NCBI GenBank assembly: GCA_018242585.1
Contig: JAFEBQ010000010.1
Location: 1-64,000 of the forward strand
DNA: 64,000 nucleotides
Direction of reading: 5' to 3'
Source of the DNA: Planctomycetota bacterium
Lineage (GTDB): Bacteria > Planctomycetota > Planctomycetia > Pirellulales > PNKZ01
The notes beneath the pieces are model-generated. The model was not told the DNA's origin and did no database searches. It saw nothing but the letters and a program-made list of their open reading frames with translations. Below, piece by piece: positions 1-64,000 of the stretch (position 1 is the first letter of the stretch; the number at the start of each line of letters is the position of its first letter). Both the position numbers and the translations under genes were made by a program.

Positions 1-88
1 TATTAAGACTGACAGAGGACTAGTCAGCCTTCCCTTTTCGCATTGATCGTGGACCAGGCTCGCCTTTCGTCTCGCCAATTGTGATTGC

Positions 89-443
89 TTGGGCCGGCGG
101 ATCGTGATTCGGCCGCGGCGCGCATCTGAACGGCCTTCGCGAAAGGATGGGCTGCGGCTCCTGGTCGGGCGGCTTTGGCCGCGCGGCCCGTCAACAGCGC
201 GAGCGACCGTGCAGCCCCGACCAGGAGGTTTGGCGCCGCGCAACGAGTTGCGGGAGTGGTTCGCGCACGTCCCAGCCAAATGAAAACAATTACAAGCTCG
301 TTACCCGTGGGAACCGCCAGCGCGGAAGGGCTCGCTTGAGTTGCCAACGGAAGCCAGCCAGCGCCGGCTGGTTTGCTTTGCTCCCTGGTGCGCGGAGCGA
401 AGAACGCCATGCGGCGATGGCGCCGAAAAAGCTTCTGGAATGA
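89..443 (+). pseudogene. DUF488 (YeaO-like) family gene remnant
   Basis: The frame from 89 reads DGLRLLVGRLWPRG and then NELREWFAHVPAK, which matches the DUF488/YeaO pattern (VLVDRLWPRG ... ELRKWFGHDPAKW). A TGA at 281-283 stands exactly where the family has the Trp after PAK. The same frame continues past it as KQLQARYPWE, resembling the following family segment. Near 360-375 the similarity moves to another frame and ends as LLPGARSEERHAAM...KKLLE, like the family's C-terminal LLYGARDEEHN...LKEYLE. The gene therefore seems to carry a nonsense change and a frameshift. No good ATG is visible; the frame opens at a TTG. Function of the intact family is uncertain. The call rests on recalled family motifs. 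Confidence 0.66.
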
Positions 444-503
444 CCGCCGTTGAGCCAAGGCAGGGTTCGGGGGCGCCTTATCCGCGAAGGGCCAGCCAAC
501 GCT

Positions 504-881
504 TCACGTCAACTGTGTCACGACCCACACGCCGAAGAAGGCAAAGTGCCTTCCGCCGTGCCGCGCGGCAAGGCGAACAATCTGCGTGGCCTCTGCTTGG
601 TCTTTGGCCTTCACTCGCAAGACAAAGCCGCCCGCCTTGAGTTCCTTGAGATGCTCCTTCAAGGCGTCATCTTCGGCATCCGAAAAGAAAAAACCTTCCG
701 CGCGCTCGAGCAAGTGAACGCCATCCACGCCACTCAAATACGAAACGCTCCCGGCGGAGACGCCCGCCTGTTTTAAGGCTTCGATCGTGGCATCCAACCC
801 AGCTTGCGAATCGACAATACCTATTACCCGGCCATAGGGGGCCAGGTTTTGGCCGTAGTCATGGACTGGTGGCTTTTCCAT
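504..881 (-). CDS. Conserved hypothetical small protein, 125 aa
   Basis: The ATG at 881 is preceded by GAGGAG at good spacing, so it is preferred over the upstream in-frame start at 956. The protein has no signal peptide or membrane segment. It reads as a compact alpha/beta protein: a strand (GRVIGIVDS), a helix with glycine turns (GLDATIEALKQAGVSAGSV), an acidic helical segment rich in Asp, Glu and Lys around residues 65-85, and a C-terminal strand (FAFFGVWVVTQL). It recalls the 'general stress protein 17M-like' ferredoxin-like fold, but I cannot confirm that. It is transcribed away from the respiratory operon. Confidence 0.7.
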   Translation of the reverse strand: MEKPPVHDYGQNLAPYGRVIGIVDSQAGLDATIEALKQAGVSAGSVSYLSGVDGVHLLERAEGFFFSDAEDDALKEHLKELKAGGFVLRVKAKDQAEATQIVRLAARHGGRHFAFFGVWVVTQLT

Positions 882-1252
882 GTTGGGCGTCTCCTCGTCG
901 AAGACCGTCGCGCATGATCGTATTCCCGCCAACTTGATCGTCTCCTGACCAACCAATGGCGTCGCGCGAAAATAGAGTGCGCTACCGCCAACGTCAACAT
1001 CTATCCGTATTTATCCGTGCAAACCGCGCGCCATGATTAACGCGACTGTAATCGCTGCCACTTCCATCTTATGGTTCGCACAAATCGCACAACCTTTAGT
1101 CGTTACAGTTTCGAGAAGAAGAGTGTCGCCATTCATTGGCAACCGCCGACGCGATCCGCTTCTTGGCTACCACCGACACATTGCCTGCGAGGGCTTTAAC
1201 AATGCCCCAGCGCTTCATAGAATGAGCCGCACTCCTCAGTCGGCGGAACATC
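882..1252. other. Divergent intergenic region upstream of the ACIII operon
   Basis: This gap of 371 bases separates the small minus-strand gene from actA. It must carry the promoter of the respiratory operon if that is one transcript. I see no convincing -35/-10 pair, riboswitch or terminator. Short ORFs here lack recognisable motifs. Confidence 0.4.
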
Positions 1253-1909
1253 ATGACGCAAATCTTCCACCCGAGCATGAACACCTTTTCCAAGGTGACC
1301 ATCTTTGGTGGGTTGCTCATTGTCGCGGCGCTGACCTTTGGGTGGGACCAGTTCAATCGCTCCTCGTACATCACCGAAGCGGACGTGGTCCGCGATCAGC
1401 CGGTGCCGTTCAGCCACCAGCACCATGTCCGCGGTCTGGGCATTGATTGCCGCTATTGTCACACCACGGTCGAAGAATCGAACTTCGCCGGCATGCCCGC
1501 CACCGAAATCTGCATGAGCTGTCACTCGCAGATTTGGAAAGACAGCCCCATGCTCCAGCCAGTGCGCGAGAGCTTCCGCACCGGCAAGCCGCTGCTCTGG
1601 ACGCGCGTGCATGACGTGCCGGACTTCGTCTACTTCAATCACGGCATTCATGTCGCCAAGGGGATCGGGTGTGAAAGCTGCCATGGTCGCGTCGATGAAA
1701 TGCCGCTGATGCGCCGCGCCCATTCGTTGCAAATGAGCTGGTGCCTGGAATGCCATCGCCACCCTGCTGACTTCGTGCGAGTGAAAGAGGACATCTTCAA
1801 ATTCGGCCAGCCGGGAGAGAAGCTCTCGCCCGCACGGAGCGAAGCGTTGCTCAAGGAATACGGCGTTGACTTGAAGATTCTGACGGACTGCTGGACGTGC
1901 CACCGATGA
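1253..1909 (+). CDS. actA: Alternative complex III subunit ActA, pentaheme cytochrome c
   Basis: The 218-aa protein has an N-terminal membrane anchor at about residues 14-30 and five CxxCH motifs at residues 66-70, 87-91, 140-144, 164-168 and 213-217, with further His residues in the HQHH segment and elsewhere as possible distal ligands. This heme count fits ActA of the Rhodothermus-type alternative complex III, which passes electrons from the quinol-oxidising core to cytochrome c or directly to the caa3 oxidase. The N-terminus MTQIFHPS...NT fits the family, so the 1253 ATG is kept over the inner ATG at 1277. It is the first gene of the operon and overlaps actB by 4 bases. Confidence 0.93.
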   Translation: MTQIFHPSMNTFSKVTIFGGLLIVAALTFGWDQFNRSSYITEADVVRDQPVPFSHQHHVRGLGIDCRYCHTTVEESNFAGMPATEICMSCHSQIWKDSPMLQPVRESFRTGKPLLWTRVHDVPDFVYFNHGIHVAKGIGCESCHGRVDEMPLMRRAHSLQMSWCLECHRHPADFVRVKEDIFKFGQPGEKLSPARSEALLKEYGVDLKILTDCWTCHR

Positions 1910-4900
1910 GCCGAGAACTGATCGAGCTTGAAGTCTTGCCGTCGACGCAACCCGCGCCGGCCGGGGCGCCGCTCGATTGGTCGGCGCTGCGCGAGCGGTT
2001 GGCCGCTGAAGATGGTCCGCGGTTCTGGCGCAGCGTCGATGAACTGGCCCAGACACCGGAGTTTCTTGAATACCTGCGCCGCGAGTTTCCACGCCAGGCG
2101 GGTGAATTGAACGACGCGCTTGGACGTCGCAATTTCCTCAAATTGGCCGCCGCCTCGCTGGCCCTGGCCGGTGTGAGCGGCGCGGGTTGCATGCGCCAGC
2201 CCGAGGAGAAAATCGTCCCCTACGTGCGTCAGCCCGAGGAGATGATTCCCGGCAAGCCGTTGTATTATGCCACCGCCCTGACGCGCGGCGGCTACGCGAC
2301 GGGCGTGCTGGTCGAAAGCCACCTCGGCCGCCCAACTAAGATCGAAGGCAATCCCGATCATCCGGCCAGCCTGGGAGCGACCGATGCGATCACCCAGGCC
2401 GCGATCCTCGATCTGTACGACCCGGATCGCTCGCAAACATTGCTGAAGAACGGACGCATCAGCACGTGGGGCGATTTTCTCACGGCGCTCGCGGCCGAGA
2501 TGGCGGCCATTCGCAACGCGCACGGCGTCGGATTGGCGATCCTCACCGAGACGATTACCTCGCCGGCGCTGGCCGATCAGCTACAGAACCTGCTGCGCGA
2601 CCTGCCCGAGGCGCGCTGGTATCAATACGAACCCGTCAATCGTGACAATGTTCGCGAAGGAACCCGTCTGGCCTTTGGCGAATACGTCGACACGGTTTAT
2701 CACTTTGATCGGGCTCGCGTGGTCGTTACCCTCGACGCCGACTTCTTCAGTCAACTGCCCGGCAGCGTGCGCTATGCGCGGGACTTTATATCTGGGCGGC
2801 GCACGCATGGCGACCCAGCCAAGTTGCGGATGAACCGGTTGTACGCCATCGAGAGCACGCCAGGGCTCGTGGGCGCGGTGGCCGATCACCGCTGGCCTCT
2901 CAAGGCCGGCAACATCGAGCGCTTGGCGCGCCTGTTGGCGCATCGTGTAGGGGTCGCCGGGGTTGTCGAACCGGCCGACGTGGCGAACTTGTTGCCCAAG
3001 GGCGCGCTCGAAGCCATGTTGTCCGATCTGCATGCGAACCGCGGCGCGAGCATCGTGATCGCCGGCGATGGCCAGCCGCCGGCGGTGCATGCGATCGTGC
3101 AGGCCATCAACCAGGCACTCGGCAACCACGGTCAGACGGTCGAAACCATCGCTCCGGTCGAGCCCACGCCGATCAATCAACTCGCGTCGCTGAGCGATCT
3201 AGCCGAGCAGCTGCAATCAGAACGCGTCAAGGCGCTGATCGTGCTAGGGGGCAACCCGGTTTACAATGCGCCGGGTGAACTGGAGTTTGCCACGCTGTAT
3301 CAGAGGGCCCCTTTCCGCGTCCATCTATCGGAAGTGGTTGACGAAACGTCGTTCCTATCTCATTGGCACGTACCCGCGGCCCATGAATTGGAATCGTGGG
3401 GGGACGCCCGGGCGTTCGACGGGACGCTGACGATCCGCCAGCCGCTGATTGCGCCCTTGTATGCCGGTCGCACGCCGTACGACGTGGTCGCGGCCCTGGC
3501 GGGGCACTCGGATCAAGGGCATTACGAGTTACTGCGGGCTTACTATCGCCGGCAATTCGGCGACGCCAGCTTTGAAGCCCGCTGGCAGCAGAGCATCCAC
3601 GACGGAGTCGTGGCCGATTCACGCGCCGCCACTCGCCAAGTGGCGCTGCGCCCGCTGGGGTCAACGCTGGCGGGTCTGCAACCGGCGTCGGGCGCTGGGC
3701 CGCTTGAACTGCAACTGCTCCCAGATGTGAATATCTGGGACGGCCGCTACGCCAACAACGGCTGGCTCCAGGAATTGCCGAAACCTTTGACGAAGCTCAC
3801 CTGGGACAACGCGGCGCTGCTGAGCCCGCGCACCGCCGAGCGGCTGGGTGTGTTGAACCACCAGTTGGTTGAAATCAAGTCCGGCGGGCACACGACACGC
3901 GCGCCAGTTTGGATTGTGCCCGGACAGCCGGATGATTCGATCGCCCTGGCGCTCGGCCATGGGCGTACCCAGTCAGGACGCGTGGGGCGCAACACGGGCG
4001 TGAACGCCTATCCCTTGCGCGCGGCGCGATCCGAATGGTTCACGGCCGACGTGACGGTGACGCCGACGCGCGAGCAATACCGGCTGTCAGTCACGCAAAA
4101 CCATCACAGCATGGAAGGGCGCAACATCGTCGAGGTGGCGACGCTAACCAACTTTCAACAGCAACCTGAGTTCATCGACGAAAAGAAACGCCATCCCGAA
4201 GGCTTGCCCACGCTCTACCCGGCGTTTGACTCGGCAGAAAACGCCTGGGGCATGGCCATCGACCAGACGGCTTGCATCGGTTGCAACGCATGCGTGGTGG
4301 CCTGTCAGGCCGAGAACAACATCCCGATTGTCGGCAAGGAGCAGGTCGACCGCGGCCGCGAGATGCACTGGCTGCGGATCGATCGTTATTACAAAGGGAC
4401 GATCGAGAATCCCCAGACCTACTTTCAGCCGATGGCGTGCGTCCACTGCGAGAACGCGCCGTGCGAGTTGGTTTGTCCCGTGGCGGCCACGGTGCATAGC
4501 GCCGAAGGGCTGAACCAGATGGTCTATAACCGTTGTGTCGGCACGCGGTACTGTGCGAACAATTGCCCTTACAAGGTCCGCCGCTTCAACTTCCTGGACT
4601 ATCAGGGAGACTTTGAATACGACGGCGAGCGTTCGCCGGTGATGAAGTTGATGCGCAATCCCGACGTCACGGTGCGCAGCCGCGGTGTGATGGAAAAGTG
4701 CAGCTACTGTGTCCAACGGATCACGGCCGGCCGAATCGAGGCCGAGAAGCAAAACCGCCCGATCCGAGACGGCGAAGTGGTCACCGCCTGCCAGCAAGCT
4801 TGCCCGACCCAGGCAATCACGTTCGGCAACCTGCGCGACCAATCAAGCCAAGTGGTCAAGCGGCGCGAAACACCACTGAACTACGCGCTGCTGGCCGAGT

Positions 4901-5037
4901 TGAACACCAAACCGCGGACGACGTACCTGGCCCGGGTGCGCAACCCCCACCCGTCGCTCGACCAAGGGACGCTCGACGACACGCCGCCCGTGGTGCCCGA
5001 CGAGGTCGATCGCTTGCGCAGGGAGTGGGCGCCATGA
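1906..5037 (+). CDS. actB: Alternative complex III subunit ActB, molybdopterin-oxidoreductase-like and Fe-S fusion
   Basis: The ATG at 1906 overlaps the actA stop in ATGA and is preferred to the in-frame GTG at 1897. The protein is 1043 aa. Near residues 75-95 it has a twin-arginine segment (GRRNFLKLAAAS) ending in a GAGC lipobox-like site. The long middle part resembles the molybdopterin-oxidoreductase fold, which in characterised ACIII has no Mo cofactor. The C-terminal third has ferredoxin-type cysteine motifs: CIGCNACVVAC, CVHCENAPCELVC, CVGTRYCANNC and CSYCVQRI...CQQACP, enough for four Fe-S clusters. It should be the periplasmic electron wire from quinol to the ActA and ActE hemes. Overlap with actC is also ATGA. 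Confidence 0.94.
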   Translation: MSRELIELEVLPSTQPAPAGAPLDWSALRERLAAEDGPRFWRSVDELAQTPEFLEYLRREFPRQAGELNDALGRRNFLKLAAASLALAGVSGAGCMRQPEEKIVPYVRQPEEMIPGKPLYYATALTRGGYATGVLVESHLGRPTKIEGNPDHPASLGATDAITQAAILDLYDPDRSQTLLKNGRISTWGDFLTALAAEMAAIRNAHGVGLAILTETITSPALADQLQNLLRDLPEARWYQYEPVNRDNVREGTRLAFGEYVDTVYHFDRARVVVTLDADFFSQLPGSVRYARDFISGRRTHGDPAKLRMNRLYAIESTPGLVGAVADHRWPLKAGNIERLARLLAHRVGVAGVVEPADVANLLPKGALEAMLSDLHANRGASIVIAGDGQPPAVHAIVQAINQALGNHGQTVETIAPVEPTPINQLASLSDLAEQLQSERVKALIVLGGNPVYNAPGELEFATLYQRAPFRVHLSEVVDETSFLSHWHVPAAHELESWGDARAFDGTLTIRQPLIAPLYAGRTPYDVVAALAGHSDQGHYELLRAYYRRQFGDASFEARWQQSIHDGVVADSRAATRQVALRPLGSTLAGLQPASGAGPLELQLLPDVNIWDGRYANNGWLQELPKPLTKLTWDNAALLSPRTAERLGVLNHQLVEIKSGGHTTRAPVWIVPGQPDDSIALALGHGRTQSGRVGRNTGVNAYPLRAARSEWFTADVTVTPTREQYRLSVTQNHHSMEGRNIVEVATLTNFQQQPEFIDEKKRHPEGLPTLYPAFDSAENAWGMAIDQTACIGCNACVVACQAENNIPIVGKEQVDRGREMHWLRIDRYYKGTIENPQTYFQPMACVHCENAPCELVCPVAATVHSAEGLNQMVYNRCVGTRYCANNCPYKVRRFNFLDYQGDFEYDGERSPVMKLMRNPDVTVRSRGVMEKCSYCVQRITAGRIEAEKQNRPIRDGEVVTACQQACPTQAITFGNLRDQSSQVVKRRETPLNYALLAELNTKPRTTYLARVRNPHPSLDQGTLDDTPPVVPDEVDRLRREWAP

Positions 5038-6425
5038 GCGACGCATCCGAACCGCGCGACGTTCCCGAATCCGAACTGCACGTCGGCAGCCCGCTCGTGC
5101 TTGAACCGGGGCACACCTACGCCTCGGTGACCGACAAGATTTCGAGCATCGTCCTCAATCGGCGTCTGCCGCGCGGCTGGCTGTTCGGGTTCAGCGTCTC
5201 GTTCATTCTGATGATGCTGTTGCTCTACGGCACTTGCCATTTGTTCGCCACCGGTGTCGGCATTTGGGGAACGACGATACCGATCGGATGGGCGTTTCCA
5301 ATCATCAACTTTGTCTGGTGGGTCGGCATCGGTCACGCCGGCACGTTGATCTCGGCCGTGTTGTTGCTGCTGCATCAAGACTGGCGAACCAGCATCAACC
5401 GTTTCGCCGAAGCGATGACGCTGTTTGCCGTGTCATGCGCTGGCTTGTTCCCGCTGTTGCATCTGGGTCGCCCATGGGTGTTTCACTGGCTGCTGCCCTA
5501 CCCCAACACAATGGACATGTGGCCGAACTTCCGTAGCCCGCTGGTGTGGGACGTGTTCGCGGTGCTCACCTATCTGACCGTGTCGACCATCTTCTGGTAC
5601 GTGGGCTTGATCCCCGACCTGGCGACAATGCGCGACCGCGCGCAGCACCGCGTGGCGCGGATCGTCTATGGCATGCCCTCGCTCGGTTGGCGCGGCTCGG
5701 CGGCGCACTGGCGGCGATATCAGACGGCCTATTTGCTGTTGGCCGGGCTGGCCACGCCGCTGGTCGTCTCGGTACACAGTATTGTCGGTATGGACTTCGC
5801 CAACAGCCTCGTGCCGGGCTGGCACACGACCATTTTCCCGCCGTACTTCGTGGCCGGGGCGATCTTCTCGGGATTTGCCATGGTGATGACCTTGGCGATT
5901 CCGCTCCGCAAGTTTTACGGCTTGGAGGATTTCGTCACGCTCAAGCACTTGGACAACATGGCCAAGGTGATGCTGGCCACCGGCTCAATCCTGGCCTATG
6001 GCTATGCGGCCGAAGTGTTCTTCTCGTATTACAGCGGCAACCCTTACGAGCGCTACGTGACGATCAACCGCGCGCTGGGGCCGTACGGTTGGAGCTATGG
6101 GCTGCTGGTGCTGTGCAATATCATCGTGCCGCAGCTTTTCTGGTTCCGGCCCGCGCGTCGCAGCGTCCCCGTCTTGTTCATGGTGTCGATTGTCATCAAT
6201 GTCGGCATGTGGCTGGAGCGATTCGTGATCGTGGTCGTCAGCTTGCATCGGGATTACCTGCCCTCGGCCTGGCGAATGTATTATCCCACCGCTTGGGACT
6301 ATGCCTTCTTCGTGGGCTCGCTCGGCTTGTTCTTCACTTTGCTGTTTTTGTTCATTCGCGTACTGCCGATGATTTCGATCTTTGAACTCCGCGAACTCGT
6401 CCACGAAACCGAGGGAGAGGGCTAA
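5034..6425 (+). CDS. actC: Alternative complex III subunit ActC, NrfD-like quinol-binding membrane protein
   Basis: The ATG at 5034 overlaps the actB stop and gives a 463-aa protein; a longer upstream reading lies wholly inside actB and is not used. About ten hydrophobic segments are visible, for example LFGFSVSFILMMLLLYGTC and the C-terminal YAFFVGSLGLFFTLLFLF. This is the NrfD/PsrC-like pattern of ActC, thought to hold the quinol site and take part in proton translocation. Three bases separate it from actD. Confidence 0.93.
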   Translation: MSDASEPRDVPESELHVGSPLVLEPGHTYASVTDKISSIVLNRRLPRGWLFGFSVSFILMMLLLYGTCHLFATGVGIWGTTIPIGWAFPIINFVWWVGIGHAGTLISAVLLLLHQDWRTSINRFAEAMTLFAVSCAGLFPLLHLGRPWVFHWLLPYPNTMDMWPNFRSPLVWDVFAVLTYLTVSTIFWYVGLIPDLATMRDRAQHRVARIVYGMPSLGWRGSAAHWRRYQTAYLLLAGLATPLVVSVHSIVGMDFANSLVPGWHTTIFPPYFVAGAIFSGFAMVMTLAIPLRKFYGLEDFVTLKHLDNMAKVMLATGSILAYGYAAEVFFSYYSGNPYERYVTINRALGPYGWSYGLLVLCNIIVPQLFWFRPARRSVPVLFMVSIVINVGMWLERFVIVVVSLHRDYLPSAWRMYYPTAWDYAFFVGSLGLFFTLLFLFIRVLPMISIFELRELVHETEGEG

Positions 6426-6428
6426 GCG

Positions 6429-6977
6429 ATGATGGCCGTCCCTCCGCAAGTGGCGCCGCTGTACGGCTTGCTGGCCGAGTTCGACCAAAGCGACGAACTC
6501 GTCGCAGCGGCGCGCCAGGCTTACGCCGCGGGCTATCGGATGATGAATGGCTATTCGCCATTTCCGGTACACGGCTTGTCCGAGGCGCTCGGGCAAAAGT
6601 CGTCACGCCTGCCGTTGATCACGCTGCTCGGCGGCCTGTGCGGTGGGGCGGCGGCGTATTACATGATGTACTATGCGTCGGTCGTGAGCTATCCGCTCAA
6701 CATTGGTGGCCGGCCGCTCCATAGCTGGCCGGCGTTTCTGCCGATCACGTTCGAGTTGACCGTGTTGGCGGCGGCATTCGCGGCGGTGCTGGGGATGCTG
6801 GCCTTGAACGGCCTGCCCCACCCGCACCATCCCCTGTTCAACGTCCCCGAGTTCAAGCTAGCCAGCCGCAGCAAGTTCTTCCTCTGTATCCAGTCGCGTG
6901 ATCCGCGGTTCACGTTGATCGAGACCGCCGAGTTCCTCGCTCGCCTGCACGGCAAAGTACACGAGGTGCCGCGATGA
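6429..6977 (+). CDS. actD: Alternative complex III subunit ActD (DUF3341)
   Basis: The 182-aa protein begins with a soluble part (LYGLLAEFDQSDELVAAARQ, GYSPFPVHGL) typical of DUF3341/ActD. Two transmembrane helices follow at about residues 60-80 and 100-123, then a short cytoplasmic tail. In known ACIII structures ActD is an accessory membrane subunit with no redox cofactor, and none is visible here. The stop overlaps the actE ATG by 4 bases, in keeping with translational coupling. Confidence 0.92.
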   Translation: MMAVPPQVAPLYGLLAEFDQSDELVAAARQAYAAGYRMMNGYSPFPVHGLSEALGQKSSRLPLITLLGGLCGGAAAYYMMYYASVVSYPLNIGGRPLHSWPAFLPITFELTVLAAAFAAVLGMLALNGLPHPHHPLFNVPEFKLASRSKFFLCIQSRDPRFTLIETAEFLARLHGKVHEVPR

Positions 6978-7654
6978 GGCTGCCGGGCGTCAATACGGCG
7001 GCCGCGGTCGTCCTGTGCATCGTGGCGAGCAGTTGCGGCTGCGATCGCCTCGACATGTACGACCAGCCGCGCCACGAGGCGATGGAAGCGAGCAATTTCT
7101 TCCCCGATGGCTTGTCGGCGCGGCCACGCGTGCCGGGCACGATCGCCCGCGGACAGCTTCACGCGGACGAAGCGCTGTTCACCGGCCGGGTCGGCGGCCA
7201 ATCGGTAAGCCAACTTCCCGACGGCGCGCTGCGGGCCATCCATGCGCGCTTTCCACAACGCTTCAAACAACCGTTCGACAAGACCGACCTGGTCGAGTTA
7301 CGACAAGCGCTACTTGAGCGCGGCCACGAACGGTTCGACATTTACTGCTCGGTCTGTCATGGCGGCGCCGGGGCCGGCGACGGGATGATCGTGCGGCGCG
7401 GCTTCCGCAAGCCGCCGTCGTTCCATATCGACCGCCTGCGCAACGCGCCCGCCGGACACTACTTCGACATCGTGACGTCGGGCGTCGGCGCCATGCCCAG
7501 CTATGCCAGCCGGATCGGCGCCGCCGATCGCTGGGCGATCGTGGCGTACGTGCGGGCATTGCAACTGAGCCAGAACGCGCGACTGGACGATGTGCCAGCC
7601 GATGCGCGGTCGATACTGGATGCTGCCAGCGCGCCGGCGGGAGCGAAGCCATGA
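6974..7654 (+). CDS. actE: Alternative complex III subunit ActE, monoheme cytochrome c lipoprotein
   Basis: The 226-aa protein has an N-terminal hydrophobic stretch ending in ASSCGC, a lipobox-like site, and one heme-binding CSVCH at residues 125-129. GVGAMPSYASRI near residue 175 supplies a Met suitable as the axial ligand. It should be the membrane-anchored monoheme cytochrome that, with ActA, delivers electrons from the complex. It overlaps actD and actF by 4 bases each. Confidence 0.92.
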   Translation: MRLPGVNTAAAVVLCIVASSCGCDRLDMYDQPRHEAMEASNFFPDGLSARPRVPGTIARGQLHADEALFTGRVGGQSVSQLPDGALRAIHARFPQRFKQPFDKTDLVELRQALLERGHERFDIYCSVCHGGAGAGDGMIVRRGFRKPPSFHIDRLRNAPAGHYFDIVTSGVGAMPSYASRIGAADRWAIVAYVRALQLSQNARLDDVPADARSILDAASAPAGAKP

Positions 7655-8865
7655 GCCAGGCTCGGGCCCCGTGGGCAACCACCACGGAGTTGAATGTCAC
7701 GCTGCAACGGACGGCGCGCCGGGCGCTGCTCGTCGCGGTGGTGGCCGGCGCGGCCACGGCCTATGGCTACTCAACTGACCGCGCCGAGTTCTATCCGGCG
7801 TATTTGACGGCGCTGATGCACTGGCTGGGAATGGCGCTCGGCTGCCTGGGAACGTCGATGCTCCACGGCCTGAGCGGCGGCGGCTGGGGGCGGACGATTC
7901 GGCGCGTGCTCGAGGCGGGCTATCAGACGTTGCCACTGCTGATGCTGCTATTCCTCCCGATCTGGCTGAACGCCGCGCATATCTACGAGTGGGCCGATCC
8001 CGAAGTGGTGGCCCATCACAGGTCGCTGCAACTCAAGACGGACTATTTGAACATCGCGGGTTACCAGACCCGGGCGGCAATCTGCTTTGCCGTGTGGATT
8101 GGCGCCGGCTTTTTCCTGACTCGTTTCACGCCGCTGGGCGACACTCGCCCCTACTCGCCGCGCAGCCGCAAACTGCAGCGCGTGAGTGGGCTGGGGCTGA
8201 TCGGCTATGGGCTGGCCATTACCGTGGCCGCGGTCGATTGGGTAATGTCGCTGGAGCCCGAGTGGTTCTCGACGATGTACGGTGTGTTGTACCTGGCCGG
8301 ACAAGCGGTGTCTGGGATGTCGTTCGCGTTGATCGTCGTGGCGCTACTGGAAAGGTACGAGCCCTGGGGCAGGTCGCTGCTGCCGTCGCGGTGCAATGAC
8401 TTGGGGAATCTGCTGCTGGCGTTCATCATGTTCTGGGCCTACGTGTCATTCATGCAGTACCTGATCATCTGGTCGGCGAATCTACCCGAGGAGAACGTCT
8501 GGTATCTGCATCGCGAGACGGGGGACTGGCGCGCGGTCGTCGCGGCGCTGATGATCCTGCACTTTGGCGCGCCGTTCTTGATGTTGCTGTCGCGCGAGCG
8601 GAAGCAAAGCGCTCGGGGCTTGCTACCGGTCGCGGTGTTGCTGCTTGTCATGCGCTACGTCGACCTCACCTGGCTGATCGTGCCAGGGTTCACCCACGGA
8701 CATGGCCACGAAAGCGTCACCGGCATCTCGTGGCAAAGCGTCGCGGCGTGGCTGGCGATCGGCGGCGCGTGGACGGCGATGTTTTGCTGGCGATTGTCGG
8801 CGCGTGCCGTGGTTCCAATCCATGATCCCGAAGCCCGGGAGGCTGCCGATGAGCACGCCCATTGA
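7651..8865 (+). CDS. actF: Alternative complex III subunit ActF, NrfD-like membrane protein
   Basis: The 404-aa protein has about ten hydrophobic helices, for example TAYGYSTDRAEFYPAYLTAL, YGLAITVAAVDWVMSLEP and LLLAFIMFWAYVSFMQYLII. The SLEPEWFSTMYG segment is characteristic of ActF. It is the second NrfD-type subunit of ACIII and forms the membrane core with ActC. The C-terminus ends in EHAH and overlaps the next gene by 17 bases. Confidence 0.93.
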   Translation: MSQARAPWATTTELNVTLQRTARRALLVAVVAGAATAYGYSTDRAEFYPAYLTALMHWLGMALGCLGTSMLHGLSGGGWGRTIRRVLEAGYQTLPLLMLLFLPIWLNAAHIYEWADPEVVAHHRSLQLKTDYLNIAGYQTRAAICFAVWIGAGFFLTRFTPLGDTRPYSPRSRKLQRVSGLGLIGYGLAITVAAVDWVMSLEPEWFSTMYGVLYLAGQAVSGMSFALIVVALLERYEPWGRSLLPSRCNDLGNLLLAFIMFWAYVSFMQYLIIWSANLPEENVWYLHRETGDWRAVVAALMILHFGAPFLMLLSRERKQSARGLLPVAVLLLVMRYVDLTWLIVPGFTHGHGHESVTGISWQSVAAWLAIGGAWTAMFCWRLSARAVVPIHDPEAREAADEHAH

Positions 8866-9289
8866 CCCGCCCACGCCTGACCCGCCCACGCCTGACGGGC
8901 CCCAGCACGGCGGTCACGAGAAACGCGATGTCCAGGTCCGCGCGGTCGCGCAATTTGGCCTGGGCGTGATGCTCCTGATTCTCGGTTCCTTGGCGGTGAT
9001 TCACCGGCTGGTCAACCATTACAACGCCGAGGCCGACCAAGCCGCGGGCCCAACCAGCCCGCTAGCCGCCGACCAGACACCCCCCGAACCACGGCTAGAG
9101 ACGACGGTCGGAGGGGCGTTCGACCAATATCGCGCCCGAACCGAGCAGGTGCTGACGACCTACGCATGGATCGATCGCGAGCAGCGCGTGGTGCGAATTC
9201 CAGTCGCACGGGCGATCGAGTTGCTGGCCAAGCGCGGTTTGCCCGAGCCAAAGCAATTGACCACTCCGGCCAAGGAGCGTAAGCCGTGA
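8849..9289 (+). CDS. Small single-span membrane protein of the ACIII-sco cluster, unknown
   Basis: The start at 8849 is chosen because GGGAGG lies just upstream; it overlaps actF by 17 bases and gives 146 aa. The N-terminus carries a direct duplication of DPPTP (15-bp repeat at about 8865-8895), followed by one transmembrane helix (FGLGVMLLILGSLAVIHRLV, about residues 36-55). A periplasmic region follows with a Tyr/Trp-containing segment (TTYAWIDREQRVVRIPVARAIELLAKRG) that may be a small folded module. No metal- or heme-binding motif is seen. Its position between actF and sco suggests an assembly or accessory role in the ACIII-caa3 system; this is inference. Confidence 0.85.
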   Translation: MSTPIDPPTPDPPTPDGPQHGGHEKRDVQVRAVAQFGLGVMLLILGSLAVIHRLVNHYNAEADQAAGPTSPLAADQTPPEPRLETTVGGAFDQYRARTEQVLTTYAWIDREQRVVRIPVARAIELLAKRGLPEPKQLTTPAKERKP

Positions 9290-10185
9290 CGCACATGCGA
9301 ATGATCCTGGCGCTGGGGGCGATCATCCTGCTTTTATCAGGCGTGGATGTACGCGCGCAGCGATTCGCTTCGGCCCCGTACGGCACGCCGGCCGGTTCGA
9401 GCCCCAGCGCGGAGATGCTGCGCGACGTGGGCATCGAGCAACACCTCGACGCCCAGTTGCCGCTGGATGCCGAGTTTCGCGACGAAACGGGCAAGACCGT
9501 GCGCTTGGGTGATTACTTCCAGGACCAACCGGTGGTCGTGCAACTGGTCTATTACCAGTGCCCGATGCTTTGCAACCAGGTGTTGAATGGTTTTCTGAAG
9601 TGCAGCCAGGCGGTGCCGCTCGAGATCGGCCGCGACTATCAAGTCGTCACGGTCAGTTTCGACCCCCACGAAGGGGCCGACCTGGCCGCCAAGAAACGCG
9701 AAAGCTACGCGCGGGCCTATCGTCGCCCCGGTGGCGCGGAAGGTTGGCACTTTCTGACCGGCGACGAGGCAAGCATCAAGCGGCTGGCCGCGGCGATCGG
9801 CTTTCGCTACCGCTATGACCCGGCGAGCAAGCAGTACGCCCACGCCAGCGGCATCTTCGTGGCCACGCCCAGCGGTCGTCTGAGTCGTTACCTCTATGGC
9901 ATCGAATACCTGCCGAACGATTTGCGATTCTCGCTGGTGGAAAGCTCGTCGGGCCGAATCGGCTCGCCAGTCGACCAGGTGCTGTTGCTCTGCTTCCACT
10001 ACGACCCGCTGACAGGCAAGTATGGCGTGGCGATTTCGCGCGTGTTGCGCGCCGCGGGCGGCTTGACCGCGCTGGCCTTGGGGGGCTTTGTCGTGGTGAT
10101 GTTTCGCCGCGAGCGTAAACGGATGCGATTGGTTCGCCCCGCGGCGGGCAGCAAGGTTGCCGAGGATCTGACGCCACGGACTTAG
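9286..10185 (+). CDS. sco: SCO1/SenC family copper chaperone for cytochrome oxidase
   Basis: A GTG start at 9286 overlaps the preceding stop (GTGA) and sits eight bases after AGGAG; the ATG at 9295 is too far from that site. The 299-aa protein has an N-terminal signal or anchor (MILALGAIILLLSG), a thioredoxin-like domain with the copper motif CPMLC at residues 92-96 and a conserved His near 186 (YAHASG). A C-terminal transmembrane helix (AGGLTALALGGFVVVMF) follows. Sco proteins load copper into the CuA site of oxidase subunit II, and the CuA subunit is encoded by the next gene, 2 bases downstream. Confidence 0.93.
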   Translation: MTHMRMILALGAIILLLSGVDVRAQRFASAPYGTPAGSSPSAEMLRDVGIEQHLDAQLPLDAEFRDETGKTVRLGDYFQDQPVVVQLVYYQCPMLCNQVLNGFLKCSQAVPLEIGRDYQVVTVSFDPHEGADLAAKKRESYARAYRRPGGAEGWHFLTGDEASIKRLAAAIGFRYRYDPASKQYAHASGIFVATPSGRLSRYLYGIEYLPNDLRFSLVESSSGRIGSPVDQVLLLCFHYDPLTGKYGVAISRVLRAAGGLTALALGGFVVVMFRRERKRMRLVRPAAGSKVAEDLTPRT

Positions 10186-10187
10186 TC

Positions 10188-11158
10188 ATGATTGACGACG
10201 GTTTTCGCTTACTTCCCGAGCAAGCATCGACGCACGCTTCTGGCGTGGACTCGCTCTATTTCTTTTTGTTGGCGGTGTCGCTGTTCGTCACCGTGGCGAT
10301 TGCCGGCACGATCCTGTATTTCCTCATCAAATACCGCGGCGGCAATCATCACGTCGACCGAACTCCCTCCGCTGGTTCGTACTTGGCGATGGAAGTGGCC
10401 TGGATCGTGACTCCACTGGTGCTGTCGATGGGCATCTTTGGCTGGGGGGCGTCACTCTACTTCGACGCCTTCCGTCCGCCGCGCGACGCGCTTGACGTTC
10501 AAGTGGTCGCCAAGCAGTGGATGTGGAAGTTTCAACATCCCAACGGCCGCCGCGAGATCAACGAACTGCACGTCCCACGTGGCCGTCCGGTGCGGCTGAC
10601 CATGATTTCCGAAGATGTGATCCACGCCATGTTTGTGCCGGTGTTTCGCATCAAGCGCGACGTGCTGCCGGGCAGTTACGGCATGTGCTGGTTCGAGGCC
10701 ACGCGAACCGGCGATTTCCATCTATTCTGCGCCGAGTATTGCGGCACGAATCACTCTCTGATGAAAGGGCGCGTCGTGGTGATGGAGCCGGCCGAATATG
10801 AAAGCTGGCTCGGAGGTGGCTTGTCGAACGAGCCGCCGGCCGTGGCGGGACAGCGGCTGTTCGAGGAACTGCGCTGCAATACTTGCCACGTGGCCGCGAC
10901 CGGGACGGCGCGTTGTCCGCCACTCGAGAACATGGCCGGCAAGGAGGTTCGCCTGGCCGATGGTCGCACGGTGGTGGCCGACGACAACTACCTGCGCGAA
11001 TCGATCCTGCAGCCGGCCGCCAAGGTCGTGGTCGGGTATCAGCCCCTGATGCCCAGTTTTGACGGCCAGTTGAACGAAGAGCAACTGCTGCAACTGTTGG
11101 CCTATTTGAAATCCCTGACCAAGCCCACGGCGGCCCCCGCCCCGGAGCGCCGCAACCC

Positions 11159-11162
<4 letters not shown>
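10188..11162 (+). CDS. coxB: Cytochrome c oxidase subunit II with fused cytochrome c domain (caa3 type)
   Basis: The 324-aa protein has two N-terminal transmembrane helices (about residues 24-46 and 65-87), then a cupredoxin domain with the CuA ligand set C181-x3-C185-x3-H189-x2-M192 in [14 protein letters not shown]-terminal cytochrome c domain carries CNTCH at residues 230-234, with LMPSF as the probable Met ligand. The fusion is diagnostic of caa3 oxidases, in which the extra heme takes electrons straight from the donor complex, here likely ACIII. It overlaps coxA by 4 bases. Confidence 0.95.
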
Positions 11163-12810
<1,648 letters not shown>

Positions 12811-12814
<4 letters not shown>

Positions 12815-13518
12815 GCCAATACGCCACCGCTTCCTCGGTAGCCGTGTCGGACGAACCGCCGCCGCGTCATGACGCCCGCTCGGCGCTGGCCCACCAGTTC
12901 GACGATCTGGAGCAGCAGCACCAGTCGGACGAGTTGGGGATGTGGTTGTTCTTGTCGACCGAGATCATGTTCTTCGGCGGCGTGTTTCTGGCCTACGCGA
13001 TCTACCGCCTGCAACACGAGGCGGCTTTTGCCGCGGCTAGCCATGAGCTCGACCTGTTCCTCGGCACGCTCAATACAGCCGTCCTGTTGTGCAGCAGTTT
13101 GACGATGGCCCTGGCGGTGCATGCGGCCCAGGCCTCGCACCGCAAGCAATTGTTCTGGCTCTTGCTGACGACGATTGCGCTCGGTTCGGTGTTTCTGGGA
13201 ATCAAGGCAACCGAGTATTACCACAAGTATGAGCACGGCCTGATGCCACTGGGCAACTTGCCATTCCATTGGGACAAGCCCGACGCCGGCCCGGCCGAGA
13301 TGTTTTTCGACCTGTACTTCGTGATGACCGGGATTCATGCCGCGCACATGATAATCGGCATCGCCATTCTGGCGATTCTGGCCGTGGCGGCCCACCGTGG
13401 CAAATTGCTCGGCGACTTTCACGCCCCGGTCCACATCACCGGACTGTACTGGCACTTTGTCGACATCGTGTGGGTGTTTCTGTTTCCGCTGTTGTATTTG
13501 ATCGGGGCCCATTCATGA
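12811..13518 (+). CDS. coxC: Cytochrome c oxidase subunit III
   Basis: The 235-aa protein has a charged N-terminal tail of about 40 residues, then five hydrophobic segments. Typical subunit III stretches are visible: [20 protein letters not shown], then [20 protein letters not shown], and the C-terminal [21 protein letters not shown] with the HFVDxVW signature. Subunit III stabilises the oxidase core. It overlaps coxA and coxD by 4 bases. Confidence 0.95.
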
Positions 13519-13799
13519 ACCAGCAGGCCCACGAAGCATCGCTCAAGCCGTACTATGTGGTCTTCGCCGCCCTGATGGCCCTGGTGGCGTTGACCGTCGA
13601 GGTGGCGCGCCACGATTTCGGCGAGTGGAACTTCGCCATCGCGGTGTTGATCGCGGCGGTCAAAGCCGTGCTGATCATTTACTACTTCATGCACGTGCGG
13701 CAGAGCGCGTCGCTGACCCGATTGATGGTCGGCGCGGGGTTCATGTGGCTGGCCATTCTATTCACGCTGTCCTTTGCCGATTATTGGACCCGCGGGTGA
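13515..13799 (+). CDS. coxD: Cytochrome c oxidase subunit IV, caa3 type
   Basis: The ATG at 13515 lies in the coxC stop (ATGA), giving 94 aa; an upstream reading of the same frame is inside coxC. Three hydrophobic helices are visible: YYVVFAALMALVALTVEVA, FAIAVLIAAVKAVLIIYYFMHV and FMWLAILFTLSFADYW. The IIYYFMHVR segment is typical of CtaF/CyoD-like subunit IV. It is the last gene of the respiratory operon. Confidence 0.93.
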   Translation: MNQQAHEASLKPYYVVFAALMALVALTVEVARHDFGEWNFAIAVLIAAVKAVLIIYYFMHVRQSASLTRLMVGAGFMWLAILFTLSFADYWTRG

Positions 13800-14312
13800 A
13801 GAGCTTGCTTTCTTGCCCAGGCGGCCAAGCCCGTGGCATCGGTTCCCTTTTGTAAAGCGGACGGCTTGTTCCTCCGCCTTGAATGCGCTGCCGGTTTTCG
13901 TCAACTAGGCATTGGCAACCGTAAGCAGCTTTCATTGGTCCCTTACAATATCGCAATTCGCGTCACGTCAGCGACTAGGGCGATCAGACCTTTCCAGCGG
14001 CGCGGACACTACCTGCAGTGCTTCGTTTGCCGGTTGGGCGTCCACGCGAAGCTAGCCATGCATATGGCTTGGCGCGTAGGTAGTAGAAAAAACGACGCGC
14101 CATTCGTCACAGAGTCAGACGCGCCTTGCCGAGGAATGTTCAGATCTGGTGGTGACGAATTGTCGCCCTGCTCCATGCGTCGTCGCGGCTTGAGGGCGGC
14201 ATGGAATTTGCTTTTGCAATCAGGGTTGACCGTTGTTCTAAAATAAAATGATGGGCGTTCGACTCTCTGCCATTGCTTCCTTGGTACCTAGCGAAAAGAG
14301 AAGGCCATAGCC
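13800..14312. other. Intergenic region before the plus-strand RND genes
   Basis: This gap is 513 bases. An open frame at 13833-14246 has no recognisable motif and a composition unlike the neighbouring genes, so it is not called. Local AT content rises at 14200-14250 (TTTTGCAAT, TTCTAAAATAAAAT), a plausible promoter zone for the efflux genes, but no well-spaced -35/-10 pair is present. No clear terminator for the oxidase operon was seen. Confidence 0.4.
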
Positions 14313-15689
14313 ATGAACCGAAGTCACATGCTGGTCGTGATCGTGGCCGTTACGCTGGCGACAGCGTTTTTCTTTGCGTTTGGCAAATATGAAGGGGCCA
14401 CGGCCGGAACACAACGCGCTGACGCCGAGCAACACGATCCGCAAAACACGTTGACGCAGCCCCAGCCCAAAAAGCCGCACGTTGAAGCGGTTCATCCGAG
14501 GCCCGGCGGACTGCGGCGCTCTACCACACAGCCAGCCATCATCAACTCTTTTGGGATTGCGAACTTGTATGCCCAAGTTTCTGGTTACCTCAAAACGCAA
14601 CAAGTTGATATTGGCGATCGAATCAAGATGGGAGAGGTGCTGGCCGTGATTGACGTGCCTGAGATCGAAACGCAGTTGAAGGGGAATCAAGCCCAAGTTG
14701 GCTTGGCCCAGTCGAAGGTCGAGCAGGCCGAAGCTCGCGTGAACTCCGCGGTGGCTAATTGGCGGGCCGCCAAAGCAGCCGAGCAACAAAGTGAAGAAGA
14801 CGTTAATAAAGCGGTCGCCACACGCGTCTTTCGCGAGAAGGCATACAGCCGGATCAAGGAATTGTTCGAGCTCAAGTCGATCGAAGAAAAACTGGTCGAC
14901 GAAGAACAGGAACGTCGCGATTCGGCACGCGCCTCCGAACGAGCAGCCAACGCAGCGCTCGTTAGCGCCCGGGCACAGATCGACGCGGCCCTGGCCAGCG
15001 TCGAGCTGGCCAAGGCGGATGTCCACGCCGCGAAACAACAAGTGCGCGTCGCCGAGGCCGCCGTCGAGCGGACCCAGGTGTCACTCGACTACGCCAAGAT
15101 CGTCGCGCCCTTCGATGGCGTGATTACCGTTCGAAATTATTACCCCGGCGATTTTGTTCCCGACGCCCAACAAGGAGCGTCGAAGCCGATACTGGCGGCA
15201 GTGCGGACAGACCTCATGCGGGTGGTCGTGCAAATTCCCGACGACGACGTGGCCTACGTGCGACAGGGAGAAGAGGCATCGATCAGTGTCGACGCTCTGG
15301 GTGGGCGCGAATTTACGGGCCAGGTATCGCGGATGGCCAACAAGGAAGATGAACTGACGCGCACGATGCGCATCGAAATTGACTTGCCCAATCCAGACAA
15401 CCTTTTACGAGATGGAATGTATGGCCGGGCGACCATCAAGCTGGCCGCCCCCTCCGCTAACGCGGTGACGATTCCCTCGGGTTACCTGGTCGGCAATGTC
15501 GAGCATCATCACGGAAGCATCTATGTCGTCGACAATGGAAAAATGCGGCGTCAGGAGGTCACGATCGGCGCGGACGACGGCACCCACGTCGAAGTGCTCG
15601 AAGGCGTCGATGCCGGCGACTGGGTCGTAACAAACCGCGCGGGAATCGCAGGAAATAATGTCCCGGTTGAGGTCATTGAGCGTAAATGA
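14313..15689 (+). CDS. RND efflux periplasmic adaptor (HlyD/MFP family)
   Basis: The 458-aa protein starts at an ATG with AGAGAAGG upstream. It has an N-terminal signal or anchor (VIVAVTLATAFFFAF). A biotinyl-lipoyl-like half (YAQVSGYLKTQQVDIGDRIKMGEVLAVID) is followed by a long Ala/Glu/Gln-rich coiled-coil hairpin at about residues 120-260 and the return lipoyl half (IVAPFDGVITVRNYYPGDFV). Beta-barrel and membrane-proximal domains finish it. It should bridge the RND permease 105 bases downstream and an outer-membrane factor; none is encoded on this strand, so the TolC-like proteins encoded at 28779-33752 are candidates. It is paralogous to the adaptor at 26987-28393. Confidence 0.92.
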   Translation: MNRSHMLVVIVAVTLATAFFFAFGKYEGATAGTQRADAEQHDPQNTLTQPQPKKPHVEAVHPRPGGLRRSTTQPAIINSFGIANLYAQVSGYLKTQQVDIGDRIKMGEVLAVIDVPEIETQLKGNQAQVGLAQSKVEQAEARVNSAVANWRAAKAAEQQSEEDVNKAVATRVFREKAYSRIKELFELKSIEEKLVDEEQERRDSARASERAANAALVSARAQIDAALASVELAKADVHAAKQQVRVAEAAVERTQVSLDYAKIVAPFDGVITVRNYYPGDFVPDAQQGASKPILAAVRTDLMRVVVQIPDDDVAYVRQGEEASISVDALGGREFTGQVSRMANKEDELTRTMRIEIDLPNPDNLLRDGMYGRATIKLAAPSANAVTIPSGYLVGNVEHHHGSIYVVDNGKMRRQEVTIGADDGTHVEVLEGVDAGDWVVTNRAGIAGNNVPVEVIERK

Positions 15690-15794
15690 CCGATTTCGAC
15701 CCCAAATTGTCAATCGCTAATGTTCGGCTTCTGACTAAAGCTCTCTGAAAACTTGTGGGGCCATTGGCTGTTGTGATTTCAGGAGTTCAGGAAT

Positions 15795-18700
15795 ATGAAC
15801 GGCCTAATCCGCGCCTCGCTAAAGAACCCGTATGCGGTCACCGTCTTTGTCTTCACGCTGGTGGTAATCGGCGCGCTCACGCTGTCGCGAATTCCGGTTG
15901 ATATTCTTCCGGTGTTCAAAAGCCCAGCGGTTCAGGTTCTGACGTTCTACTCCGGCATGGCGGCGGCAAACGTCGAACGGGACATCACCAATCGAATGGA
16001 GCGTTGGACTGGCCAGGCCGCCGGCACCAAGCGGCAGGAATCACGCTCGATTGTCGGCGCCAGCGTCATCACCAATTACTACCGTAGCGGGACCGACCCC
16101 AACGGCGCCCTGACGCAAGTCAACTCGCTGGCTACCGCGGCCATTCCCAATCTGCCACCAGGAACCTTGCCGCCGGTTGTTCTGCCATACGACCCGACAA
16201 GCGTCGTGCCCGCCTGTATTGTCGCGCTCGATAGCAAGGAGGAGTCAGAAGCCATTCTCTATGACGTGGGCCGGTACGAGGTCCGGAACATGATCATGAG
16301 TTCGCCAGGCGCCGTCGCACCGGTAGTTTACGGAGGCAAACTGCGAACCGTGCTGGCTTACCTCGATCGCATCAAGCTCGAAGCTCGCGGCTTGTCGTTG
16401 TTGGACGCGATGCGCGCCATGGACGAATCCAACCTGTTTCTCCCGACCGGCGACGCCAAGTTAGGTGACACCGATTTTGCGATCGACTCGAACTCGATGT
16501 TCAAAAGCGTGGATCACATGGGGGACATCCCCTTGCGCAACGCGCACGGCAATGCCGCCTACCTGCGCGATGTTGGAACACCTAAAGATGCGGCCCTCAT
16601 TCAAACCAACGTGGTACGCGTCAACGGCCGCCGGCAAGTTTACGTTCCCGTTTATCGGCAACTCGGTTCGAGCACGCTCGAAGTGGTCGACAACCTGAAG
16701 CAGGCGGTGCCGAAAATGAAAGCGCGACTCTCGCGTCCCGATGTCGATCTGAAATTGGTGATGGACCAGTCGGTATACGTTCGGCAGTCCATCAAGAGCC
16801 TCGCACAAGAAGGGGTATTGGGTGCGGTTCTCTGCTCACTGGTGATCTTGCTTTTTTTGGGCCAATGGCGGATGACGGCCATTGCCATCATGACGATTCC
16901 AATTTCGGTTCTGGCGGCCATGATCGGGCTATACCTTACGGGCAACACCGTAAATGTCATGACATTGGCCGGGCTGTCGCTGGCGATCGGCCCGATGGTC
17001 GATAGCGCGATTGTCTGTTTGGAGAATACGCATCGCCACCTGGAAATGGGAACAAATGTCACGCAAGCGGCGTACCAGGGGGCGCGGGAAGTTGCCATGC
17101 CCGAACTGGTCGCTAGTCTTTGCACACCGATGGTCTTGGCGCCGCTGGCGTTGATGCCGGGTCTGGGGGAGTACCTGTTCCGGCCCATGGCGTTAGCGGT
17201 GGGGTTTGCGATGGCCTTGGCGTATCTGATGTCGCTATCGTTCGTACCCACGCGGTGCGCCGCCTGGCTGCGCCCTCACGAGAAACAGGGGCCGGGCAAA
17301 TCTCGAGAACCGGACGAGTCACGTCCTCAAGTAAATAGCAGCCGCTGGCAAGCGATTAAGCAAGGGGCCGCCCTTCCGTTGCGCTTGATCGGCCGCGCCT
17401 TTGGCCGCTGGGAAAAGCTGATTGAAGCGAGCATCGCCTGGTACCAGCGCTGTTTGGACCGCGTGATGCGGCATCGCAAAATGACGGTCGGCATCGCCGT
17501 CGCGTTGCTGTTGGTAGTAGTAGGAGGGCTCGGCAGCCAGTTGCGTCGCGAGTTCTTTCCCGAAGTCGATGCCGGTGCGTTCCAATTGTTCCTCCGCGCC
17601 AAAACCGGAACCCGCATCGAAATCACCGAGCAACGAGTCGCTCAAGTCGAAAAAGTACTTCACCAAATGATCGGCAAGGATCTGCAATTGGTGCTTAGCG
17701 AAATTGGCGTCACGCCCGACTGGTCAGCCGCTTACACTCCCAATGCCGGTCCCATGGACTGCGTGATGAAAGTCCAGCTTAACCCCGAACGCGATCACTC
17801 GGCTCAGCGCTATGTTTCAATGCTACGCAGCAAGTTTGCCAGCGACCTCTCGTTTACCGACCTCGAATTCGCCTTTGATGCCGGTGGCATGATCACTGGT
17901 GCCGTAAACGAGGGAAAATCGACTCCGATCAATATCCGGATCGAAACCAAGGACTTGACCAAGGCGCGAGCGATTGCCGAGCAGATCCGCGCCAAAGCAG
18001 TGCAAATCGACGGCGTGGTCGATTGCCGGATCATGGAGCGGCTCGACTATCCGCAATACGTCGTCGAGGTCGATCGAGCCAAGGCAGCCGACTTGGGCTT
18101 GACGCAAGCCGAGGTGATGCGGAACGTCGTCGCCGCGTTCAACTCCAGCATTCAGTTCAACAAAAAGAATTTCTGGATCGATCCAGTCAGCCACAATCAA
18201 TACTACGTCGGCGTCCAATACCCCGAGTCGTCGATCACGTCGGTCGAAACGATTTTGAATGTGCCGATCACCAGTCCGGTGCAAAATCGGCCGGTTCCGT
18301 TGCGGAACGTCATCTCATTGCGTCGCGGTCAAGTGCCGGCCGAAGTGGTCCACACCAATTTGCAGGAGACGATGGAGGTGACAATGGGCGTTGAACGCCG
18401 TGACTTGGGGCACGTGGCGTCCGACGTGGGCCGAATGTTGAATCAGTTCGGCAGGTCAACTGGCAACAACGAATGGGATTTGTATGATCCCGACTCGACG
18501 GAATCGAAAACCCTGGAGGGGGCCACGATGACAATTTCGGGCGAATACTCACGGATGCTCGACACTTTTCGCGATCTAGGGATCGGACTGATCCTGGCAT
18601 GGTTGCTTATTTATTTTCTGATGGTAGCCCTATTTCGTTCATACATTCTGCCGCTGGTGGTGTTATTTGCCGTGCCAATTGGCCTCGTGGGCGTGGTTGC

Positions 18701-19115
18701 GATGCTGTTTCTCACGCAGACCGCGGTCAACGTGCAATCGATTCTGGGCGTGATCTTCATGGTCGGCATCGTCGTTTCGAACACAGTCCTGCTCACTGAT
18801 TTTGCCCAGGGTATTCGGGAGATCGAAAAATTGAGCCCCACCGAGGCGATCAAGAAGGCCGCGTCGATTCGTGTTCGCCCGGTGGTGATGACCGCGTTGG
18901 CGGCCTTCTTCGCGCTGCTACCGATGGCGCTCGGCCTGGAACGCGGAAGCGAAGCGAATGTGCCCTTGGGGCGAGCCGTCATTGGCGGATTGCTCGCCGG
19001 CATGGTCACGACGCTGTTCGTGGTCCCTTCCCTGTACTCGCTGGTGATTCGCGACACGGAAGTCCACATGCACGAACGTGATAACCAAATCGATAAACTG
19101 ACTGGCGCCGTGTAA
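15795..19115 (+). CDS. RND efflux permease, paralogue 1
   Basis: The 1106-aa protein follows an AGGAG site about ten bases before its ATG. It has the twelve-helix RND layout with two large periplasmic loops. The first helix is followed by SRIPVDILPVFKSPAVQV. In TM4 the motif reads GPMVDSAIVCLEN, with D403 kept and S404 where AcrB-type pumps have a second Asp. In TM10 GIVVSNTVLL has S995 where AcrB has Lys940. The C-terminal part has RVRPVVMTALAAFFALLPMALG. An insertion with a charged linker follows TM6 (about residues 490-520). Substrate is unknown; the TM4 motif is closer to CusA-like heavy-metal pumps. Confidence 0.93.
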   Translation: MNGLIRASLKNPYAVTVFVFTLVVIGALTLSRIPVDILPVFKSPAVQVLTFYSGMAAANVERDITNRMERWTGQAAGTKRQESRSIVGASVITNYYRSGTDPNGALTQVNSLATAAIPNLPPGTLPPVVLPYDPTSVVPACIVALDSKEESEAILYDVGRYEVRNMIMSSPGAVAPVVYGGKLRTVLAYLDRIKLEARGLSLLDAMRAMDESNLFLPTGDAKLGDTDFAIDSNSMFKSVDHMGDIPLRNAHGNAAYLRDVGTPKDAALIQTNVVRVNGRRQVYVPVYRQLGSSTLEVVDNLKQAVPKMKARLSRPDVDLKLVMDQSVYVRQSIKSLAQEGVLGAVLCSLVILLFLGQWRMTAIAIMTIPISVLAAMIGLYLTGNTVNVMTLAGLSLAIGPMVDSAIVCLENTHRHLEMGTNVTQAAYQGAREVAMPELVASLCTPMVLAPLALMPGLGEYLFRPMALAVGFAMALAYLMSLSFVPTRCAAWLRPHEKQGPGKSREPDESRPQVNSSRWQAIKQGAALPLRLIGRAFGRWEKLIEASIAWYQRCLDRVMRHRKMTVGIAVALLLVVVGGLGSQLRREFFPEVDAGAFQLFLRAKTGTRIEITEQRVAQVEKVLHQMIGKDLQLVLSEIGVTPDWSAAYTPNAGPMDCVMKVQLNPERDHSAQRYVSMLRSKFASDLSFTDLEFAFDAGGMITGAVNEGKSTPINIRIETKDLTKARAIAEQIRAKAVQIDGVVDCRIMERLDYPQYVVEVDRAKAADLGLTQAEVMRNVVAAFNSSIQFNKKNFWIDPVSHNQYYVGVQYPESSITSVETILNVPITSPVQNRPVPLRNVISLRRGQVPAEVVHTNLQETMEVTMGVERRDLGHVASDVGRMLNQFGRSTGNNEWDLYDPDSTESKTLEGATMTISGEYSRMLDTFRDLGIGLILAWLLIYFLMVALFRSYILPLVVLFAVPIGLVGVVAMLFLTQTAVNVQSILGVIFMVGIVVSNTVLLTDFAQGIREIEKLSPTEAIKKAASIRVRPVVMTALAAFFALLPMALGLERGSEANVPLGRAVIGGLLAGMVTTLFVVPSLYSLVIRDTEVHMHERDNQIDKLTGAV

Positions 19116-19350
19116 GACCTTTCTTGCCCGAGAAGACCATTTCTCGCCTACAGACCTCCACGCCGCGTACACCGCATCGGAATCGCGGGGTGTTTGTCGT
19201 CCGCACGATCTCGCCAACGGCGGACCTGGCCCTCGACTCTTCACCGCCATACGGCGACTGGATTTCCGAGACGGCAACCTCGGGCTGCCTTGGCAAAGAT
19301 GTTGGCCAGATCAAGGTGAGAATCGGCGTGCCCCCTAAAAGGAACAACTC

Positions 19351-21801
19351 CTAGCTCGGAGCAAGCCATTTAATCATTGCCACCTTCACGGCATCGTTGA
19401 CGACAAGGCACGAACCCATCGCATAACCGAAGATGGCCAGCATCTGCCACCAAGGCAGGGGCGCAAGGCCCGAGAGGCCAACAAGAGCCAGGACCGACCC
19501 GACGAGCGCTTCGGCCGTTAGGGCGACGAAGAGGCTCTTGCTGGGCATGGTCGCCCAAAACCAGCGACGTTCCCGCGCCGACACCAAGGAGAACACTGCA
19601 AAATAGAGCAGTGTCAAGAAGCTAAATGTATGAAGCGGCTGGTCTTTAACCCCTTCGAGCGGCGCCAGATCAAAACTTGACCAGCAGAGATACAAAAGGA
19701 GCAGAGTCTCCACCACCATCAGCATACCCAATACCACGGAGACCATAATGAAGCCGCCGATGTCCCAGGTCTCCGGCTTTCGAGAGTGTCGCACATGATC
19801 GGTGGCAAGCGTGATTTTCGCGAAGTCTGTCATGAAGGTGAGCAGGAGCATCGCAAAGGCCGAGACAACAAACTGACCGGTCACGATGAAGGCAATCGCC
19901 ACGAAGGTGGACTTCAGGATCGTCCGACTGATCTTGTTGATGATCCATGTCAGCACCCGCTGGTAGATGATCCGCCCCTGCTCAACCAGCGCCACAATGT
20001 CGGTGAGCCCCTGATCCGTTAAAACGACGCTCGCGGCTCCCTTGGCAACATCGGTCGCTGCGCTGACGGCGATGCCCACTTCGGCTTGACGGAGTGCCGG
20101 CGCGTCGTTGACGCCGTCGCCCGTCATGCCAACCACATGTCCGGCAGCCTGCAAGTGCTGAACTACCAGATACTTGTCCTCTGGGTAGACTTCGGCAATG
20201 CCATCGGCGCCGGCGAGAAGATCGACCCCCGCATTACCAGCTTGAGCGTCCTGGGCTTTCAAGTCTGCCACCTTGCGGATATTTGGCAACCCGACTCCGT
20301 TGCCAATCTCACACGCCACCGCCAGTGCGTCGCCCGTCAGCATCTTGACCGGGACGCCGAGATCGTGGAGTTCGCCAACAAGCTGCTTCGCATCAGGTCG
20401 CGGTGGATCGTATAAGCTCACCAGCCCAACTAACCTGGGGGTACCCGTTTCAGGGCCGCGCGCCACCGCGAGCATTCGATAGCCCTTGAGCGCGGACTCA
20501 CGAACCTGGGCATCGAGCGCCTCGATCGCTTGGGGCTGCATCCCACACGCCTCGGCGACAGTGCGTACGGCGCCTTTCATCACGCGTAGCCTCTGCCCGC
20601 CCTGTTCGATCACTGCTTCAGTCCGCCGGTTTTTTGCATCAAACGGCGCAAATGAGATCGGCTTGACTGCCGGAACACCGTCCAAGGCGTGTTTCGCTTT
20701 CGCCGCGGCGAGGAATGCGAGATCAATCGGATCCTGGTTGGCTTCCTGGGAAGCCAAGGCGCCAGCAAACAGCACGTCGGTTTCCTGGGCATTGTCGAGC
20801 GGGATCACGCCGGTGACCGCCAATTGATTCATCGTAATGGTGCCAGTCTTGTCCACGCAGAGCACGTCCATTGTCGCGGCGTCTTCCGCTGCACTGAGCC
20901 GCGTGACCAGCACGCCTCGTTTTGCCAACTCCGCCGATCCGATGGCCATGCTGACGGTAAACATGACCGGCAGCGCCACAGGCACGGCACTCATCAGAAG
21001 CACCAGCATGAGCGGGATCATTTCGAACAGAGGCGCACCACGGCTCAGTGACAATGCCATGACCACCGTCAACAATACACCGACAATGATAAACAGCCAG
21101 CGAACGACCTTGGTGATTACTGATTCGATATGCAGCTTGGGGCTCGCGACCTGCACGAGTTCGGTAGTGCGGCCAAAATAGGTCTTTGCCCCGGTCAGAA
21201 TCACGACGCCGTTGCCTTCTCCTCGACGGACGACAGAGCCCGACGAAAGCACTTCACAAGGGGCCTTGTCGACATCTCTCGACTCTCCCGTGAGGGCCGA
21301 TTGATCGACGCTCAAGGTCCCGGTCAGCACCTTCATATCCGCGGGAATAACGTCCCCTGGTCGTACGCGAACAATATCGCCGGGAACCAGTTCTCGAGCA
21401 GGTACGACTTGCCATTTCGCATCTCTCAGCACACGCGCACTGATCTGGAGTCGCCGTCGCAATGTCTCCATCACGCCTGCGGCACGACGCTCTTGGGCAT
21501 AACCCAATACCGCATTAACTAATAGCAACGCACTCACGATGGCGAGATCGGAGTAATTCCGCAGCACGAGTGACAGAATCATGATCAGTTCGAGCATCCA
21601 GGCCGATAGTCCCCAGAATTTTCCGAAGAACTTGAGGAGGGGGTGCTCCCTTCGCTCGGCCACCTCGTTGTAGCCCTGCTCCTTGCGGCGGATTTCGACT
21701 TCGCCACGCGAGAGTCCGGTGTCGGCGTCCACCTGAAGGGACGCGAGCGTGTCGGGAATCGACACCAATGCGATGTTAGGCGATTTCAAGCTTGCTGGCA
21801 T
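19351..21801 (-). CDS. P-type plasma-membrane H+-ATPase (P3A-like)
   Basis: The 816-aa protein has all core P-type ATPase motifs: SALTGES in the actuator domain, CVDKTGTIT with the phosphorylated Asp, MLTGDA, and TGDGVNDAPALRQA. The order N-terminal cytosolic domain, TM1-2, actuator, TM3-4 (SAVPVALPVMFTVSMAIGS), P/N domains and TM5-10 fits P3A proton pumps. TM6 contains LLTFMTDFAKITLATD with the Asp expected for proton transport. The long autoinhibitory tail of plant enzymes is absent. It should pump protons out at the expense of ATP. It lies 204 bases after the small membrane gene, at the end of the efflux locus, and converges with RND paralogue 1. Confidence 0.92.
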   Translation of the reverse strand: MPASLKSPNIALVSIPDTLASLQVDADTGLSRGEVEIRRKEQGYNEVAERREHPLLKFFGKFWGLSAWMLELIMILSLVLRNYSDLAIVSALLLVNAVLGYAQERRAAGVMETLRRRLQISARVLRDAKWQVVPARELVPGDIVRVRPGDVIPADMKVLTGTLSVDQSALTGESRDVDKAPCEVLSSGSVVRRGEGNGVVILTGAKTYFGRTTELVQVASPKLHIESVITKVVRWLFIIVGVLLTVVMALSLSRGAPLFEMIPLMLVLLMSAVPVALPVMFTVSMAIGSAELAKRGVLVTRLSAAEDAATMDVLCVDKTGTITMNQLAVTGVIPLDNAQETDVLFAGALASQEANQDPIDLAFLAAAKAKHALDGVPAVKPISFAPFDAKNRRTEAVIEQGGQRLRVMKGAVRTVAEACGMQPQAIEALDAQVRESALKGYRMLAVARGPETGTPRLVGLVSLYDPPRPDAKQLVGELHDLGVPVKMLTGDALAVACEIGNGVGLPNIRKVADLKAQDAQAGNAGVDLLAGADGIAEVYPEDKYLVVQHLQAAGHVVGMTGDGVNDAPALRQAEVGIAVSAATDVAKGAASVVLTDQGLTDIVALVEQGRIIYQRVLTWIINKISRTILKSTFVAIAFIVTGQFVVSAFAMLLLTFMTDFAKITLATDHVRHSRKPETWDIGGFIMVSVVLGMLMVVETLLLLYLCWSSFDLAPLEGVKDQPLHTFSFLTLLYFAVFSLVSARERRWFWATMPSKSLFVALTAEALVGSVLALVGLSGLAPLPWWQMLAIFGYAMGSCLVVNDAVKVAMIKWLAPS

Positions 21802-22005
21802 TTGTAGTGCCGGCCACAGGCGTTTCAGACGCCCGTGTCACGCGGTATGGGGTGGGCAACCCGAGAGCAATGATGCCGGTACTCTTGGTATCGCTAGCCG
21901 GACTTGCTCTGGCGTCACGACAGAAGGCCACGTCACCCAGGTTGTGCCGGCGCCCTCGCTTAGGCACCTAACTCACCCGGTTGCTTGGAATGCTCGCGAG
22001 TTTCG

Positions 22006-22464
22006 TCAAACGTCCTTCAAGCCATCTTTTGCATTGAGTGGCCCCTCGATTCCCTTGGCATGTCGCGAGCATCCTAATCGCCAATAGAAGATGCCGAATG
22101 CCAGTGCGGGAACGGGACTCGTCAGCAGGTAGGCGATCAGTTCTAGATCGAATAATTCACCTAGCCGCTTTCCCTCAAGCAAATCGAAAAGCAGCGGAAA
22201 CAGCACTGGCGCCAGCGATAGCATCCCCACCATGATCAACAGCACCCCGGCGCTGATCGGACTTCGGTGGGCCAGCAGCACGGCAGGTAATAACGTGAAG
22301 GGCGCCAGAAGCGCAAACGACCAGAGCGTCACCCACTCGGCCTTCGTGCCAGGATGCTGCTCGGCGGGGTTGCCATGCGCTAGCAGTAAAGCCGCGATGG
22401 ACAGCAGGACTAAGCCGACGACAATTCCGAAATACCAGACGGCTCGTTCCCACCGCGAACCCAT
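22006..22464 (-). CDS. Small four-helix membrane protein, unknown
   Basis: The ATG at 22464 is preferred over that at 22485 because AGGGGGA lies just upstream of it. The 152-aa protein has four hydrophobic helices: WYFGIVVGLVLLSIAALLLA, WSFALLAPFTLLPAVLLA, AGVLLIMVGMLSLAPVLFPL and LLTSPVPALAFGIFYW. There is a short charged loop (EGKRLGELFDLE) before the last one. I do not recognise a family. It sits between the malate-dehydrogenase-like gene and the H+-ATPase gene on the same strand, so it may be part of that unit. Confidence 0.75.
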   Translation of the reverse strand: MGSRWERAVWYFGIVVGLVLLSIAALLLAHGNPAEQHPGTKAEWVTLWSFALLAPFTLLPAVLLAHRSPISAGVLLIMVGMLSLAPVLFPLLFDLLEGKRLGELFDLELIAYLLTSPVPALAFGIFYWRLGCSRHAKGIEGPLNAKDGLKDV

Positions 22465-22518
22465 GAGTGTCCCCCTAACGGGCATTGAGCAGCGCTCATT
22501 CCGCCTGGCGGCGACGCT

Positions 22519-23541
22519 TTAGATTCCGGCTGCGGTCTTCTCGAGTTCCAACTCTTCGATGTTTTGGTCCAATCGGGCCCGCGCATAGTTATCAATGTAG
22601 AGATCGTCGACGACATCCCATTGATGCCCGTCTTCGGTGCGCAAAGGCAAACCAAACACCAAGCCCTTGGGCACATCGTAAGCGCCGGGCGAACACACGG
22701 CGGCGCCAAAGCGTCGGTAAAAAGGGGTCGGGGTCGAGATTGAGCGAATCGTCCCAAGGATCGCCTGCGCTGCCGCGGCCGCGGGAGTCGTGCCGCAGAG
22801 GCTGTTGATCTCGCGACTACGCGTCGCGACGGCCGGCTCGAACACTTCATGCACCCATTTCTGATCGGTAATTAGCTCGTGAGCAGGCCGCTCGCCAATG
22901 AACGAATTGCGGAAGTCGACAAAGATGCTTTCGCTATGATTTCCCCAGACCGTTACGCGGTTCACTTTCGACACCGGCACCTGTGCCTTTTCGGCAATCA
23001 TGGCAGTCGCGCGCATGCGATCGAGTCGATTTAAGGCGAACCAGCGCTCGGGGGCCACATTGGGGGCCTCGTGCATGGCGATCATGCAGTTGGTATTGCA
23101 GGGCTCCGCCACCACCAGAATACGCGCGGTTGGGCAGGCCAAATTGATCGCGCGTCCATGCTCGACATAGATGGGGCCGTTCTTATGCAGCAAATCATGC
23201 CGCGACGATTGATCGTAGTTCAGGGGCCAGCCGGCCAGAAGAATCACCCAGTCGGCGCCGTGAAAGGCTTCGAAAGGGTCGGAAGATAATTCAATGTCGT
23301 TCAACAGTGGATAGGCGCAGTCCTTTAACTCCATGCTCAAGGCCTGCAACGCCCGCATCCCTTTGGGCGACTCGAGCAAGCTTAGCGTCACCGATTGCAC
23401 GGGGCCGAACAGCGCGCCGGCAGCGATGCGGAAAACCAGATTGTAGCCCAAATGCCCGGATGCGCCACTAATGGCGACACGAATGGGCGCGGCAGGCTCA
23501 TCACCTGGCCACCAATTCGGCAATGGCGGGTGCTCGGTCAT
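22519..23541 (-). CDS. Malate/lactate dehydrogenase family protein with unusual substrate loop
   Basis: The 340-aa protein has the Rossmann start RVAISGASGHLGYNLVFRIA (residues 21-40), as in type 2 malate dehydrogenases. Catalytic features are kept: LDRMR (D174, R177) matches the LDxxR motif, and WGNHSES has the catalytic H202. The mobile loop reads AGWPLNYDQSSRHDLL (residues 103-117), where malate dehydrogenases have a GARPRGPGMERKDLL-like sequence. Only the last Arg (R114) of that loop remains; the earlier two positions are Trp and Leu. The substrate may therefore not be oxaloacetate/malate. It lies 64 bases downstream of RND paralogue 2 on the same strand, an odd place for a central-metabolism enzyme. 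Confidence 0.83.
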   Translation of the reverse strand: MTEHPPLPNWWPGDEPAAPIRVAISGASGHLGYNLVFRIAAGALFGPVQSVTLSLLESPKGMRALQALSMELKDCAYPLLNDIELSSDPFEAFHGADWVILLAGWPLNYDQSSRHDLLHKNGPIYVEHGRAINLACPTARILVVAEPCNTNCMIAMHEAPNVAPERWFALNRLDRMRATAMIAEKAQVPVSKVNRVTVWGNHSESIFVDFRNSFIGERPAHELITDQKWVHEVFEPAVATRSREINSLCGTTPAAAAAQAILGTIRSISTPTPFYRRFGAAVCSPGAYDVPKGLVFGLPLRTEDGHQWDVVDDLYIDNYARARLDQNIEELELEKTAAGI

Positions 23542-23605
23542 TTATTTTGTCTTTCTAGTCTTGTTTCCGTTCGCGAAGCGGCCACAACAACAAAGACACC
23601 AGCCA

Positions 23606-26600
23606 TTACAGTTCTTCACCAGTCGTGGGAGTTAGCTCGGGAGCAGTTTCAAGCGGTGGATCATTTCGAAGATCAATTGCCGGACGATCGTCACGGACCA
23701 TCAACGAAAAGAGCGCTGGCAAGACGAACAAAGTAGCCGGTTCCACCGCGATTAGACCACCCAGGATAGCTCGGGCCAAGGGAGCATTTGCTTCGCTGCC
23801 CAACTCAAATGCCAAAGCGGCGGGCACCATGGCAAAGAACGCAGCCAGTGCCGTCATCGTAACCGGCCGCACGCGGATCGAGGCCGCTTTGCGAATCGCC
23901 TCGGTCGGACTCAATCCTTCATGACGTCGCAACTCCTGGGCAAAGTCTGACATCAGCACGGCGTTCGATACGTTGATGCCGACGATGAAAATGATGCCCA
24001 GCAGCGACTGTACGTTCAGGGCAGTACCCGTCGCAAAGAGCATCACCACGACGCCAGCCAATGACAGTGGCACGATCAGCATGACCGAAAGCGGCACAAT
24101 CCACGACTTGCCCAGTGCCACCATCAGAAAATAGATCAGCAAGCTGGCCAGAATCAGCGCCACGCTCAGGCTACTAAAAGTATCCTGCATGCGAGCGTAT
24201 TCACCGCTCAACTCGATCTTGGCGCCTTCGAGCGTCTTCTTGGATTGAGGCTCGTGAATATCGTAAGGCGCCCATCGACCGTCGGGCAATCGTGCGCCAA
24301 AGCGATCGATCACCTTGGCAACATCCACTGACACGTGCCCCAGGTCACGGCGGGCTACTCCCATGGTCAAGTCGATTGCCGGTTGAATATTAACGTGGCC
24401 GATTTCGGTCGGAACCGTGGTTCGCGAAATCGTCACCAGGTTTCTTAGCGGGACCGGTGTGTGCTGCTTGGGGCTGGTCACTGGAATATCGAGCAATGTG
24501 TCGATCGAAACGATGTCCTGTTCGGGATATTGCACGCCGACGAAGTATTGGTTGTAGCTGACCGGGTCGATCCAGAAGTTTTTCTTGTTGAACGAGATGC
24601 TTGAGTTCGTCGCCGCCACGACGTTGCGCATGATGTCTTCCTGGTTCAACCCCAGGTCAGCGGCCTTGGAACGATCGACCGTCAACGTGAATTGCGGGTA
24701 GTTCATGCGTTGAATGACCCGGGCGTCGACCACGCCGTCAACCTTGATCACCTCCTTGCGCAGCGCATCGGCAATGTCATACGACAGGTGCATGTTCTTG
24801 CCGATCACGCGAATGTTAATCGGCGTGGACTTGCCCTCGTTCAAGGCGCCGCGAATCATGCCGCCCGTGTCAAAGGCATATTCCAACTGTGACAGTTGCT
24901 CGTTGGCGTGCAATTCGCGGCGCAAACGCTCAGCGTAATACTGCGAAGAGTGATGGCGGTGCTCGCTGAGCTGAACTTTTACCACGGCATCCATCGGCCC
25001 CGCGTTGGGGGTGTAAGCCGCTGACCAGTCTGAGGTGACGCCCAATTCGGACACGATCAACTGCAAGTCGTGTTCGTCAATGTTCTTTCGGACGAAGTCC
25101 TCGACTTTTGCAATCCATTCTTCACTGACTTCGATGCGCGTGCCGCTCGGCGATCTGACCGCCAGTTCGAACGCCCCGGCGTCAACGTCGGGAAAGAATT
25201 CTCGCCGCAGATTCGGTCCGATCGTGGCCAGTACGACGGCCAGTGTCCCGAAGCCAGTGAACACTACTTTCCAGCGATTGCCCAGCACCCACCCCAAGGC
25301 CACCACGTATTTACTGATCGCGGATTCGATCACGCGTTCCCATCGGGCGAAGGCCCGCGCAACTAGGTTTTTGGGCTTTTCGTCGTGGCCATGGCCACCA
25401 TGAGATTTGAGAAACATGGCACTGAATGACGGCACCAGAGTTCGCGATAGCAAATACGCGCAAATCATGGCGAAGGCTACCGCCAGTGCCATCGGCGTGA
25501 ACAAGAACTGGCCAATTCCCGGAACAAAGGCCAACGGCGACAACACCAAGAACGTACAAAGCGTGGCAATCAATTCGGGCATCGCGACTTCGCTGGCGCC
25601 GAGGAAGGCAGCTTCCTTGGGCTCGACGCCGAAACCCAGGTGTCGATGCGTGTTCTCCAGGCAAATGATCGCGCTGTCGACCATCGGCCCAATGGCTAAC
25701 GCCAAACCAGCCAGCGTCATGACATTCACGGTCATGCCGGCGGCATAAAGGCAGACAATCGCACCGAAGACGGCCAGCGGCAGCGTCAGAATCGCGATCA
25801 CGGTCATGCGCCATTCACCCAAGAACAGCAGGATGACCAACGAGCACAAAATAGCCCCCAGAATCCCTTCTTGAATCAAGGCCGCGATCGAGGCACGAAC
25901 ATAAACGGACTGATCCATTACTAATTTCAGGTCAATTCCCGGCCGTGTGATTCGCGCCTGCATGTCGGCCAGACCATTGCGGACTGAATCGACCACGCGT
26001 AACGTGCTAGCGCCCAATTGACGATAGACGGGAATGTAGACCTGACGCCGGCCGTTCACGCGGACGACGTTGGTCTGAATGAATGCGGCATCGCTAGGGG
26101 TGGCCACGTCGCGCATAAACGAGATCTTGTTGTCCGATGCGCTAAGTGGGATATCTCCCATCCGCTCGACGAACGTGTACATCGAATTCGAATCGACGGC
26201 GTAGTCGGTATTGCCCATCTTGACGCTGCCGGTCGGCAAAAAGAGGTTGTAATTGTCCATGGCCTTCATCACATCCAAGGGGGATAAACCCCGCGCTTGC
26301 ATGCGAATCCGATCGAGGTACAGCATGACCGCTCGAACCTTGCCGCCATAAACCACAGGCGCCACGGCGCCTGGGTTACTCATGATCATGCTGCGGACTT
26401 CATAGCGGCCAACGTCGTACAGAATCGCTTCGGTCTGCGAACTGCTGTCGAGCGCCACCAACGCGACGGGCGTACTACTTGTAGGATCGAAAGGCAACAC
26501 CACCGGCGGAAGAGTGCCGGGGGGCAAATTCGGAATCGTGGCCAGCGCGAGCGAATTGACTTGGGTCAGCGCACCGCTGGGATCGACGTCGCTTTGAAAA

Positions 26601-26884
26601 TAGTTGCGGACAATGCTAGCGCCGACAATCGATCGCGATTCCTGACGCTTCAGACCATTGGACTGACCGACCCACCGCTCCATGCGATTGGTGATGTCTT
26701 TCTCGATTCCTTCAGCCGGCATGCCGCCATAGAACGTCAATACCTGCACGGCCGGACTTTTAAACACCGGCAAGATGTCGATCGGAATCATGGTCATGAC
26801 CAATACGCCAATCACGAGCATGGTCAAGGCCATGACCGTAACGGCATACGCATTCCGAATGGAAGCCTGAATAAGTCCGTTCAT
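23606..26884 (-). CDS. RND efflux permease, paralogue 2
   Basis: The 1092-aa protein is clearly paralogous to the permease at 15795-19115 along its whole length (both begin MNGLI-x-AS, and PVDILPVFKSPAVQVLTFY is shared). It has the same altered TM4 motif GPMVDSAIICLEN (D403, S404) and, in TM10, GINVSNAVLM with S973 where AcrB has Lys. Two periplasmic porter loops and twelve helices are visible. A His/Gly-rich linker (SHGGHGHDEK) follows TM6 and could bind metal. It is 102 bases downstream of its adaptor gene. The substrate is not predictable. Confidence 0.93.
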   Translation of the reverse strand: MNGLIQASIRNAYAVTVMALTMLVIGVLVMTMIPIDILPVFKSPAVQVLTFYGGMPAEGIEKDITNRMERWVGQSNGLKRQESRSIVGASIVRNYFQSDVDPSGALTQVNSLALATIPNLPPGTLPPVVLPFDPTSSTPVALVALDSSSQTEAILYDVGRYEVRSMIMSNPGAVAPVVYGGKVRAVMLYLDRIRMQARGLSPLDVMKAMDNYNLFLPTGSVKMGNTDYAVDSNSMYTFVERMGDIPLSASDNKISFMRDVATPSDAAFIQTNVVRVNGRRQVYIPVYRQLGASTLRVVDSVRNGLADMQARITRPGIDLKLVMDQSVYVRASIAALIQEGILGAILCSLVILLFLGEWRMTVIAILTLPLAVFGAIVCLYAAGMTVNVMTLAGLALAIGPMVDSAIICLENTHRHLGFGVEPKEAAFLGASEVAMPELIATLCTFLVLSPLAFVPGIGQFLFTPMALAVAFAMICAYLLSRTLVPSFSAMFLKSHGGHGHDEKPKNLVARAFARWERVIESAISKYVVALGWVLGNRWKVVFTGFGTLAVVLATIGPNLRREFFPDVDAGAFELAVRSPSGTRIEVSEEWIAKVEDFVRKNIDEHDLQLIVSELGVTSDWSAAYTPNAGPMDAVVKVQLSEHRHHSSQYYAERLRRELHANEQLSQLEYAFDTGGMIRGALNEGKSTPINIRVIGKNMHLSYDIADALRKEVIKVDGVVDARVIQRMNYPQFTLTVDRSKAADLGLNQEDIMRNVVAATNSSISFNKKNFWIDPVSYNQYFVGVQYPEQDIVSIDTLLDIPVTSPKQHTPVPLRNLVTISRTTVPTEIGHVNIQPAIDLTMGVARRDLGHVSVDVAKVIDRFGARLPDGRWAPYDIHEPQSKKTLEGAKIELSGEYARMQDTFSSLSVALILASLLIYFLMVALGKSWIVPLSVMLIVPLSLAGVVVMLFATGTALNVQSLLGIIFIVGINVSNAVLMSDFAQELRRHEGLSPTEAIRKAASIRVRPVTMTALAAFFAMVPAALAFELGSEANAPLARAILGGLIAVEPATLFVLPALFSLMVRDDRPAIDLRNDPPLETAPELTPTTGEEL

Positions 26885-26986
26885 CGATTGGTTTCAGCCG
26901 ATTGTCAGTTTTGATTACGTGGTTACGCGTCAATACACCCGAGGCGCAACCGCGGGCAGCGCGGCAGCTTAAGCCGGGTGTCGTTA

Positions 26987-28393
26987 CTAGTGCCCCAAGG
27001 AGCGGGCCTCGGCACCGGCCGCGTGAGTTGCGTCAACCGGTGTCCCATCTTGGATGGCGCCGCTGTTGCTGGCCACAACCAAGTCTTTGACCGTCAATCC
27101 GCCAAGCACCTCCACGGCAATGCCGTTGTCGGTGCCGACCTGAATCGGTGTCTTGCGCGCCTTGCCGTCGCGGACCACGAACACGGCGCCTTGGCCGTCG
27201 CGCACGCCGCCGACCAGACAGGAGGAGGGAATCTGCACTGCCGCAGGAGCGGCTGGCTGCAATTCGATCGTCACACGTCCATACATGCCCCCGCGCAACA
27301 CGCGTTCCGTATTCGGCAAGTCGACCTCGGCGCGCATGTTGCGAGTCTTGTCATCTTCAATCACGGCAATACGCGATAGCTTGCCAGTGAACTTGCGCCC
27401 AGGCAGTGCATCGATCTCGACAAAGACGCCGTCGCCGGGCTCGGCGTACGGCACATCGCGATCGGGAATGGGCACAATCACCCGCATCAGATCAACGCGA
27501 GCTACGCTGACGACCGGTTGTGAAACGCCTTGATCGGCGGCTTTGATGAAGTCTCCGCGGTGGTATCCCCGAAACGTGATGACGCCGTCGTAGGGGGAAA
27601 CGATTTTCAAATAGTCAAACATCACCTGCGCGCGCCCCAAGTTAGCCGCGGCGACGCGCACTTCGGCTTCGGCATCAGCCACGTCTGCCAGGGCCTGATC
27701 GATTTTGGCCGCGGCCGCCACCACTTGCGCCCGGTGGGTGGCCAAGGACGCCTGCGAAGCCGCGACGGCGGCCTCCGCCGCGCGGAATTGATCTTCTTTC
27801 TCGTCGACCAGCTTTTCGTCGATCGACTTCAGATCGAACAACTCGGAAATGCGTTTGAATTGTTTGCCGTGGAAAGATTCGCGAGCCAGATCGCGCTGCA
27901 CGTCAGCTTGGGCCTGCACAACAGCAGCCTCGACTGCTTTGTGATCCGCTTGTGCCGAGACGACACGCGCCTGCATCTGGCGGACCTGAGCTTTGGCCCT
28001 TTCCACCGAGGCCGCCGCGCGTTCGACTTCCTTGAGTAATTCGGGAGAATCGAGGACCGCCAGCACCTGGCCAGCGCGAACCGTATCGCCGATGTCGACG
28101 TTCTGCTGAGCAAGATATCCGGATACCTTGGTATACAAATCGGCGAAGTCAAATGCGTGAACCGAGCCCGGTTGCGTGGTCACGCGCGGCAAACCGCCCG
28201 CCTTGGGGTGTACCGCGTCAATGCGAATGGTCTCGGAACTCAGCGGTTCACCCGCCGAATCACGAGCAGCCTGCGCGTGGGCGGCCGGCGTGTGCAACGG
28301 AGCCGCATTGCCAAGCCAATGCCAACCGCTAAACCCGGCCAGAAACACTCCGGCGACCGACGCTCCTCGCAGCCACCAATCACGATTGCTCAT
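26987..28393 (-). CDS. RND efflux periplasmic adaptor (HlyD/MFP family), paralogue 2
   Basis: The ATG at 28393, preceded by GAGGCGG, is chosen over the ORF opening at 28453; the protein is 468 aa. It begins with a signal or anchor (GASVAGVFLAGFSGWHWLG). The lipoyl half YTKVSGYLAQQNVDIGDTVRAGQ precedes a long coiled-coil hairpin (about residues 120-270) and the second half IVSPYDGVITFRGYHRGDFI. It closely parallels the adaptor at 14313-15689, including HPKAGGLPRVTTQPGS against HPRPGGLRRSTTQPAI. It is placed between OMF3 and RND paralogue 2. Confidence 0.92.
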   Translation of the reverse strand: MSNRDWWLRGASVAGVFLAGFSGWHWLGNAAPLHTPAAHAQAARDSAGEPLSSETIRIDAVHPKAGGLPRVTTQPGSVHAFDFADLYTKVSGYLAQQNVDIGDTVRAGQVLAVLDSPELLKEVERAAASVERAKAQVRQMQARVVSAQADHKAVEAAVVQAQADVQRDLARESFHGKQFKRISELFDLKSIDEKLVDEKEDQFRAAEAAVAASQASLATHRAQVVAAAAKIDQALADVADAEAEVRVAAANLGRAQVMFDYLKIVSPYDGVITFRGYHRGDFIKAADQGVSQPVVSVARVDLMRVIVPIPDRDVPYAEPGDGVFVEIDALPGRKFTGKLSRIAVIEDDKTRNMRAEVDLPNTERVLRGGMYGRVTIELQPAAPAAVQIPSSCLVGGVRDGQGAVFVVRDGKARKTPIQVGTDNGIAVEVLGGLTVKDLVVASNSGAIQDGTPVDATHAAGAEARSLGH

Positions 28394-28778
28394 GAATAAC
28401 CGCCTCGTTGGCGCAATAGAATACAAAACGGCAAAGATACTATCGCCTAACAAGTTATACTAGTTCATCGACCGCGCGGCGCGGCGCGGCGGTGTACTGT
28501 CGCGGAAATGTAATTCTTGCAGGCCTTGTCGCAAGACAAGTGCTGGCCTTTCTCACGGGAATGTAACCGAACATCGCCTGACGCGGATCAATCGCGACAG
28601 AATGACTCGCTTAAATGACGGCATGTCAATCAAGAGCGACTGACAGGTGTGTTCAATTTTAGGGCGCGAATTAGTGCCGCACCAGAACGCGGTGTGTGAA
28701 TCGACGATCGTTGATTCGGAAGTCAGGCGCCCAGCATGGTCGGCTAACGGCCCGGGTAGCCGTACCGCGGAACTTGAT
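28394..28778. other. Intergenic region between OMF3 and the second adaptor gene
   Basis: This 385-base gap divides the three TolC-like genes from the adaptor and pump. It holds a GC-only run of repeated CGG and GCG units near 28471-28493 and an inverted repeat, CTTGTC-gcaa-GACAAG, at 28525-28540. The latter has no T-tract in either direction, so it is not a standard terminator. A promoter for the adaptor-pump genes may lie here; none is clear. Confidence 0.4.
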
Positions 28779-30308
28779 CTATGGCCGCGAACCGATCGCT
28801 GCCTCTTCAAGTGGGGCAGGATTGGGGCCAGCACTCGAAGGTCGGCTCCCCACTGCGACAAATAAACGGAATTGAGCGAGGTCATAATCGACGACGGCGC
28901 CGATCGCATCTTGGCGCGCTTTCGCCAGACGGGTGATGCTGTTCAGCGATTCAATTGGCAAACCTTCGCCCAGTCGAGTGCGAATCAATTCCTCTTTAGC
29001 CCCGCGCTGGGCGCTCTCCAGTTGTCGAGCGACAACGTCAAGTCGCTGCTTGGCGGCTTGCAGTGCGGCAAAGGTTGCGATGACTTCTCTTCGTATGTTG
29101 AATTGTGTCACCGTGCGGCGGGCCACGGCTTCGGTACGATCGGCACTTCGCTGGTTCTGCAATGCGACATTGCCGGCGCCGAAATTCTGCAACGTCCAAT
29201 ACGCCCACATGTCGAAATCGCTGCGACCGCCAAATCGCTGAAAGGCTTCGACGTCCGACTTCAAATCGCTGCGATTGCTGCCACCGCCAAAGCCACCGGC
29301 GCTATATCCCACCATGACCGTGGGCAACAGCGGGCGCGTCCGCTCCAAGCGATAACGCGCTTGTGCCGCGCCAATCATTGCGCTTTGCGCGCGAATTTCT
29401 GGCCGCAGCCTGGCTGCCATTTCGGCCAGTTCCTCGGGCGTGCGAACGGGATCGACTAACTCAACCAACTCGAGCGGCGCCTGCATCGTGGTCAAGTGGA
29501 TGGCCGGGTCAAGTCTGAGTAATCTTGCCAATTCATTTGACGCAATCATGGCTTCGGCCTCGGCATCGAGCGATTCCACTCGCATCAATAGCGCATCGCC
29601 GGTCGCGCGTTGAAAATCGCCTTCGCGTCCTTGGCCCGTCCGAGCAAATGACTGCGTGTTGCGGCGAATCTCATCGATTTCGCCAAGCGATTTCCGCCAG
29701 GCATCAATGCGCGACTCGGCGGCCGCCAGTTCGAGGTAGCGCGTGACGACATCGAGCAAGACCTCGTTAGTCACCGCCTGGTTCTCGGCGCCGCGTGCCG
29801 CCACTTCCTGACGCGCCGCCAGGGGCAGGAAGTAGGCATCACCAAGATGAGCGAAGATGCGAACCATGGGGATACCTAAGGTTTCGGCCGCCAATGTTCT
29901 GGCGCCGCCGCCGACGTAGACTGACTGCCGATCCACGTCGAAAATATGACCTGGCGAGGCCTGGTAGGGACCGTGGTGCGTGTCGTAATTGGCGCCGGCG
30001 TTCAAGTCGGGCAGCAACAGGACGCGTGTACTCCGATGAATGGCCATCGCTTCGGACAACGCGGCGCGACTCATGCCCAGATTAGGGTTAGTCACTTCGG
30101 CCAAGCGTATGGCCGACGGCAGATCGATCACGTGCGACTCAGCGGCGCCAGGAACGATGAGCAAGTCGTTGCTAGGCAGCGGTGCCGCGGCGGTCGCGTC
30201 GAGGGGCGGTTGAAGTTGCGGGACTTCACCACGAGCGATTACGCAGATAGCGCAAAGCAACGTCGCGAATGCCTGTGATCGTATTGTTTGTAGCGCGGGT
30301 GCCGTCAT
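28779..30308 (-). CDS. TolC-like outer-membrane efflux protein 3
   Basis: The 509-aa protein has a signal-like N-terminus (FATLLCAICVIARGE) and two halves of the OEP (outer-membrane efflux protein) fold with long Ala/Gln/Arg-rich helices, for example NLGMSRAALSEAMAIHRSTRVLLLPDLNAG and YLELAAAESRIDAWRKSLGEIDEI. A GGGARTLAAETLGIPMVR segment corresponds to VGAGANALAAG-type segments in the other two. A TolC-type trimer would form the exit duct. GAGAAG precedes the ATG. It is the last of three tandem paralogues and the shortest. Confidence 0.9.
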   Translation of the reverse strand: MTAPALQTIRSQAFATLLCAICVIARGEVPQLQPPLDATAAAPLPSNDLLIVPGAAESHVIDLPSAIRLAEVTNPNLGMSRAALSEAMAIHRSTRVLLLPDLNAGANYDTHHGPYQASPGHIFDVDRQSVYVGGGARTLAAETLGIPMVRIFAHLGDAYFLPLAARQEVAARGAENQAVTNEVLLDVVTRYLELAAAESRIDAWRKSLGEIDEIRRNTQSFARTGQGREGDFQRATGDALLMRVESLDAEAEAMIASNELARLLRLDPAIHLTTMQAPLELVELVDPVRTPEELAEMAARLRPEIRAQSAMIGAAQARYRLERTRPLLPTVMVGYSAGGFGGGSNRSDLKSDVEAFQRFGGRSDFDMWAYWTLQNFGAGNVALQNQRSADRTEAVARRTVTQFNIRREVIATFAALQAAKQRLDVVARQLESAQRGAKEELIRTRLGEGLPIESLNSITRLAKARQDAIGAVVDYDLAQFRLFVAVGSRPSSAGPNPAPLEEAAIGSRP

Positions 30309-30390
30309 CTTCTCGATTCCATGCCGACGAAATTCATTTACCCACTTCAGCAGCTTGGTCTTGCCGACTGTTGTTCGAGTACCAGGACGA

Positions 30391-32133
30391 TCAATGCTTC
30401 ACGGCGGGGTCATTGTTTGGCCCGGGCACGGCCTCGGCCGGTCGCGCCAGCACGTCGGCCGGCGGTTGCCCAAGCGAGACATACAACGTGAACTGCGAGC
30501 GGTTATAGTCGACAATCGCTCGCAAATAGGCCAATCGCGCCTTTGCCAGCAGCCGCAAGCTATCCATCACCTCGATGGGCAGTCCCTCGAGGGCTCGAAT
30601 CCGATTCACGTCCTCCGTATAGCTGTTGGTCGCCGCTTTCATGGCCTCTTCGGCCATTTGCAATTGCTTGAGTCGTGTTTTCGAACGCGCGTGGGCGTTG
30701 GAAACTTCCAAGCGGACTTGCTCATAGACGCCCAGTCGTTGCCAATCGGCGGCCGACAACCGCGCGCGGGCGGCATCGATCATCGCTCGATTGCCAAGAC
30801 CGACATTCTTCAAGGTCCAATATGCGATGACGTCGAAGTCGATACGCTGAGCATAACTGCCGAACCGTGGCTCCCCGCTAGCAAACGGGTTGGCCCCCGG
30901 TGGCGCATTCACCAGGTTGCTGCCGCCGCCGAACATGCCTGAACTGTAGCCAAGGAAAAACGTCGGTGAGAACGGTAGTTTCTGGGCGCCTTCCAATTGC
31001 AGCAAGGCTTGCCGCACGACGGCCTGTCGTTCACGCAGTTCAGGACGCTGAGTCAGCGCAATCACCAGCAACTCGGGCAACTGCACGGGGTCGGGAACCA
31101 GTGGATGAGGCACGACCCAATTGTCGGTCGGATGCAAGCGAATGGCAGGATCGAGTCTGAGCAATTGCGCCAAGCGCGACGAGGTAACAAGGGTCTCGCC
31201 TTCGGCAGCTACGGCAATCGCTTCGCGGTCGATCAGTTCGGTCGCGGCGCGATGAGCGTCCGATGCCCGCCCCTGCCCGGTACGGGCGTGAGCGTCGGTC
31301 AGCCTTGATAATTCGAGCGCTTCTTGCCGGACCTTAAGCGCAATGCTACGACGCCCCTCTGCTTCGAGCAGATCCAAATACGCCGAGACGACTCGCAGCC
31401 CCATTTCATTTCGGGCGGCCGTGGTGCCAAACTCCCGTGCCGAGACGGCCTGCTGCGACTGCAAGTAGTTATAGGTCACATCCGCCAGATTCTGGACCCA
31501 CATGACGCCCGGGATGTTTACGGTGCCGGCCGCCAGTGCGTTGGCGCCGGCGCCGACGAACATGGCACTGCGTGAGACATTGATGACGTTGCCGCTCGAT
31601 TGCTGCAAATTGCCGATATGATCGTCGTAGCTGGTGCCAAGATTGATGGTCGGCAAAAACTGCGCGGCCGCTAGTTGGCGAACCGCCATCGATTCGAGCA
31701 CCCGCTGCTGGGCTAACAAAAACTGTGGGTTGCGCACGTCAACCAACGCTAAAGCCGCGCCCAGGTCGATCGGCGTCACCTCGAGTCGAGGAAATAAATT
31801 GGTTAAGTCGTCTTGCGGTGGAGGAGCAGGTAAGACTTCGACCGGCTCCGCCACGCGCACAACTGGTCGCACCGTTGGCATGGCAGTGGCCGGTGCCACC
31901 GCTTCCACGGGTAACCGAAACCGCGACACGCTCGGGTCGTGGGCCTCGGGGCCCGACGCAACGACGCTAACCCGCACGGGGCTGCCAAACGGCTCCTCGG
32001 CGCGCGCGGCAGTCGTCAACCAGCCGATACTTGCCAGTGACATGCCAGCTAGCCAGGGCTGCAGCATTCGACGAGCATTTGACCGGCGATTATTCGGCAA
32101 GCGCATCGAGATTTTTTTCCAGGGAATTCGCAT
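30391..32133 (-). CDS. TolC-like outer-membrane efflux protein 2
   Basis: The 580-aa protein has an N-terminal export signal (MLQPWLAGMSLASIGWLTTAARA) after a basic lead. In-frame ATGs at 32106 and 32067 are alternative starts. A proline-rich region of about 80 residues precedes the OEP (outer-membrane efflux protein) domain. The OEP helices and the SSGNVINVSRSAMFVGAGAN segment closely match OMF1. It starts 8 bases after the OMF1 stop, and 82 bases separate it from OMF3. The protein should form an outer-membrane channel of a tripartite pump; which RND pump it serves cannot be told. Confidence 0.9.
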   Translation of the reverse strand: MRIPWKKISMRLPNNRRSNARRMLQPWLAGMSLASIGWLTTAARAEEPFGSPVRVSVVASGPEAHDPSVSRFRLPVEAVAPATAMPTVRPVVRVAEPVEVLPAPPPQDDLTNLFPRLEVTPIDLGAALALVDVRNPQFLLAQQRVLESMAVRQLAAAQFLPTINLGTSYDDHIGNLQQSSGNVINVSRSAMFVGAGANALAAGTVNIPGVMWVQNLADVTYNYLQSQQAVSAREFGTTAARNEMGLRVVSAYLDLLEAEGRRSIALKVRQEALELSRLTDAHARTGQGRASDAHRAATELIDREAIAVAAEGETLVTSSRLAQLLRLDPAIRLHPTDNWVVPHPLVPDPVQLPELLVIALTQRPELRERQAVVRQALLQLEGAQKLPFSPTFFLGYSSGMFGGGSNLVNAPPGANPFASGEPRFGSYAQRIDFDVIAYWTLKNVGLGNRAMIDAARARLSAADWQRLGVYEQVRLEVSNAHARSKTRLKQLQMAEEAMKAATNSYTEDVNRIRALEGLPIEVMDSLRLLAKARLAYLRAIVDYNRSQFTLYVSLGQPPADVLARPAEAVPGPNNDPAVKH

Positions 32134-32141
32134 CGTTGGAC

Positions 32142-33752
32142 CTAGGGCGCGATTCGGTCTGCGGGTGGGGCGGGAGGTTGAGCCACCGTCGGACGTACCA
32201 GCAAATCAGCCGGCGGCTGGCCGACTGCCGTGAACAGTGCAAAGTGAGCCTGGTTGTAGTCCACGATGGCGTTCAAATACTCACGTCGGGCATCGGAAAG
32301 CAGCCGTAAGCTGTCAAGCACTTCGATGGGTCGCCCCTCGTTATTGCGGACACGCAGCATATCTTCCTTGAGTGACATGGCGCTCGTCTCAACCGCACGC
32401 TGACGAATATTGACTTGCGCCAAGGATGATGTCTTGCGTGCATAGGTGGTGGCTACTTCCACCTGCACCTGATTGAGGACGATCAGACGTTCCATTTGCG
32501 TCTGGCCTAAACGTGCTCGAGCGCCTTGGATCAGGGCGTGATTACCAACGCCCAGATTGCGAAGCGACCAATACATAATCACGTCGAAGTCACCGCGCGA
32601 GGCAAAGTTGCCAAATCGCGGACCGTTAAGCGGCGCATTGAATCGAGGTTGGTCAGCGCTGGCGACCAGACCGCTGCCCCCGCCGTAAACCCCGTAGCTA
32701 TAGCCAGCCATGACTTGAGGTGAAAATGGGAGCACCCTTGCCCCCTGTAGGTTGGCCATCGCCATCTCCACGGCGGCGCGAAACTGTCCCAACTCGGGCC
32801 GTCGATACAACGCCATGGCCAACAGTTCAGGCAACTCAATGGGGTCGGGAATGATCGAGCGCGGCACGACCCAAGGCTCGGCGGCGTGGAGGCGAACCGA
32901 CGATTGCATATTGAGTAACGCCACCAACTGAGCTGATGCGATGGCCACTTCAGCATTTGCTTGCACCAGGTCAGCCTCGCGGCGAGCGAGCTCGTTGGCG
33001 CCTCGCGCCGCCTCGGCATCGCGACCTTGGCCCGCCCGAGCGTAGTCGCTAGTGACCCTGGCAATCTCCACGGCTTCGCCGCGCACTTGCTGCGCGATGG
33101 CACGGCCGCCCTCCGCGCGTAACAACTCGCCGTAGGCGAGGGCAACATCGAGTTGCAGGTTATTACTCGTTGCCCGATAGGCATATCGCGAGCTTTGCAC
33201 CAGGGGCCGCGCGGCAATCATGCGAAATATCATTTCCGAGGCGTTTTGGTTGAACTGCACCCCGGGGATACCCACCGAGCCGGCCGCCACCGCATTGGCG
33301 CCGGCGCCTACGAACAGAGCATTTCGAGTGACGTCGAGTACATTCCCGCTGGCCTGCATCAATGCTCCACTGTGGGCATCGTAGTTCGTGCCAAGATTGA
33401 GATTGGGAAGCAATTGTGTCGCCGCCAGTTGCTGCACTGCCGTGGTCTGCAACGTCCGTGCATAGGCCACGGTGATGATCTGGTTTTGCGCGCCTGCTAG
33501 CCGCAGCGCCGTGGGCAGATCGATGGGCACTTCTTCCACCGCGACGCCTGGCGTCGCCTCGGCTAAGGGAGCCGACGGTATGGACAGTTCGCGCGTCGAA
33601 TAGGAATCCTCGTTCCGGCCGCCGCGGTCAGGCGAGAACGGTTGTTCGGCGAGCGCGGCCGTGGCGGTCATGCCGGCGGCTAACACCGCCGGCCAACCTA
33701 ATGACCTGGCGACGCACACCACTTTCTTAATTCTCTGCGAGCGAGCCTGCAT
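32142..33752 (-). CDS. TolC-like outer-membrane efflux protein 1
   Basis: The ATG at 33752 gives a 536-aa protein with a good signal peptide (basic N-terminus, then LGWPAVLAAGMTATAALAEQ) and is preferred over 33800. The OEP (outer-membrane efflux protein) domain is full length, with repeated helix pairs and QASGNVLDVTRNALFVGAGAN shared with its neighbours. It is the first gene of the minus-strand efflux locus and is followed by OMF2 after 8 bases, so the two are probably co-translated. Confidence 0.9.
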   Translation of the reverse strand: MQARSQRIKKVVCVARSLGWPAVLAAGMTATAALAEQPFSPDRGGRNEDSYSTRELSIPSAPLAEATPGVAVEEVPIDLPTALRLAGAQNQIITVAYARTLQTTAVQQLAATQLLPNLNLGTNYDAHSGALMQASGNVLDVTRNALFVGAGANAVAAGSVGIPGVQFNQNASEMIFRMIAARPLVQSSRYAYRATSNNLQLDVALAYGELLRAEGGRAIAQQVRGEAVEIARVTSDYARAGQGRDAEAARGANELARREADLVQANAEVAIASAQLVALLNMQSSVRLHAAEPWVVPRSIIPDPIELPELLAMALYRRPELGQFRAAVEMAMANLQGARVLPFSPQVMAGYSYGVYGGGSGLVASADQPRFNAPLNGPRFGNFASRGDFDVIMYWSLRNLGVGNHALIQGARARLGQTQMERLIVLNQVQVEVATTYARKTSSLAQVNIRQRAVETSAMSLKEDMLRVRNNEGRPIEVLDSLRLLSDARREYLNAIVDYNQAHFALFTAVGQPPADLLVRPTVAQPPAPPADRIAP

Positions 33753-34142
33753 GAGGTCGCAACTCCAGCAATAACGCCGAGCTATCAAATGTCGTTCCAA
33801 AGGTATGGGTCTTTATCGACCTAACGAATAGGGGACTTCTTACTGAAAATCCACCGATTCGTAGGAGTCGTAATAATCCGGCGTTAAGGTCAACGCGATC
33901 GCTACCGCCAGATACCAACTGGGCTCATAACCCGCAAAGTCGATGGCTGAACGTCATGTGACTGCGCGATTTTGCGGGGAAGCAGGCCCGTAGCGATTGG
34001 ATGGCGGCCCAATTACGGGGGGACGTAATACTCGAAATGGTGGGGTTGAAACCAGCCCTTTCAGAGTCGTAATCGGTTTCCTTCCAAACCAACCGGATCG
34101 CGACACAATGTCGCGTGAGAGTGGGGAAAAGATTCAACTGCG
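33753..34142. other. Intergenic region upstream of the efflux locus
   Basis: This gap is 390 bases. It should contain the promoter of the minus-strand OMF genes. A perfect 7-bp inverted repeat, CGCGACA-caa-TGTCGCG, lies at 34099-34115 and could be a small hairpin or an operator; no T-tract follows. No coding remnant was recognised here, although the IS66 remnant starts immediately to its right. Confidence 0.4.
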
Positions 34143-34503
34143 ATGGCTCAGGAGTGGCGGATTCCGGCGGAGGCAAGTCGCCAAGTTGACGGCGGGTTTG
34201 AAGCGGCGTTGCGACCAGGCAAGCGTCAAGCGGCGTCGTTCTTGAAGGGGCCGCCGGTTGCCGAACCTAAACCACTCGGACGCACTTCGAGGAAGCGTCA
34301 ACGGCCCACTCGCCGAGCGGAACACCCGCCTGCGGATCGACTGTCTGTTGCCCAAGCAAGGCCCGCACTGCGGCGACCCGTGGGTGAGCGCCACCCACGT
34401 CGCTGCGCAGTACCAGACCGGAATCCCCCGTGCGGTGATCAATCGTCAATTCAACGTGCAGTTCGGCCGCTGTGACGTCTGCGGCCGCACGGTCGCCGGT
34501 CAT
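34143..34503 (+). pseudogene. IS66-family transposase remnant
   Basis: One frame from 34143 reads FEAALRPGKRQAASFLKGPP...EPKPLGR, like the IS66 TnpC segment (GKRQAAPFSKGPPK..PKRPGRK). The reading then moves to another frame, from about 34320, and continues LPKQGPHCGDPWVSATHVAAQYQ, TGIPRAVINRQFNVQFGRC and DVCGRTVAG. This matches the IS66 zinc-finger region with its two CxxC-type pairs. Similarity stops near 34500, before the QGRHPLQTSDALG segment and the whole DDE domain. The remnant is therefore frameshifted and truncated. Identification is from recalled family motifs. Confidence 0.7.
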
Positions 34504-34693
34504 CGCCAGCTTTTCCCTAGCCAGGGCCTGTTCCGCTGCCTCGCGGCCTTGCTTGCCACGGATTCGCTCTCCCTGCTCGTCAAACAGGGGGATGCGCCGC
34601 TTGATGCCGGGCTGGGTGGAGTACCAGCAATCAGCTTGCTTCCAAAGCCAGGCCGAACCATGCTGTTGTCGGCGCTGTTTGCGGGCGAGCCAT
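34504..34693 (-). pseudogene. Tyrosine-recombinase/integrase N-terminal remnant
   Basis: On the minus strand an ATG at 34693 opens MARPQTAPTTAWFG. After a one-base frame change near 34645 the reading goes on as LWKQADCWYSTQPGIKRRIP and LFDEQGERIRGKQGREAAEQ, then ALAREKLA. This resembles the N-terminal region of site-specific integrases found in many planctomycetes (WYVWxxGKxxxLG-type segment followed by a helix ALARxKLA). The similarity ends at about 34504, where the IS66-like sequence on the opposite strand begins. Only about 60 codons survive. It may be the end of a lost genomic island. Confidence 0.55.
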
Positions 34694-34802
34694 GTGGGCC
34701 TTCCGTGAGTTAAAATCGTTGACCTGGGGCAATAGGCAGTCGATATTGCGCGTCGTATTGAATGCCACTCCCGCCACGCTCACCCCGTTGGAACAGCTCC
34801 CC

Positions 34803-36395
34803 ATGCCTGGTTGCATCGCCAAGAACTCCGAACCCACTCGCCAGAAGTCATTGCGTCGTTTATTCCACAGGTTTACTACACTCGCTCTGGCCGCCGTGAC
34901 GGCTGGAGTGGCATTTGCTTCGCGGAATCAGGCATTTTGTTCCACTCCAACCAGCCGGCCCAATATCATCTTCATCCTGGCCGATGACATCGGCTATGGC
35001 GACCTGTCTTGCCAAGGGGGCAAGCACGCCAAGACGCCGAACCTGGATCGGCTGGCCGCCGAAGGCTGCCGCTTCACCGACGCTCATTCTCCCGCGTCGA
35101 CCTGCACTCCCACGCGCCGCGCGCTGTTGACCGGCGTTTATTCCTGGCGACAACAGCAAGGCTCGTCGATCGCGCCGGGCGACTACCCGTTGTCGATCAA
35201 GCCCGGCTCAACCACCGTGGCGTCGATCATGAAAGCCGCCGGCTACAAGACCGGCGTGGTCGGCAAGTGGCACGTCGGCCTGGGGCCCGAGGGTGGCCCC
35301 GACTGGAACAGCGCGATCAAGCCGGGGCCGCTTGAGTTGGGCTTTGATTACGCCTTTCTGATGGCGGCGACCGGCGACCGCGTGCCCACGGTCTATGTCG
35401 AAGATCATCGCGTGGTGGGGCTCGACCCCAGCGACCCAATCCGCGTCAGCTACAAGCAAAAGATCGGCAGCGAGCCAACCGGCGCCGAGAATCCTGAACT
35501 GCTGAAACTGAAGCACACGCACGGCCACGATATGACCATCGTGAACGGCGTCGGCCGCATTGGCTGGATGACCGGCGGCAAGGCGGCCCGCTGGGTCGAC
35601 GAAGACATGGCCGACACGTTCACCAAGCACGCCGTCGGCTTCATCGAGCAGCACGCCCGCGAGCCGTTCTTTCTGTTCTTCGCCACGCACGATGTCCATG
35701 TGCCGCGCGTGCCACACGCACGGTTCCGCGGTAGCAGCTCGGTCGGCACGCGCGGCGACGTGATTCACGAACTGGACGATTCGGTCGGCAAGGTATTGGC
35801 CACGCTCGATCGGCTGAAACTCACGGACAACACGCTGGTCATTTTCAGCAGCGACAACGGCGGCGTGATGGATGACGGCTACGAAGACACCGGCAGCTTC
35901 GACTACCACCCCAATGCGCCGCTACGCGGCGATAAGGGAATGCTCTACGAAGGTGGCAACCGCGTGCCGTTCTTGGCCCGCTGGCCGGGGCACATCAAGC
36001 CCGGCGCCACCTCGGCCGCGCTGTTCGCGCTGCTGGATATGTCGGCCACGTTCGCGGCGATTGTCGATGTCAAGATTCCGAGCGGCCAGTGCCGCGACAG
36101 CGTGAACGTGCTGCCCGTTCTGCTTGGTCAATCGTCCACGGGGCGCGACAACTTCATCGCTCACATCGGCGGCACGACGGGCCCCTTTGCGGTGCGGCAA
36201 GGAACATGGAAGTACATCACGCCGGGCGCGCGCTCGGCACGCTTCCCCCAAGGCGAGCGGATCAACAAGCCGCAGTTGTACGACCTGTCGACCGACCTGG
36301 CCGAGACGAAAGACCTGGCCGCCGACAAGCCCGAGAAGGTCGCCGAGCTGCAAAAGCTGCTCAGTGACGCCCGCGGCAACGACGCAGGCAAATAA
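34803..36395 (+). CDS. Secreted arylsulfatase-type sulfatase
   Basis: The ATG at 34803 gives a 530-aa protein with a signal peptide (SLRRLFHRFTTLALAAVTAGVAFA); an upstream start at 34692 would add a non-signal lead. NIIFILADDIGYGDLSCQGG holds the metal-binding Asp pair. C101-T-P-T-R105 is the CxPxR site whose Cys becomes formylglycine, followed by the typical LLTGVYSWR. VGKWHVGL, HDVHVPRVPH and SSDNGGVMDDGY are further sulfatase motifs. It hydrolyses sulfate esters, perhaps of sulfated polysaccharides, in the periplasm or outside. The usual CxPSR has Thr in place of Ser here. Confidence 0.94.
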   Translation: MPGCIAKNSEPTRQKSLRRLFHRFTTLALAAVTAGVAFASRNQAFCSTPTSRPNIIFILADDIGYGDLSCQGGKHAKTPNLDRLAAEGCRFTDAHSPASTCTPTRRALLTGVYSWRQQQGSSIAPGDYPLSIKPGSTTVASIMKAAGYKTGVVGKWHVGLGPEGGPDWNSAIKPGPLELGFDYAFLMAATGDRVPTVYVEDHRVVGLDPSDPIRVSYKQKIGSEPTGAENPELLKLKHTHGHDMTIVNGVGRIGWMTGGKAARWVDEDMADTFTKHAVGFIEQHAREPFFLFFATHDVHVPRVPHARFRGSSSVGTRGDVIHELDDSVGKVLATLDRLKLTDNTLVIFSSDNGGVMDDGYEDTGSFDYHPNAPLRGDKGMLYEGGNRVPFLARWPGHIKPGATSAALFALLDMSATFAAIVDVKIPSGQCRDSVNVLPVLLGQSSTGRDNFIAHIGGTTGPFAVRQGTWKYITPGARSARFPQGERINKPQLYDLSTDLAETKDLAADKPEKVAELQKLLSDARGNDAGK

Positions 36396-36427
36396 CAAGC
36401 AACCATCATCACTAGGCCAGCGCTAAC

Positions 36428-36460
36428 CCTTCTCCCTCCGGGAGAAGGTGGCCGAAGGCC
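36428..36460. repeat. Double-hairpin intergenic repeat
   Basis: CCTTCTCCC (36428-36436) and GGGAGAAGG (36440-36448) form a perfect 9-bp stem with loop TCC. A second small hairpin, GGCC-gaa-GGCC, follows at 36450-36460. It starts 33 bases after the sulfatase stop and could terminate or stabilise that transcript, though no T-tract follows. The unit resembles short GC-rich REP-like repeats common in planctomycete intergenic DNA. Confidence 0.7.
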
Positions 36461-36527
36461 GGATGAGGATCCCCGTTGCGCCGTGTCACGCCCGCCTGAT
36501 GCGCACCCCGGTTCGCTATGCGAACCA

Positions 36528-36554
36528 CCCTCTCCCGCAAGGGGCGAGGGTGAA
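36528..36554 (-). repeat. GC-rich repeat related to the copy at 48601
   Basis: CCCTCTCCCGCAAGGGGCGAGGGTG here is, on the other strand, close to CCCTCGCCCCTTGTGGGAGA at 48601-48620 and the bases after it. Both lie between genes. This supports a dispersed repeat family in the genome. Confidence 0.6.
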
Positions 36555-36624
36555 GAGAGGTCGCGCACCGGCGACACGAGGCGTACTGGGCGCGGTGACC
36601 AGCGCGATTCACACCGCACACAGT

Positions 36625-36670
36625 CCCTCTTGTTGCTGCGCAACCCCGACAACAAGTTGTCGCGGCTACC
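36625..36670 (+). repeat. Solo end of the 112-bp hairpin-ended repeat
   Basis: The sequence ends in CGACAACAAGTTGTCG (36647-36662) and GGCTACC. This matches the right end of the element at 50969-51080 (ACCGACAACAAGTTGTCGGT then GCTACC). It also shares a CCCTC start and a GCTGCGC/GCTCGCGC inner segment. No matching left end is seen nearby, so this is a half or decayed copy. It abuts the stop of the lipoprotein gene at 36674. Confidence 0.65.
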
Positions 36671-36673
36671 CGG

Positions 36674-37084
36674 CTAATCATGCTTCGTAGCAAGACCGCG
36701 TTTATTGAGCGCCTCTCGTAGTTTGACCTCACATTGGTCCGCAATGCCCTTTCCCTCTGGCAAGTCTCCGTCATACTCAATTCCTGTCAGAAAGAACGTC
36801 TTGAACTTGCCGCCGACAATTCCTGCGTGCCACCTCAAATATACCTTTTCAAGCTTTAACCTATCGACCGAAGGAAACTGGCTATGTAGCTCTGTCAATA
36901 TTCCGCCCGATTGCCATTCTTGCAGGATGCTCTCACCGACCTTGTTGATTTCATTTGCATCCAATGTGCTCATTTCGACGACGCGTTGTTCGGTGTTGAC
37001 GGTAGTGACTGAACAACCTGCGCCCATCATCGCCGTCAACGCAATGAGTATCATGCTATTTGAAATGCGCTTAGTCGGTTGCAC
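36674..37084 (-). CDS. Small lipoprotein, unknown
   Basis: The 136-aa protein has a basic N-terminus, a hydrophobic stretch (MILIALTAMMGAGC) and a lipobox Cys at residue 24, so it should be a lipoprotein. The mature part is polar, predicted alpha then beta: VVEMSTLDANEINKVGESIL, then KVYLRWHAGIVGGKFKTFF. The Cys pair is single and no catalytic motif is seen. Its codon use is more AT-rich than that of the flanking sulfatase and putA genes, suggesting a separate origin. The family is not recognised. Confidence 0.78.
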   Translation of the reverse strand: MQPTKRISNSMILIALTAMMGAGCSVTTVNTEQRVVEMSTLDANEINKVGESILQEWQSGGILTELHSQFPSVDRLKLEKVYLRWHAGIVGGKFKTFFLTGIEYDGDLPEGKGIADQCEVKLREALNKRGLATKHD

Positions 37085-37108
37085 GGTATGTTCCTCAGTT
37101 AAAATCCT

Positions 37109-40100
37109 TCACTCCGCCGGCCGCACCAATTCCCGGCGCAACTCATTCGCTCGGTCGCCTAGGTTCCCATACCGGTGGTAATCGTACGAAATGCTCTGCT
37201 CGCGCAGGTACCAGAGCAGTTCGATCCGCCCTTCGGCCAGGACCGGCGCGTCGGCAATCCATTGCCCTTCGTGAGCCGCCACCTGCCGCACCGCCGCCGG
37301 CACATGCTCGCGCCGCGCGAAGCGGATCCGCGGCCAATGACGCTGGTACATATGGGCGATGACCGTCGTGTCCGGCTCCTCGAACAGTTCGATCCCGGCG
37401 GCCCAGCTTTCGGTCCATTCGTCGAGCGTCTCGCGCCACACCGTCGGGCAGCCTGGCGCAAAGCAGGCCAGCACCCGGGCGCCGGTCACGCGGGCCGCCG
37501 CCACGCGCGCGACGATGTCGAACCAGGTGTCGGCCGGCGTGATCCGCACACAGGCCTGGCCAAACGGCAAATAGCGCCGCACGTTGTCCTGGCCCAACAG
37601 TCGGAAGTGATCGTGCTCGCGCGAGAACTCGGTTCGCCACCAATGATCGTAGCTGGCCAGGGCCTGTAGCAGCCGAGCGTCGTCGTCCCGATCCGACTTC
37701 AAATGCTCGGCCAGATCGGCCAGGTCGTCGTTGTCGATGTCCAAATCGCCAAGCTGCGCGTCCCGATCGCTGAAGTGCATGAAGCTGGCCACGTAGTTCG
37801 GGCCGCCGGCCTTGAGCCCCGGTCCAACGGCCGACAAGCCCATGCCACCGAACGGCTGACGCAGGACGATCGCCCCGGTGGTGCCGCGATTGATGTACAA
37901 GTTGCCGGCTTGAATCGCGGCCCGCCACTGCGCCATCTCGCGATCGTCCAAGGTGTGCAGCCCGCTGGTCAGGCCGTAGCCCGTCGCGTTGACCCAATCG
38001 ATGGCGTCGGCCAGACGCTCGTAGCGCATCACGCCGAGCACCGGCCCGAAGAACTCGATCCGATGAGTAACACTGCCCGGCGTGACGCCGTACTTCACGC
38101 CAGGGGTCCACAGGTAAGGATTGCTCGGCGACGGTCGCGGCATGACCGCCCAGCTTTCGCCCGGCTCGAGCGTCTTGAGCCCCTCTTCCAGCACACCCGA
38201 CGGCGGACGAATCAACGGCCCCATGCGCGAGGCCAGATCGTAAGCCGAGCCGACCTGCAGGCTTTCGACCGCGTCGCACAACATTCGCTTGAAGTTCACG
38301 TCGTCGTACACTTCAGCATCCAGGATCAGCAGCGACGTGGCCGAGCATTTCTGCCCGCCGTGGCTGAACGCCGAGTGGACAATGTGCTTGATCGCCAGTT
38401 CGCGGTCGGACAGGGCGCTGACAATCGTGACGTTCTTGCCGCCTGTCTCGGCGCTCAGATGCAAGTCCGGCTTCTTGGCCAGCATGCGCAGCGCCGTCTC
38501 GGTGCCGCCGGTCAGGATCACGGCCGCCACGTCCCGATGGCTGACCAACCGGCTACCTGGCCCGCCGCCAGGGCACGGCACGAACTGCAACGCGCGGCGC
38601 GACACGCCAGCGCGCCAGAAACATTGGCACAACTCCCACGCCACCAGCACGGTATCCGAAGCCGGCTTTAGGATCACCGTGTTCCCCGCCGCCAATGCCG
38701 CCGCCACGCCGCCACAGGGAATGGCGATTGGAAAGTTCCACGGCGGCACGACGACCACCACGCCGGCCGCGCGGGCGCGGATCGTGGGGAGCTCGTAAAA
38801 CATCCGCGCCGAGGCCCGATAGAACTCGACAAAGTCGATCGCTTCGGAAACTTCCGGATCCCCTTCGGTCAGAATCTTGCCCCCGTTGGTCAGCGCGGCC
38901 CAGAGCAGATCGGCCCGGGCGCGGCGCAGCTCCTGGGCCGCGCGGCCCAGCACCTCGTTGCGAGCGTCGACGGTCATGGTGCGCCAGCCATCGGCGTCGG
39001 CCTGGGCGCACTGAACCGCCAGGTCCACATCGGCGTCGGTCGCCTGGGCGTAATGACACAACGTCGCGCCGCCGCGCGATGGATCCTGACAAGGCTTCTT
39101 CGCCCGGTCGGTGATCTCACCGCCGTCGATCACGACTGGAATCGTGTGCGCGGCGAGCGCCTTGACGTCGCGGGCGACAATCGACTCGGCCCAGGCCCCG
39201 TTAGCCGGCAGCGACCAATCGGTATCCGCCTCGTTCTCGAAGAGCTGCAGTGGCATCTCGACGCGCGGCGTGGGAAACTGCTCGGTGTTACGATCCTGCT
39301 GACGTCGCGGGCGATGATCGATCGCGGTCTGGAAAGCCTGGCGAAACCCTTGTTCGAGCATCCGCCAATCGTCGCTGCCGACTTTCAGGCGGAACGCATG
39401 CCCCAGGAAATTCTCCGGGCCGGTGTTCTCGTCGAGCCGGCGAATCAGATAGCCGATCGCGTTGAGGAACTCTTCCTTGCGACAAGCCGGAGCGTACAGC
39501 AACAGTTGCGACGTCCGTTCGAGCAGTGCGCGACGCTGGTGATTGGCCATCCCTTCCAGCATTTCGAACTGGACCAGATTCTCGGCCAGCCGTTCGCCGA
39601 CCAGCACCAGCCCATAGGCCACGTCGAACAAGTTGTGCGACGCGATGCCGACGCGGACCGCGTGCAAATGGTCGGGCACCAGCGCGAATTGCAACATCTG
39701 TTTATAGTTGGCGTCGGTTTCGACCTTGCTGGCGAACGGGGCTTGCGGCCAGTCGTGGAGCGCCGCGTCGACGCGCTCCATCTCCATGTTCGCCCCTTTG
39801 ACGATGCGAATCGTGACCGGCGCGCCGCCGCGGGCCACGCGCTCGCGCGCCCAGGCGGTGATGCGCTGTTGCACGGTGAACGAGTCGGGAACGTACGCCT
39901 GTAGGGCGATGCCGCCGCTCACCTGGTCCAAGCCCGGTCGGCCGAGCGTGCGCATAAACGCCTCGGCCGTCAGCGACAGGTCGCGATACTCCTCCATGTC
40001 GAGATAGATGAACTTGGGCGTCAGATGGCCGTCGGGTCGCGTGTACTGGACGTGCGCCGCCTCGCGGTACAACAGCTCAAGTCGATCGCATAGCACACGC

Positions 40101-40699
40101 AGCGTCTGCTCGCGCGCGATCGGGATGATTTGCGAATAGATCGTCGAAATCTTGACCGACAGACACTCGACCTCGGGCGACTGCAGGGCCTGCAGGTATT
40201 TGTTCAAGCGTTGCTGAGCCTCTTCCTCACCCAGCAGCGACTCACCCAGGAAGTTCAGGTTCATCCGCACCCCTTGGGCACGCCGCGCGGCCAGGTGCTC
40301 GTGCAGCAACTCAGGCTCGGCCGGCAGCACCACGTTGGCCGTCTCGTGCTGTAGGTGGGCTTTGACCAAGGGAACCGTGACCGTCGGCAGCCAGTCGCCA
40401 AAGGTCTGAAAGCCGCGCAGCAATGCCTGATCGAGCGGGCTGAAGAACCGCGGAATCCCCTGCACGTCGAGAATGTGGGTGAACTGCTCGGCGGTGCGGG
40501 CCGCGACGTGCGAGCGAAACGACTGATCCGTCAACTGGACCAGCGTGGCCTTGTCGTGCGGGTTGCGGAGCATGCGGTCGAGCTCGGCCTGCTGCCGGCG
40601 CTCGGGCGGCGACTGCAACGCGACGGCGCGATCTTGCAACTCGGCGGCCAGCCGGACGGCGGCATCAATCAGGCGTGCATCGGCAGCGGCGGTCTTCAT
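37109..40699 (-). CDS. putA: Bifunctional proline dehydrogenase / delta-1-pyrroline-5-carboxylate dehydrogenase (PutA)
   Basis: The start at 40699 (MKTAAADARL) gives 1196 aa; an upstream extension to 41029 overlaps the divergent gene and is Arg/Pro/Ser-rich, so it is rejected. A FAD-binding proline dehydrogenase barrel spans about residues 100-440 (NFLGESLLGEEEA, LSVKISTIYSQI, RIVKGANMEMERVDAA, GIASHNLFDVAYG). An aldehyde dehydrogenase domain spans about 540-1010 (PPWNFPIAIPCGG, SAETGGKN and HGGQKCSATS with catalytic Cys near residue 785). A C-terminal domain follows. No ribbon-helix-helix DNA-binding segment is present, so it is an enzyme only. It oxidises proline to glutamate, feeding electrons to quinone. 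Confidence 0.95.
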   Translation of the reverse strand: MKTAAADARLIDAAVRLAAELQDRAVALQSPPERRQQAELDRMLRNPHDKATLVQLTDQSFRSHVAARTAEQFTHILDVQGIPRFFSPLDQALLRGFQTFGDWLPTVTVPLVKAHLQHETANVVLPAEPELLHEHLAARRAQGVRMNLNFLGESLLGEEEAQQRLNKYLQALQSPEVECLSVKISTIYSQIIPIAREQTLRVLCDRLELLYREAAHVQYTRPDGHLTPKFIYLDMEEYRDLSLTAEAFMRTLGRPGLDQVSGGIALQAYVPDSFTVQQRITAWARERVARGGAPVTIRIVKGANMEMERVDAALHDWPQAPFASKVETDANYKQMLQFALVPDHLHAVRVGIASHNLFDVAYGLVLVGERLAENLVQFEMLEGMANHQRRALLERTSQLLLYAPACRKEEFLNAIGYLIRRLDENTGPENFLGHAFRLKVGSDDWRMLEQGFRQAFQTAIDHRPRRQQDRNTEQFPTPRVEMPLQLFENEADTDWSLPANGAWAESIVARDVKALAAHTIPVVIDGGEITDRAKKPCQDPSRGGATLCHYAQATDADVDLAVQCAQADADGWRTMTVDARNEVLGRAAQELRRARADLLWAALTNGGKILTEGDPEVSEAIDFVEFYRASARMFYELPTIRARAAGVVVVVPPWNFPIAIPCGGVAAALAAGNTVILKPASDTVLVAWELCQCFWRAGVSRRALQFVPCPGGGPGSRLVSHRDVAAVILTGGTETALRMLAKKPDLHLSAETGGKNVTIVSALSDRELAIKHIVHSAFSHGGQKCSATSLLILDAEVYDDVNFKRMLCDAVESLQVGSAYDLASRMGPLIRPPSGVLEEGLKTLEPGESWAVMPRPSPSNPYLWTPGVKYGVTPGSVTHRIEFFGPVLGVMRYERLADAIDWVNATGYGLTSGLHTLDDREMAQWRAAIQAGNLYINRGTTGAIVLRQPFGGMGLSAVGPGLKAGGPNYVASFMHFSDRDAQLGDLDIDNDDLADLAEHLKSDRDDDARLLQALASYDHWWRTEFSREHDHFRLLGQDNVRRYLPFGQACVRITPADTWFDIVARVAAARVTGARVLACFAPGCPTVWRETLDEWTESWAAGIELFEEPDTTVIAHMYQRHWPRIRFARREHVPAAVRQVAAHEGQWIADAPVLAEGRIELLWYLREQSISYDYHRYGNLGDRANELRRELVRPAE

Positions 40700-40883
40700 G
40701 GCGAGCGACCTGGGGCCAGCGGTGGTCGAAGCAGTTGAATTGTTGGACGCTGGCCGGAATGAATCAACACCATTCGCGGTTGGCGGCGCGGCGAATGCAG
40801 CCGGCGGGGCGTTTCCGCCACGGCGTCGGGACATTATCCTGGGACGCGTCGCTGGCTCCTTAACCAAAAACGAACGAGTCACC

Positions 40884-42245
40884 ATGAAATGCGCACCATC
40901 AATGTCACGGATGGCCGCTGCCCAACTTTCCCGTTCGGTGGGCTTGGATCGTCGCACCATGCTGGGCGCATCACTGGCCGCCGGGGCGACGATGTTGCTT
41001 CCGCGCGCCGGCTGGGCCGCCGACGCCACAAGTGAAGCGATTCAACGAGCGCACGACGAAATCTGGCAGCGCTTCGTCGATCGCCACGGCATCCTGGTCG
41101 ACTTTGCCGATCTCGACGGCCGGGTCGAGTTGCCCACGCCTGAGGAATGCCGGGCTGGCAAGCCGAACGCGCTGGGCTGGTTTCAACCGATCGAAAATGG
41201 CGCGATGTTCAACGGCATGTATATCGACGCCCTGCTCTGCCAATGGGAACAAACACGCTCGCCCGAAGCGGCCGCCAAGGCTCGACGCTTGATGCAAGGG
41301 CTGCTGCTATTGGCGTCGATCAGCAACGTGCGCGGGCTCGTCGGCCGGGGCGTCTCGGCCGACGGGCGGTCGCACTACCCGATGGGTTCCAATGACCAAA
41401 CGTCCCCCTGGTTCTTTGGGCTGTATCGATTTCTATCGTCCGGCCTGGCCACCGCTGAAGAACACCGGCAGATCATCGCCAAGCTGGTCGAAGTGGCCGA
41501 CGCGATCTACGAGTTGGGCTGGAAGATGCCGGCCGAAGCGCCGTTCAACATCCGAGGCTCGTTCGCGGGAATATACTTCGACGCCGCGGCGCGGCTGTTG
41601 TTCGTCGCCAAGCTGATGCACCACTTTACGGGCGACAAGGCGTGGGCCGACCGCTACGCGCAAGCCCTCGACGAGCGCGGTGGCGAAGCGAACGCCAGCC
41701 GGCGGGAACTGATGCGCGGCGGCATGAAGTTCTACTACGCCAAGACGCACCACTGGACATCCTGCGCGGCGGTCTGTTGTCTGCGCGGCCTATGGGAGTT
41801 GGAGACGGACGCCACGTTGAAGCAAGCGTACGCCGAAGGCCTGCGGGCCAGCGCGAATCTCGCCGCCGAAAGCTTGCCGCTGGCCGAGAAATACAACGCC
41901 GCGGACCCGAGCACCTTCAGCCAGGATTGGCGCTCGGCGATGATGCCCCTGTGGAAGCCGCAACAGACCGAGCAAGAGTCCCAAGCATTGGCCGAGGCCC
42001 AACTGCGGGCGTTCATGAAGGTCTCCCCGCGACGCAATCTGGAGACTGCCGCGATTCGCGAGCCGACTGCGGCGGCCTGGATTGTGACGCTGTGCCCTGA
42101 CGCCCAGGTGGTGCGCCAGCATGCCGCCACCATCAAGCAGATGGCCACGCGATATGACTATGCCCGGCTGTATTACTGCACGTTCTTTTGGATCGAGGGG
42201 GCGGTGTGGCGGCTGCGGGCATTGCCGCCAGGCGGAACGAAATAG
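40884..42245 (+). CDS. Tat-exported alpha-helical protein, possible glycoside-hydrolase-like fold
   Basis: The ATG at 40884 yields 453 aa with a twin-arginine signal (LDRRTMLGASLAAGATMLLP ending RAGWAADA). The mature protein is mostly helical with repeated helix-turn patterns, many Trp and Tyr, and conserved-looking loops such as ENGAMFNGMYIDALLCQW, SADGRSHYPMGSNDQTSPWF and FNIRGSFAGIYFD. This layout recalls (alpha/alpha)6-barrel glycoside hydrolases or unsaturated glucuronyl hydrolases, but no catalytic assignment is possible. It is divergent from putA, with 184 bases between them, and upstream of the channel-like gene on the same strand. Confidence 0.8.
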   Translation: MKCAPSMSRMAAAQLSRSVGLDRRTMLGASLAAGATMLLPRAGWAADATSEAIQRAHDEIWQRFVDRHGILVDFADLDGRVELPTPEECRAGKPNALGWFQPIENGAMFNGMYIDALLCQWEQTRSPEAAAKARRLMQGLLLLASISNVRGLVGRGVSADGRSHYPMGSNDQTSPWFFGLYRFLSSGLATAEEHRQIIAKLVEVADAIYELGWKMPAEAPFNIRGSFAGIYFDAAARLLFVAKLMHHFTGDKAWADRYAQALDERGGEANASRRELMRGGMKFYYAKTHHWTSCAAVCCLRGLWELETDATLKQAYAEGLRASANLAAESLPLAEKYNAADPSTFSQDWRSAMMPLWKPQQTEQESQALAEAQLRAFMKVSPRRNLETAAIREPTAAAWIVTLCPDAQVVRQHAATIKQMATRYDYARLYYCTFFWIEGAVWRLRALPPGGTK

Positions 42246-42362
42246 TTAACGAAATCGTCACCTGAGTCCGGCTCGCCGGTCCTCCACCTCACAACTATAT
42301 TGGGCCGCGATTGGGGTTTGTTTTTTGCATCGTTTGGCGCACGTCACCCGCTACGGGCAGAG

Positions 42363-43364
42363 ATGGTTCACATGTATCGCTCGCGATTGATGATGATTGG
42401 CTGCTGGCTGGCCTGGGGCATCTTGATCGGCGTCGCCGGCGCTCAGGCCCCGTCAAAGACACCCGCGCCGACCGCTGGCCCGCCGACCGCCAAGCAAGTG
42501 ATCGTCGGCATGTACTTGAACCAGGTCGACAGCGTCAGCCTGAAGGACAGCCAGATCGTCGTCGACTTTCATATCTGGTTCCGGTGGAAGGATGCCGACC
42601 TAAAACCGATCGAGACGTTCGACGTGGTCAACGGCAAGATTGAGTTGAAGGAAGACATCGTCACCAAGGACGACGTCAACGGCTATCGCTACGCCTGCTG
42701 TCGGGTGCTGGCCACGATTCACAAGCTGTGGGACGTGTCGCGGTTTCCGCTCGACGAGCACGAGCTGCTGATCGAAATCGAGGACGGCGACTTCGAGGAA
42801 GACAAGGTCCGCTACATCGCCGACGTCGAGAACAGCGATCTGAACCCCGACGTGGAAGTGGCCGGCTGGAATGTTGGCGAGTGCCCCGTCTCGGTCATCA
42901 CCCACCGCTACAACACAAACTTTGGCGACACGACGCTCGAGACCGGGCACGGCTCGAACTATTCGCGATTCCGTTTTCCAGTGCTCCTGTCGCGACCGAG
43001 CTACGGCATGTTCTTCAAGCTGCTGACCGGCATGTTCATCGCCTCGGCCATCGGGCTGCACGCGCTGTTGATCAAGCCCAGCGAGCTGGACGCGCGGTTC
43101 GCGTTGACCGTGGGGGCGATGTTCGCCGCCGTGGCCAGCGAATACGTGGTGGTCTCGTCGCTGCCCGAGGCCAATTACCTGACGCTGGCCGACAAGCTGC
43201 ATATCCTGACGTTCACGTTCATCTTCGCATCGATGGCCGTCTCGGTCGTTTCCTACAAGCTGGCCGAAACCCGCCGGTTGCACCTGTGCCGCTTGATCGA
43301 CAGCGCGGCGTTCATCACGCTGGGCGCGGCTTACATCGTTACGGCGTACAAGCTGGTGGTGTGA
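42363..43364 (+). CDS. Pentameric ligand-gated ion channel (Cys-loop receptor)-like protein
   Basis: The protein is 333 aa from 42363; ATG 42372 is equally possible. A signal peptide ([20 protein letters not shown]) precedes a beta-rich ligand-binding-like domain with [20 protein letters not shown], the W-x-D element FRWKDADL and the hallmark [15 protein letters not shown] (FPxD-x-Q/H). Four helices follow: [20 protein letters not shown], then a pore-like M2 ([20 protein letters not shown] then SSLP), [20 protein letters not shown] and [19 protein letters not shown]. The order and the M2-M3 Pro loop fit prokaryotic pLGIC relatives. The two Cys of a true Cys-loop are not conserved. Ligand and ion selectivity are unknown. 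Confidence 0.82.
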
Positions 43365-43516
43365 GCCGGGGCGGCCGGGCCGCACTTGGCTGCGATTTTG
43401 CACTAAACCACGCGAGACTCGCCGCTTTTTTGGCGTCAGATCCACCCGACTGTTGCTTCTTTGTCGCCCGGGCTTCATCTACAATGGCACCCATCCTTGC
43501 AAGGGGAATGGGCAGC

Positions 43517-46500
43517 ATGGGCATCGATCTCGATTCGTTCGTCAAGCAATTGTCCAGCGCTGGCATTCTGCCAGCCGACAAGCTCGAACGATTTGTGCCG
43601 CCCCAGGCCCACCCCAAGACGGCCGAGGAGCTGGCCCAGGAACTGGTCAAGAGCAGCGAGCTGACGAAGTTCCAGGCGACCCAAGTCCTGGCCGGTCGGG
43701 CCAAGGCGCTGCTGCTGGGCAACTACACGTTGCTCGACAAGATCGGCGCCGGCGGCATGGGCCAAGTCTTCAAGGCCCAGCATCGCCGCATGAAGCGACT
43801 GGTGGCGATCAAGATGCTGCCGCCCGCCCTAGTGAAAGACGCCGCCGCCCTGGCGCGCTTTCAACGCGAGGTCGAAGCGGCCGCGCGCCTGGCCCACACC
43901 AACATCGTGGCCGCCTTCGACGCCGACGAAGCCAACGGCACGCACTTCTTGGTCATGGAATACGTCGAGGGAAAAGACCTCTCGGCCACCGTCAAAGAGC
44001 GGGGGCCATTGCCGGTGGACGAGGCGATGAACTATATCCTACAAGGCGCGCGCGGGCTGGCCTATGCGCACGCCGAAGGAGTCGTCCACCGTGACATCAA
44101 GCCGGCTAACTTGCTGGTCGACAAGAAAGGCGTGGTCAAGATTCTCGACATGGGGCTGGCCCGGTTCGAAGACGCGAACGCGGCCGACCATCAATTGACC
44201 AACACCGGCGCGGTGATGGGAACGGTCGACTACATGGCACCCGAGCAGGCCGCCGACACCCGGCGGGCCGACGCGCGCAGCGATATTTACAGCCTGGGCT
44301 GCTCGCTGTTTCGCTTGCTGACGGGGGGCAACGTCTTTGAAGGGGAAACGGTCGTCAAAAAGATTCTGGCCCACATGCACGACCCGATCCCTTCGCTGTC
44401 GGATCGACGAACCGACGTGCCGGCCGAGGTCGACCAGATCTTTCAGCGGATGATGGCTAAGCGTCCCGAGGATCGGTACCAGACCGCGGCCGAACTGGTC
44501 GCGGCGATCGAGGCTTGGCGGGGCGGAACTTCACAGGCCTCGGTTACCTCGGGCTCGCAAGGTGGCGCGCAGCTCAGCAACTTCTTCAACAATCTGACGC
44601 TGCCAAGCGAACCGGGTTCGTCGCCATCGGCCGCGTCGAAGCCGAGCACCAGCGCTACCGTGCCAGCCGACAGCGCCACGGCGGCGTTTGGCATTCAGCA
44701 TCTGAAGAATCTGCCGACCGGGAGCACCATTTCGGCGTCGCGGGCCGAGTTGGATACCGATCCGAAGAGCGAGCGATTCTTGCCGAGCTTGAAATCGGCC
44801 GTCAAGAATGGCGGCGCGGCTGGCGGCGCCGTGCCGCCGTGGAAGAGTCCCCTGGCCCTGGCCGGTGCGGGAAGTGCGGGCTTTTTGCTGGTGGCGTTGG
44901 GAGCCTGGTGGTTTGTATTCCGCGATTCATCCGGCAAGGAATTGGCGCGGAGCGAAGCCAAGCCCGCCCAGAAGGTGCAGACCGCTCCGGGCACGACGGT
45001 CGAAGTCGTGAAAGATGGGCAGCCAGCTACGGTCGTACTGGGCGGGGGCAAGAAGATCACCACCTACGACACGCCCGAGTTCAAGCGCTGGCTCGCAAGC
45101 ATCGCGTTCCTCTCGGTTGAGAAACAGATCGACGCCGTCAGCAAAAAGTTGCAAGGGCTGAATCCAGGGCACGATGGCAAGCTTTACGGGTACGAATGCA
45201 AGGGAACGCCCAAGATCGAAGGGGGCAAGGTGACCGAGGTGGGCCTACAGCCAGCCAACCTGGTCGATCTTTCTCCGCTGCGCGCTTTCAAAGAACTGTG
45301 GGCGTTGTCGTGCAACGGCGCGGGTCCGCTGGCCGATTTGTCTCCGCTGCGCGGCCTGAAGCTGGGGCGATTGAACTGCAACGGCGTTAATAACATCACC
45401 GATTTGACGTCTCTGACGGGCATGCCTCTCACCTACATTCACCTGTACAACACCCAGGTTGCCGATCTGAACCCGCTGCGCGGAATGCGGCTTGTGAGCT
45501 TGTACCTGCAGCACACCCGGGTGACCGATTTGTCGCCGCTGGTGGGAATGCCCCTGCAGTACCTGGAATGCCACACAACGCCGATCAGCGACGTAACGCC
45601 GTTGGCCAGCATCGCATCGCTGAAGAGAATCACGCTATACGGCACCAAGATCACCGAAGCCGACGTGGCGACGCTACAGAAGGCCGTGCCCAATTGCCAG
45701 ATCGAATGGCCGAGCCAAGGCCGACTCTACGTGCCAGGCGAGTCGACGCCCGCGCCGCCGCCCGATGCGGCCAATGCCGTGTTCTTGGACGACCTGAAGC
45801 CGACCAAGACGGCGAACTTGCATCTTCAGTTGGGGACTCGCGGGCGCACCAACAGCAACAAAGCTTTCACCTGGCGCGGAGGTCAACCGCAACATTCATT
45901 GTTCGCCCATCCCAACGGCGCGGGGCCCACGACGGTGTCGTACGCAGTGGATGGCAAATACGAACGGTTCCGCGCGACCGTCTGCCTGGTGACAGATCTG
46001 CAAGACAAGCAAGCGTCGGTGTCGTTTCGAGTGCTCGGCGATGATCGCCCGCTCTGGCAATCGGGCGCCTACAGCACCACCGACCGATCGGAAGACTTTG
46101 ACCTCGACGTGCGCGGCATCAAGCAATTGACGCTCGAGATCACGACACGCGGCGGCATCGGCGCCATGCACCCCGTCTGGCTCGACCCGCGGCTGATTAA
46201 AGCGAGCGCGGCCGCTGCGCCAGCGCTCGCCGGCGACGGTTGGCGGTCGTTGTTCGATGGCCAAGACCGGCAGGCCCATTGGACCGCCAAGGGGGGCGGC
46301 GCGTGGAGCGTCACCGACGGCGCGCTAGTCGGCAAGACCGACAGCCCTGGCTGGCTGATGTCCCGAGAAGAATTCGACCACTTCGAGTTCGCTTGCGAGT
46401 ACAAGCTGTCACCGGAAGGAAACAGCGGTATCTTTCTGCGAGCCCACGCCGACGGTCCCGTCAGCGGCAGCGATTTCCTTGAAGTCCAACTGCTCGACAA

Positions 46501-46807
46501 TGCCGCGCCCAAGTTCGCCGCGCTCAATCCCAAGCAAAAGAATGTCGCGCTGTACAATCAGTTGGCGCCGCGGACTTCCCCCCCTGCCCCGGCCGAGCAG
46601 TGGAATCAGATCCAGGTTCAATGCTATGGCGCGCACGTTCGCGTCACGTTGAACGGCACGCTGGCGCTTGACGGCGAGATGACGTCGAAGCTCCGCGAGC
46701 GCGGCCACATCGGCCTGCAACTTTATCCCAAGCAAGTCGAGTTCCGCAACCTGCGCGTGCGGCCGCTGAGCAGCGACGGCACGCCGAGTTCCCCAATCAA
46801 CCGCTGA
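43517..46807 (+). CDS. Transmembrane Ser/Thr kinase with LRR-like, NPCBM and DUF1080 ectodomains (kinase 1)
   Basis: The ATG at 43517, ten bases after AAGGGGA, aligns with the starts of kinases 3 and 4 ([12 protein letters not shown] with MAITAKEFLESL); the protein is 1096 aa. Residues 1-68 are a helical module ending [21 protein letters not shown]. The kinase (about 70-335) has [26 protein letters not shown] instead of DFG, and APEQ. A low-complexity linker leads to a single helix at about 443-468. Outside the cell follow leucine-rich repeats (about 584-731; [28 protein letters not shown]), an NPCBM-like beta-sandwich (about 752-895) and a DUF1080 domain (about 907-1090; [19 protein letters not shown]). 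It likely couples extracellular, perhaps carbohydrate, binding to phosphorylation. Confidence 0.9.
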
Positions 46808-46943
46808 CCATCTTGTTCGCCTACAACAGCGGACATCAGATCAAGGCCTGGACGATTCGCGCGCTCGGAAGAGAAATCGTACCGCTACGCGACAGCGTGG
46901 CTGGCCGCAAATGAAGGGACATCGTGCCGAACGCACACATCGC

Positions 46944-48308
46944 TCACACGTCGCGCAATAATCCCGGCGCTGGCAGCTTGTAATACCCCTCGGCGCTGGG
47001 CAGCGTCAGCGGCATGGTGTCCCAGCCGGTAATCTGCTCGGGCATCAGCGTCTTGGTCGACTTGAAACCCTCGTCCCAGGTCACCGTTCGCCCGGTGTAC
47101 GTCGCCATTCGGCCCAGAATGGCCGTCATCGTCGCCGCGGCTCCGCTCTCGGTCTCGTTGTGGGGCGTATTGTTGCGGATGGCCGCGAACAGCGCGTCGT
47201 GCTCCAACTGGTACGGGTTTTGATTGCTGGCCTCCTTGGCATTGCCCCGCGGACGCGGATAGCGCCACTCCTCGCCGCTCGATTGGATTTTCGCGCCGCT
47301 GACGTCGGCCGTGCCGCGGCTGCCGACGGCGAACTCGCCCACCAATGGCTCGCAGCCGGTGATCTGCCGGCAGAAGCTGAACATTTTGAGGCCGCTCGGG
47401 TACGTGTATTCCACCGAGTGGTGGTCAAAAATGTCGCCAAAGTCCTTGCCGGTTCGCATCTGCCGGCCCCCCATGCCAACGGCCGCGACCGGCGTGGCCC
47501 CCAGCAGCCAGTTGCAAACGTCCAGGTTGTGGACGTGCTGCTCGACGATGTGATCGCCGCTGAGCCAGTGGAAGAAGTACCAGTTGCGGACCTGGTATTC
47601 CATTTCGGTCAGGCCGTCGTGCGTGACCGGCGACTTGATCGTGCCGCCGTTCCAGTAGCAGCGCAGTCCCAGCACGTCGCCAATCGCGCCGTTGCGCAGC
47701 CGGTCAATCGTTTCGAGATACTTCGGCTCGTGGTGGCGTTGCAGGCCGACGCCGACCTTAAGCCCCTTCTCTTGGGCGACCTTGCCGGCGGCCAGCACTC
47801 GGCGCACGCCCGGCGCGTCGGCGGCGACGGGCTTTTCCATGAACACGTGTTTGCCGCGCTCGACGGCATATTCAAAGTGGGCCGGCCGGAAACCCGGCGG
47901 CCCGCACAAGATGGCGACGTCGGCGGCGTCGATGGCTTGCTTGTAGGCGTTGAGCCCGACGAATTGCCGGTCGGTGGCCACGTCGACCCGCTCGCCGATG
48001 GCTTGCGGCACCGACGTGCGGATCATCGTTCCACCATCGCGGAACGCCTTCAGGCACTGCTCGACCCGATCGGAAAATGCGTCGGCCACCGCCCACAGCT
48101 TCACCGGCCCGGCCGTCTGTAAAGCGTTGACGACCGCGCCGGTCCCGCGATTGCCACAGCCGATCAGTGCGACCTTGATCGTCTCGTCAGCGCCGGCATG
48201 GACCGGCCGCGCCAGCGAAGCGATCGACACGGCGGCGGCCGCGGTGGTCGCCCCCTGCAAGAACCGGCGGCGCGAAGGACCAGAACAACGGGGCGATAGT
48301 GCGGACAT
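46944..48308 (-). CDS. Tat-exported Gfo/Idh/MocA-family oxidoreductase
   Basis: The ATG at 48308 gives 454 aa with a Tat signal (SRRRFLQGATTAAAAVSIAS then LARPVHA); the longer upstream reading lacks sense. The Rossmann motif VALIGCGNRGTG follows at once. The conserved catalytic-region EKPVAADAPGVRRVL contains the EKP motif of the family, and the C-terminal half has the alpha/beta domain with HNLDVCNWLLGATPVAAVGMGGRQ. Members oxidise or isomerise sugars with tightly bound NAD(H). Export of a folded NAD enzyme by Tat is common in planctomycetes. It faces kinase 1 tail to tail. Confidence 0.92.
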   Translation of the reverse strand: MSALSPRCSGPSRRRFLQGATTAAAAVSIASLARPVHAGADETIKVALIGCGNRGTGAVVNALQTAGPVKLWAVADAFSDRVEQCLKAFRDGGTMIRTSVPQAIGERVDVATDRQFVGLNAYKQAIDAADVAILCGPPGFRPAHFEYAVERGKHVFMEKPVAADAPGVRRVLAAGKVAQEKGLKVGVGLQRHHEPKYLETIDRLRNGAIGDVLGLRCYWNGGTIKSPVTHDGLTEMEYQVRNWYFFHWLSGDHIVEQHVHNLDVCNWLLGATPVAAVGMGGRQMRTGKDFGDIFDHHSVEYTYPSGLKMFSFCRQITGCEPLVGEFAVGSRGTADVSGAKIQSSGEEWRYPRPRGNAKEASNQNPYQLEHDALFAAIRNNTPHNETESGAAATMTAILGRMATYTGRTVTWDEGFKSTKTLMPEQITGWDTMPLTLPSAEGYYKLPAPGLLRDV

Positions 48309-48732
48309 GCGTGCGGCTCCGGTGGGCGGGAAGTGGGGCGAGTGCGTACCGATCCTGAGCATAAGACGAACCGCGGGGCCGCACAAACTTCTTTCGCGTA
48401 ACCATCGCAAAGCCCAGCATTTTACGGGCGATTCTTGCTCAGCGGCCGAAACCAAGACACCGATCAACGTCTTGTTCATTGGCAAGAGCCCCAAGGGGCT
48501 GCCGGGCAACTTCGCTGGCCTTGGTGAAGATCAGGCCCGCCGCCTGCAAGCTGTCGCCTGGCAAATGGCCCGGAAGTAGTTGACGGCCGCAGGATTGCTC
48601 CCCTCGCCCCTTGTGGGAGAGGGGTTGGGGGTGAGGGGTAAGCGGCTTTCACGGGATCCGCCCGCGCTGTTAATTCCTCCGGCGGCCTGCGGTTTCTCTC
48701 TTGGCAAGTAACGGGGGCCAAGGGAGGTCATC
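48309..48732. other. Intergenic region with a possible gene remnant and a repeat
   Basis: This gap is 424 bases. On the plus strand, 48460-48579 reads INVLFIGKSPKGLPGNFAGL followed by GEDQARRLQAVAWQMARK and a stop. It looks like a real protein C-terminus with no gene upstream, so it may be a remnant of a deleted gene. A GC-rich inverted-repeat unit at 48601-48640 is related to the copy near 36528. GGGAGG just before 48733 serves the next gene. Confidence 0.35.
48601..48640 (+). repeat. GC-rich dispersed repeat copy
   Basis: CCCTCGCCCCTTGTGGGAGA and the following GGGGTTGGGGGTGAGGGG form an imperfect GC-rich hairpin unit. It matches the reverse complement of the unit at 36528-36554. It lies between a gene remnant and the DUF2071 gene. 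Confidence 0.6.
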
Positions 48733-49488
48733 ATGAGGCTGCCAGTCGTCGAAGGTCTGATCGAGCGGCGTATCCTGGTCAACTTTCGCGTCGACCCGGC
48801 GGTGCTCGCACGCCAGTTGCCGGCCCCCTTCCGGCCGAAGCTGGTCGCCGACCATGCACTCGCCGGCATCTGTTTGATCCGGTTGGGCGACGTGCGGCCG
48901 CGTGGGCTGCCGCGCGCGTTGGGCGTCTCGTCCGAGAACGCCGCCCACCGGATCGCCGTCCAGTGGGACGAGGACGGCGTTTATCGAGAAGGTGTCTTCG
49001 TGACCCGGCGCGACACCAATTCGCGATTCAATACCTGGGTCGGCGGCCGGCTGTTCCCCGGCGTTCATCATCACGCCAGAATCGCGAGCGAAGAAACGAG
49101 CGGCCGCTACCGCGTGAAACTCGACAGCGATGATCGGGCGGTGCGCTTGCTGGTCGACGCGCACGTCGCCAGCGAATGGCCCGGCCGATCGGTCTTTCCG
49201 ACGCTCGCCGAGGCGTCGGCGTTCTTCGCCACCGGCTCGCTTGGCTACTCCCCGGCCCTCAGCCCGGGCGCGTTCGACGGCCTGGAGCTATCTTGCCGCA
49301 CGTGGTCGATGACGCCATTGGTCGTGAACCGCATTGAGTCAAGCATATTTGCTGACAGCAATCGGTTTCCCACCGGCTCGGTCGAATTCGACTCTGCACT
49401 TCTGATGTGCAACATCCCGCACGAGTGGCGGCAGCGTCCCGTCATCACCAACACCCCGTCACTCCAAGGCGCTGCTGGCACCTGCTAG
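48733..49488 (+). CDS. DUF2071 family protein (YqjF-like)
   Basis: The ATG at 48733 follows GGGAGG at ideal spacing. The 251-aa protein begins with the DUF2071 pattern (RRILVNFRVDPAVLARQLPA then PFRPKLV and AGICLIRLGDVRPRGLP). This is followed by YREGVFVTRRDTNSRFNTWV and the family's beta-rich, acetoacetate-decarboxylase-like core. No signal or membrane segment is present. The biochemical role of the family is not established; the gene appears intact and stands alone. Confidence 0.85.
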   Translation: MRLPVVEGLIERRILVNFRVDPAVLARQLPAPFRPKLVADHALAGICLIRLGDVRPRGLPRALGVSSENAAHRIAVQWDEDGVYREGVFVTRRDTNSRFNTWVGGRLFPGVHHHARIASEETSGRYRVKLDSDDRAVRLLVDAHVASEWPGRSVFPTLAEASAFFATGSLGYSPALSPGAFDGLELSCRTWSMTPLVVNRIESSIFADSNRFPTGSVEFDSALLMCNIPHEWRQRPVITNTPSLQGAAGTC

Positions 49489-49596
49489 CTGCTGGCGCGA
49501 ATTAATTCCGGTCAAGTATTCTTTGCCGCCTAGGCAAACTTTGCCGATTAGAGAATGGGGCTTTGTTCCGCCGGTCTCTCATTGCGCAGAATCGCC

Positions 49597-50919
49597 ATGC
49601 AACGATGCAAGCACTTGTCGCTGGTCCTGGTTGCCCTCTTTTGCTCGGGCACGCTGGCCGCTGAGCCGTATCGCGGCCAACCGATCCGCTCGCGCCGCTC
49701 GGCCAAGCCGGTGCCAACTCGGGCCACGGCAGCGCGACCGGCCATGCCGCCGATCCCCGCGCCCGACGATTACGCCGACGAAGGAGATCAACAGCCCGCG
49801 ATCTCGGAACCGTCGGCGGGCGATCGCTTCATCAAGTCGTGTCTCGACGCCGAGGCTACGGCCGCGCAGCGCCAGCCCAACTCGCGGCGTTCGCGCCCGA
49901 CGTATTATCCGACCACTCCGGTCGCGTATGAAGAAGAGACGCCGCCCGCCACGCCGCTCGAAACGAGCGGTGATGTCCGTGACGAATACGATCCTTGCCC
50001 CGACTGCGGCCCCCAGGGAATCCGCTGCGGCGACTGTGATCGCTGGGTAGTCCAGGCCGACGCCATGTGGCTGCAAGCCACGTTCCATTCATCAACCTTG
50101 GCCTATACGCAAGACGGCACGGGCGCACAGGTCGACTCGCTGCGCGTCAATAGCCCGTTGAGCTATCAACCCAGCGTGCGGATTCGCATCGCTCGACAGA
50201 TCAATTACCGGACCACGATCGAAGGCATCTTTTACGGCGCTCAACAGTGGTCGGCTAGCGGTGTGCTCACACCCGACCCGGGCGGCGCTAACAGCGTCTT
50301 CTCACGCTCCCTGCAAACGCCTGGTATTCTCGGCGGCCTGAGTGGGCCGGCCAGCTACAACTATGGCGCGAACTTTTACAACGCTGAATTGAACCAGCGT
50401 GTTGCCATCCACGACCGGTTGTGGACCGTCTCGATCCTCTCGGGCGTTCGCTATGTCCAGTGGAACGACCGGGCCAACCTGACGGCCGTTGACCCAGTGT
50501 TTGGCGGCGTCGAAAGCGTCAATGCCCGAGCGTACAACTACTCGATCGGCCCGCAACTTGGCTTGGGATTCTTCCGGCAATGGTCGCGGGTGCGATTCAA
50601 TGCCGACTTCAAGGGAGCGATGCTGTTCGATTGGTACACGCTGCAACTCAGCAATACGAACTCGACGGGCCTTCAACCGGGCGGTATCCCGGCAATCAGG
50701 CCAATCAATGCCCACACACGCCAATCGGCCGTGTCGGGCGCTGTCGATTTGTTCGCCAACGCCACGTACCAGGTGACGTCAAACATCGCCGTCCGGGGCG
50801 GGTATCAGTTGCTCTACCTGCCCGGCATGGCGATGTCGCAAGAGCAGTTCGGCGGCTTCACTCGCCACGGCTCGCCATTCTTGCACGGCCCGGCCATCGG
50901 CCTGGAATGGCAACGGTGA
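49597..50919 (+). CDS. BBP7-type outer-membrane beta-barrel protein
   Basis: The ATG at 49597 gives a clean signal peptide (MQRCKHLSLVLVALFCSGTL then AA), so it is preferred over 49555; the protein is 440 aa. A disordered basic and Pro-rich region of about 120 residues follows, then DPCPDCGPQGIRCGDCDRWV with two CxxC-like pairs. After WVVQADAMWLQATF come alternating beta strands up to the C-terminus (LFANATYQVTSNIAVRGGYQ, IGLEWQR). This matches the planctomycete BBP7 barrel family. The function of the barrel is unknown; transport or surface anchoring is possible. Confidence 0.85.
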   Translation: MQRCKHLSLVLVALFCSGTLAAEPYRGQPIRSRRSAKPVPTRATAARPAMPPIPAPDDYADEGDQQPAISEPSAGDRFIKSCLDAEATAAQRQPNSRRSRPTYYPTTPVAYEEETPPATPLETSGDVRDEYDPCPDCGPQGIRCGDCDRWVVQADAMWLQATFHSSTLAYTQDGTGAQVDSLRVNSPLSYQPSVRIRIARQINYRTTIEGIFYGAQQWSASGVLTPDPGGANSVFSRSLQTPGILGGLSGPASYNYGANFYNAELNQRVAIHDRLWTVSILSGVRYVQWNDRANLTAVDPVFGGVESVNARAYNYSIGPQLGLGFFRQWSRVRFNADFKGAMLFDWYTLQLSNTNSTGLQPGGIPAIRPINAHTRQSAVSGAVDLFANATYQVTSNIAVRGGYQLLYLPGMAMSQEQFGGFTRHGSPFLHGPAIGLEWQR

Positions 50920-50968
50920 CGTTGACCGTTTGCGACCGTAATTACTTGGCTCATTGGCCTTGATATCG

Positions 50969-51080
50969 GGTGGCCCGGACAACTTGCTTGTCCGGGCGGC
51001 GCAGCCGCAAGAGGGCGAGAAACGACCTCGCCACCCTCATGCCGCTCGCGCGACACCGACAACAAGTTGTCGGTGCTACC
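50969..51080 (+). repeat. 112-bp element with hairpin-forming inverted terminal repeats
   Basis: The left end is GGTGGC then CCCGGACAA-cttgc-TTGTCCGGG (50974-50996). The right end is CACCGACAAC-aa-GTTGTCGGTG (51054-51075) then CTACC. Read inward, both ends give GGTRGC..CGACAACTTG and a GCGC-rich inner part, so they form terminal inverted repeats of about 40 bases. The short GC-rich centre has no coding potential. It fills the space between the BBP7 gene and the convergent methyltransferase gene, where its hairpins could end both transcripts. A solo end of the family is at 36625-36670. Confidence 0.8.
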
Positions 51081-51082
51081 TC

Positions 51083-52228
51083 TTATCTTGTACCGCTGGC
51101 GACATAGTACGATTTTGACTCGACGATCTTCACGTCGTCGAACCAGCGGGGCATCTGCTCGGCATACCAATCGGGCGTCTTGGTGACGACCCACACTCGG
51201 CCGCCGGAGCGCAACGACTCGTGTGCCGCGCGCAGGAAGTGCTCGGCAATCCGAAACGACGCATAGTACGGCGGATTGGCGAGCGCCATGTCGTACGCGC
51301 CCACCCCTTGGTACGGCCCGTGGGCGTTCAACTCGGCCGTGACGTTTGTCAATTGATTCCGCGCCGCGCCGCGCAACGTACACTCGACAGCCCGGGCGTT
51401 GGAGTCAACGGCGTGAACCGTGACGCCTGTCGCTCGCAGCGCCGCGGCCAGCGCCACCGTCCCCGAGCCGCAGCCAATGTCGATCACACGCTGCCCGGGC
51501 CGCACGTCCATCTGGGCCAGCAACTGCCGCGCGCCCGGATCAATCCGCCGGTGGGCAAAGACGCCCGGCCGGCTATACGCCCGGATTAAATGCCCGCGAT
51601 CGCGAAAGGCAAACTCACACGCATGGTTCTTCAATTTCCTAAGCGGCCCGGACTTGGTCGCGACGTAGGCGGTCCCCAGCGGCAACTCGTGCCGGCGAAC
51701 CGCGTCAAACCGTTTGCCCAGTTCTTCGCCAAGCCAACGGTCACGGCGATTGTCAGTCGAGGTCAGCAGTCGGCCTCCAACTGCAAGCCGTTCGTGGCCT
51801 TGCTGGATCAGCTCGCGTGCCAGGTCCGCCTCACCGCCCGAGGAGGTGGGGATCGCGACAACGTCGACTTCGCCGGTGGGGAAATCGGCGTTGCAGATGA
51901 TCTTGAGTGCGCTGGCACCCGCCGCCGAGGTGTCTTGTACGACAGCCTCGCTGGCCAATGCTGCCCGATATTGGTCGAGAAACCAGCAGGTCACCTCGCG
52001 CCGGCCGGCGGCGGTGGCGGCCCGAGCCAACTGCGCACGTCCCAGCGAAGTACATAGCACCCGCTCCCCCGCAACGTCCGGCAGCAGTCCGATTAGCAAC
52101 TGCTCCGACGCCAGGGCCGACAACTGCGCGGCCGATAATCCTGCTACTTCCTCGTCGAATTCGTCGGTCACCGCGATTGCATCCAACTCTGAACAGGTGC
52201 AGTAGCAACGGCCGGGACGCGAAGCCAT
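51083..52228 (-). CDS. RsmC/RlmG-like class I SAM-dependent methyltransferase
   Basis: The 381-aa protein has two halves, as in RsmC/RlmG. The N-terminal half (about residues 1-190) is a degenerate Rossmann-like domain, and the C-terminal half is a functional SAM domain with VIDIGCGSGTVALAAALRAT at about 240-260. The catalytic motif ANPPYY corresponds to NPPFH in RsmC, so it probably methylates guanine N2 of rRNA. The Phe-to-Tyr and His-to-Tyr differences make the exact target uncertain. A Cys-rich N-terminus (CYCTC) is unusual. Its 3' end touches the repeat element, and only 47 bases separate its start from the divergent esterase remnant. Confidence 0.87.
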   Translation of the reverse strand: MASRPGRCYCTCSELDAIAVTDEFDEEVAGLSAAQLSALASEQLLIGLLPDVAGERVLCTSLGRAQLARAATAAGRREVTCWFLDQYRAALASEAVVQDTSAAGASALKIICNADFPTGEVDVVAIPTSSGGEADLARELIQQGHERLAVGGRLLTSTDNRRDRWLGEELGKRFDAVRRHELPLGTAYVATKSGPLRKLKNHACEFAFRDRGHLIRAYSRPGVFAHRRIDPGARQLLAQMDVRPGQRVIDIGCGSGTVALAAALRATGVTVHAVDSNARAVECTLRGAARNQLTNVTAELNAHGPYQGVGAYDMALANPPYYASFRIAEHFLRAAHESLRSGGRVWVVTKTPDWYAEQMPRWFDDVKIVESKSYYVASGTR

Positions 52229-52275
52229 AATTGCCCCAGTCGCGTCGCCCTTCTCTTCTATACCTGAATCGCACG

Positions 52276-52488
52276 ATGTTCTCCACCGCTACGCTGCTGC
52301 TTCTCGTGATCGCCAACCCGTTGGCGGCCGGCGACCATTCGCGCACGTTGAAGGTGGGCGAGATCGAAGGGGGCGGCCACACCTGGCCCGGCAAGCCGCC
52401 GCGAATCAATTTCCTGGGGCCGACCACGGAAGACATCTCGGCCAACGGCCTGATGTGGGAGTTCTTCGAGCGGCATCCGATGAAGTGA
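52276..52488 (+). pseudogene. Internally deleted PHB-depolymerase-like esterase gene
   Basis: The 70-codon frame from 52276 has a signal peptide (MFSTATLLLLVIANPLAA) and GDHSRTLKVG, the usual start of planctomycete LpqC/PHB-depolymerase-like esterases. It then jumps directly to EIEGGGHTWPGKPPRINFLG and ends PTTEDISANGLMWEFFERHP followed by MK, the typical C-terminus with the catalytic His. About 200-250 residues, including the nucleophile Ser region, are missing. The reading frame is preserved across the junction and the stop is intact. It could be transcribed as a short secreted peptide, but enzymatic activity is not expected. Confidence 0.75.
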
Positions 52489-52563
52489 CGCTTGCCAGTT
52501 CGCCACGCGCTGCGCCGCGATTGGAACGCGCCACACGCTCACAAGAGCTACTCTAGCCGCGCC

Positions 52564-54774
52564 CTACCGCCCGTCGAAGACCATCGTTTCGGCTGGTGGC
52601 CTGGTGTCGATCGAGCGCTTCGCGTCGGGCACCGGCGCGTCGAGCGTGGCGTCCATGTCGGTTGGCAGCCCGGCCCACCAGGCTTCGGCGTCGGCGCGCG
52701 TCCAAGGTTTTGTCAGCCGGCACTGGGACAACAACTCGGCCAGTTCCTCGGCCGATTGGGGGCGGGCCTCCTTGTTCTTGGCCAGGCAGCGGTGAATCAA
52801 TGCTTCGAGGTCCGGTGAAATCGGCCCCGGCGTGCGCGACGAAAGTGGCGGCGGCGCTTGAGTCAGATGTTGATGGCAGACCTCCATCACGTTTTTGCCG
52901 TCAAAGATGTTCTGGCCGCAGAGCAGAAAATAGCCGACCGCGCCAATCGCGTACAAATCGCTGCGAGCGTCAACCGCGTCAGGCGTGTTCACCGCCTCGG
53001 GAGACATGAAGTGGGGCGTCCCCACGAACGAATACGCCTTGGTCACCGCGGCGTCCCCCAGCGACGCGATCGTTTTCACCAACCCGAAGTCCAGCACCTT
53101 GAGCACGTCGAACTGTCGCCCGCGGCGATTCAACAGCAAGTTGGCGGGCTTGATGTCCCGATGGATCAGCCCGCAGGCGTGGGCCTCGGCCAATGAACCG
53201 CACAGTTGTCGAAGTATCTCGACGACGCGTCCCTCGGGCTGAGGGCCAAACTTGCGGACCAGCACGTCGAGCGGAATGCCGTCGAGGTACTCCATCACGT
53301 AATAGAACACCCCTTGCGCCGTGCGGCCGTAGTCGTAAATCGCAATCGTGTTCGGATGAGTCAGTTGGCTGGTCAACTGGACTTCGCGTTCAAAGCGGGC
53401 CAGCGCCTCGTCGGAGTTGACCTGCGGGTGCATCAGCTTGACGGCCGTCGGGCGGCGCAGCAGCGCGTGGCGCGCTTGGTAGACCGCCCCCATCGCTCCT
53501 TCGCCCAGTTTGCGCTCCAGGGTGTATTGGCCAAGCTGTTTGGTTTCGACCTCGGCCACGCGCAACGCCAGCCGCAACCGCGACGCCCAGAGCACGGCAA
53601 TCAGCATCCCAAAGCCAGTCAACACCAACAGCGCGAAGACCACGCCGAAGGCGACCTGCACGTAGCGCAGCGGTTCGAAGGCTTCGGCGTAGTCAACCTG
53701 GGTAGCGACGCCAAAGTTGTAGGCGGGCAACCAGCGCCACGCGCCGATCACCGGCACGCCGCGATAATCGCGGCTGCCGTCGACATCGACACCATCCCGG
53801 CCCGCGGTCGCTTCGCTGGCAATATGCGTCAATGGTCGCTCGACGCCGACGGGCGTGCGCGCGCCGCTGGCCAAATCGACCAGCGGATCGCGCAGCCGCA
53901 ACGTGAGAATCGACTGGGCGTCTTCATCGTCGGGCAACAAGCCAAGTTGCTTCAGTCGGCCATCGAACCGGCTCGACGACAGCAGCAGCCCATCACGATT
54001 GAACGCATAAGACTCGCCGCTGGCGCCGAACTGGGCGGTGTTGAGGATCTTGGTGAACTCGACCTCGGGAATGATTCGCATGCAGAGCGCGGCGATGACT
54101 TTGCCCGCTTCGTTCCTCACTGGCCCACAGGCGAACATCGTCGGCACCCCCGACCGCAAGCGGCCACGCCGATCGGGCAGAAACGCCGCGCTGGGAATCG
54201 GCTGGGACACGGTCGGCTCGCCGGCCAGGGCTTTGCGCAGCCAACCGACTTCGGGGTAAATATCGCTCATCGTCTTGCCGACCGTTTCGTCGTGCTTCGA
54301 CGCGAGGACGCGGCCGGCGGGGTTCACGATGGTAAAGCCGTTGTGCCTGGCGGTGATACGGGGCGTGCCCAGCAACGTGCGCACGCGCGCCAACTCGGGC
54401 GCCTGCAACAGCTCGACGGTCGTGGCCTGTCGCTCGCCCAGGGCCAGCAGCCCCGCGATGTCCTCGACCAGTTCGCCGTTCTCGGCCAGTTCGGCGACGT
54501 TGTCGCTCTGCTCGCGCAGCCAGAAATCGAGCGCCGTCAGGTCAGCCTTGAGAATGGTGTTCAATTCTTCGGCCAGCTTGGCCTCGAGACTGTTCTCGAC
54601 CGTCCGATAAAGCAGCCACCCCACCACGGCCAGCACCACGGCAGTCACTACGGGGCCAATCCAGGCTTGTTGTCGCAGTGTCCGCGCCGCCCCCTGCAGC
54701 GACGTCCCGCGGCTCAGCGAGCGCACCGAATGAGGCAGGATTTTGAACCGTGATTGGCTGGCTTCTTGATTCAT
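52564..54774 (-). CDS. Transmembrane Ser/Thr kinase with dCache-like sensor (kinase 2)
   Basis: The 736-aa protein has a first helix at about 39-59 (IGPVVTAVVLAVVGWLLY), an extracellular region of about 300 residues with the double-Cache pattern (GFTIVNPAGRVLASKHDETV; GKVIAALCMRIIPEVEFTKI; SGESYAFNRDGLLLSSSRFD) and a second helix at about 370-396. The kinase (about 418-690) has [34 protein letters not shown] and SPEA. The topology is that of a chemoreceptor sensor fused to a kinase instead of a methyl-accepting or histidine-kinase domain. It starts 11 bases after the LamG gene stop on the same strand. The N-terminal module of the other three kinases is absent. Confidence 0.92.
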   Translation of the reverse strand: MNQEASQSRFKILPHSVRSLSRGTSLQGAARTLRQQAWIGPVVTAVVLAVVGWLLYRTVENSLEAKLAEELNTILKADLTALDFWLREQSDNVAELAENGELVEDIAGLLALGERQATTVELLQAPELARVRTLLGTPRITARHNGFTIVNPAGRVLASKHDETVGKTMSDIYPEVGWLRKALAGEPTVSQPIPSAAFLPDRRGRLRSGVPTMFACGPVRNEAGKVIAALCMRIIPEVEFTKILNTAQFGASGESYAFNRDGLLLSSSRFDGRLKQLGLLPDDEDAQSILTLRLRDPLVDLASGARTPVGVERPLTHIASEATAGRDGVDVDGSRDYRGVPVIGAWRWLPAYNFGVATQVDYAEAFEPLRYVQVAFGVVFALLVLTGFGMLIAVLWASRLRLALRVAEVETKQLGQYTLERKLGEGAMGAVYQARHALLRRPTAVKLMHPQVNSDEALARFEREVQLTSQLTHPNTIAIYDYGRTAQGVFYYVMEYLDGIPLDVLVRKFGPQPEGRVVEILRQLCGSLAEAHACGLIHRDIKPANLLLNRRGRQFDVLKVLDFGLVKTIASLGDAAVTKAYSFVGTPHFMSPEAVNTPDAVDARSDLYAIGAVGYFLLCGQNIFDGKNVMEVCHQHLTQAPPPLSSRTPGPISPDLEALIHRCLAKNKEARPQSAEELAELLSQCRLTKPWTRADAEAWWAGLPTDMDATLDAPVPDAKRSIDTRPPAETMVFDGR

Positions 54775-54785
54775 TCGCGAGAACC

Positions 54786-55628
54786 CTAGCGCAGCGTGGC
54801 AATGCCCCGTTCGAGCTTAAAGAGCTGCTCGACCTCTTGATCGCTAAGCGGTCGATCGAACACCGCCAAGTCGTCCAGGTGGCCGACGTACGAGGCGCCA
54901 AGCACCAGGGCCACCTGGGCCGGATCCCAGCCCAAGGTCAGCTCCCAATTCTCGATTCGGCCTTGCGGCTTGCCGTCGAGGTACAGGCTGCCCGATGGCT
55001 TGTGGGCTTTGTCGTTGAGGTGCGAGATCGTGAACACCACGTGCGTCCAACGCTGGCGATCGAACGGCGCGTTGGCCACTTGGACCATCGGCCGCTTCTC
55101 GAACGGAATCTGGTCCCACTGCACGCCGGTCGGATTCCAGATGTGGACCAACGGACGAATGGCATAGCGGAAGAATCGCGGCGTTTCATCCTTGGACCAC
55201 TCCAGGAAGATGAAGCCCTTTTTGCCGTCGTCACCGACGATCTGCACCGGATCGCAATAGCCGGGCTCCAGATCCTGGTCGGGCGTCAAGCGCAACCAGA
55301 CCGAGACCGTGGCGTTCCAATTCGAGTCGTTGTAGCCCAGCATGCCGACGCCGCTGAACTGCGGACGCGTCGTCCCTTTCTTGGGAAAGGAAATCGCGCC
55401 GCCGAACTTTCCCGCGCCCGAGACGAGCTGTACCTCGTCACTGGGCGCTACGGGTACAAGCTGCTGCCCCTTCTTGACGACACAATGCGTGTCCCCGCGG
55501 CTAAAGTCGGCGTCGAACGACGAATCGAACGAGGCATGAAACGTCAGCGACCGTTTCAGCGCCTGGGGGGCCTGAGCCCAAGCGACCGCGGGTACGAGAC
55601 AAGCCAAGACAGTCAGGATCGTTCGCAT
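54786..55628 (-). CDS. Secreted LamG/concanavalin-like domain protein
   Basis: The ATG at 55628 gives 280 aa with a signal peptide (MRTILTVLACLVPAVAWAQA); the earlier in-frame start at 55715 adds a second hydrophobic lead and is less likely. The mature protein is a single beta-sandwich of LamG type: LTFHASFDSSFDADFSRGD, FGGAISFPKKG, WNATVSVWLRLTPDQDLEPG and GSLYLDGKPQGRIENWELTL, ending with LDDLAVFDRPLSDQEVEQLF. Such domains bind glycans or proteins on the surface. It lies directly upstream of kinase 2, so it could be its soluble partner; this is inferred from context. Confidence 0.85.
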   Translation of the reverse strand: MRTILTVLACLVPAVAWAQAPQALKRSLTFHASFDSSFDADFSRGDTHCVVKKGQQLVPVAPSDEVQLVSGAGKFGGAISFPKKGTTRPQFSGVGMLGYNDSNWNATVSVWLRLTPDQDLEPGYCDPVQIVGDDGKKGFIFLEWSKDETPRFFRYAIRPLVHIWNPTGVQWDQIPFEKRPMVQVANAPFDRQRWTHVVFTISHLNDKAHKPSGSLYLDGKPQGRIENWELTLGWDPAQVALVLGASYVGHLDDLAVFDRPLSDQEVEQLFKLERGIATLR

Positions 55629-55763
55629 GGTGGGCACTCGCAGGAGGGAAGCAGGGCAGGAATCCAGCACGCCGGCCGTCACAATAACCGCCACCATAAC
55701 GAGCTGGCGTCGCAACGCAATGCGGGAGTTGGAAAGTTAAAGAAGGCTCGCGGCTTTCCGAGC

Positions 55764-58700
55764 TTAGTGATCCCATTCACAAACGAACCAGAACAAGCGC
55801 CCCTGATTCGTGTCGGAAGCCTCGGCTTTGATCTGCCCTTGCTCCGCGCGAACGCTCCAGTACAGATGATCCTCGGCGCCATTGCCGTTGTTGGGTTCAT
55901 TGACGGCCCAATTGACAACGTCGCGGCCGACCGATGAGCCATCCAGCCAGGCGAATTGGCCTTCGTTCTTGACGTCGCTGGCCCCCAGCCAGAAATCCAG
56001 TCGCTCGCCCAGGCCGGCTTGCTGGGCCTGTTGCAAGACAAACCGCGAAACAAATTGTCCCTCGGCGGCGGATTCCAAGCAGAGCATCGCGCCCCCCATC
56101 CGCTCGCACGCGGCGCGTGCCGTATCCCAGGTCACGGGCATGGCAAAGAACTTGTACCAGCGATCTCCGAACTTAATCGCATCCAGGGGATGTCGCTGCG
56201 AGAAACTGGCGTTGCTCAGCTTGCGCAGGTTGGCAAGCTGCACGCGGCGCTTGTCGATAATGTTCCGCGATGGTCCCGTCGCGTCTTCCACTGCCGACAT
56301 GTACCAGCGGGCGGCTCGTTCCATGGTCAGCGCCTTGAGCGCTCCGGCGAGCTTCTCGCTGGCTTGCCACCACAGCTCGCCCAACTTGACCTTGGCGGCA
56401 GCCTCGACGGGACGTTCTTGCTCGGCCAACGCAATCTCACGCCAGGGTGTGTCGCTGCCCGACTCAAAATCGGCAATGGCGGCGGCGGGCTGGTTGCGCA
56501 CCAGCAACAGATAGCGCCCGCGGGCGGCATGCGCCTCGCGATCGTCGGACTGCTCGCGCAGCTTGGCCTCGGCAGCCAGGCCAAGTTGCTGTTCGTCGCG
56601 ATAGAACTTGAGTTCCATTTCACGAGCCTTGGCCTCGCGGCTGGTGTCTTGGTCCAGCTTTCGCTTGGTCTTTTGCCAAGCGCTCAGCAATTCGACCGCC
56701 AACCCATATTGGTCGAGGAGCGCCGCCCGCTCGCTACCACGCCAAGCCTCGTCGGCCAGCGCCTCGCGTGCCGCGTTCGAGCGGCCGGTGCGGAACAACT
56801 CGGCCACGGCGCGTTGTTCCATGTCGCTCGGATCAAACGCGAAGAAGCGTCCCAGGTCTTCGAGCGCCGTGAGCGTGACCGGCACGTCTCCCGCCTCGGC
56901 GGCCAACTGGGCGGCCAATTCCAGGGTGGCCCAGCGTTGCAGATCATCCAGTTCCAGATCACACGTCGTGGTCAACAAGGCTTCAGCAACGGTCAGCTTC
57001 GCGTCGGGCGTCGCCGATTTGTCGGTCGCCTTGCTGTACTGCTTGCCCAGCATTTCGACCGCGGCGGCGCGCTCGGACACGCTGGGCGGAGCGACGGGCT
57101 GCCAGTCCAACGGCCGTACGTCGAGCTTTGTCACCCGCCACGAAGAGCGCGAGCCACCCACCCAAGTGGACAATCGACTGGGGACCGACCATTCACGACG
57201 TTCCCCATAGGGTGCCCAGCCGGCCTTGGTCTCGAAGGCCAGTTGGCCGTCCACCATGACTTGCGGCCCGCTGTTGCGAGCGATGAACTCGACTCGATGC
57301 TGCTGGCCTGGAACCAGGAGCGCGGGGGCTCGATTGTGATGCGCGGCTTCCAGCGCTTCGCCATTCGTGGCCACGCCTGCTTTGGACATGGCTTCGCCAT
57401 CGACCACCAGCGGGGCGCGTCGTTCCTGCATGGGAAGCCCGACGGCAAAGCCCCCGCTTCCGCCCAGTCGTTCGACAATGGCCGTCACCACGTATTCATT
57501 CGGCAAGCTAACGGGAAGCGCCAGCCGATTGGTTGTATTCTCGTTTGGCTTCAGGATCACGACGCCGCGGGCTTTCTGCCACTCGCCGCGCTCGGTGTCA
57601 CGTTTGACGTCGACCGACGCGATCAGGTCCAAGGGCCGGTAGCCATGAATCGCTCGTTTCGGCGGCGAGATTTCAAACTTGGAAATCTCGAACTGCGTGT
57701 CCTTGCCCTGCACTCCCAGGAACAGTTGGCGTCGATTGCGCGATTGAAAGAACGTCGGCAACCCTAGGTCGCGAGGATCGCCTTGCCAATCGATCGCCAG
57801 GCGATTGTCCACGTAGGCGCTGACGTGATTCTTGCGAACCAAGCAGACGACCTCGCACGGCGTGTCGTGCGGAAAGGTCACAATCCGCCGCGCGGCGGGC
57901 AGGTAGCGGCTGTCCCCCGTGGCGGCATCCAGACCGATGAACTGTGGTGAATCGTTCGCGGCCGTTTCGATATTCAGGCGGGTTTGCGCCTCGCCCACCA
58001 CTAGTCCGATCGCCAGCCGGCCGTTGCCTGCCGTGCGCTTGGCGACCAGGCGCAAATCGTATTCCTCGGGCGGAGTGTACGGGACCATGACGCGAAGATT
58101 GACGCCCTTGCCGGCCAGGTTGGAAAGCGCGCCATTGACCAGTTGCCAATCGCCCTCGATCGTGTCGCGAGTCGGGTCGACGCGCGAGAGCAAGTCGGTG
58201 GCGCCACCCGTGGCGTCTTTCGACTTCTGTCGCGTCAAGTCGTCGAGCGCCGACTTGACGATGGCTTCGGCATTGGTCTTCGACCCCAGCGGCACCAGGC
58301 GAACATTGCGAAACTTGAACGCCGCGTCCCATGTCCCAAGCGCCAAGCTATCGGTACGCGGCAGCGCACGATCCGCTGCCAGGGAAAGCTCGGTGGTCTT
58401 GCCCTTCCAATCGGTGATTGTGGTCGTGTCGCAGGTCACCTTAATGGCCCCGTCGCGCACTACGCACGCGATCAGCATGGGGTCATTTGACCCCAGGAAC
58501 GTGCCGCGGTTCGCCGATCGGTTGCCGGCCGTGGCGACGTACCTTCCCTGCAACAAGCTCAGGCCGCTGATCGTGCCCCGATTGGCGTCGATCACGGCCA
58601 GCACCTGACGCCCGCCGCATGCGATGGTCAGCTGCAACTCGTGCGAGGAGCCCAATCGTTCGACCTCCAGCAGCAGCACGTACTCGCGCGGCGCGCCGGT

Positions 58701-60431
58701 CGGGAACATCACGCGCGCCGGCTTTGCGATCGGCGCGATGAGCTGTCCCGGCTCCTGCCGCCACTCCCCCTCGATGACATCGCGCGAAAGATCAACAAGC
58801 GGCAGCAAGTCGACCGGTTGACCAGGCTTCCATTTGACGCTGACTCGCGGCGGCGCGTCGTCTGGACTGGCGGCCGGCGGCGGCGCGGGAGGAGGAGACG
58901 GCTTCACCGCGGGCGCGGGATTCTGATTCTCAGGTGTTGTGGGAACAGGTGCAGGTATTTCAGGCTTACTCGCCCTTTGCGGCTCAGGATTCGGCATGGT
59001 GGGAGGCGTGGTCGCCACCGAGGGATTCTCGGCTAGCTTCTCACCGTCGCCGCCTGACATTCCCCAAAGCACTAATGCAACGGCAACGACCACGGCCAGG
59101 CCTGCGCCGGCGACAAGCAAGCCCGTTCGACGCGGGGCTTCGGGCTCGGGCAATGCCTGAGCGCCAGGTGGGAACGAGGGCTGGCGCACGGCCGTAACTG
59201 GGCTGCCAACCGGCATTGCATAGACCAGGGGCACCGCGGTCAGCACCCCTGGCGGGGCCAGGGCCGGCGCGTCGCTGCGCGACGAACCGATCGAAGAGCC
59301 GCCACGCTGAATGCCCGACGAGCCGGGAGCGGACAGGAACGCGGCCGCATCGGCCGCGGGCATCACGTCGTCGAGCACGCTGATGGATGAATCGTCGTCC
59401 GAAACACCGCTCAACAAGGCGCCGAGCGCCGTGGCAACTTCACTTGCCGTTTGCACGCGCCGGGCCGGATCTTTGGCCACCATCTTCTGAAACAGCGCGT
59501 CGAGCCTGGCGGGAACCTCGGGGCGCACCGCGCGAAGTGAAGGGATCGGGTCTTCGCGATGAGCCCACAGCTTCTTAACCAGGGTATCGGCCTCGTAGAC
59601 CGGACGCCCCGTCAGCAGCCGGTAAAGAGTGCAGCCCAGGCTGTAGATGTCAGCGCGGCTGTCGGCCCGACGGGCGTCGCGAGCCTGCTCGGGGGCCATG
59701 TAATCGATCGTACCCATCACCTGGCCATCGAGCGTCAAACCTTCGCGCGCCGCCGTCTCGGCTTTTTCCGACGCATCGGTCAAGCGCGCCAGGCCCATGT
59801 CCAGAACCTTGACAGTCCCTTTCGTATCGACGAGCAAGTTTGACGGCTTGATGTCGCGATGCACCACCAACATGCCATGCGCGTATTCGAGTCCGCGCGC
59901 GGCCTGCATAACACAGTTCATGGCCTTCTCGATCGGCAACGGCCCTTGCTTGGCCAACAGCGACGACAAGTCCTTGCCTTCGACATATTCCATGACCAGA
60001 TAATGCAAGCCGTTCGTTTCGCCAGCGTCAAAGGCGGTGACGATATTCGGATGCACGAGCTGCCCGGCCGTTTCAACTTCCTGGTAGAAGCGTTTGACGT
60101 TCTGCGGGTCGTGCATGGAATGAGGCGGCAGCAACTTGATCGCCACGATTCGCTTCATGCGGCGATGGCGTGCCTTGAAGACCTGGCCCATTCCTCCGGC
60201 GCCAAGCCGGTCGAGCACGACGTATTCGCCGAACACCAGCCCCTTGCCGCGGCCGTGATAGATGTTGTGCGCCTGGTACTTGGTCAGTTTTCCCTGGCGG
60301 ACGAGTTCCTTGGCGAGCTGCTCGGCGTCGTTGGCGTCGGCAACGCACAGCTTGACGGTTGCCAGCTCATCGCCCGGCAAGAGATTGAGCGTCGACAGGC
60401 TTTCCAAGAACTCTTTAGCTGTGATGGCCAT
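55764..60431 (-). CDS. Giant Ser/Thr kinase with three repeats and a C-type lectin domain (kinase 3)
   Basis: The 1555-aa protein shares the N-terminal module (residues 1-68, LTKYQAHNIYHGRGK) with kinases 1 and 4. The kinase (about 70-335) has [25 protein letters not shown] and DMG in place of DFG. A Pro/Ala/Ser linker precedes a single helix (about 435-460, GLLVAGAGLAVVVAVALVLW). Outside are three related repeats at about 538, 744 and 933 (DLLPLVDLSRDVIEGEW, DLLSRVDPTRDTIEGDW, DLIASVDVKRDTERGEW), a helical Ala/Glu-rich part at about 1110-1400, and a C-type lectin-like domain at about 1416-1555 (WDTARAACERMGG, WLGASD, NEPNNGNGAEDHLYW, WFVCEWD). The EPN triplet is the mannose-type Ca2+/sugar motif. 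Confidence 0.92.
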   Translation of the reverse strand: MAITAKEFLESLSTLNLLPGDELATVKLCVADANDAEQLAKELVRQGKLTKYQAHNIYHGRGKGLVFGEYVVLDRLGAGGMGQVFKARHRRMKRIVAIKLLPPHSMHDPQNVKRFYQEVETAGQLVHPNIVTAFDAGETNGLHYLVMEYVEGKDLSSLLAKQGPLPIEKAMNCVMQAARGLEYAHGMLVVHRDIKPSNLLVDTKGTVKVLDMGLARLTDASEKAETAAREGLTLDGQVMGTIDYMAPEQARDARRADSRADIYSLGCTLYRLLTGRPVYEADTLVKKLWAHREDPIPSLRAVRPEVPARLDALFQKMVAKDPARRVQTASEVATALGALLSGVSDDDSSISVLDDVMPAADAAAFLSAPGSSGIQRGGSSIGSSRSDAPALAPPGVLTAVPLVYAMPVGSPVTAVRQPSFPPGAQALPEPEAPRRTGLLVAGAGLAVVVAVALVLWGMSGGDGEKLAENPSVATTPPTMPNPEPQRASKPEIPAPVPTTPENQNPAPAVKPSPPPAPPPAASPDDAPPRVSVKWKPGQPVDLLPLVDLSRDVIEGEWRQEPGQLIAPIAKPARVMFPTGAPREYVLLLEVERLGSSHELQLTIACGGRQVLAVIDANRGTISGLSLLQGRYVATAGNRSANRGTFLGSNDPMLIACVVRDGAIKVTCDTTTITDWKGKTTELSLAADRALPRTDSLALGTWDAAFKFRNVRLVPLGSKTNAEAIVKSALDDLTRQKSKDATGGATDLLSRVDPTRDTIEGDWQLVNGALSNLAGKGVNLRVMVPYTPPEEYDLRLVAKRTAGNGRLAIGLVVGEAQTRLNIETAANDSPQFIGLDAATGDSRYLPAARRIVTFPHDTPCEVVCLVRKNHVSAYVDNRLAIDWQGDPRDLGLPTFFQSRNRRQLFLGVQGKDTQFEISKFEISPPKRAIHGYRPLDLIASVDVKRDTERGEWQKARGVVILKPNENTTNRLALPVSLPNEYVVTAIVERLGGSGGFAVGLPMQERRAPLVVDGEAMSKAGVATNGEALEAAHHNRAPALLVPGQQHRVEFIARNSGPQVMVDGQLAFETKAGWAPYGERREWSVPSRLSTWVGGSRSSWRVTKLDVRPLDWQPVAPPSVSERAAAVEMLGKQYSKATDKSATPDAKLTVAEALLTTTCDLELDDLQRWATLELAAQLAAEAGDVPVTLTALEDLGRFFAFDPSDMEQRAVAELFRTGRSNAAREALADEAWRGSERAALLDQYGLAVELLSAWQKTKRKLDQDTSREAKAREMELKFYRDEQQLGLAAEAKLREQSDDREAHAARGRYLLLVRNQPAAAIADFESGSDTPWREIALAEQERPVEAAAKVKLGELWWQASEKLAGALKALTMERAARWYMSAVEDATGPSRNIIDKRRVQLANLRKLSNASFSQRHPLDAIKFGDRWYKFFAMPVTWDTARAACERMGGAMLCLESAAEGQFVSRFVLQQAQQAGLGERLDFWLGASDVKNEGQFAWLDGSSVGRDVVNWAVNEPNNGNGAEDHLYWSVRAEQGQIKAEASDTNQGRLFWFVCEWDH

Positions 60432-60613
60432 CGCTGATCACCGCTAGCGTTCGTAGGAAACGGGCCAGTAGGAATGGGGGGATGGAATCTTCTATGGTAG
60501 CGCTGCAGGGCCCCCGCCACAAGCGTTAAAGAGAATTAACGCCAAGAACTTGACAATTGATCGTGCCAATCGGCCAAAGGTTCAAGGTGCGACACCGTGT
60601 CGGGGGCTATGGC

Positions 60614-61981
60614 CTAGCCGAACAGGATGACGAGCCCCACCACCAAGGCCAGCAACGCCACCCCCGCCGCTACCGCGATCATCGGCAGGTAAGAAAACTT
60701 TCGAGGTGGCACCTCGACCGGAAGCGAAACCGTTGGCTCGTTGGCCCGGCTTGGAGCGGCAGGTCCAGTCGCGCCAGCTTGGATCGCGGCTTGATTAAAG
60801 CGCGCCGTCACCTCGGCCTGATAGATGCTGCGCATCTGTTGCATGCCCATCGCCGCGGTCATGCCGTCTTCGACATATTGGGGGCTCGCCGGCGCGGCAA
60901 AGACTCGCGGCGGCGGTGGCGACTCGGCCTGTGCCGCGCTGTCGGCGCCCGAAGCGTTTCCGGCGGCGCGCTGCATGCAGAAGCGTTCCAGATCGACGAG
61001 CAACTCGCCTGCATTCTGGTAACGGTCTTCAGGGCGCTTGGCGACCATTCTCGCGAAGATGCGATCGAGTTCGGCCGGGGCGTCTGGTCGCTTGGCACAC
61101 AAGGACGGGATCGGGGCTTTGAGATGAGCCAGGATTTTTTGGATGGGGGTATTCCCCTCGTAGACGCTTTCGCCCACGAGGACGCGGAACAACGAACAGC
61201 CCAGACTATAGACATCGCTCCGCGCGTCGGCGTGACGCATGTTGTTCGCCTGCTCGGGCGCCATGTAGTCGACCGTCCCCATCACCACTTCAGAATTGGT
61301 GAGCTGCTTGTCGGTGGCTTCGGCGTCCTCGATCAGCGCCAAGCCCAGATCGAGCACCTTGACGACTCCTGATTGGTCGAGCAGCAAATTGGCGGGCTTG
61401 ATGTCGCGATGAACCACGCCCTGGGAATGGGCATAGGCCAGCCCTCGCGCCGCCTGGGTGATGTGATCGACCGCGTTGTCGATGGCAAACCGGCCGTACT
61501 TCTTCGACAGCGCGGAAAGATCGCTCCCCGTGATGTATTCCATCACCAGGTAGGGGATGCCGTTTGTTTCGGTGGCGTCGAAAGCGATGACGATATTCGG
61601 ATGATTGAGTTTGGCGACCACTTCGGCTTCGCGTTGAAAGCGCGCCGTGGCCGCGGCGTCCTTCGTCAAGCCGGGCGGAAGCATCTTGATCGCCACCACG
61701 CGTTTCAAGTGGCGATGCTGGGCTTTGTACACCTGCCCCATGCCCCCTTCGCCAATCTTCTCGAGCAGGACATAGTTGCCCAACAAGAGGTTCTTGAATT
61801 TGCCAGCGACAATCTGCTCGGCCTGGAACTTGGTCAACACGCCTTTCCTGATCAGCGCCCGCAATAAGGCGCCCGGGTCCGAAGTCGACGCTGCGGCCGT
61901 AACGAACGGGCGCAGTTGATCGGAATCAACGACGCCGCTGTCTTCAATTCGCTTGATGATGGTTTCAAGCGTCACGGCCAT
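60614..61981 (-). CDS. Tail-anchored Ser/Thr kinase (kinase 4)
   Basis: The ATG at 61981 (MAVTLETIIKRIE) aligns with the starts of kinases 1 and 3; the earlier frame start at 62071 overlaps the TerB-like gene. The protein is 455 aa. The shared N-terminal module (VLTKFQAEQIVAGKFKNLLL) is followed by a kinase (about 70-335) with [33 protein letters not shown] in place of DFG, and APEQ. A linker with AMGMQQMRSIYQAEVTARF precedes a C-terminal membrane helix (LPMIAVAAGVALLALVVGLV) that ends the protein. It has no extracellular domain, so it may pair with the other kinases or with the TerB-like protein encoded 59 bases upstream. Confidence 0.92.
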   Translation of the reverse strand: MAVTLETIIKRIEDSGVVDSDQLRPFVTAAASTSDPGALLRALIRKGVLTKFQAEQIVAGKFKNLLLGNYVLLEKIGEGGMGQVYKAQHRHLKRVVAIKMLPPGLTKDAAATARFQREAEVVAKLNHPNIVIAFDATETNGIPYLVMEYITGSDLSALSKKYGRFAIDNAVDHITQAARGLAYAHSQGVVHRDIKPANLLLDQSGVVKVLDLGLALIEDAEATDKQLTNSEVVMGTVDYMAPEQANNMRHADARSDVYSLGCSLFRVLVGESVYEGNTPIQKILAHLKAPIPSLCAKRPDAPAELDRIFARMVAKRPEDRYQNAGELLVDLERFCMQRAAGNASGADSAAQAESPPPPRVFAAPASPQYVEDGMTAAMGMQQMRSIYQAEVTARFNQAAIQAGATGPAAPSRANEPTVSLPVEVPPRKFSYLPMIAVAAGVALLALVVGLVILFG

Positions 61982-62040
61982 GAATTGCGCTCGGGGGTAA
62001 GTGGCATCACCATGACAACGACGATTCTGGCGCGGAACGC

Positions 62041-62418
62041 TCAGCTCACCAATTGCCGAATCCGATCGCAAAGTTGGCGCTCGTGGTCGGCCACGGCGCC
62101 GTCAGCCCGGGCGATGGTGTCCATGCAATTGAGCACCAGGTCGCGCCATTTGGGCTGTCGCAGCGAATGCACCCGATTCAGTGCGGTGGCCAACACATTG
62201 CTGAAGCCCTGGTTCTTGATATCTTCGATGAACTGATCGATGCCTTGCTCGACGGCCTGTGGCGTCCAGTTGAAGCCGGCGTCGCGCACCACCTGTTTGA
62301 TGCAATCGCGTTCCGACTTGGTGGCCTTGCCGTCGATGGCCATGACCGAACAGACCAGTCGAAAGACGGCCGTTTCGCGAAACTCGTCGAACTCGTTCGT
62401 GGCCGCAGGCTCGGTCAT
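62041..62418 (-). CDS. TerB-like (tellurite-resistance TerB/DUF533-type) small protein
   Basis: The 125-aa protein is all-helical, with RLVCSVMAIDGKATKSERDC at about residues 20-40 and a second copy of the pattern, LNCMDTIARADGAVADHERQ, near 100-118. The AxADG-xxxxxE form is the TerB signature that resembles metal-binding loops. It is cytoplasmic and has no signal. The gene lies 59 bases upstream of kinase 4 on the same strand, so the two are probably co-transcribed. TerB-like proteins are often linked to membrane-associated stress complexes, so a role as a kinase partner or substrate is plausible but unproven. Confidence 0.83.
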   Translation of the reverse strand: MTEPAATNEFDEFRETAVFRLVCSVMAIDGKATKSERDCIKQVVRDAGFNWTPQAVEQGIDQFIEDIKNQGFSNVLATALNRVHSLRQPKWRDLVLNCMDTIARADGAVADHERQLCDRIRQLVS

Positions 62419-62979
62419 CGGATCGGCTCGCTAGAAAGAAAAGGTGCGCTGGTGTTTAAGCAATGCTCGTCACGTCGCCAACACGGCGTCATTGGGCTTG
62501 GGCCGCGGAATGTGGCAATGGCGCCGTGATCGTCCCGATCGTATGTTGTACCGAGATTCCGCACCGCTGTATTGCGGGAGGGCCACGGAACGAAAAGGCT
62601 GGCAACCTTTCGCCGCAAGTCCTTTTCACTTTCGAAGTGCGAGAGGCGGGGCTTGGCCCCACGCAACCGCGCGGCCACTCGATTCTGAGCGTATTTCCGC
62701 TCCTCCGCAACCCCTTTGCCGACCGCAACTTTCGGCCAATATTCGTTGCCGGCCGGACCTGTTGCCACAATTCGCCACGCGACGAGCGATTCGATAAACG
62801 ACGAATCAAACCCGCCAGACCTGCGGCGCCACAGGTAACAGGCCGGCGGCCGCACATCGGTCGTTTGTCAGCAGCAAGGGCACGGCGCTCAATGCCACGC
62901 CATACAGCCACGTCAGTCGGCATGGCCGAGCCGGCGGCGATTTGGCCCGGGTGGTTCTCCTGGCCAGGCACCGCGCGGC
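62419..62979. other. Intergenic region between the regulator and the TerB-like gene
   Basis: This gap is 561 bases. A minus-strand open frame at 62415-62855 ends in ATGA over the TerB-like start, but its 146-residue product has no recognisable motif, many Arg and Trp, and codon use without the strong GC bias of the real genes. It is left uncalled. No terminator or promoter is clear. The region may carry a promoter for the TerB-kinase unit. Confidence 0.35.
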
Positions 62980-64000
62980 TCAAACGCGCAACGCCTCGAC
63001 TCCTTCCTCGACCGCCGGCACGTCAACGGTTCGGCCGACGACGATCCCCAGCGCGCGCAACTTTGAACGGAGGCTGGTCCGCGTGATCCCCAGCAGCTTG
63101 GCCGCCCGAGCCTGGTGTCCGTCGGTGTGCTTCAGCACCAGAGTCAAGAGTTGCATCTCCATCTGGGCCACGGCGTGTTCGTGGATTTGCTCCGAATCGG
63201 TTCGCAGTTCGGCTTGAACAAACGCATTCCAATCGGTGCTGGCGTCGTCGGCCGCGGCGGCCGGCGTGGCGGACGCCTCGCCGCGAATGGCCGCGGGCAG
63301 AAACTCGGGCAACAGCACCGGCCCGCTAGCATTCAACAAGGCCTCGCGCAGCACTCCTTCCAGCTCGCGCACGTTGCCCGGCCAAGGATAGCGCCGCAAG
63401 GCTTCGAGCGTTTGCGGCGCCAGGCGGGAGACCCGCTTCTTGAGCTGCTGCATATGCCGCAGCAGATAATGATTGACCAAGGCTGGCAAATCGTCCAGCC
63501 GTTCGCGTAACGGCGGCACCTCGATCGTCGTCGCATTCAGGTGATAGAACAAGTCGGCCCGGAACTGTCCGGTGGCGAGCAGTTGTGACAGATCGCGGCT
63601 GGTCGCGGCGATGACCCGCACCTCCGAGAGCGGAGGCGTGGCCTCATTGCCTCGGGCACTGGCCTGATCGACCAACAGGTTGACCAGCGCGCTCTGCATG
63701 GAAAGCGACAGCTCGGCGACTTCGTCCAGAAACAACGTGCCACCGGCCGAACGCTGCAGGCACGATTGCCTGGCACGATCCGCTTTGGTGCTACTCGCGC
63801 GTTGCTCGCCCAGCAGTTCGGCTTCAACTTCGCTGGCCATGACGCAGTTCAGCGCGACAAAGGGGCCAGCCGCGCGGCGGCTATACTGGTGAATCAGCCG
63901 GGCGGTCAGCTCCTTGCCGACGCCCGACTCGCCGCGGACCAGGACCGTGACGTCCTGTGTCGCCAGACGGCCGATCGCTTTGCAAACCTGTTGCATCGGG
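62980..64000 (-). CDS. Sigma-54-activator-type AAA+ regulator with Fis HTH, 5' end outside window
   Basis: Only the C-terminal part (at least 338 aa) is inside the window; the frame stays open to the edge. The AAA+ core has Walker A GESGVGKE, Walker B GGTLFLDEV, sensor-like IAATSRDL, and the R-finger region FRADLFYHLNATTIEVPPLR. The C-terminus has a Fis-type helix-turn-helix (QARAAKLLGITRTSLRSKLR). The loop that should read GAFTGA reads GEQRASSTKADRARQ; only the position of the final Ala survives. Without GAFTGA the protein is unlikely to remodel sigma-54 holoenzyme in the normal way. It may act as a sigma-54-independent regulator. The N-terminal sensor is not visible. Confidence 0.88.
   Translation of the reverse strand, partial: PMQQVCKAIGRLATQDVTVLVRGESGVGKELTARLIHQYSRRAAGPFVALNCVMASEVEAELLGEQRASSTKADRARQSCLQRSAGGTLFLDEVAELSLSMQSALVNLLVDQASARGNEATPPLSEVRVIAATSRDLSQLLATGQFRADLFYHLNATTIEVPPLRERLDDLPALVNHYLLRHMQQLKKRVSRLAPQTLEALRRYPWPGNVRELEGVLREALLNASGPVLLPEFLPAAIRGEASATPAAAADDASTDWNAFVQAELRTDSEQIHEHAVAQMEMQLLTLVLKHTDGHQARAAKLLGITRTSLRSKLRALGIVVGRTVDVPAVEEGVEALRV

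Follow-up and report, generated by a model that had tools for sequence, protein, structure and literature searches.

A predicted pLGIC subunit of a planctomycete falls in a bacterial clade with altered M1 and M2 residues

Within the window, i.e., the whole 64,000-nucleotide stretch of planctomycete DNA that was analyzed, a frame of 333 residues that translates without an internal stop encodes a putative subunit of a Cys-loop-receptor-like channel (pLGIC). The features of this gene and of its two neighbors are as follows.

40545-42245, plus strand: upstream exported-looking protein with a Tat-like start
42363..43364, plus strand: pLGIC subunit gene, 333 amino acids plus stop, with an alternative ATG start at 42372
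42363..42449, plus strand: likely signal peptide (residues 1-29), with a hydrophobic core and A-Q-A before P30
42477..42992, plus strand: ligand-binding-type β-sandwich (residues about 39-210), presumably periplasmic, from the model and structure matches
42576..42587, plus strand: loop-D motif W72-F-R74-W75; W72 is found in 56/56 alignment rows, a conservation partly built in by a search pattern
42744..42761, plus strand: Pro loop FPLDEH (residues 128-133), without flanking Cys
42909..42929, plus strand: loop-C-region motif Y183-x-T-N-F-G188-D189; G188 is found in 56/56 alignment rows
43002..43070, plus strand: M1 helix (residues 214-236), with Gly223 at M1 14', a Pro in most pLGICs
43086..43157, plus strand: M2 pore helix (residues 242-265)
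43185..43268, plus strand: M3 helix (residues 275-302), from the model
43278..43358, plus strand: M4 helix (residues 306-332), from the model, after a very short loop from M3
43508-46807, plus strand: downstream kinase gene, with Pfam matches to Pkinase, LRR, NPCBM and 3-keto-disaccharide hydrolase

The channel gene shows a coding pattern, with a GC content of 0.874 at codon position 3 vs 0.387 at position 2. Since its overall GC content (0.609) is close to that of the window (0.615), its composition gives no sign of recent import. A promoter and terminator scan returned one sigma-70-like match, which lies inside the gene, and no terminator. The signal peptide cleavage site was judged by eye, and this region has low pLDDT in the AlphaFold2 model.

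As for the identity of the gene product, sequence, profile and single-chain fold matches to pLGICs agree, which bears out the first-pass annotation that had proposed a Cys-loop-receptor-like channel. When the single sequence was searched against PDB sequences with phmmer, the best match was ELIC (1.4e-6), with GLIC at about 1e-4, while a 10-sequence profile matched a GLIC-GlyR chimaera (7.4e-23) and GLIC (9.8e-21), both over the whole length. The AlphaFold2 single-chain model, built from 56 natural sequences, has a mean pLDDT of 90.3 and a pTM of 0.80. It consists of a strand-rich domain followed by four helices, which were examined beside the hydropathy of the protein, with strands and helices in the pLGIC order. 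Foldseek placed a GLIC chain on top (5.4e-22), and the 50 matches listed are all GLIC, GLIC chimaeras or rho1 GABA-A. VIA-align paired the model with GLIC at a Z of 24.2 (277 residues, rmsd 2.4), with GABA-A β3 chains at 24.4 and with GluCl at 24.2, the 50 matches listed spanning Z 23.6-24.4 over 276-283 residues. The pLGIC β-sandwich, whose presence had been left to fold prediction at first pass, is thus found in the single chain, with GLIC, GABA-A and GluCl all at a Z of about 24. Among family models, Pfam PF02931 (Neur_chan_LBD) scores 18.7 bits for the window channel, below its gathering score of 26 bits, and matches 24/56 alignment rows at an E of 0.001 or better; NCBIfam NF033918 (LGIC_1) scores 40 bits (E 2.9e-10), below its curated cut-off of 500 bits, and matches 50/56 rows at the same threshold. 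Judged by sequence and model, the window gene is a genuine bacterial relative of animal neurotransmitter-receptor channels.

The motifs named in the first-pass annotation are where it had read them, with the W-x-D element as W75-K-D77, the FPLDEH hallmark as F128-H133 and a pore-like M2 among four helices (214-236, 242-265, 275-302 and 306-332 in the model). Its statement that the Cys pair is missing holds too. The Cys-loop disulfide pair of animal-type receptors is absent: the only Cys residues are 14, 112, 113, 174 and 309, and residues 122 and 136, which by spacing we take to be the positions of the two Cys-loop cysteines, are both Leu. The sandwich does contain vicinal cysteines, C112-C113 (window 42696-42701), away from the Cys-loop positions; 4/56 alignment rows have Cys at 113. 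Bacterial pLGICs as such were already known (Tasneem 2004, PMC549065; Jaiteh 2016, PMC4795631), and the first of these sources describes the Cys pair as absent in bacterial members and the M3-M4 link as very short in other prokaryotic pLGICs too.

Residues conserved over 561 pLGICs, as listed by Jaiteh 2016 (PMC4795631), provide a yardstick for the window channel. According to that source, the Pro of the [F/Y]PxD loop is the sole absolutely conserved residue; it is P129 in FPLD here and is kept in 56/56 alignment rows. The pre-M1 Arg and the M2-M3 Pro, given there as present in 94% and 88% of pLGICs, are both found (R211 and P268), as is the β9 aromatic (W169). In M2, the window channel has D243 at -2', R245 at 0', A247 at 2', G251 at 6', F254 at 9', A258 at 13' and Y261 at 16'. 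It thus has the basic 0' residue of 79% of pLGICs, while its 9' Phe is the alternative listed for 13%, where 75% have Leu (PMC4795631). The departure lies in M1, where R211 is numbered 26', so that 14' is residue 223: the Pro expected at this site is absent, replaced by Gly223. This Pro is given as present in 77% of pLGICs by one source (PMC4795631), the site is listed as P, G or S by another (Tasneem 2004, PMC549065), and a third states that the M1 proline is present in all pLGICs (PMC4813548). The M1 14' Pro is a common feature of pLGICs, not a defining one.

Of the characterized channels, the proton-gated GLIC of Gloeobacter resembles the window channel in its whole fold, its Pro loop, pre-M1 Arg and M2-M3 Pro, its lack of a Cys loop, its acidic -2' (by alignment) and its 13' Ala, at 18-20% identity in structure alignments. 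From GLIC to the window channel, however, as read from the profile alignment, the M1 Pro is replaced by Gly223, 2' Thr by Ala, 6' Ser by Gly, 9' Ile by Phe and 0' Asn by Arg. The amine-gated ELIC of Erwinia, which gives the best single-sequence PDB matches, shares the aromatic 16', Ala 13' and Arg 0' when positions are counted from the M2-M3 Pro, but by the same counting it has Leu 9', Gln 2' and Thr 6', and it keeps the M1 Pro. DeCLIC, likewise a prokaryotic pLGIC, is set apart by its description, which includes an N-terminal domain (PMC12664993); the window channel has no extra N-terminal domain of this type.

Single-sequence and profile searches found one channel copy in the window's own genome and none in the six other genomes of the same family, one of which is 75% complete; by single sequence, the own genome is thus the 1/7 family genomes with a match. 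At higher ranks, the single sequence matched 22/392 genomes of the phylum, and a profile of the 56-row alignment matched 39/196 genomes of the order and 41/297 of the class, all subfamilies counted. From these counts, pLGIC-type genes are sparsely distributed across the class. When genome contigs were scanned with the single channel protein as query, no match was returned, while an alignment-based scan yielded 124 confirmed relatives, the best 80 of which were analyzed further. The 80 loci were retrieved with two search patterns, one for residues D68-W75 and one for K238-F246, which partly build in the conservation at W72, R74, -2' and 0'; neither pattern covers M1 14', M2 6' or 9' or the loop C motif. 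The 56 alignment rows were chosen by hand from the loci, many near-copies and broken frames being left out.

The relatives belong to Planctomycetota, Pseudomonadota, Myxococcota, Acidobacteriota, Verrucomicrobiota and other phyla, and in a plasmid collection Azospirillum replicons carry relatives at about 39% identity. By tblastn, relatives from Azospirillum, Burkholderiales, Myxococcota, Acidobacteriota, Verrucomicrobiota, WOR-3 and planctomycetes are 29-50% identical to the window channel, and they mostly share its M1/M2 pattern and loop motifs. In contrast to the window channel, some have an apparent extra N-terminal helix (by eye), and some adjoin type VI secretion genes, which the window gene does not. 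The extra stretch is seen by eye in many rows of one subclade (L079, L084, L088-L090, L092, L096-L102, L104-L107, L110 and L111), where a hydrophobic segment replaces the plain signal peptide and is followed in most rows by an RHxxR-like segment before the sandwich; it is possibly a fifth, anchoring helix.

In a quick, midpoint-rooted tree of 89 rows, which includes several long-branch rows (L004 among them), a branch with an SH-aLRT support of 95 sets apart 68 rows, the window channel among them. Residues were counted in 100 of 104 aligned rows, i.e., 79 inside this clade, 11 of them near-copies absent from the tree, and 21 outside; L010, L091, L103 and L109 were set aside as broken or shortened frames or as a near-copy. 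With the inside counts inflated by Azospirillum near-copies, the M1 14' Pro is found in 2/79 rows inside vs 21/21 outside, the M2 9' Phe in 76/79 vs 1/21 and the M2 6' Gly in 75/79 vs 3/21, while Ala occupies 13' in 71/79 inside rows. At 2' and 4', two sites that are Gly in most clade members, the window channel carries Ala and Thr, respectively. The residues kept inside the clade are P129 (79/79), D131 (77/79), R211 (75/79) and P268 (74/79). The loop C region commonly reads Y-x-x-N-x-G-D inside the clade, with Y183 in 74, N186 in 62, G188 in 79 and D189 in 72 of the 79 rows, vs 18/21 for Y183, 12/21 for G188 and 6/21 for D189 outside. Loop D, which lies within a search pattern, is conserved as an aromatic or His at 70, W72 and R74. 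Together, the conserved residues of loops C and D suggest a shared type of ligand across the clade; the environmental molecule raised as ligand at first pass is a guess.

The two inside rows that have the M1 Pro are L099, the first clade branch as drawn, and the long-branch L004, and a single loss of this Pro in the clade would fit their placement. With the M1 Pro lost, 2' and 6' occupied by small residues and 9' by Phe, the clade must, on this sequence pattern, have an M1 kink and a gate that are not the same in detail as in GLIC or ELIC. The absence of the M1 Pro as such is already in print (PMC4795631, PMC549065). Open-licence papers gave us neither a report of this clade or a characterized member, nor a description of the M1 change linked with 6' and 9' as the mark of one clade. 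What stands out in the alignment is one clade with a concerted change in residues tied to gating. With its natural replacement of both the M1 Pro and the 9' Leu, this clade lends itself to testing how widely the gating scheme of GLIC and nAChR applies. Phyla are intermixed in the tree, where the Planctomycetota label takes six changes, three of them forced by starred branches, with 30 rows unlabelled. For the window gene, which stands beside the same-phylum row L006 with a support of 87, we make no claim of horizontal transfer.

Taken as a whole, we consider it likely that the gene encodes the subunit of a homopentameric pLGIC that is gated from the periplasm and probably conducts cations. The pentamer would sit in the cytoplasmic membrane of the planctomycete, and we infer that it is a homomer because one channel copy was found in the genome. 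A signal peptide would export the N-terminal β-sandwich to the periplasm, where a small ligand or ion would bind between subunits, with loops A-C contributed by one and loops D-F by the adjacent one. The resulting movement would pass from the Pro loop (F128-P129-x-D131) to the pre-M1 R211, to P268 of the M2-M3 loop and to the M2 helices. These helices would open a pore that is most likely narrowest at F254 (9') and Y261 (16'), below which the 2' and 6' rings would be almost without side chains. Ions, most likely cations, would then flow, and the altered membrane potential or ion content would be the signal. Our leaning toward cations, which is slight and a guess, comes from D243, which aligns with the Glu before M2 of GLIC and would form an acidic ring at -2'. 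However, A-[RK] before M2 is described as an anion-channel pattern (Tasneem 2004, PMC549065), which A244-R245 just before M2 of the window channel fits, so this guess could be wrong. As stated by Jaiteh 2016 (PMC4795631), no biological role was known in 2016 for any pLGIC of unicellular organisms.

A protein that keeps the pLGIC fold and senses a ligand without conducting ions, e.g., one that acts by protein contact, is an improbable alternative, although the best of those we considered. It draws on the unusual Gly-rich M2 and on the loss of the M1 kink Pro in 77/79 clade rows, since substitution of Pro203 in GLIC (numbering of PMC4813548) by Ala, Leu or Gly (P203A, P203L, P203G) is described there as leaving no response; by the same reasoning, the window channel may gate differently or not conduct. 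The listing of P, G or S at this site by Tasneem 2004 counts against that worry. Moreover, the strong conservation across phyla of M2 sites that are free of the search patterns (6', 9' and 13') would hardly be expected in the absence of a pore, the coupling residues P129, D131, R211 and P268 are kept, and the very short M3-M4 loop leaves little for signaling.

Type VI secretion genes lie within the fetched flanks of 21/80 loci, while the other 59, some of whose flanks are cut by contig ends, have no such match. In 12 Azospirillum loci and one of Roseomonas genomospecies 6 (L046-L049, L051-L055, L057, L059, L062 and L063), genes for TssM, TssA, Hcp and a UPF0114 protein lie upstream on the same strand (13/13), the Azospirillum order being TssM-TssA-Hcp-UPF0114-channel; L002 is an extra case beyond the 21/80. 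Arenibaculum L060 has two Hcp-like genes in the channel flanks, and in the Pirellulales contig L036 a VgrG/gpD-like gene adjoins the channel. Six Burkholderiales loci (L068-L070, L073, L074 and L077) have a sheath protein and a kinase in 6/6, with TssM or TagF or both in each. Pfam support in the examples scanned comes from IcmF, ImpA, Hcp, VipB, TagF and Phage_GPD. A link between pLGICs and type VI secretion was not found reported in open-licence papers, and the repeated neighbor in Azospirillum and Burkholderiales, which are culturable, offers a starting point for testing function by knock-out. VipB matches occur in 7/7 clade-member genomes examined, whether channel-linked or not. For the window gene, by contrast, a type VI link is not supported, its own genome having 0 VipB matches (VipB alone was searched).

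A broader reading of the clade, which we find possible but doubtful, combines a single loss of the M1 kink, a gate rebuilt on Phe 9' with small (mostly Gly) residues at 2', 4' and 6', an altered opening motion of M1 and M2 and a pore that is wide in its cytoplasmic half with a recruitment into type VI clusters of Azospirillaceae and Burkholderiales as a periplasmic sensor or regulator. With no VipB match in the window's genome, its recruitment half is inapplicable there. As a separate observation, the genomes of L068, L069, L071, L078 and L083 contain a normal VipB gene and a second, strongly divergent VipB-like frame, which in L068 and L069 is the gene near the channel; L069:4089-5888 has matches to both VipA and VipB, as a sheath-protein fusion would.

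The immediate neighbors of the window gene were also considered. The frame upstream, which ends at 42245, is exported-looking, in line with the first-pass description; its Pfam match to TAT_signal (E 0.023) is below cut-off, no Pfam family scores above cut-off, and relatives are found in 3/6 same-family genomes. Downstream, the first-pass annotation had placed a sensor kinase, which Pfam corrects to a kinase gene of Ser/Thr type rather than of the two-component sensor type. Functional coupling to this kinase, whereby the channel signal would enter a phosphorylation pathway, seems very improbable to us. The kinase gene starts only 143 bases downstream on the same strand, and kinase matches are found in the flanks of 11/80 related loci and of L022 outside those 80. 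However, 8 of these 11 loci are Burkholderiales, 6 of them also with type VI matches, and Pkinase matches in the window's genome number 40, including a few that are fragments of a single gene. Furthermore, 0/13 regions around planctomycete relatives have a kinase match (several are on contigs shared with the 80-locus set and some are cut by contig ends), although a kinase match is present in the flanks of two other planctomycete loci, L022 and L094. Given the 0/13 and the 40 matches, the kinase is not supported as a partner; the linkage carries little weight, and the neighborhood says little about function. As for a false positive through compositional resemblance of membrane helices, to which the Pfam scores under curated cut-offs and a weak match to DUF998 (E 0.012) might point, it is ruled out for practical purposes by the full-length profile match (1e-20), the confident full-length fold and motifs in the sandwich as well as in the helices.

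Finally, several relatives show arrangements of their own. Channel genes lie side by side in L061 (99-1106 and 1277-2161) and L087 (2031-3161 and 3272-4150), the first member of each pair being recognized by eye, and a third pair, L019 and L029 (G311:C111), was found by search; such adjoining genes could give rise to heteromeric pentamers. The record of L112 is labelled as a Klebsiella pneumoniae MAG, while its protein groups with planctomycete rows of the window's phylum (support 99), and the bin name is probably wrong. Two channels in genome G090, which belong to another subfamily, carry a periplasmic binding domain of NMT1_3 type (TAXI-like) fused in front, at L017:1495-3402 (minus strand) and L027:478-2415 (plus strand), with Pfam values of 6e-47 and 4e-55; where Tasneem 2004 (PMC549065) treats such arrangements, it reports PBP-I fusions and PBP-II neighbors, not an NMT1_3 fusion. 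The partial L032 of the same genome looks by eye like these fusion channels.

Follow-up and report, generated by a model that had tools for sequence, protein, structure and literature searches.

Does any bacterial receptor kinase sense sugars through a C-type lectin domain? The question is raised by a single gene in the window, which is the whole 64,000-nucleotide stretch of a planctomycete contig that was analysed. A 2017 survey based on Pfam 31 stated that C-type lectin receptor kinases are absent in bacteria (PMC5485988). The gene in question reads through 1,555 codons without interruption, and its parts are as follows.

55764..60431, minus strand: whole gene, 1555 aa, for a Ser/Thr kinase of receptor type that carries three predicted jelly-roll repeats, followed by a helical module and a C-type lectin domain
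60237..60431, minus strand: N-terminal extension, aa 1-65, resembling that of many kinase paralogues in the genome
59424..60236, minus strand: Hanks-type kinase domain, aa 66-336, with K99, E118, D193 of HRD, N198 and D211 of DMG
59067..59123, minus strand: the sole membrane helix, aa 437-455, from hydropathy
58824..59054, minus strand: Pro/Ala-rich linker, aa 460-536
58290..58814, minus strand: repeat 1, aa 540-714, a probable jelly roll through its homology to repeat 2
57663..58196, minus strand: repeat 2, aa 746-923, a predicted concanavalin-type jelly roll (pLDDT 89.8; CBM66, Z 16.3)
57111..57629, minus strand: repeat 3, aa 935-1107
56214..57110, minus strand: alpha-helical module, aa 1108-1406, without a Pfam family and widespread in the order
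55770..56174, minus strand: C-type lectin-like domain, aa 1420-1554, in which Cys1442 and Cys1551 align at the positions of the conserved disulphide
55890..55898, minus strand: EPN triplet, aa 1512-1514, which is 185-187 in mannose-binding-protein numbering
55812..55814, minus strand: Asp206, where the canonical WND reads A-S-D

The two ends of the protein are recognized by Pfam. PF00069 matches aa 70-328 with an E-value of 4.2e-53, and the catalytic residues K99, E118, H191-R-D193, N198 and D211 are all in place, with DMG replacing DFG. By profile and catalytic residues the protein is a Hanks-type Ser/Thr protein kinase, and its activity is predicted. PF00059 matches aa 1433-1542 with an E-value of 8.6e-10 (39.8 bits, where the cut-off is 22.6). 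Between the two domains Pfam gives no match even at E 1, and the NCBIfam matches are to kinase families only, all far under their cut-offs. An earlier note, made from the DNA letters alone, had described a single frame holding a receptor kinase with one membrane helix, three related repeats, a helical part and a terminal C-type lectin-like domain. Its coordinates, strand and length are correct, as are its kinase assignment, its order of kinase, membrane helix and lectin-bearing ectodomain, and its reading of the motifs WLGASD (1481-1486), EPN (1512-1514) and FVCEW (1549-1553). Hydropathy agrees with it too, giving 437-455 as the only membrane helix.

Could so long a frame be an artefact? Faulty sequencing or assembly might have merged two adjacent genes, which the earlier note had named as its own possible undoing, or the resemblance to the lectin family might be due to chance. 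Nothing was found in favour of an artefact, and it is so improbable as to be negligible. Each part is backed by Pfam or by fold, and there are five further full-length relatives. Four of these come from other genomes, each from a different one, and two bacterial families are represented in all. The order of kinase, membrane helix, two repeats, helical module and lectin domain is found in L024, L042/L082, L044/L083, L047/L084 and L117. The three paired loci come from the same family as the window and L117 comes from another. Because these relatives share the kinase-to-lectin order, a gene-fusion error was rejected. The architecture is almost certainly real.

The nearest relative, L024, lies on contig 24 of the same genome and carries two repeats and the helical module and ends in a lectin domain whose triplet is QPD. 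This genome contains three lectin-domain genes, all of them giant kinases, and 43 matches to the window protein, the majority of which are kinases. Within the window's family, six of the seven genomes have lectin domains, nearly all within long frames. Across the phylum, Lectin_C was found at E 1e-6 in 66 of 392 sampled genomes. Among the loci examined, single frames that combine a kinase, a membrane helix and a lectin domain occur in seven families (f1, f14, f22, f50, f58, f68 and f86). Searching the order added an eighth (f104), and the named contig L086 has two more such frames. Pfam confirms both the kinase and the lectin domain in eight fusions from different sources. Fusions of this type occur in at least eight planctomycete families and are recurrent in the phylum. 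Nearly every fusion checked has exactly one membrane helix between the kinase and the lectin domain, the exceptions being a second borderline peak in L047 and overlapping peaks in L058, which is truncated.

In a tree of the lectin domains, the window domain falls into a well-supported group of five (99/96), all of which are kinases of the same build. Over the whole tree, kinase-lectin fusion needs 10 label changes, of which well-supported branches force only one, so that the fusion may have arisen once or several times. In three genomes Lectin_C matches lie within open frames of 4,500 to 9,800 codons (G062:C3, G313:C1 and G339:C7).

The C-terminal domain is predicted to fold as a C-type lectin, as the earlier note had supposed. 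An AlphaFold model of residues 1107-1555 (pLDDT 86.5) has about fifteen helices across some 290 residues, bearing out the proposed helical part, followed by the lectin domain. Compared with solved structures, the lectin part of this model gave, among the matches listed, only C-type lectin domains (Z 16.4-18.0), with alignments mostly of 110-128 residues and an rmsd of about 2. The top Foldseek matches are CEL-I (an EPN mutant), mincle and DC-SIGN; identity to CEL-I is 28-30%. Cys1442 and Cys1551 occupy the outer disulphide positions and are invariant in close relatives, so placed that a bond is predicted. The least certain part of the model is the EPN loop (model residues 403-413), where pLDDT is below 50; for this reason the geometry of the site is not predicted, whereas the fold itself stands.

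C-type lectin folds are also the fold class of targets diversified by retroelements (DGRs), and the loci of such targets include protein kinase domains (PMC10907252). Might the domain be a hypervariable antigen sensor of this kind, as in the conflict systems of other bacteria? This is very improbable. No reverse transcriptase (PF00078, RVT_1) was found in the genome, which is 99.9% complete, and a search of window 52500-60500 for paired template and variable repeats at least 30 bases long found none. On these two grounds a DGR target was rejected.

The more difficult issue is whether the domain binds calcium and sugar. Site positions are numbered here as in mannose-binding protein A, whose sequence was used for numbering only. 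The window domain keeps D161, E165, E185, P186, N187, E193, D194 and D206 and has N at 188. Its EPN triplet presumably contains a cis-proline. The WND motif that would complete calcium site 2 is degenerate, with Ala in place of Trp204 and Ser in place of Asn205. The earlier note had taken EPN as the known mannose/GlcNAc-type calcium motif; the triplet and most of the ligands are indeed present, but a complete WND is not. Because W204 and N205 are missing, EPN alone does not assign the domain to the mannose/GlcNAc class.

Six full-length members can be compared at this site (the window protein, L024, L042, L044, L047 and L117). In their lectin regions the relatives are 31-36% identical to the window protein. 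D161, E165, P186, N188, D194 and D206 are invariant in all six, whereas Asn205 is absent from all six. Position 193 is Glu except in L024 (Ser) and L117 (Gln). In animal lectins, positions 185 and 187 set the sugar class. Here the triplet reads EPN in the window protein and L042, QPD in L024 and L044, EPD in L047 and DPD in L117, so that 185 varies only among E, Q and D and 187 only between N and D. The calcium-site columns have a mean BLOSUM score of 4.7, against 2.3 for the rest. Of 20,000 random column draws, only 298 scored as high; with six related sequences this is a modest test. Judged from the alignment, the calcium site appears to be under constraint, yet it is not the textbook site.

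What if the site is a relic? In this scenario the lectin domain and the jelly rolls would be protein-protein or structural modules that bind neither metal nor sugar, and the kinase would sense a protein partner or the state of the envelope. The loss of Asn205 from every member, and of Trp204 from the window protein, fits this explanation. So does the fold comparison, in which Z to CLEC9A, LLT1 and NKR-P1, C-type lectin folds that do not bind sugar, is as high as Z to the sugar binders. Many animal domains with this fold likewise do without sugar binding (PMC5485988). In addition, many or most of the other kinase-borne lectin domains of the phylum lack the calcium-site triplet, which means that sugar binding is no general need of the kinase-lectin architecture. 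What does not fit is that six site positions are invariant at so low an overall identity, and that 185 and 187 alternate within E/Q/D-P-N/D rather than drifting freely. A protein-binding role is the main rival reading and a serious possibility, if on balance the less likely one.

Some lectin domains on other kinases have different versions of the site. Three short kinases of 644-779 aa from one genome, G113 (L064, L065 and L066), have the lectin domain directly behind the membrane helix, and in L064 this domain has EPN, E193 and a full WND. In L086, tandem kinases (3481-6717 and 6935-9604, plus strand) each have a lectin domain with QPN and W-W-D, and the first also bears a 3-keto-disaccharide-hydrolase domain.

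The repeats provide another view of the ectodomain. Repeats 540-714, 746-923 and 935-1107 match one another by BLASTP with E-values of 4.2e-14, 4.2e-11 and 4.7e-12, which establishes that the three are related, as proposed earlier, and not alike by chance. By sequence, a profile of the repeats found only weak matches among solved structures, the first being galectin-9 at E 0.004, and a comparison of folds was therefore needed. The model of repeat 2 has a pLDDT of 89.8 and was built on 11 aligned repeats, of which the window supplied three and four named metagenome contigs the other eight. Foldseek and a DALI-like aligner place it among the concanavalin-type jelly rolls of known structure. The closest fold is CBM66 of Bacillus subtilis (Z 16.3, rmsd 2.7 over 151 residues, 11% identity), followed by a galectin-like protein (Z 15.3) and the glycosyl-hydrolase-type BT3469 (Z 15.2); ERGIC-53 and legume-type lectins give Z 13-15. 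Repeat 2 is thus predicted to have a CBM66-type jelly-roll fold, with a DUF1080-type hydrolase almost as near. Of the earlier suggestion of DUF1080/jelly-roll repeats, the jelly roll holds as a predicted fold, whereas the profile of DUF1080 (3keto-disac_hyd, PF06439) does not match the repeats at E 1 or better. The likeness to CBM66 and to 3-keto-disaccharide hydrolases is one of fold alone, at about 11% identity.

The helical module gives the impression, from the helix pairs of its model, of being TPR-like. A helical-plus-lectin profile matches 177 of 396 genomes of the order, mostly via the helical part, and the module, present in L096, L104, L112, L122 and many other loci, is carried by kinases, by J-like single-helix proteins and by secreted proteins. 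At roughly 290 residues and without a Pfam family, it merits a family of its own. The J-like proteins begin with a module of about 90 residues, 'FDPYHxWLGIPPxxQPPxHYRLLG...', which is found at L112:2808-3156 (minus strand) and at the N-termini of L096, L097, L101, L104 and L115, has 27 invariant columns in six members and precedes a membrane helix and ectodomains like those of the kinases. No Pfam family matches it, and against solved structures it gives weak matches only, mostly to DnaJ J-domains (E 0.06-0.9). In L101 an Hsp70 gene (2808-4097, plus strand, E 4.9e-99) directly follows the gene for a J-like receptor with a lectin-type C-terminus, which fits the J-domain reading. These proteins carry the helical module with the same partners as the kinases do, including the repeats (L097, L107 and L111) and lectin domains (L094 and L101). 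Receptors would be expected to swap their outer parts in this way, with one set of them joined to either kind of inner part.

The gene is one of five closely spaced genes on the same strand (52564-62418, minus strand). They encode a TerB-like protein, a short kinase that ends in a helix, the kinase described here, a LamG-type protein and a further kinase, which weakly matches a dCache-like sensor. The LamG-type gene follows the present kinase after 48 bp, and the kinase with the weak dCache-like match lies 11 bp further on. In the stretches searched beside the relatives' genes, the LamG-type protein, the TerB protein and the small kinase are absent. A conserved operon partner was rejected, and because these neighbours are not conserved they were left out as evidence. 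Elsewhere in the window is another giant kinase (42728-46807, plus strand), with LRR, NPCBM and 3-keto-disaccharide-hydrolase-type domains in its ectodomain; the ectodomains of this sister kinase are sugar-associated.

The reading we prefer is a periplasmic glycan-sensing receptor kinase, to which we give a probability of roughly 0.55. The N-terminal kinase would lie in the cytoplasm, followed by the one membrane helix and a presumably periplasmic ectodomain of three CBM66/concanavalin-type jelly rolls, the helical module and the terminal lectin domain. Two features of the sequence are consistent with this topology, namely positively charged residues ahead of the helix and the two cysteines of the lectin domain. 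The ectodomain would bind a glycan, or else glycosylated material that is imported or belongs to the cell envelope, in part via the lectin-domain calcium site, most of whose ligands are retained, and the helical module may space or link the jelly rolls and the lectin domain. Binding would gather receptors, leading to autophosphorylation and onward phosphorylation, as in other one-helix bacterial kinases. Glycan sensing is favoured by the lectin fold, the CBM66-like repeats, the conserved calcium-site columns, the alternation at 185/187 and the ectodomains of the sister kinase. Against it are the missing Asn205 and Trp204, the low-confidence EPN loop, the many kinase-borne lectin domains without the triplet and the lack of conserved neighbours. 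Also in favour of the preferred reading are the Pfam matches of kinase and lectin domain above their cut-offs, the single helix in nearly every fusion and the precedent of established kinases of the phylum with TPR or WD40 ectodomains (PMC11032199).

Those membrane-bound Ser/Thr kinases of planctomycetes, whose periplasmic part is an array of TPR or WD40 units, are well described in the main text of Odelgard et al. (2024, PMC11032199). They share with the window protein an N-terminal cytoplasmic Hanks kinase, usually one helix, a C-terminal periplasmic ectodomain and a strong expansion of paralogues, but the window protein has jelly rolls, the helical module and a C-type lectin domain instead. 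That main text does not contain the word 'lectin', although its supplementary tables may list a Lectin_C entry without remark. The plant C-type lectin receptor-like kinases (PMC5485988) also have a lectin outside, one helix, a Ser/Thr kinase inside and a proposed role in sensing sugar via phosphorylation. However, their order is signal peptide, lectin, helix, kinase, whereas the window protein runs in reverse, from kinase through helix and repeats to lectin, and its lectin part is not preceded by a signal peptide. With CEL-I, mincle, DC-SIGN and mannose-binding protein the window domain shares the fold, one disulphide position, EPN and most calcium-site residues; unlike them it lacks the second Cys pair, has Asn205 replaced, is bacterial and is fused to a kinase. 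A literature search for the combination of kinase and C-type lectin returned nothing on point, and domain databases may already list individual fusions of this kind without comment. For today's sequence data, the window family contradicts the statement in PMC5485988, with the domain order reversed relative to plants. The arrangement is a surprising one for specialists.

Bacterial C-type lectin receptor kinases thus exist, repeatedly, in one phylum known for its large kinase repertoires. Perhaps this repertoire arose in planctomycetes separately from that of plants and with the domains in the opposite order, and duplicated receptors within one cell, bearing EPN (the window protein) or QPD (contig 24), tell mannose-class from galactose-class glycans by direct lectin-gated phosphorylation. 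We offer this tentatively and think it unlikely to hold in full. The six full-length members, two of them in one genome, form a test set in which one scaffold bears differing sugar triplets, so that ligand specificity would be predictable and testable by single substitutions. If the glycan-sensing reading is true, it would connect glycan sensing with protein phosphorylation in bacteria for whose kinases hardly any input is known.
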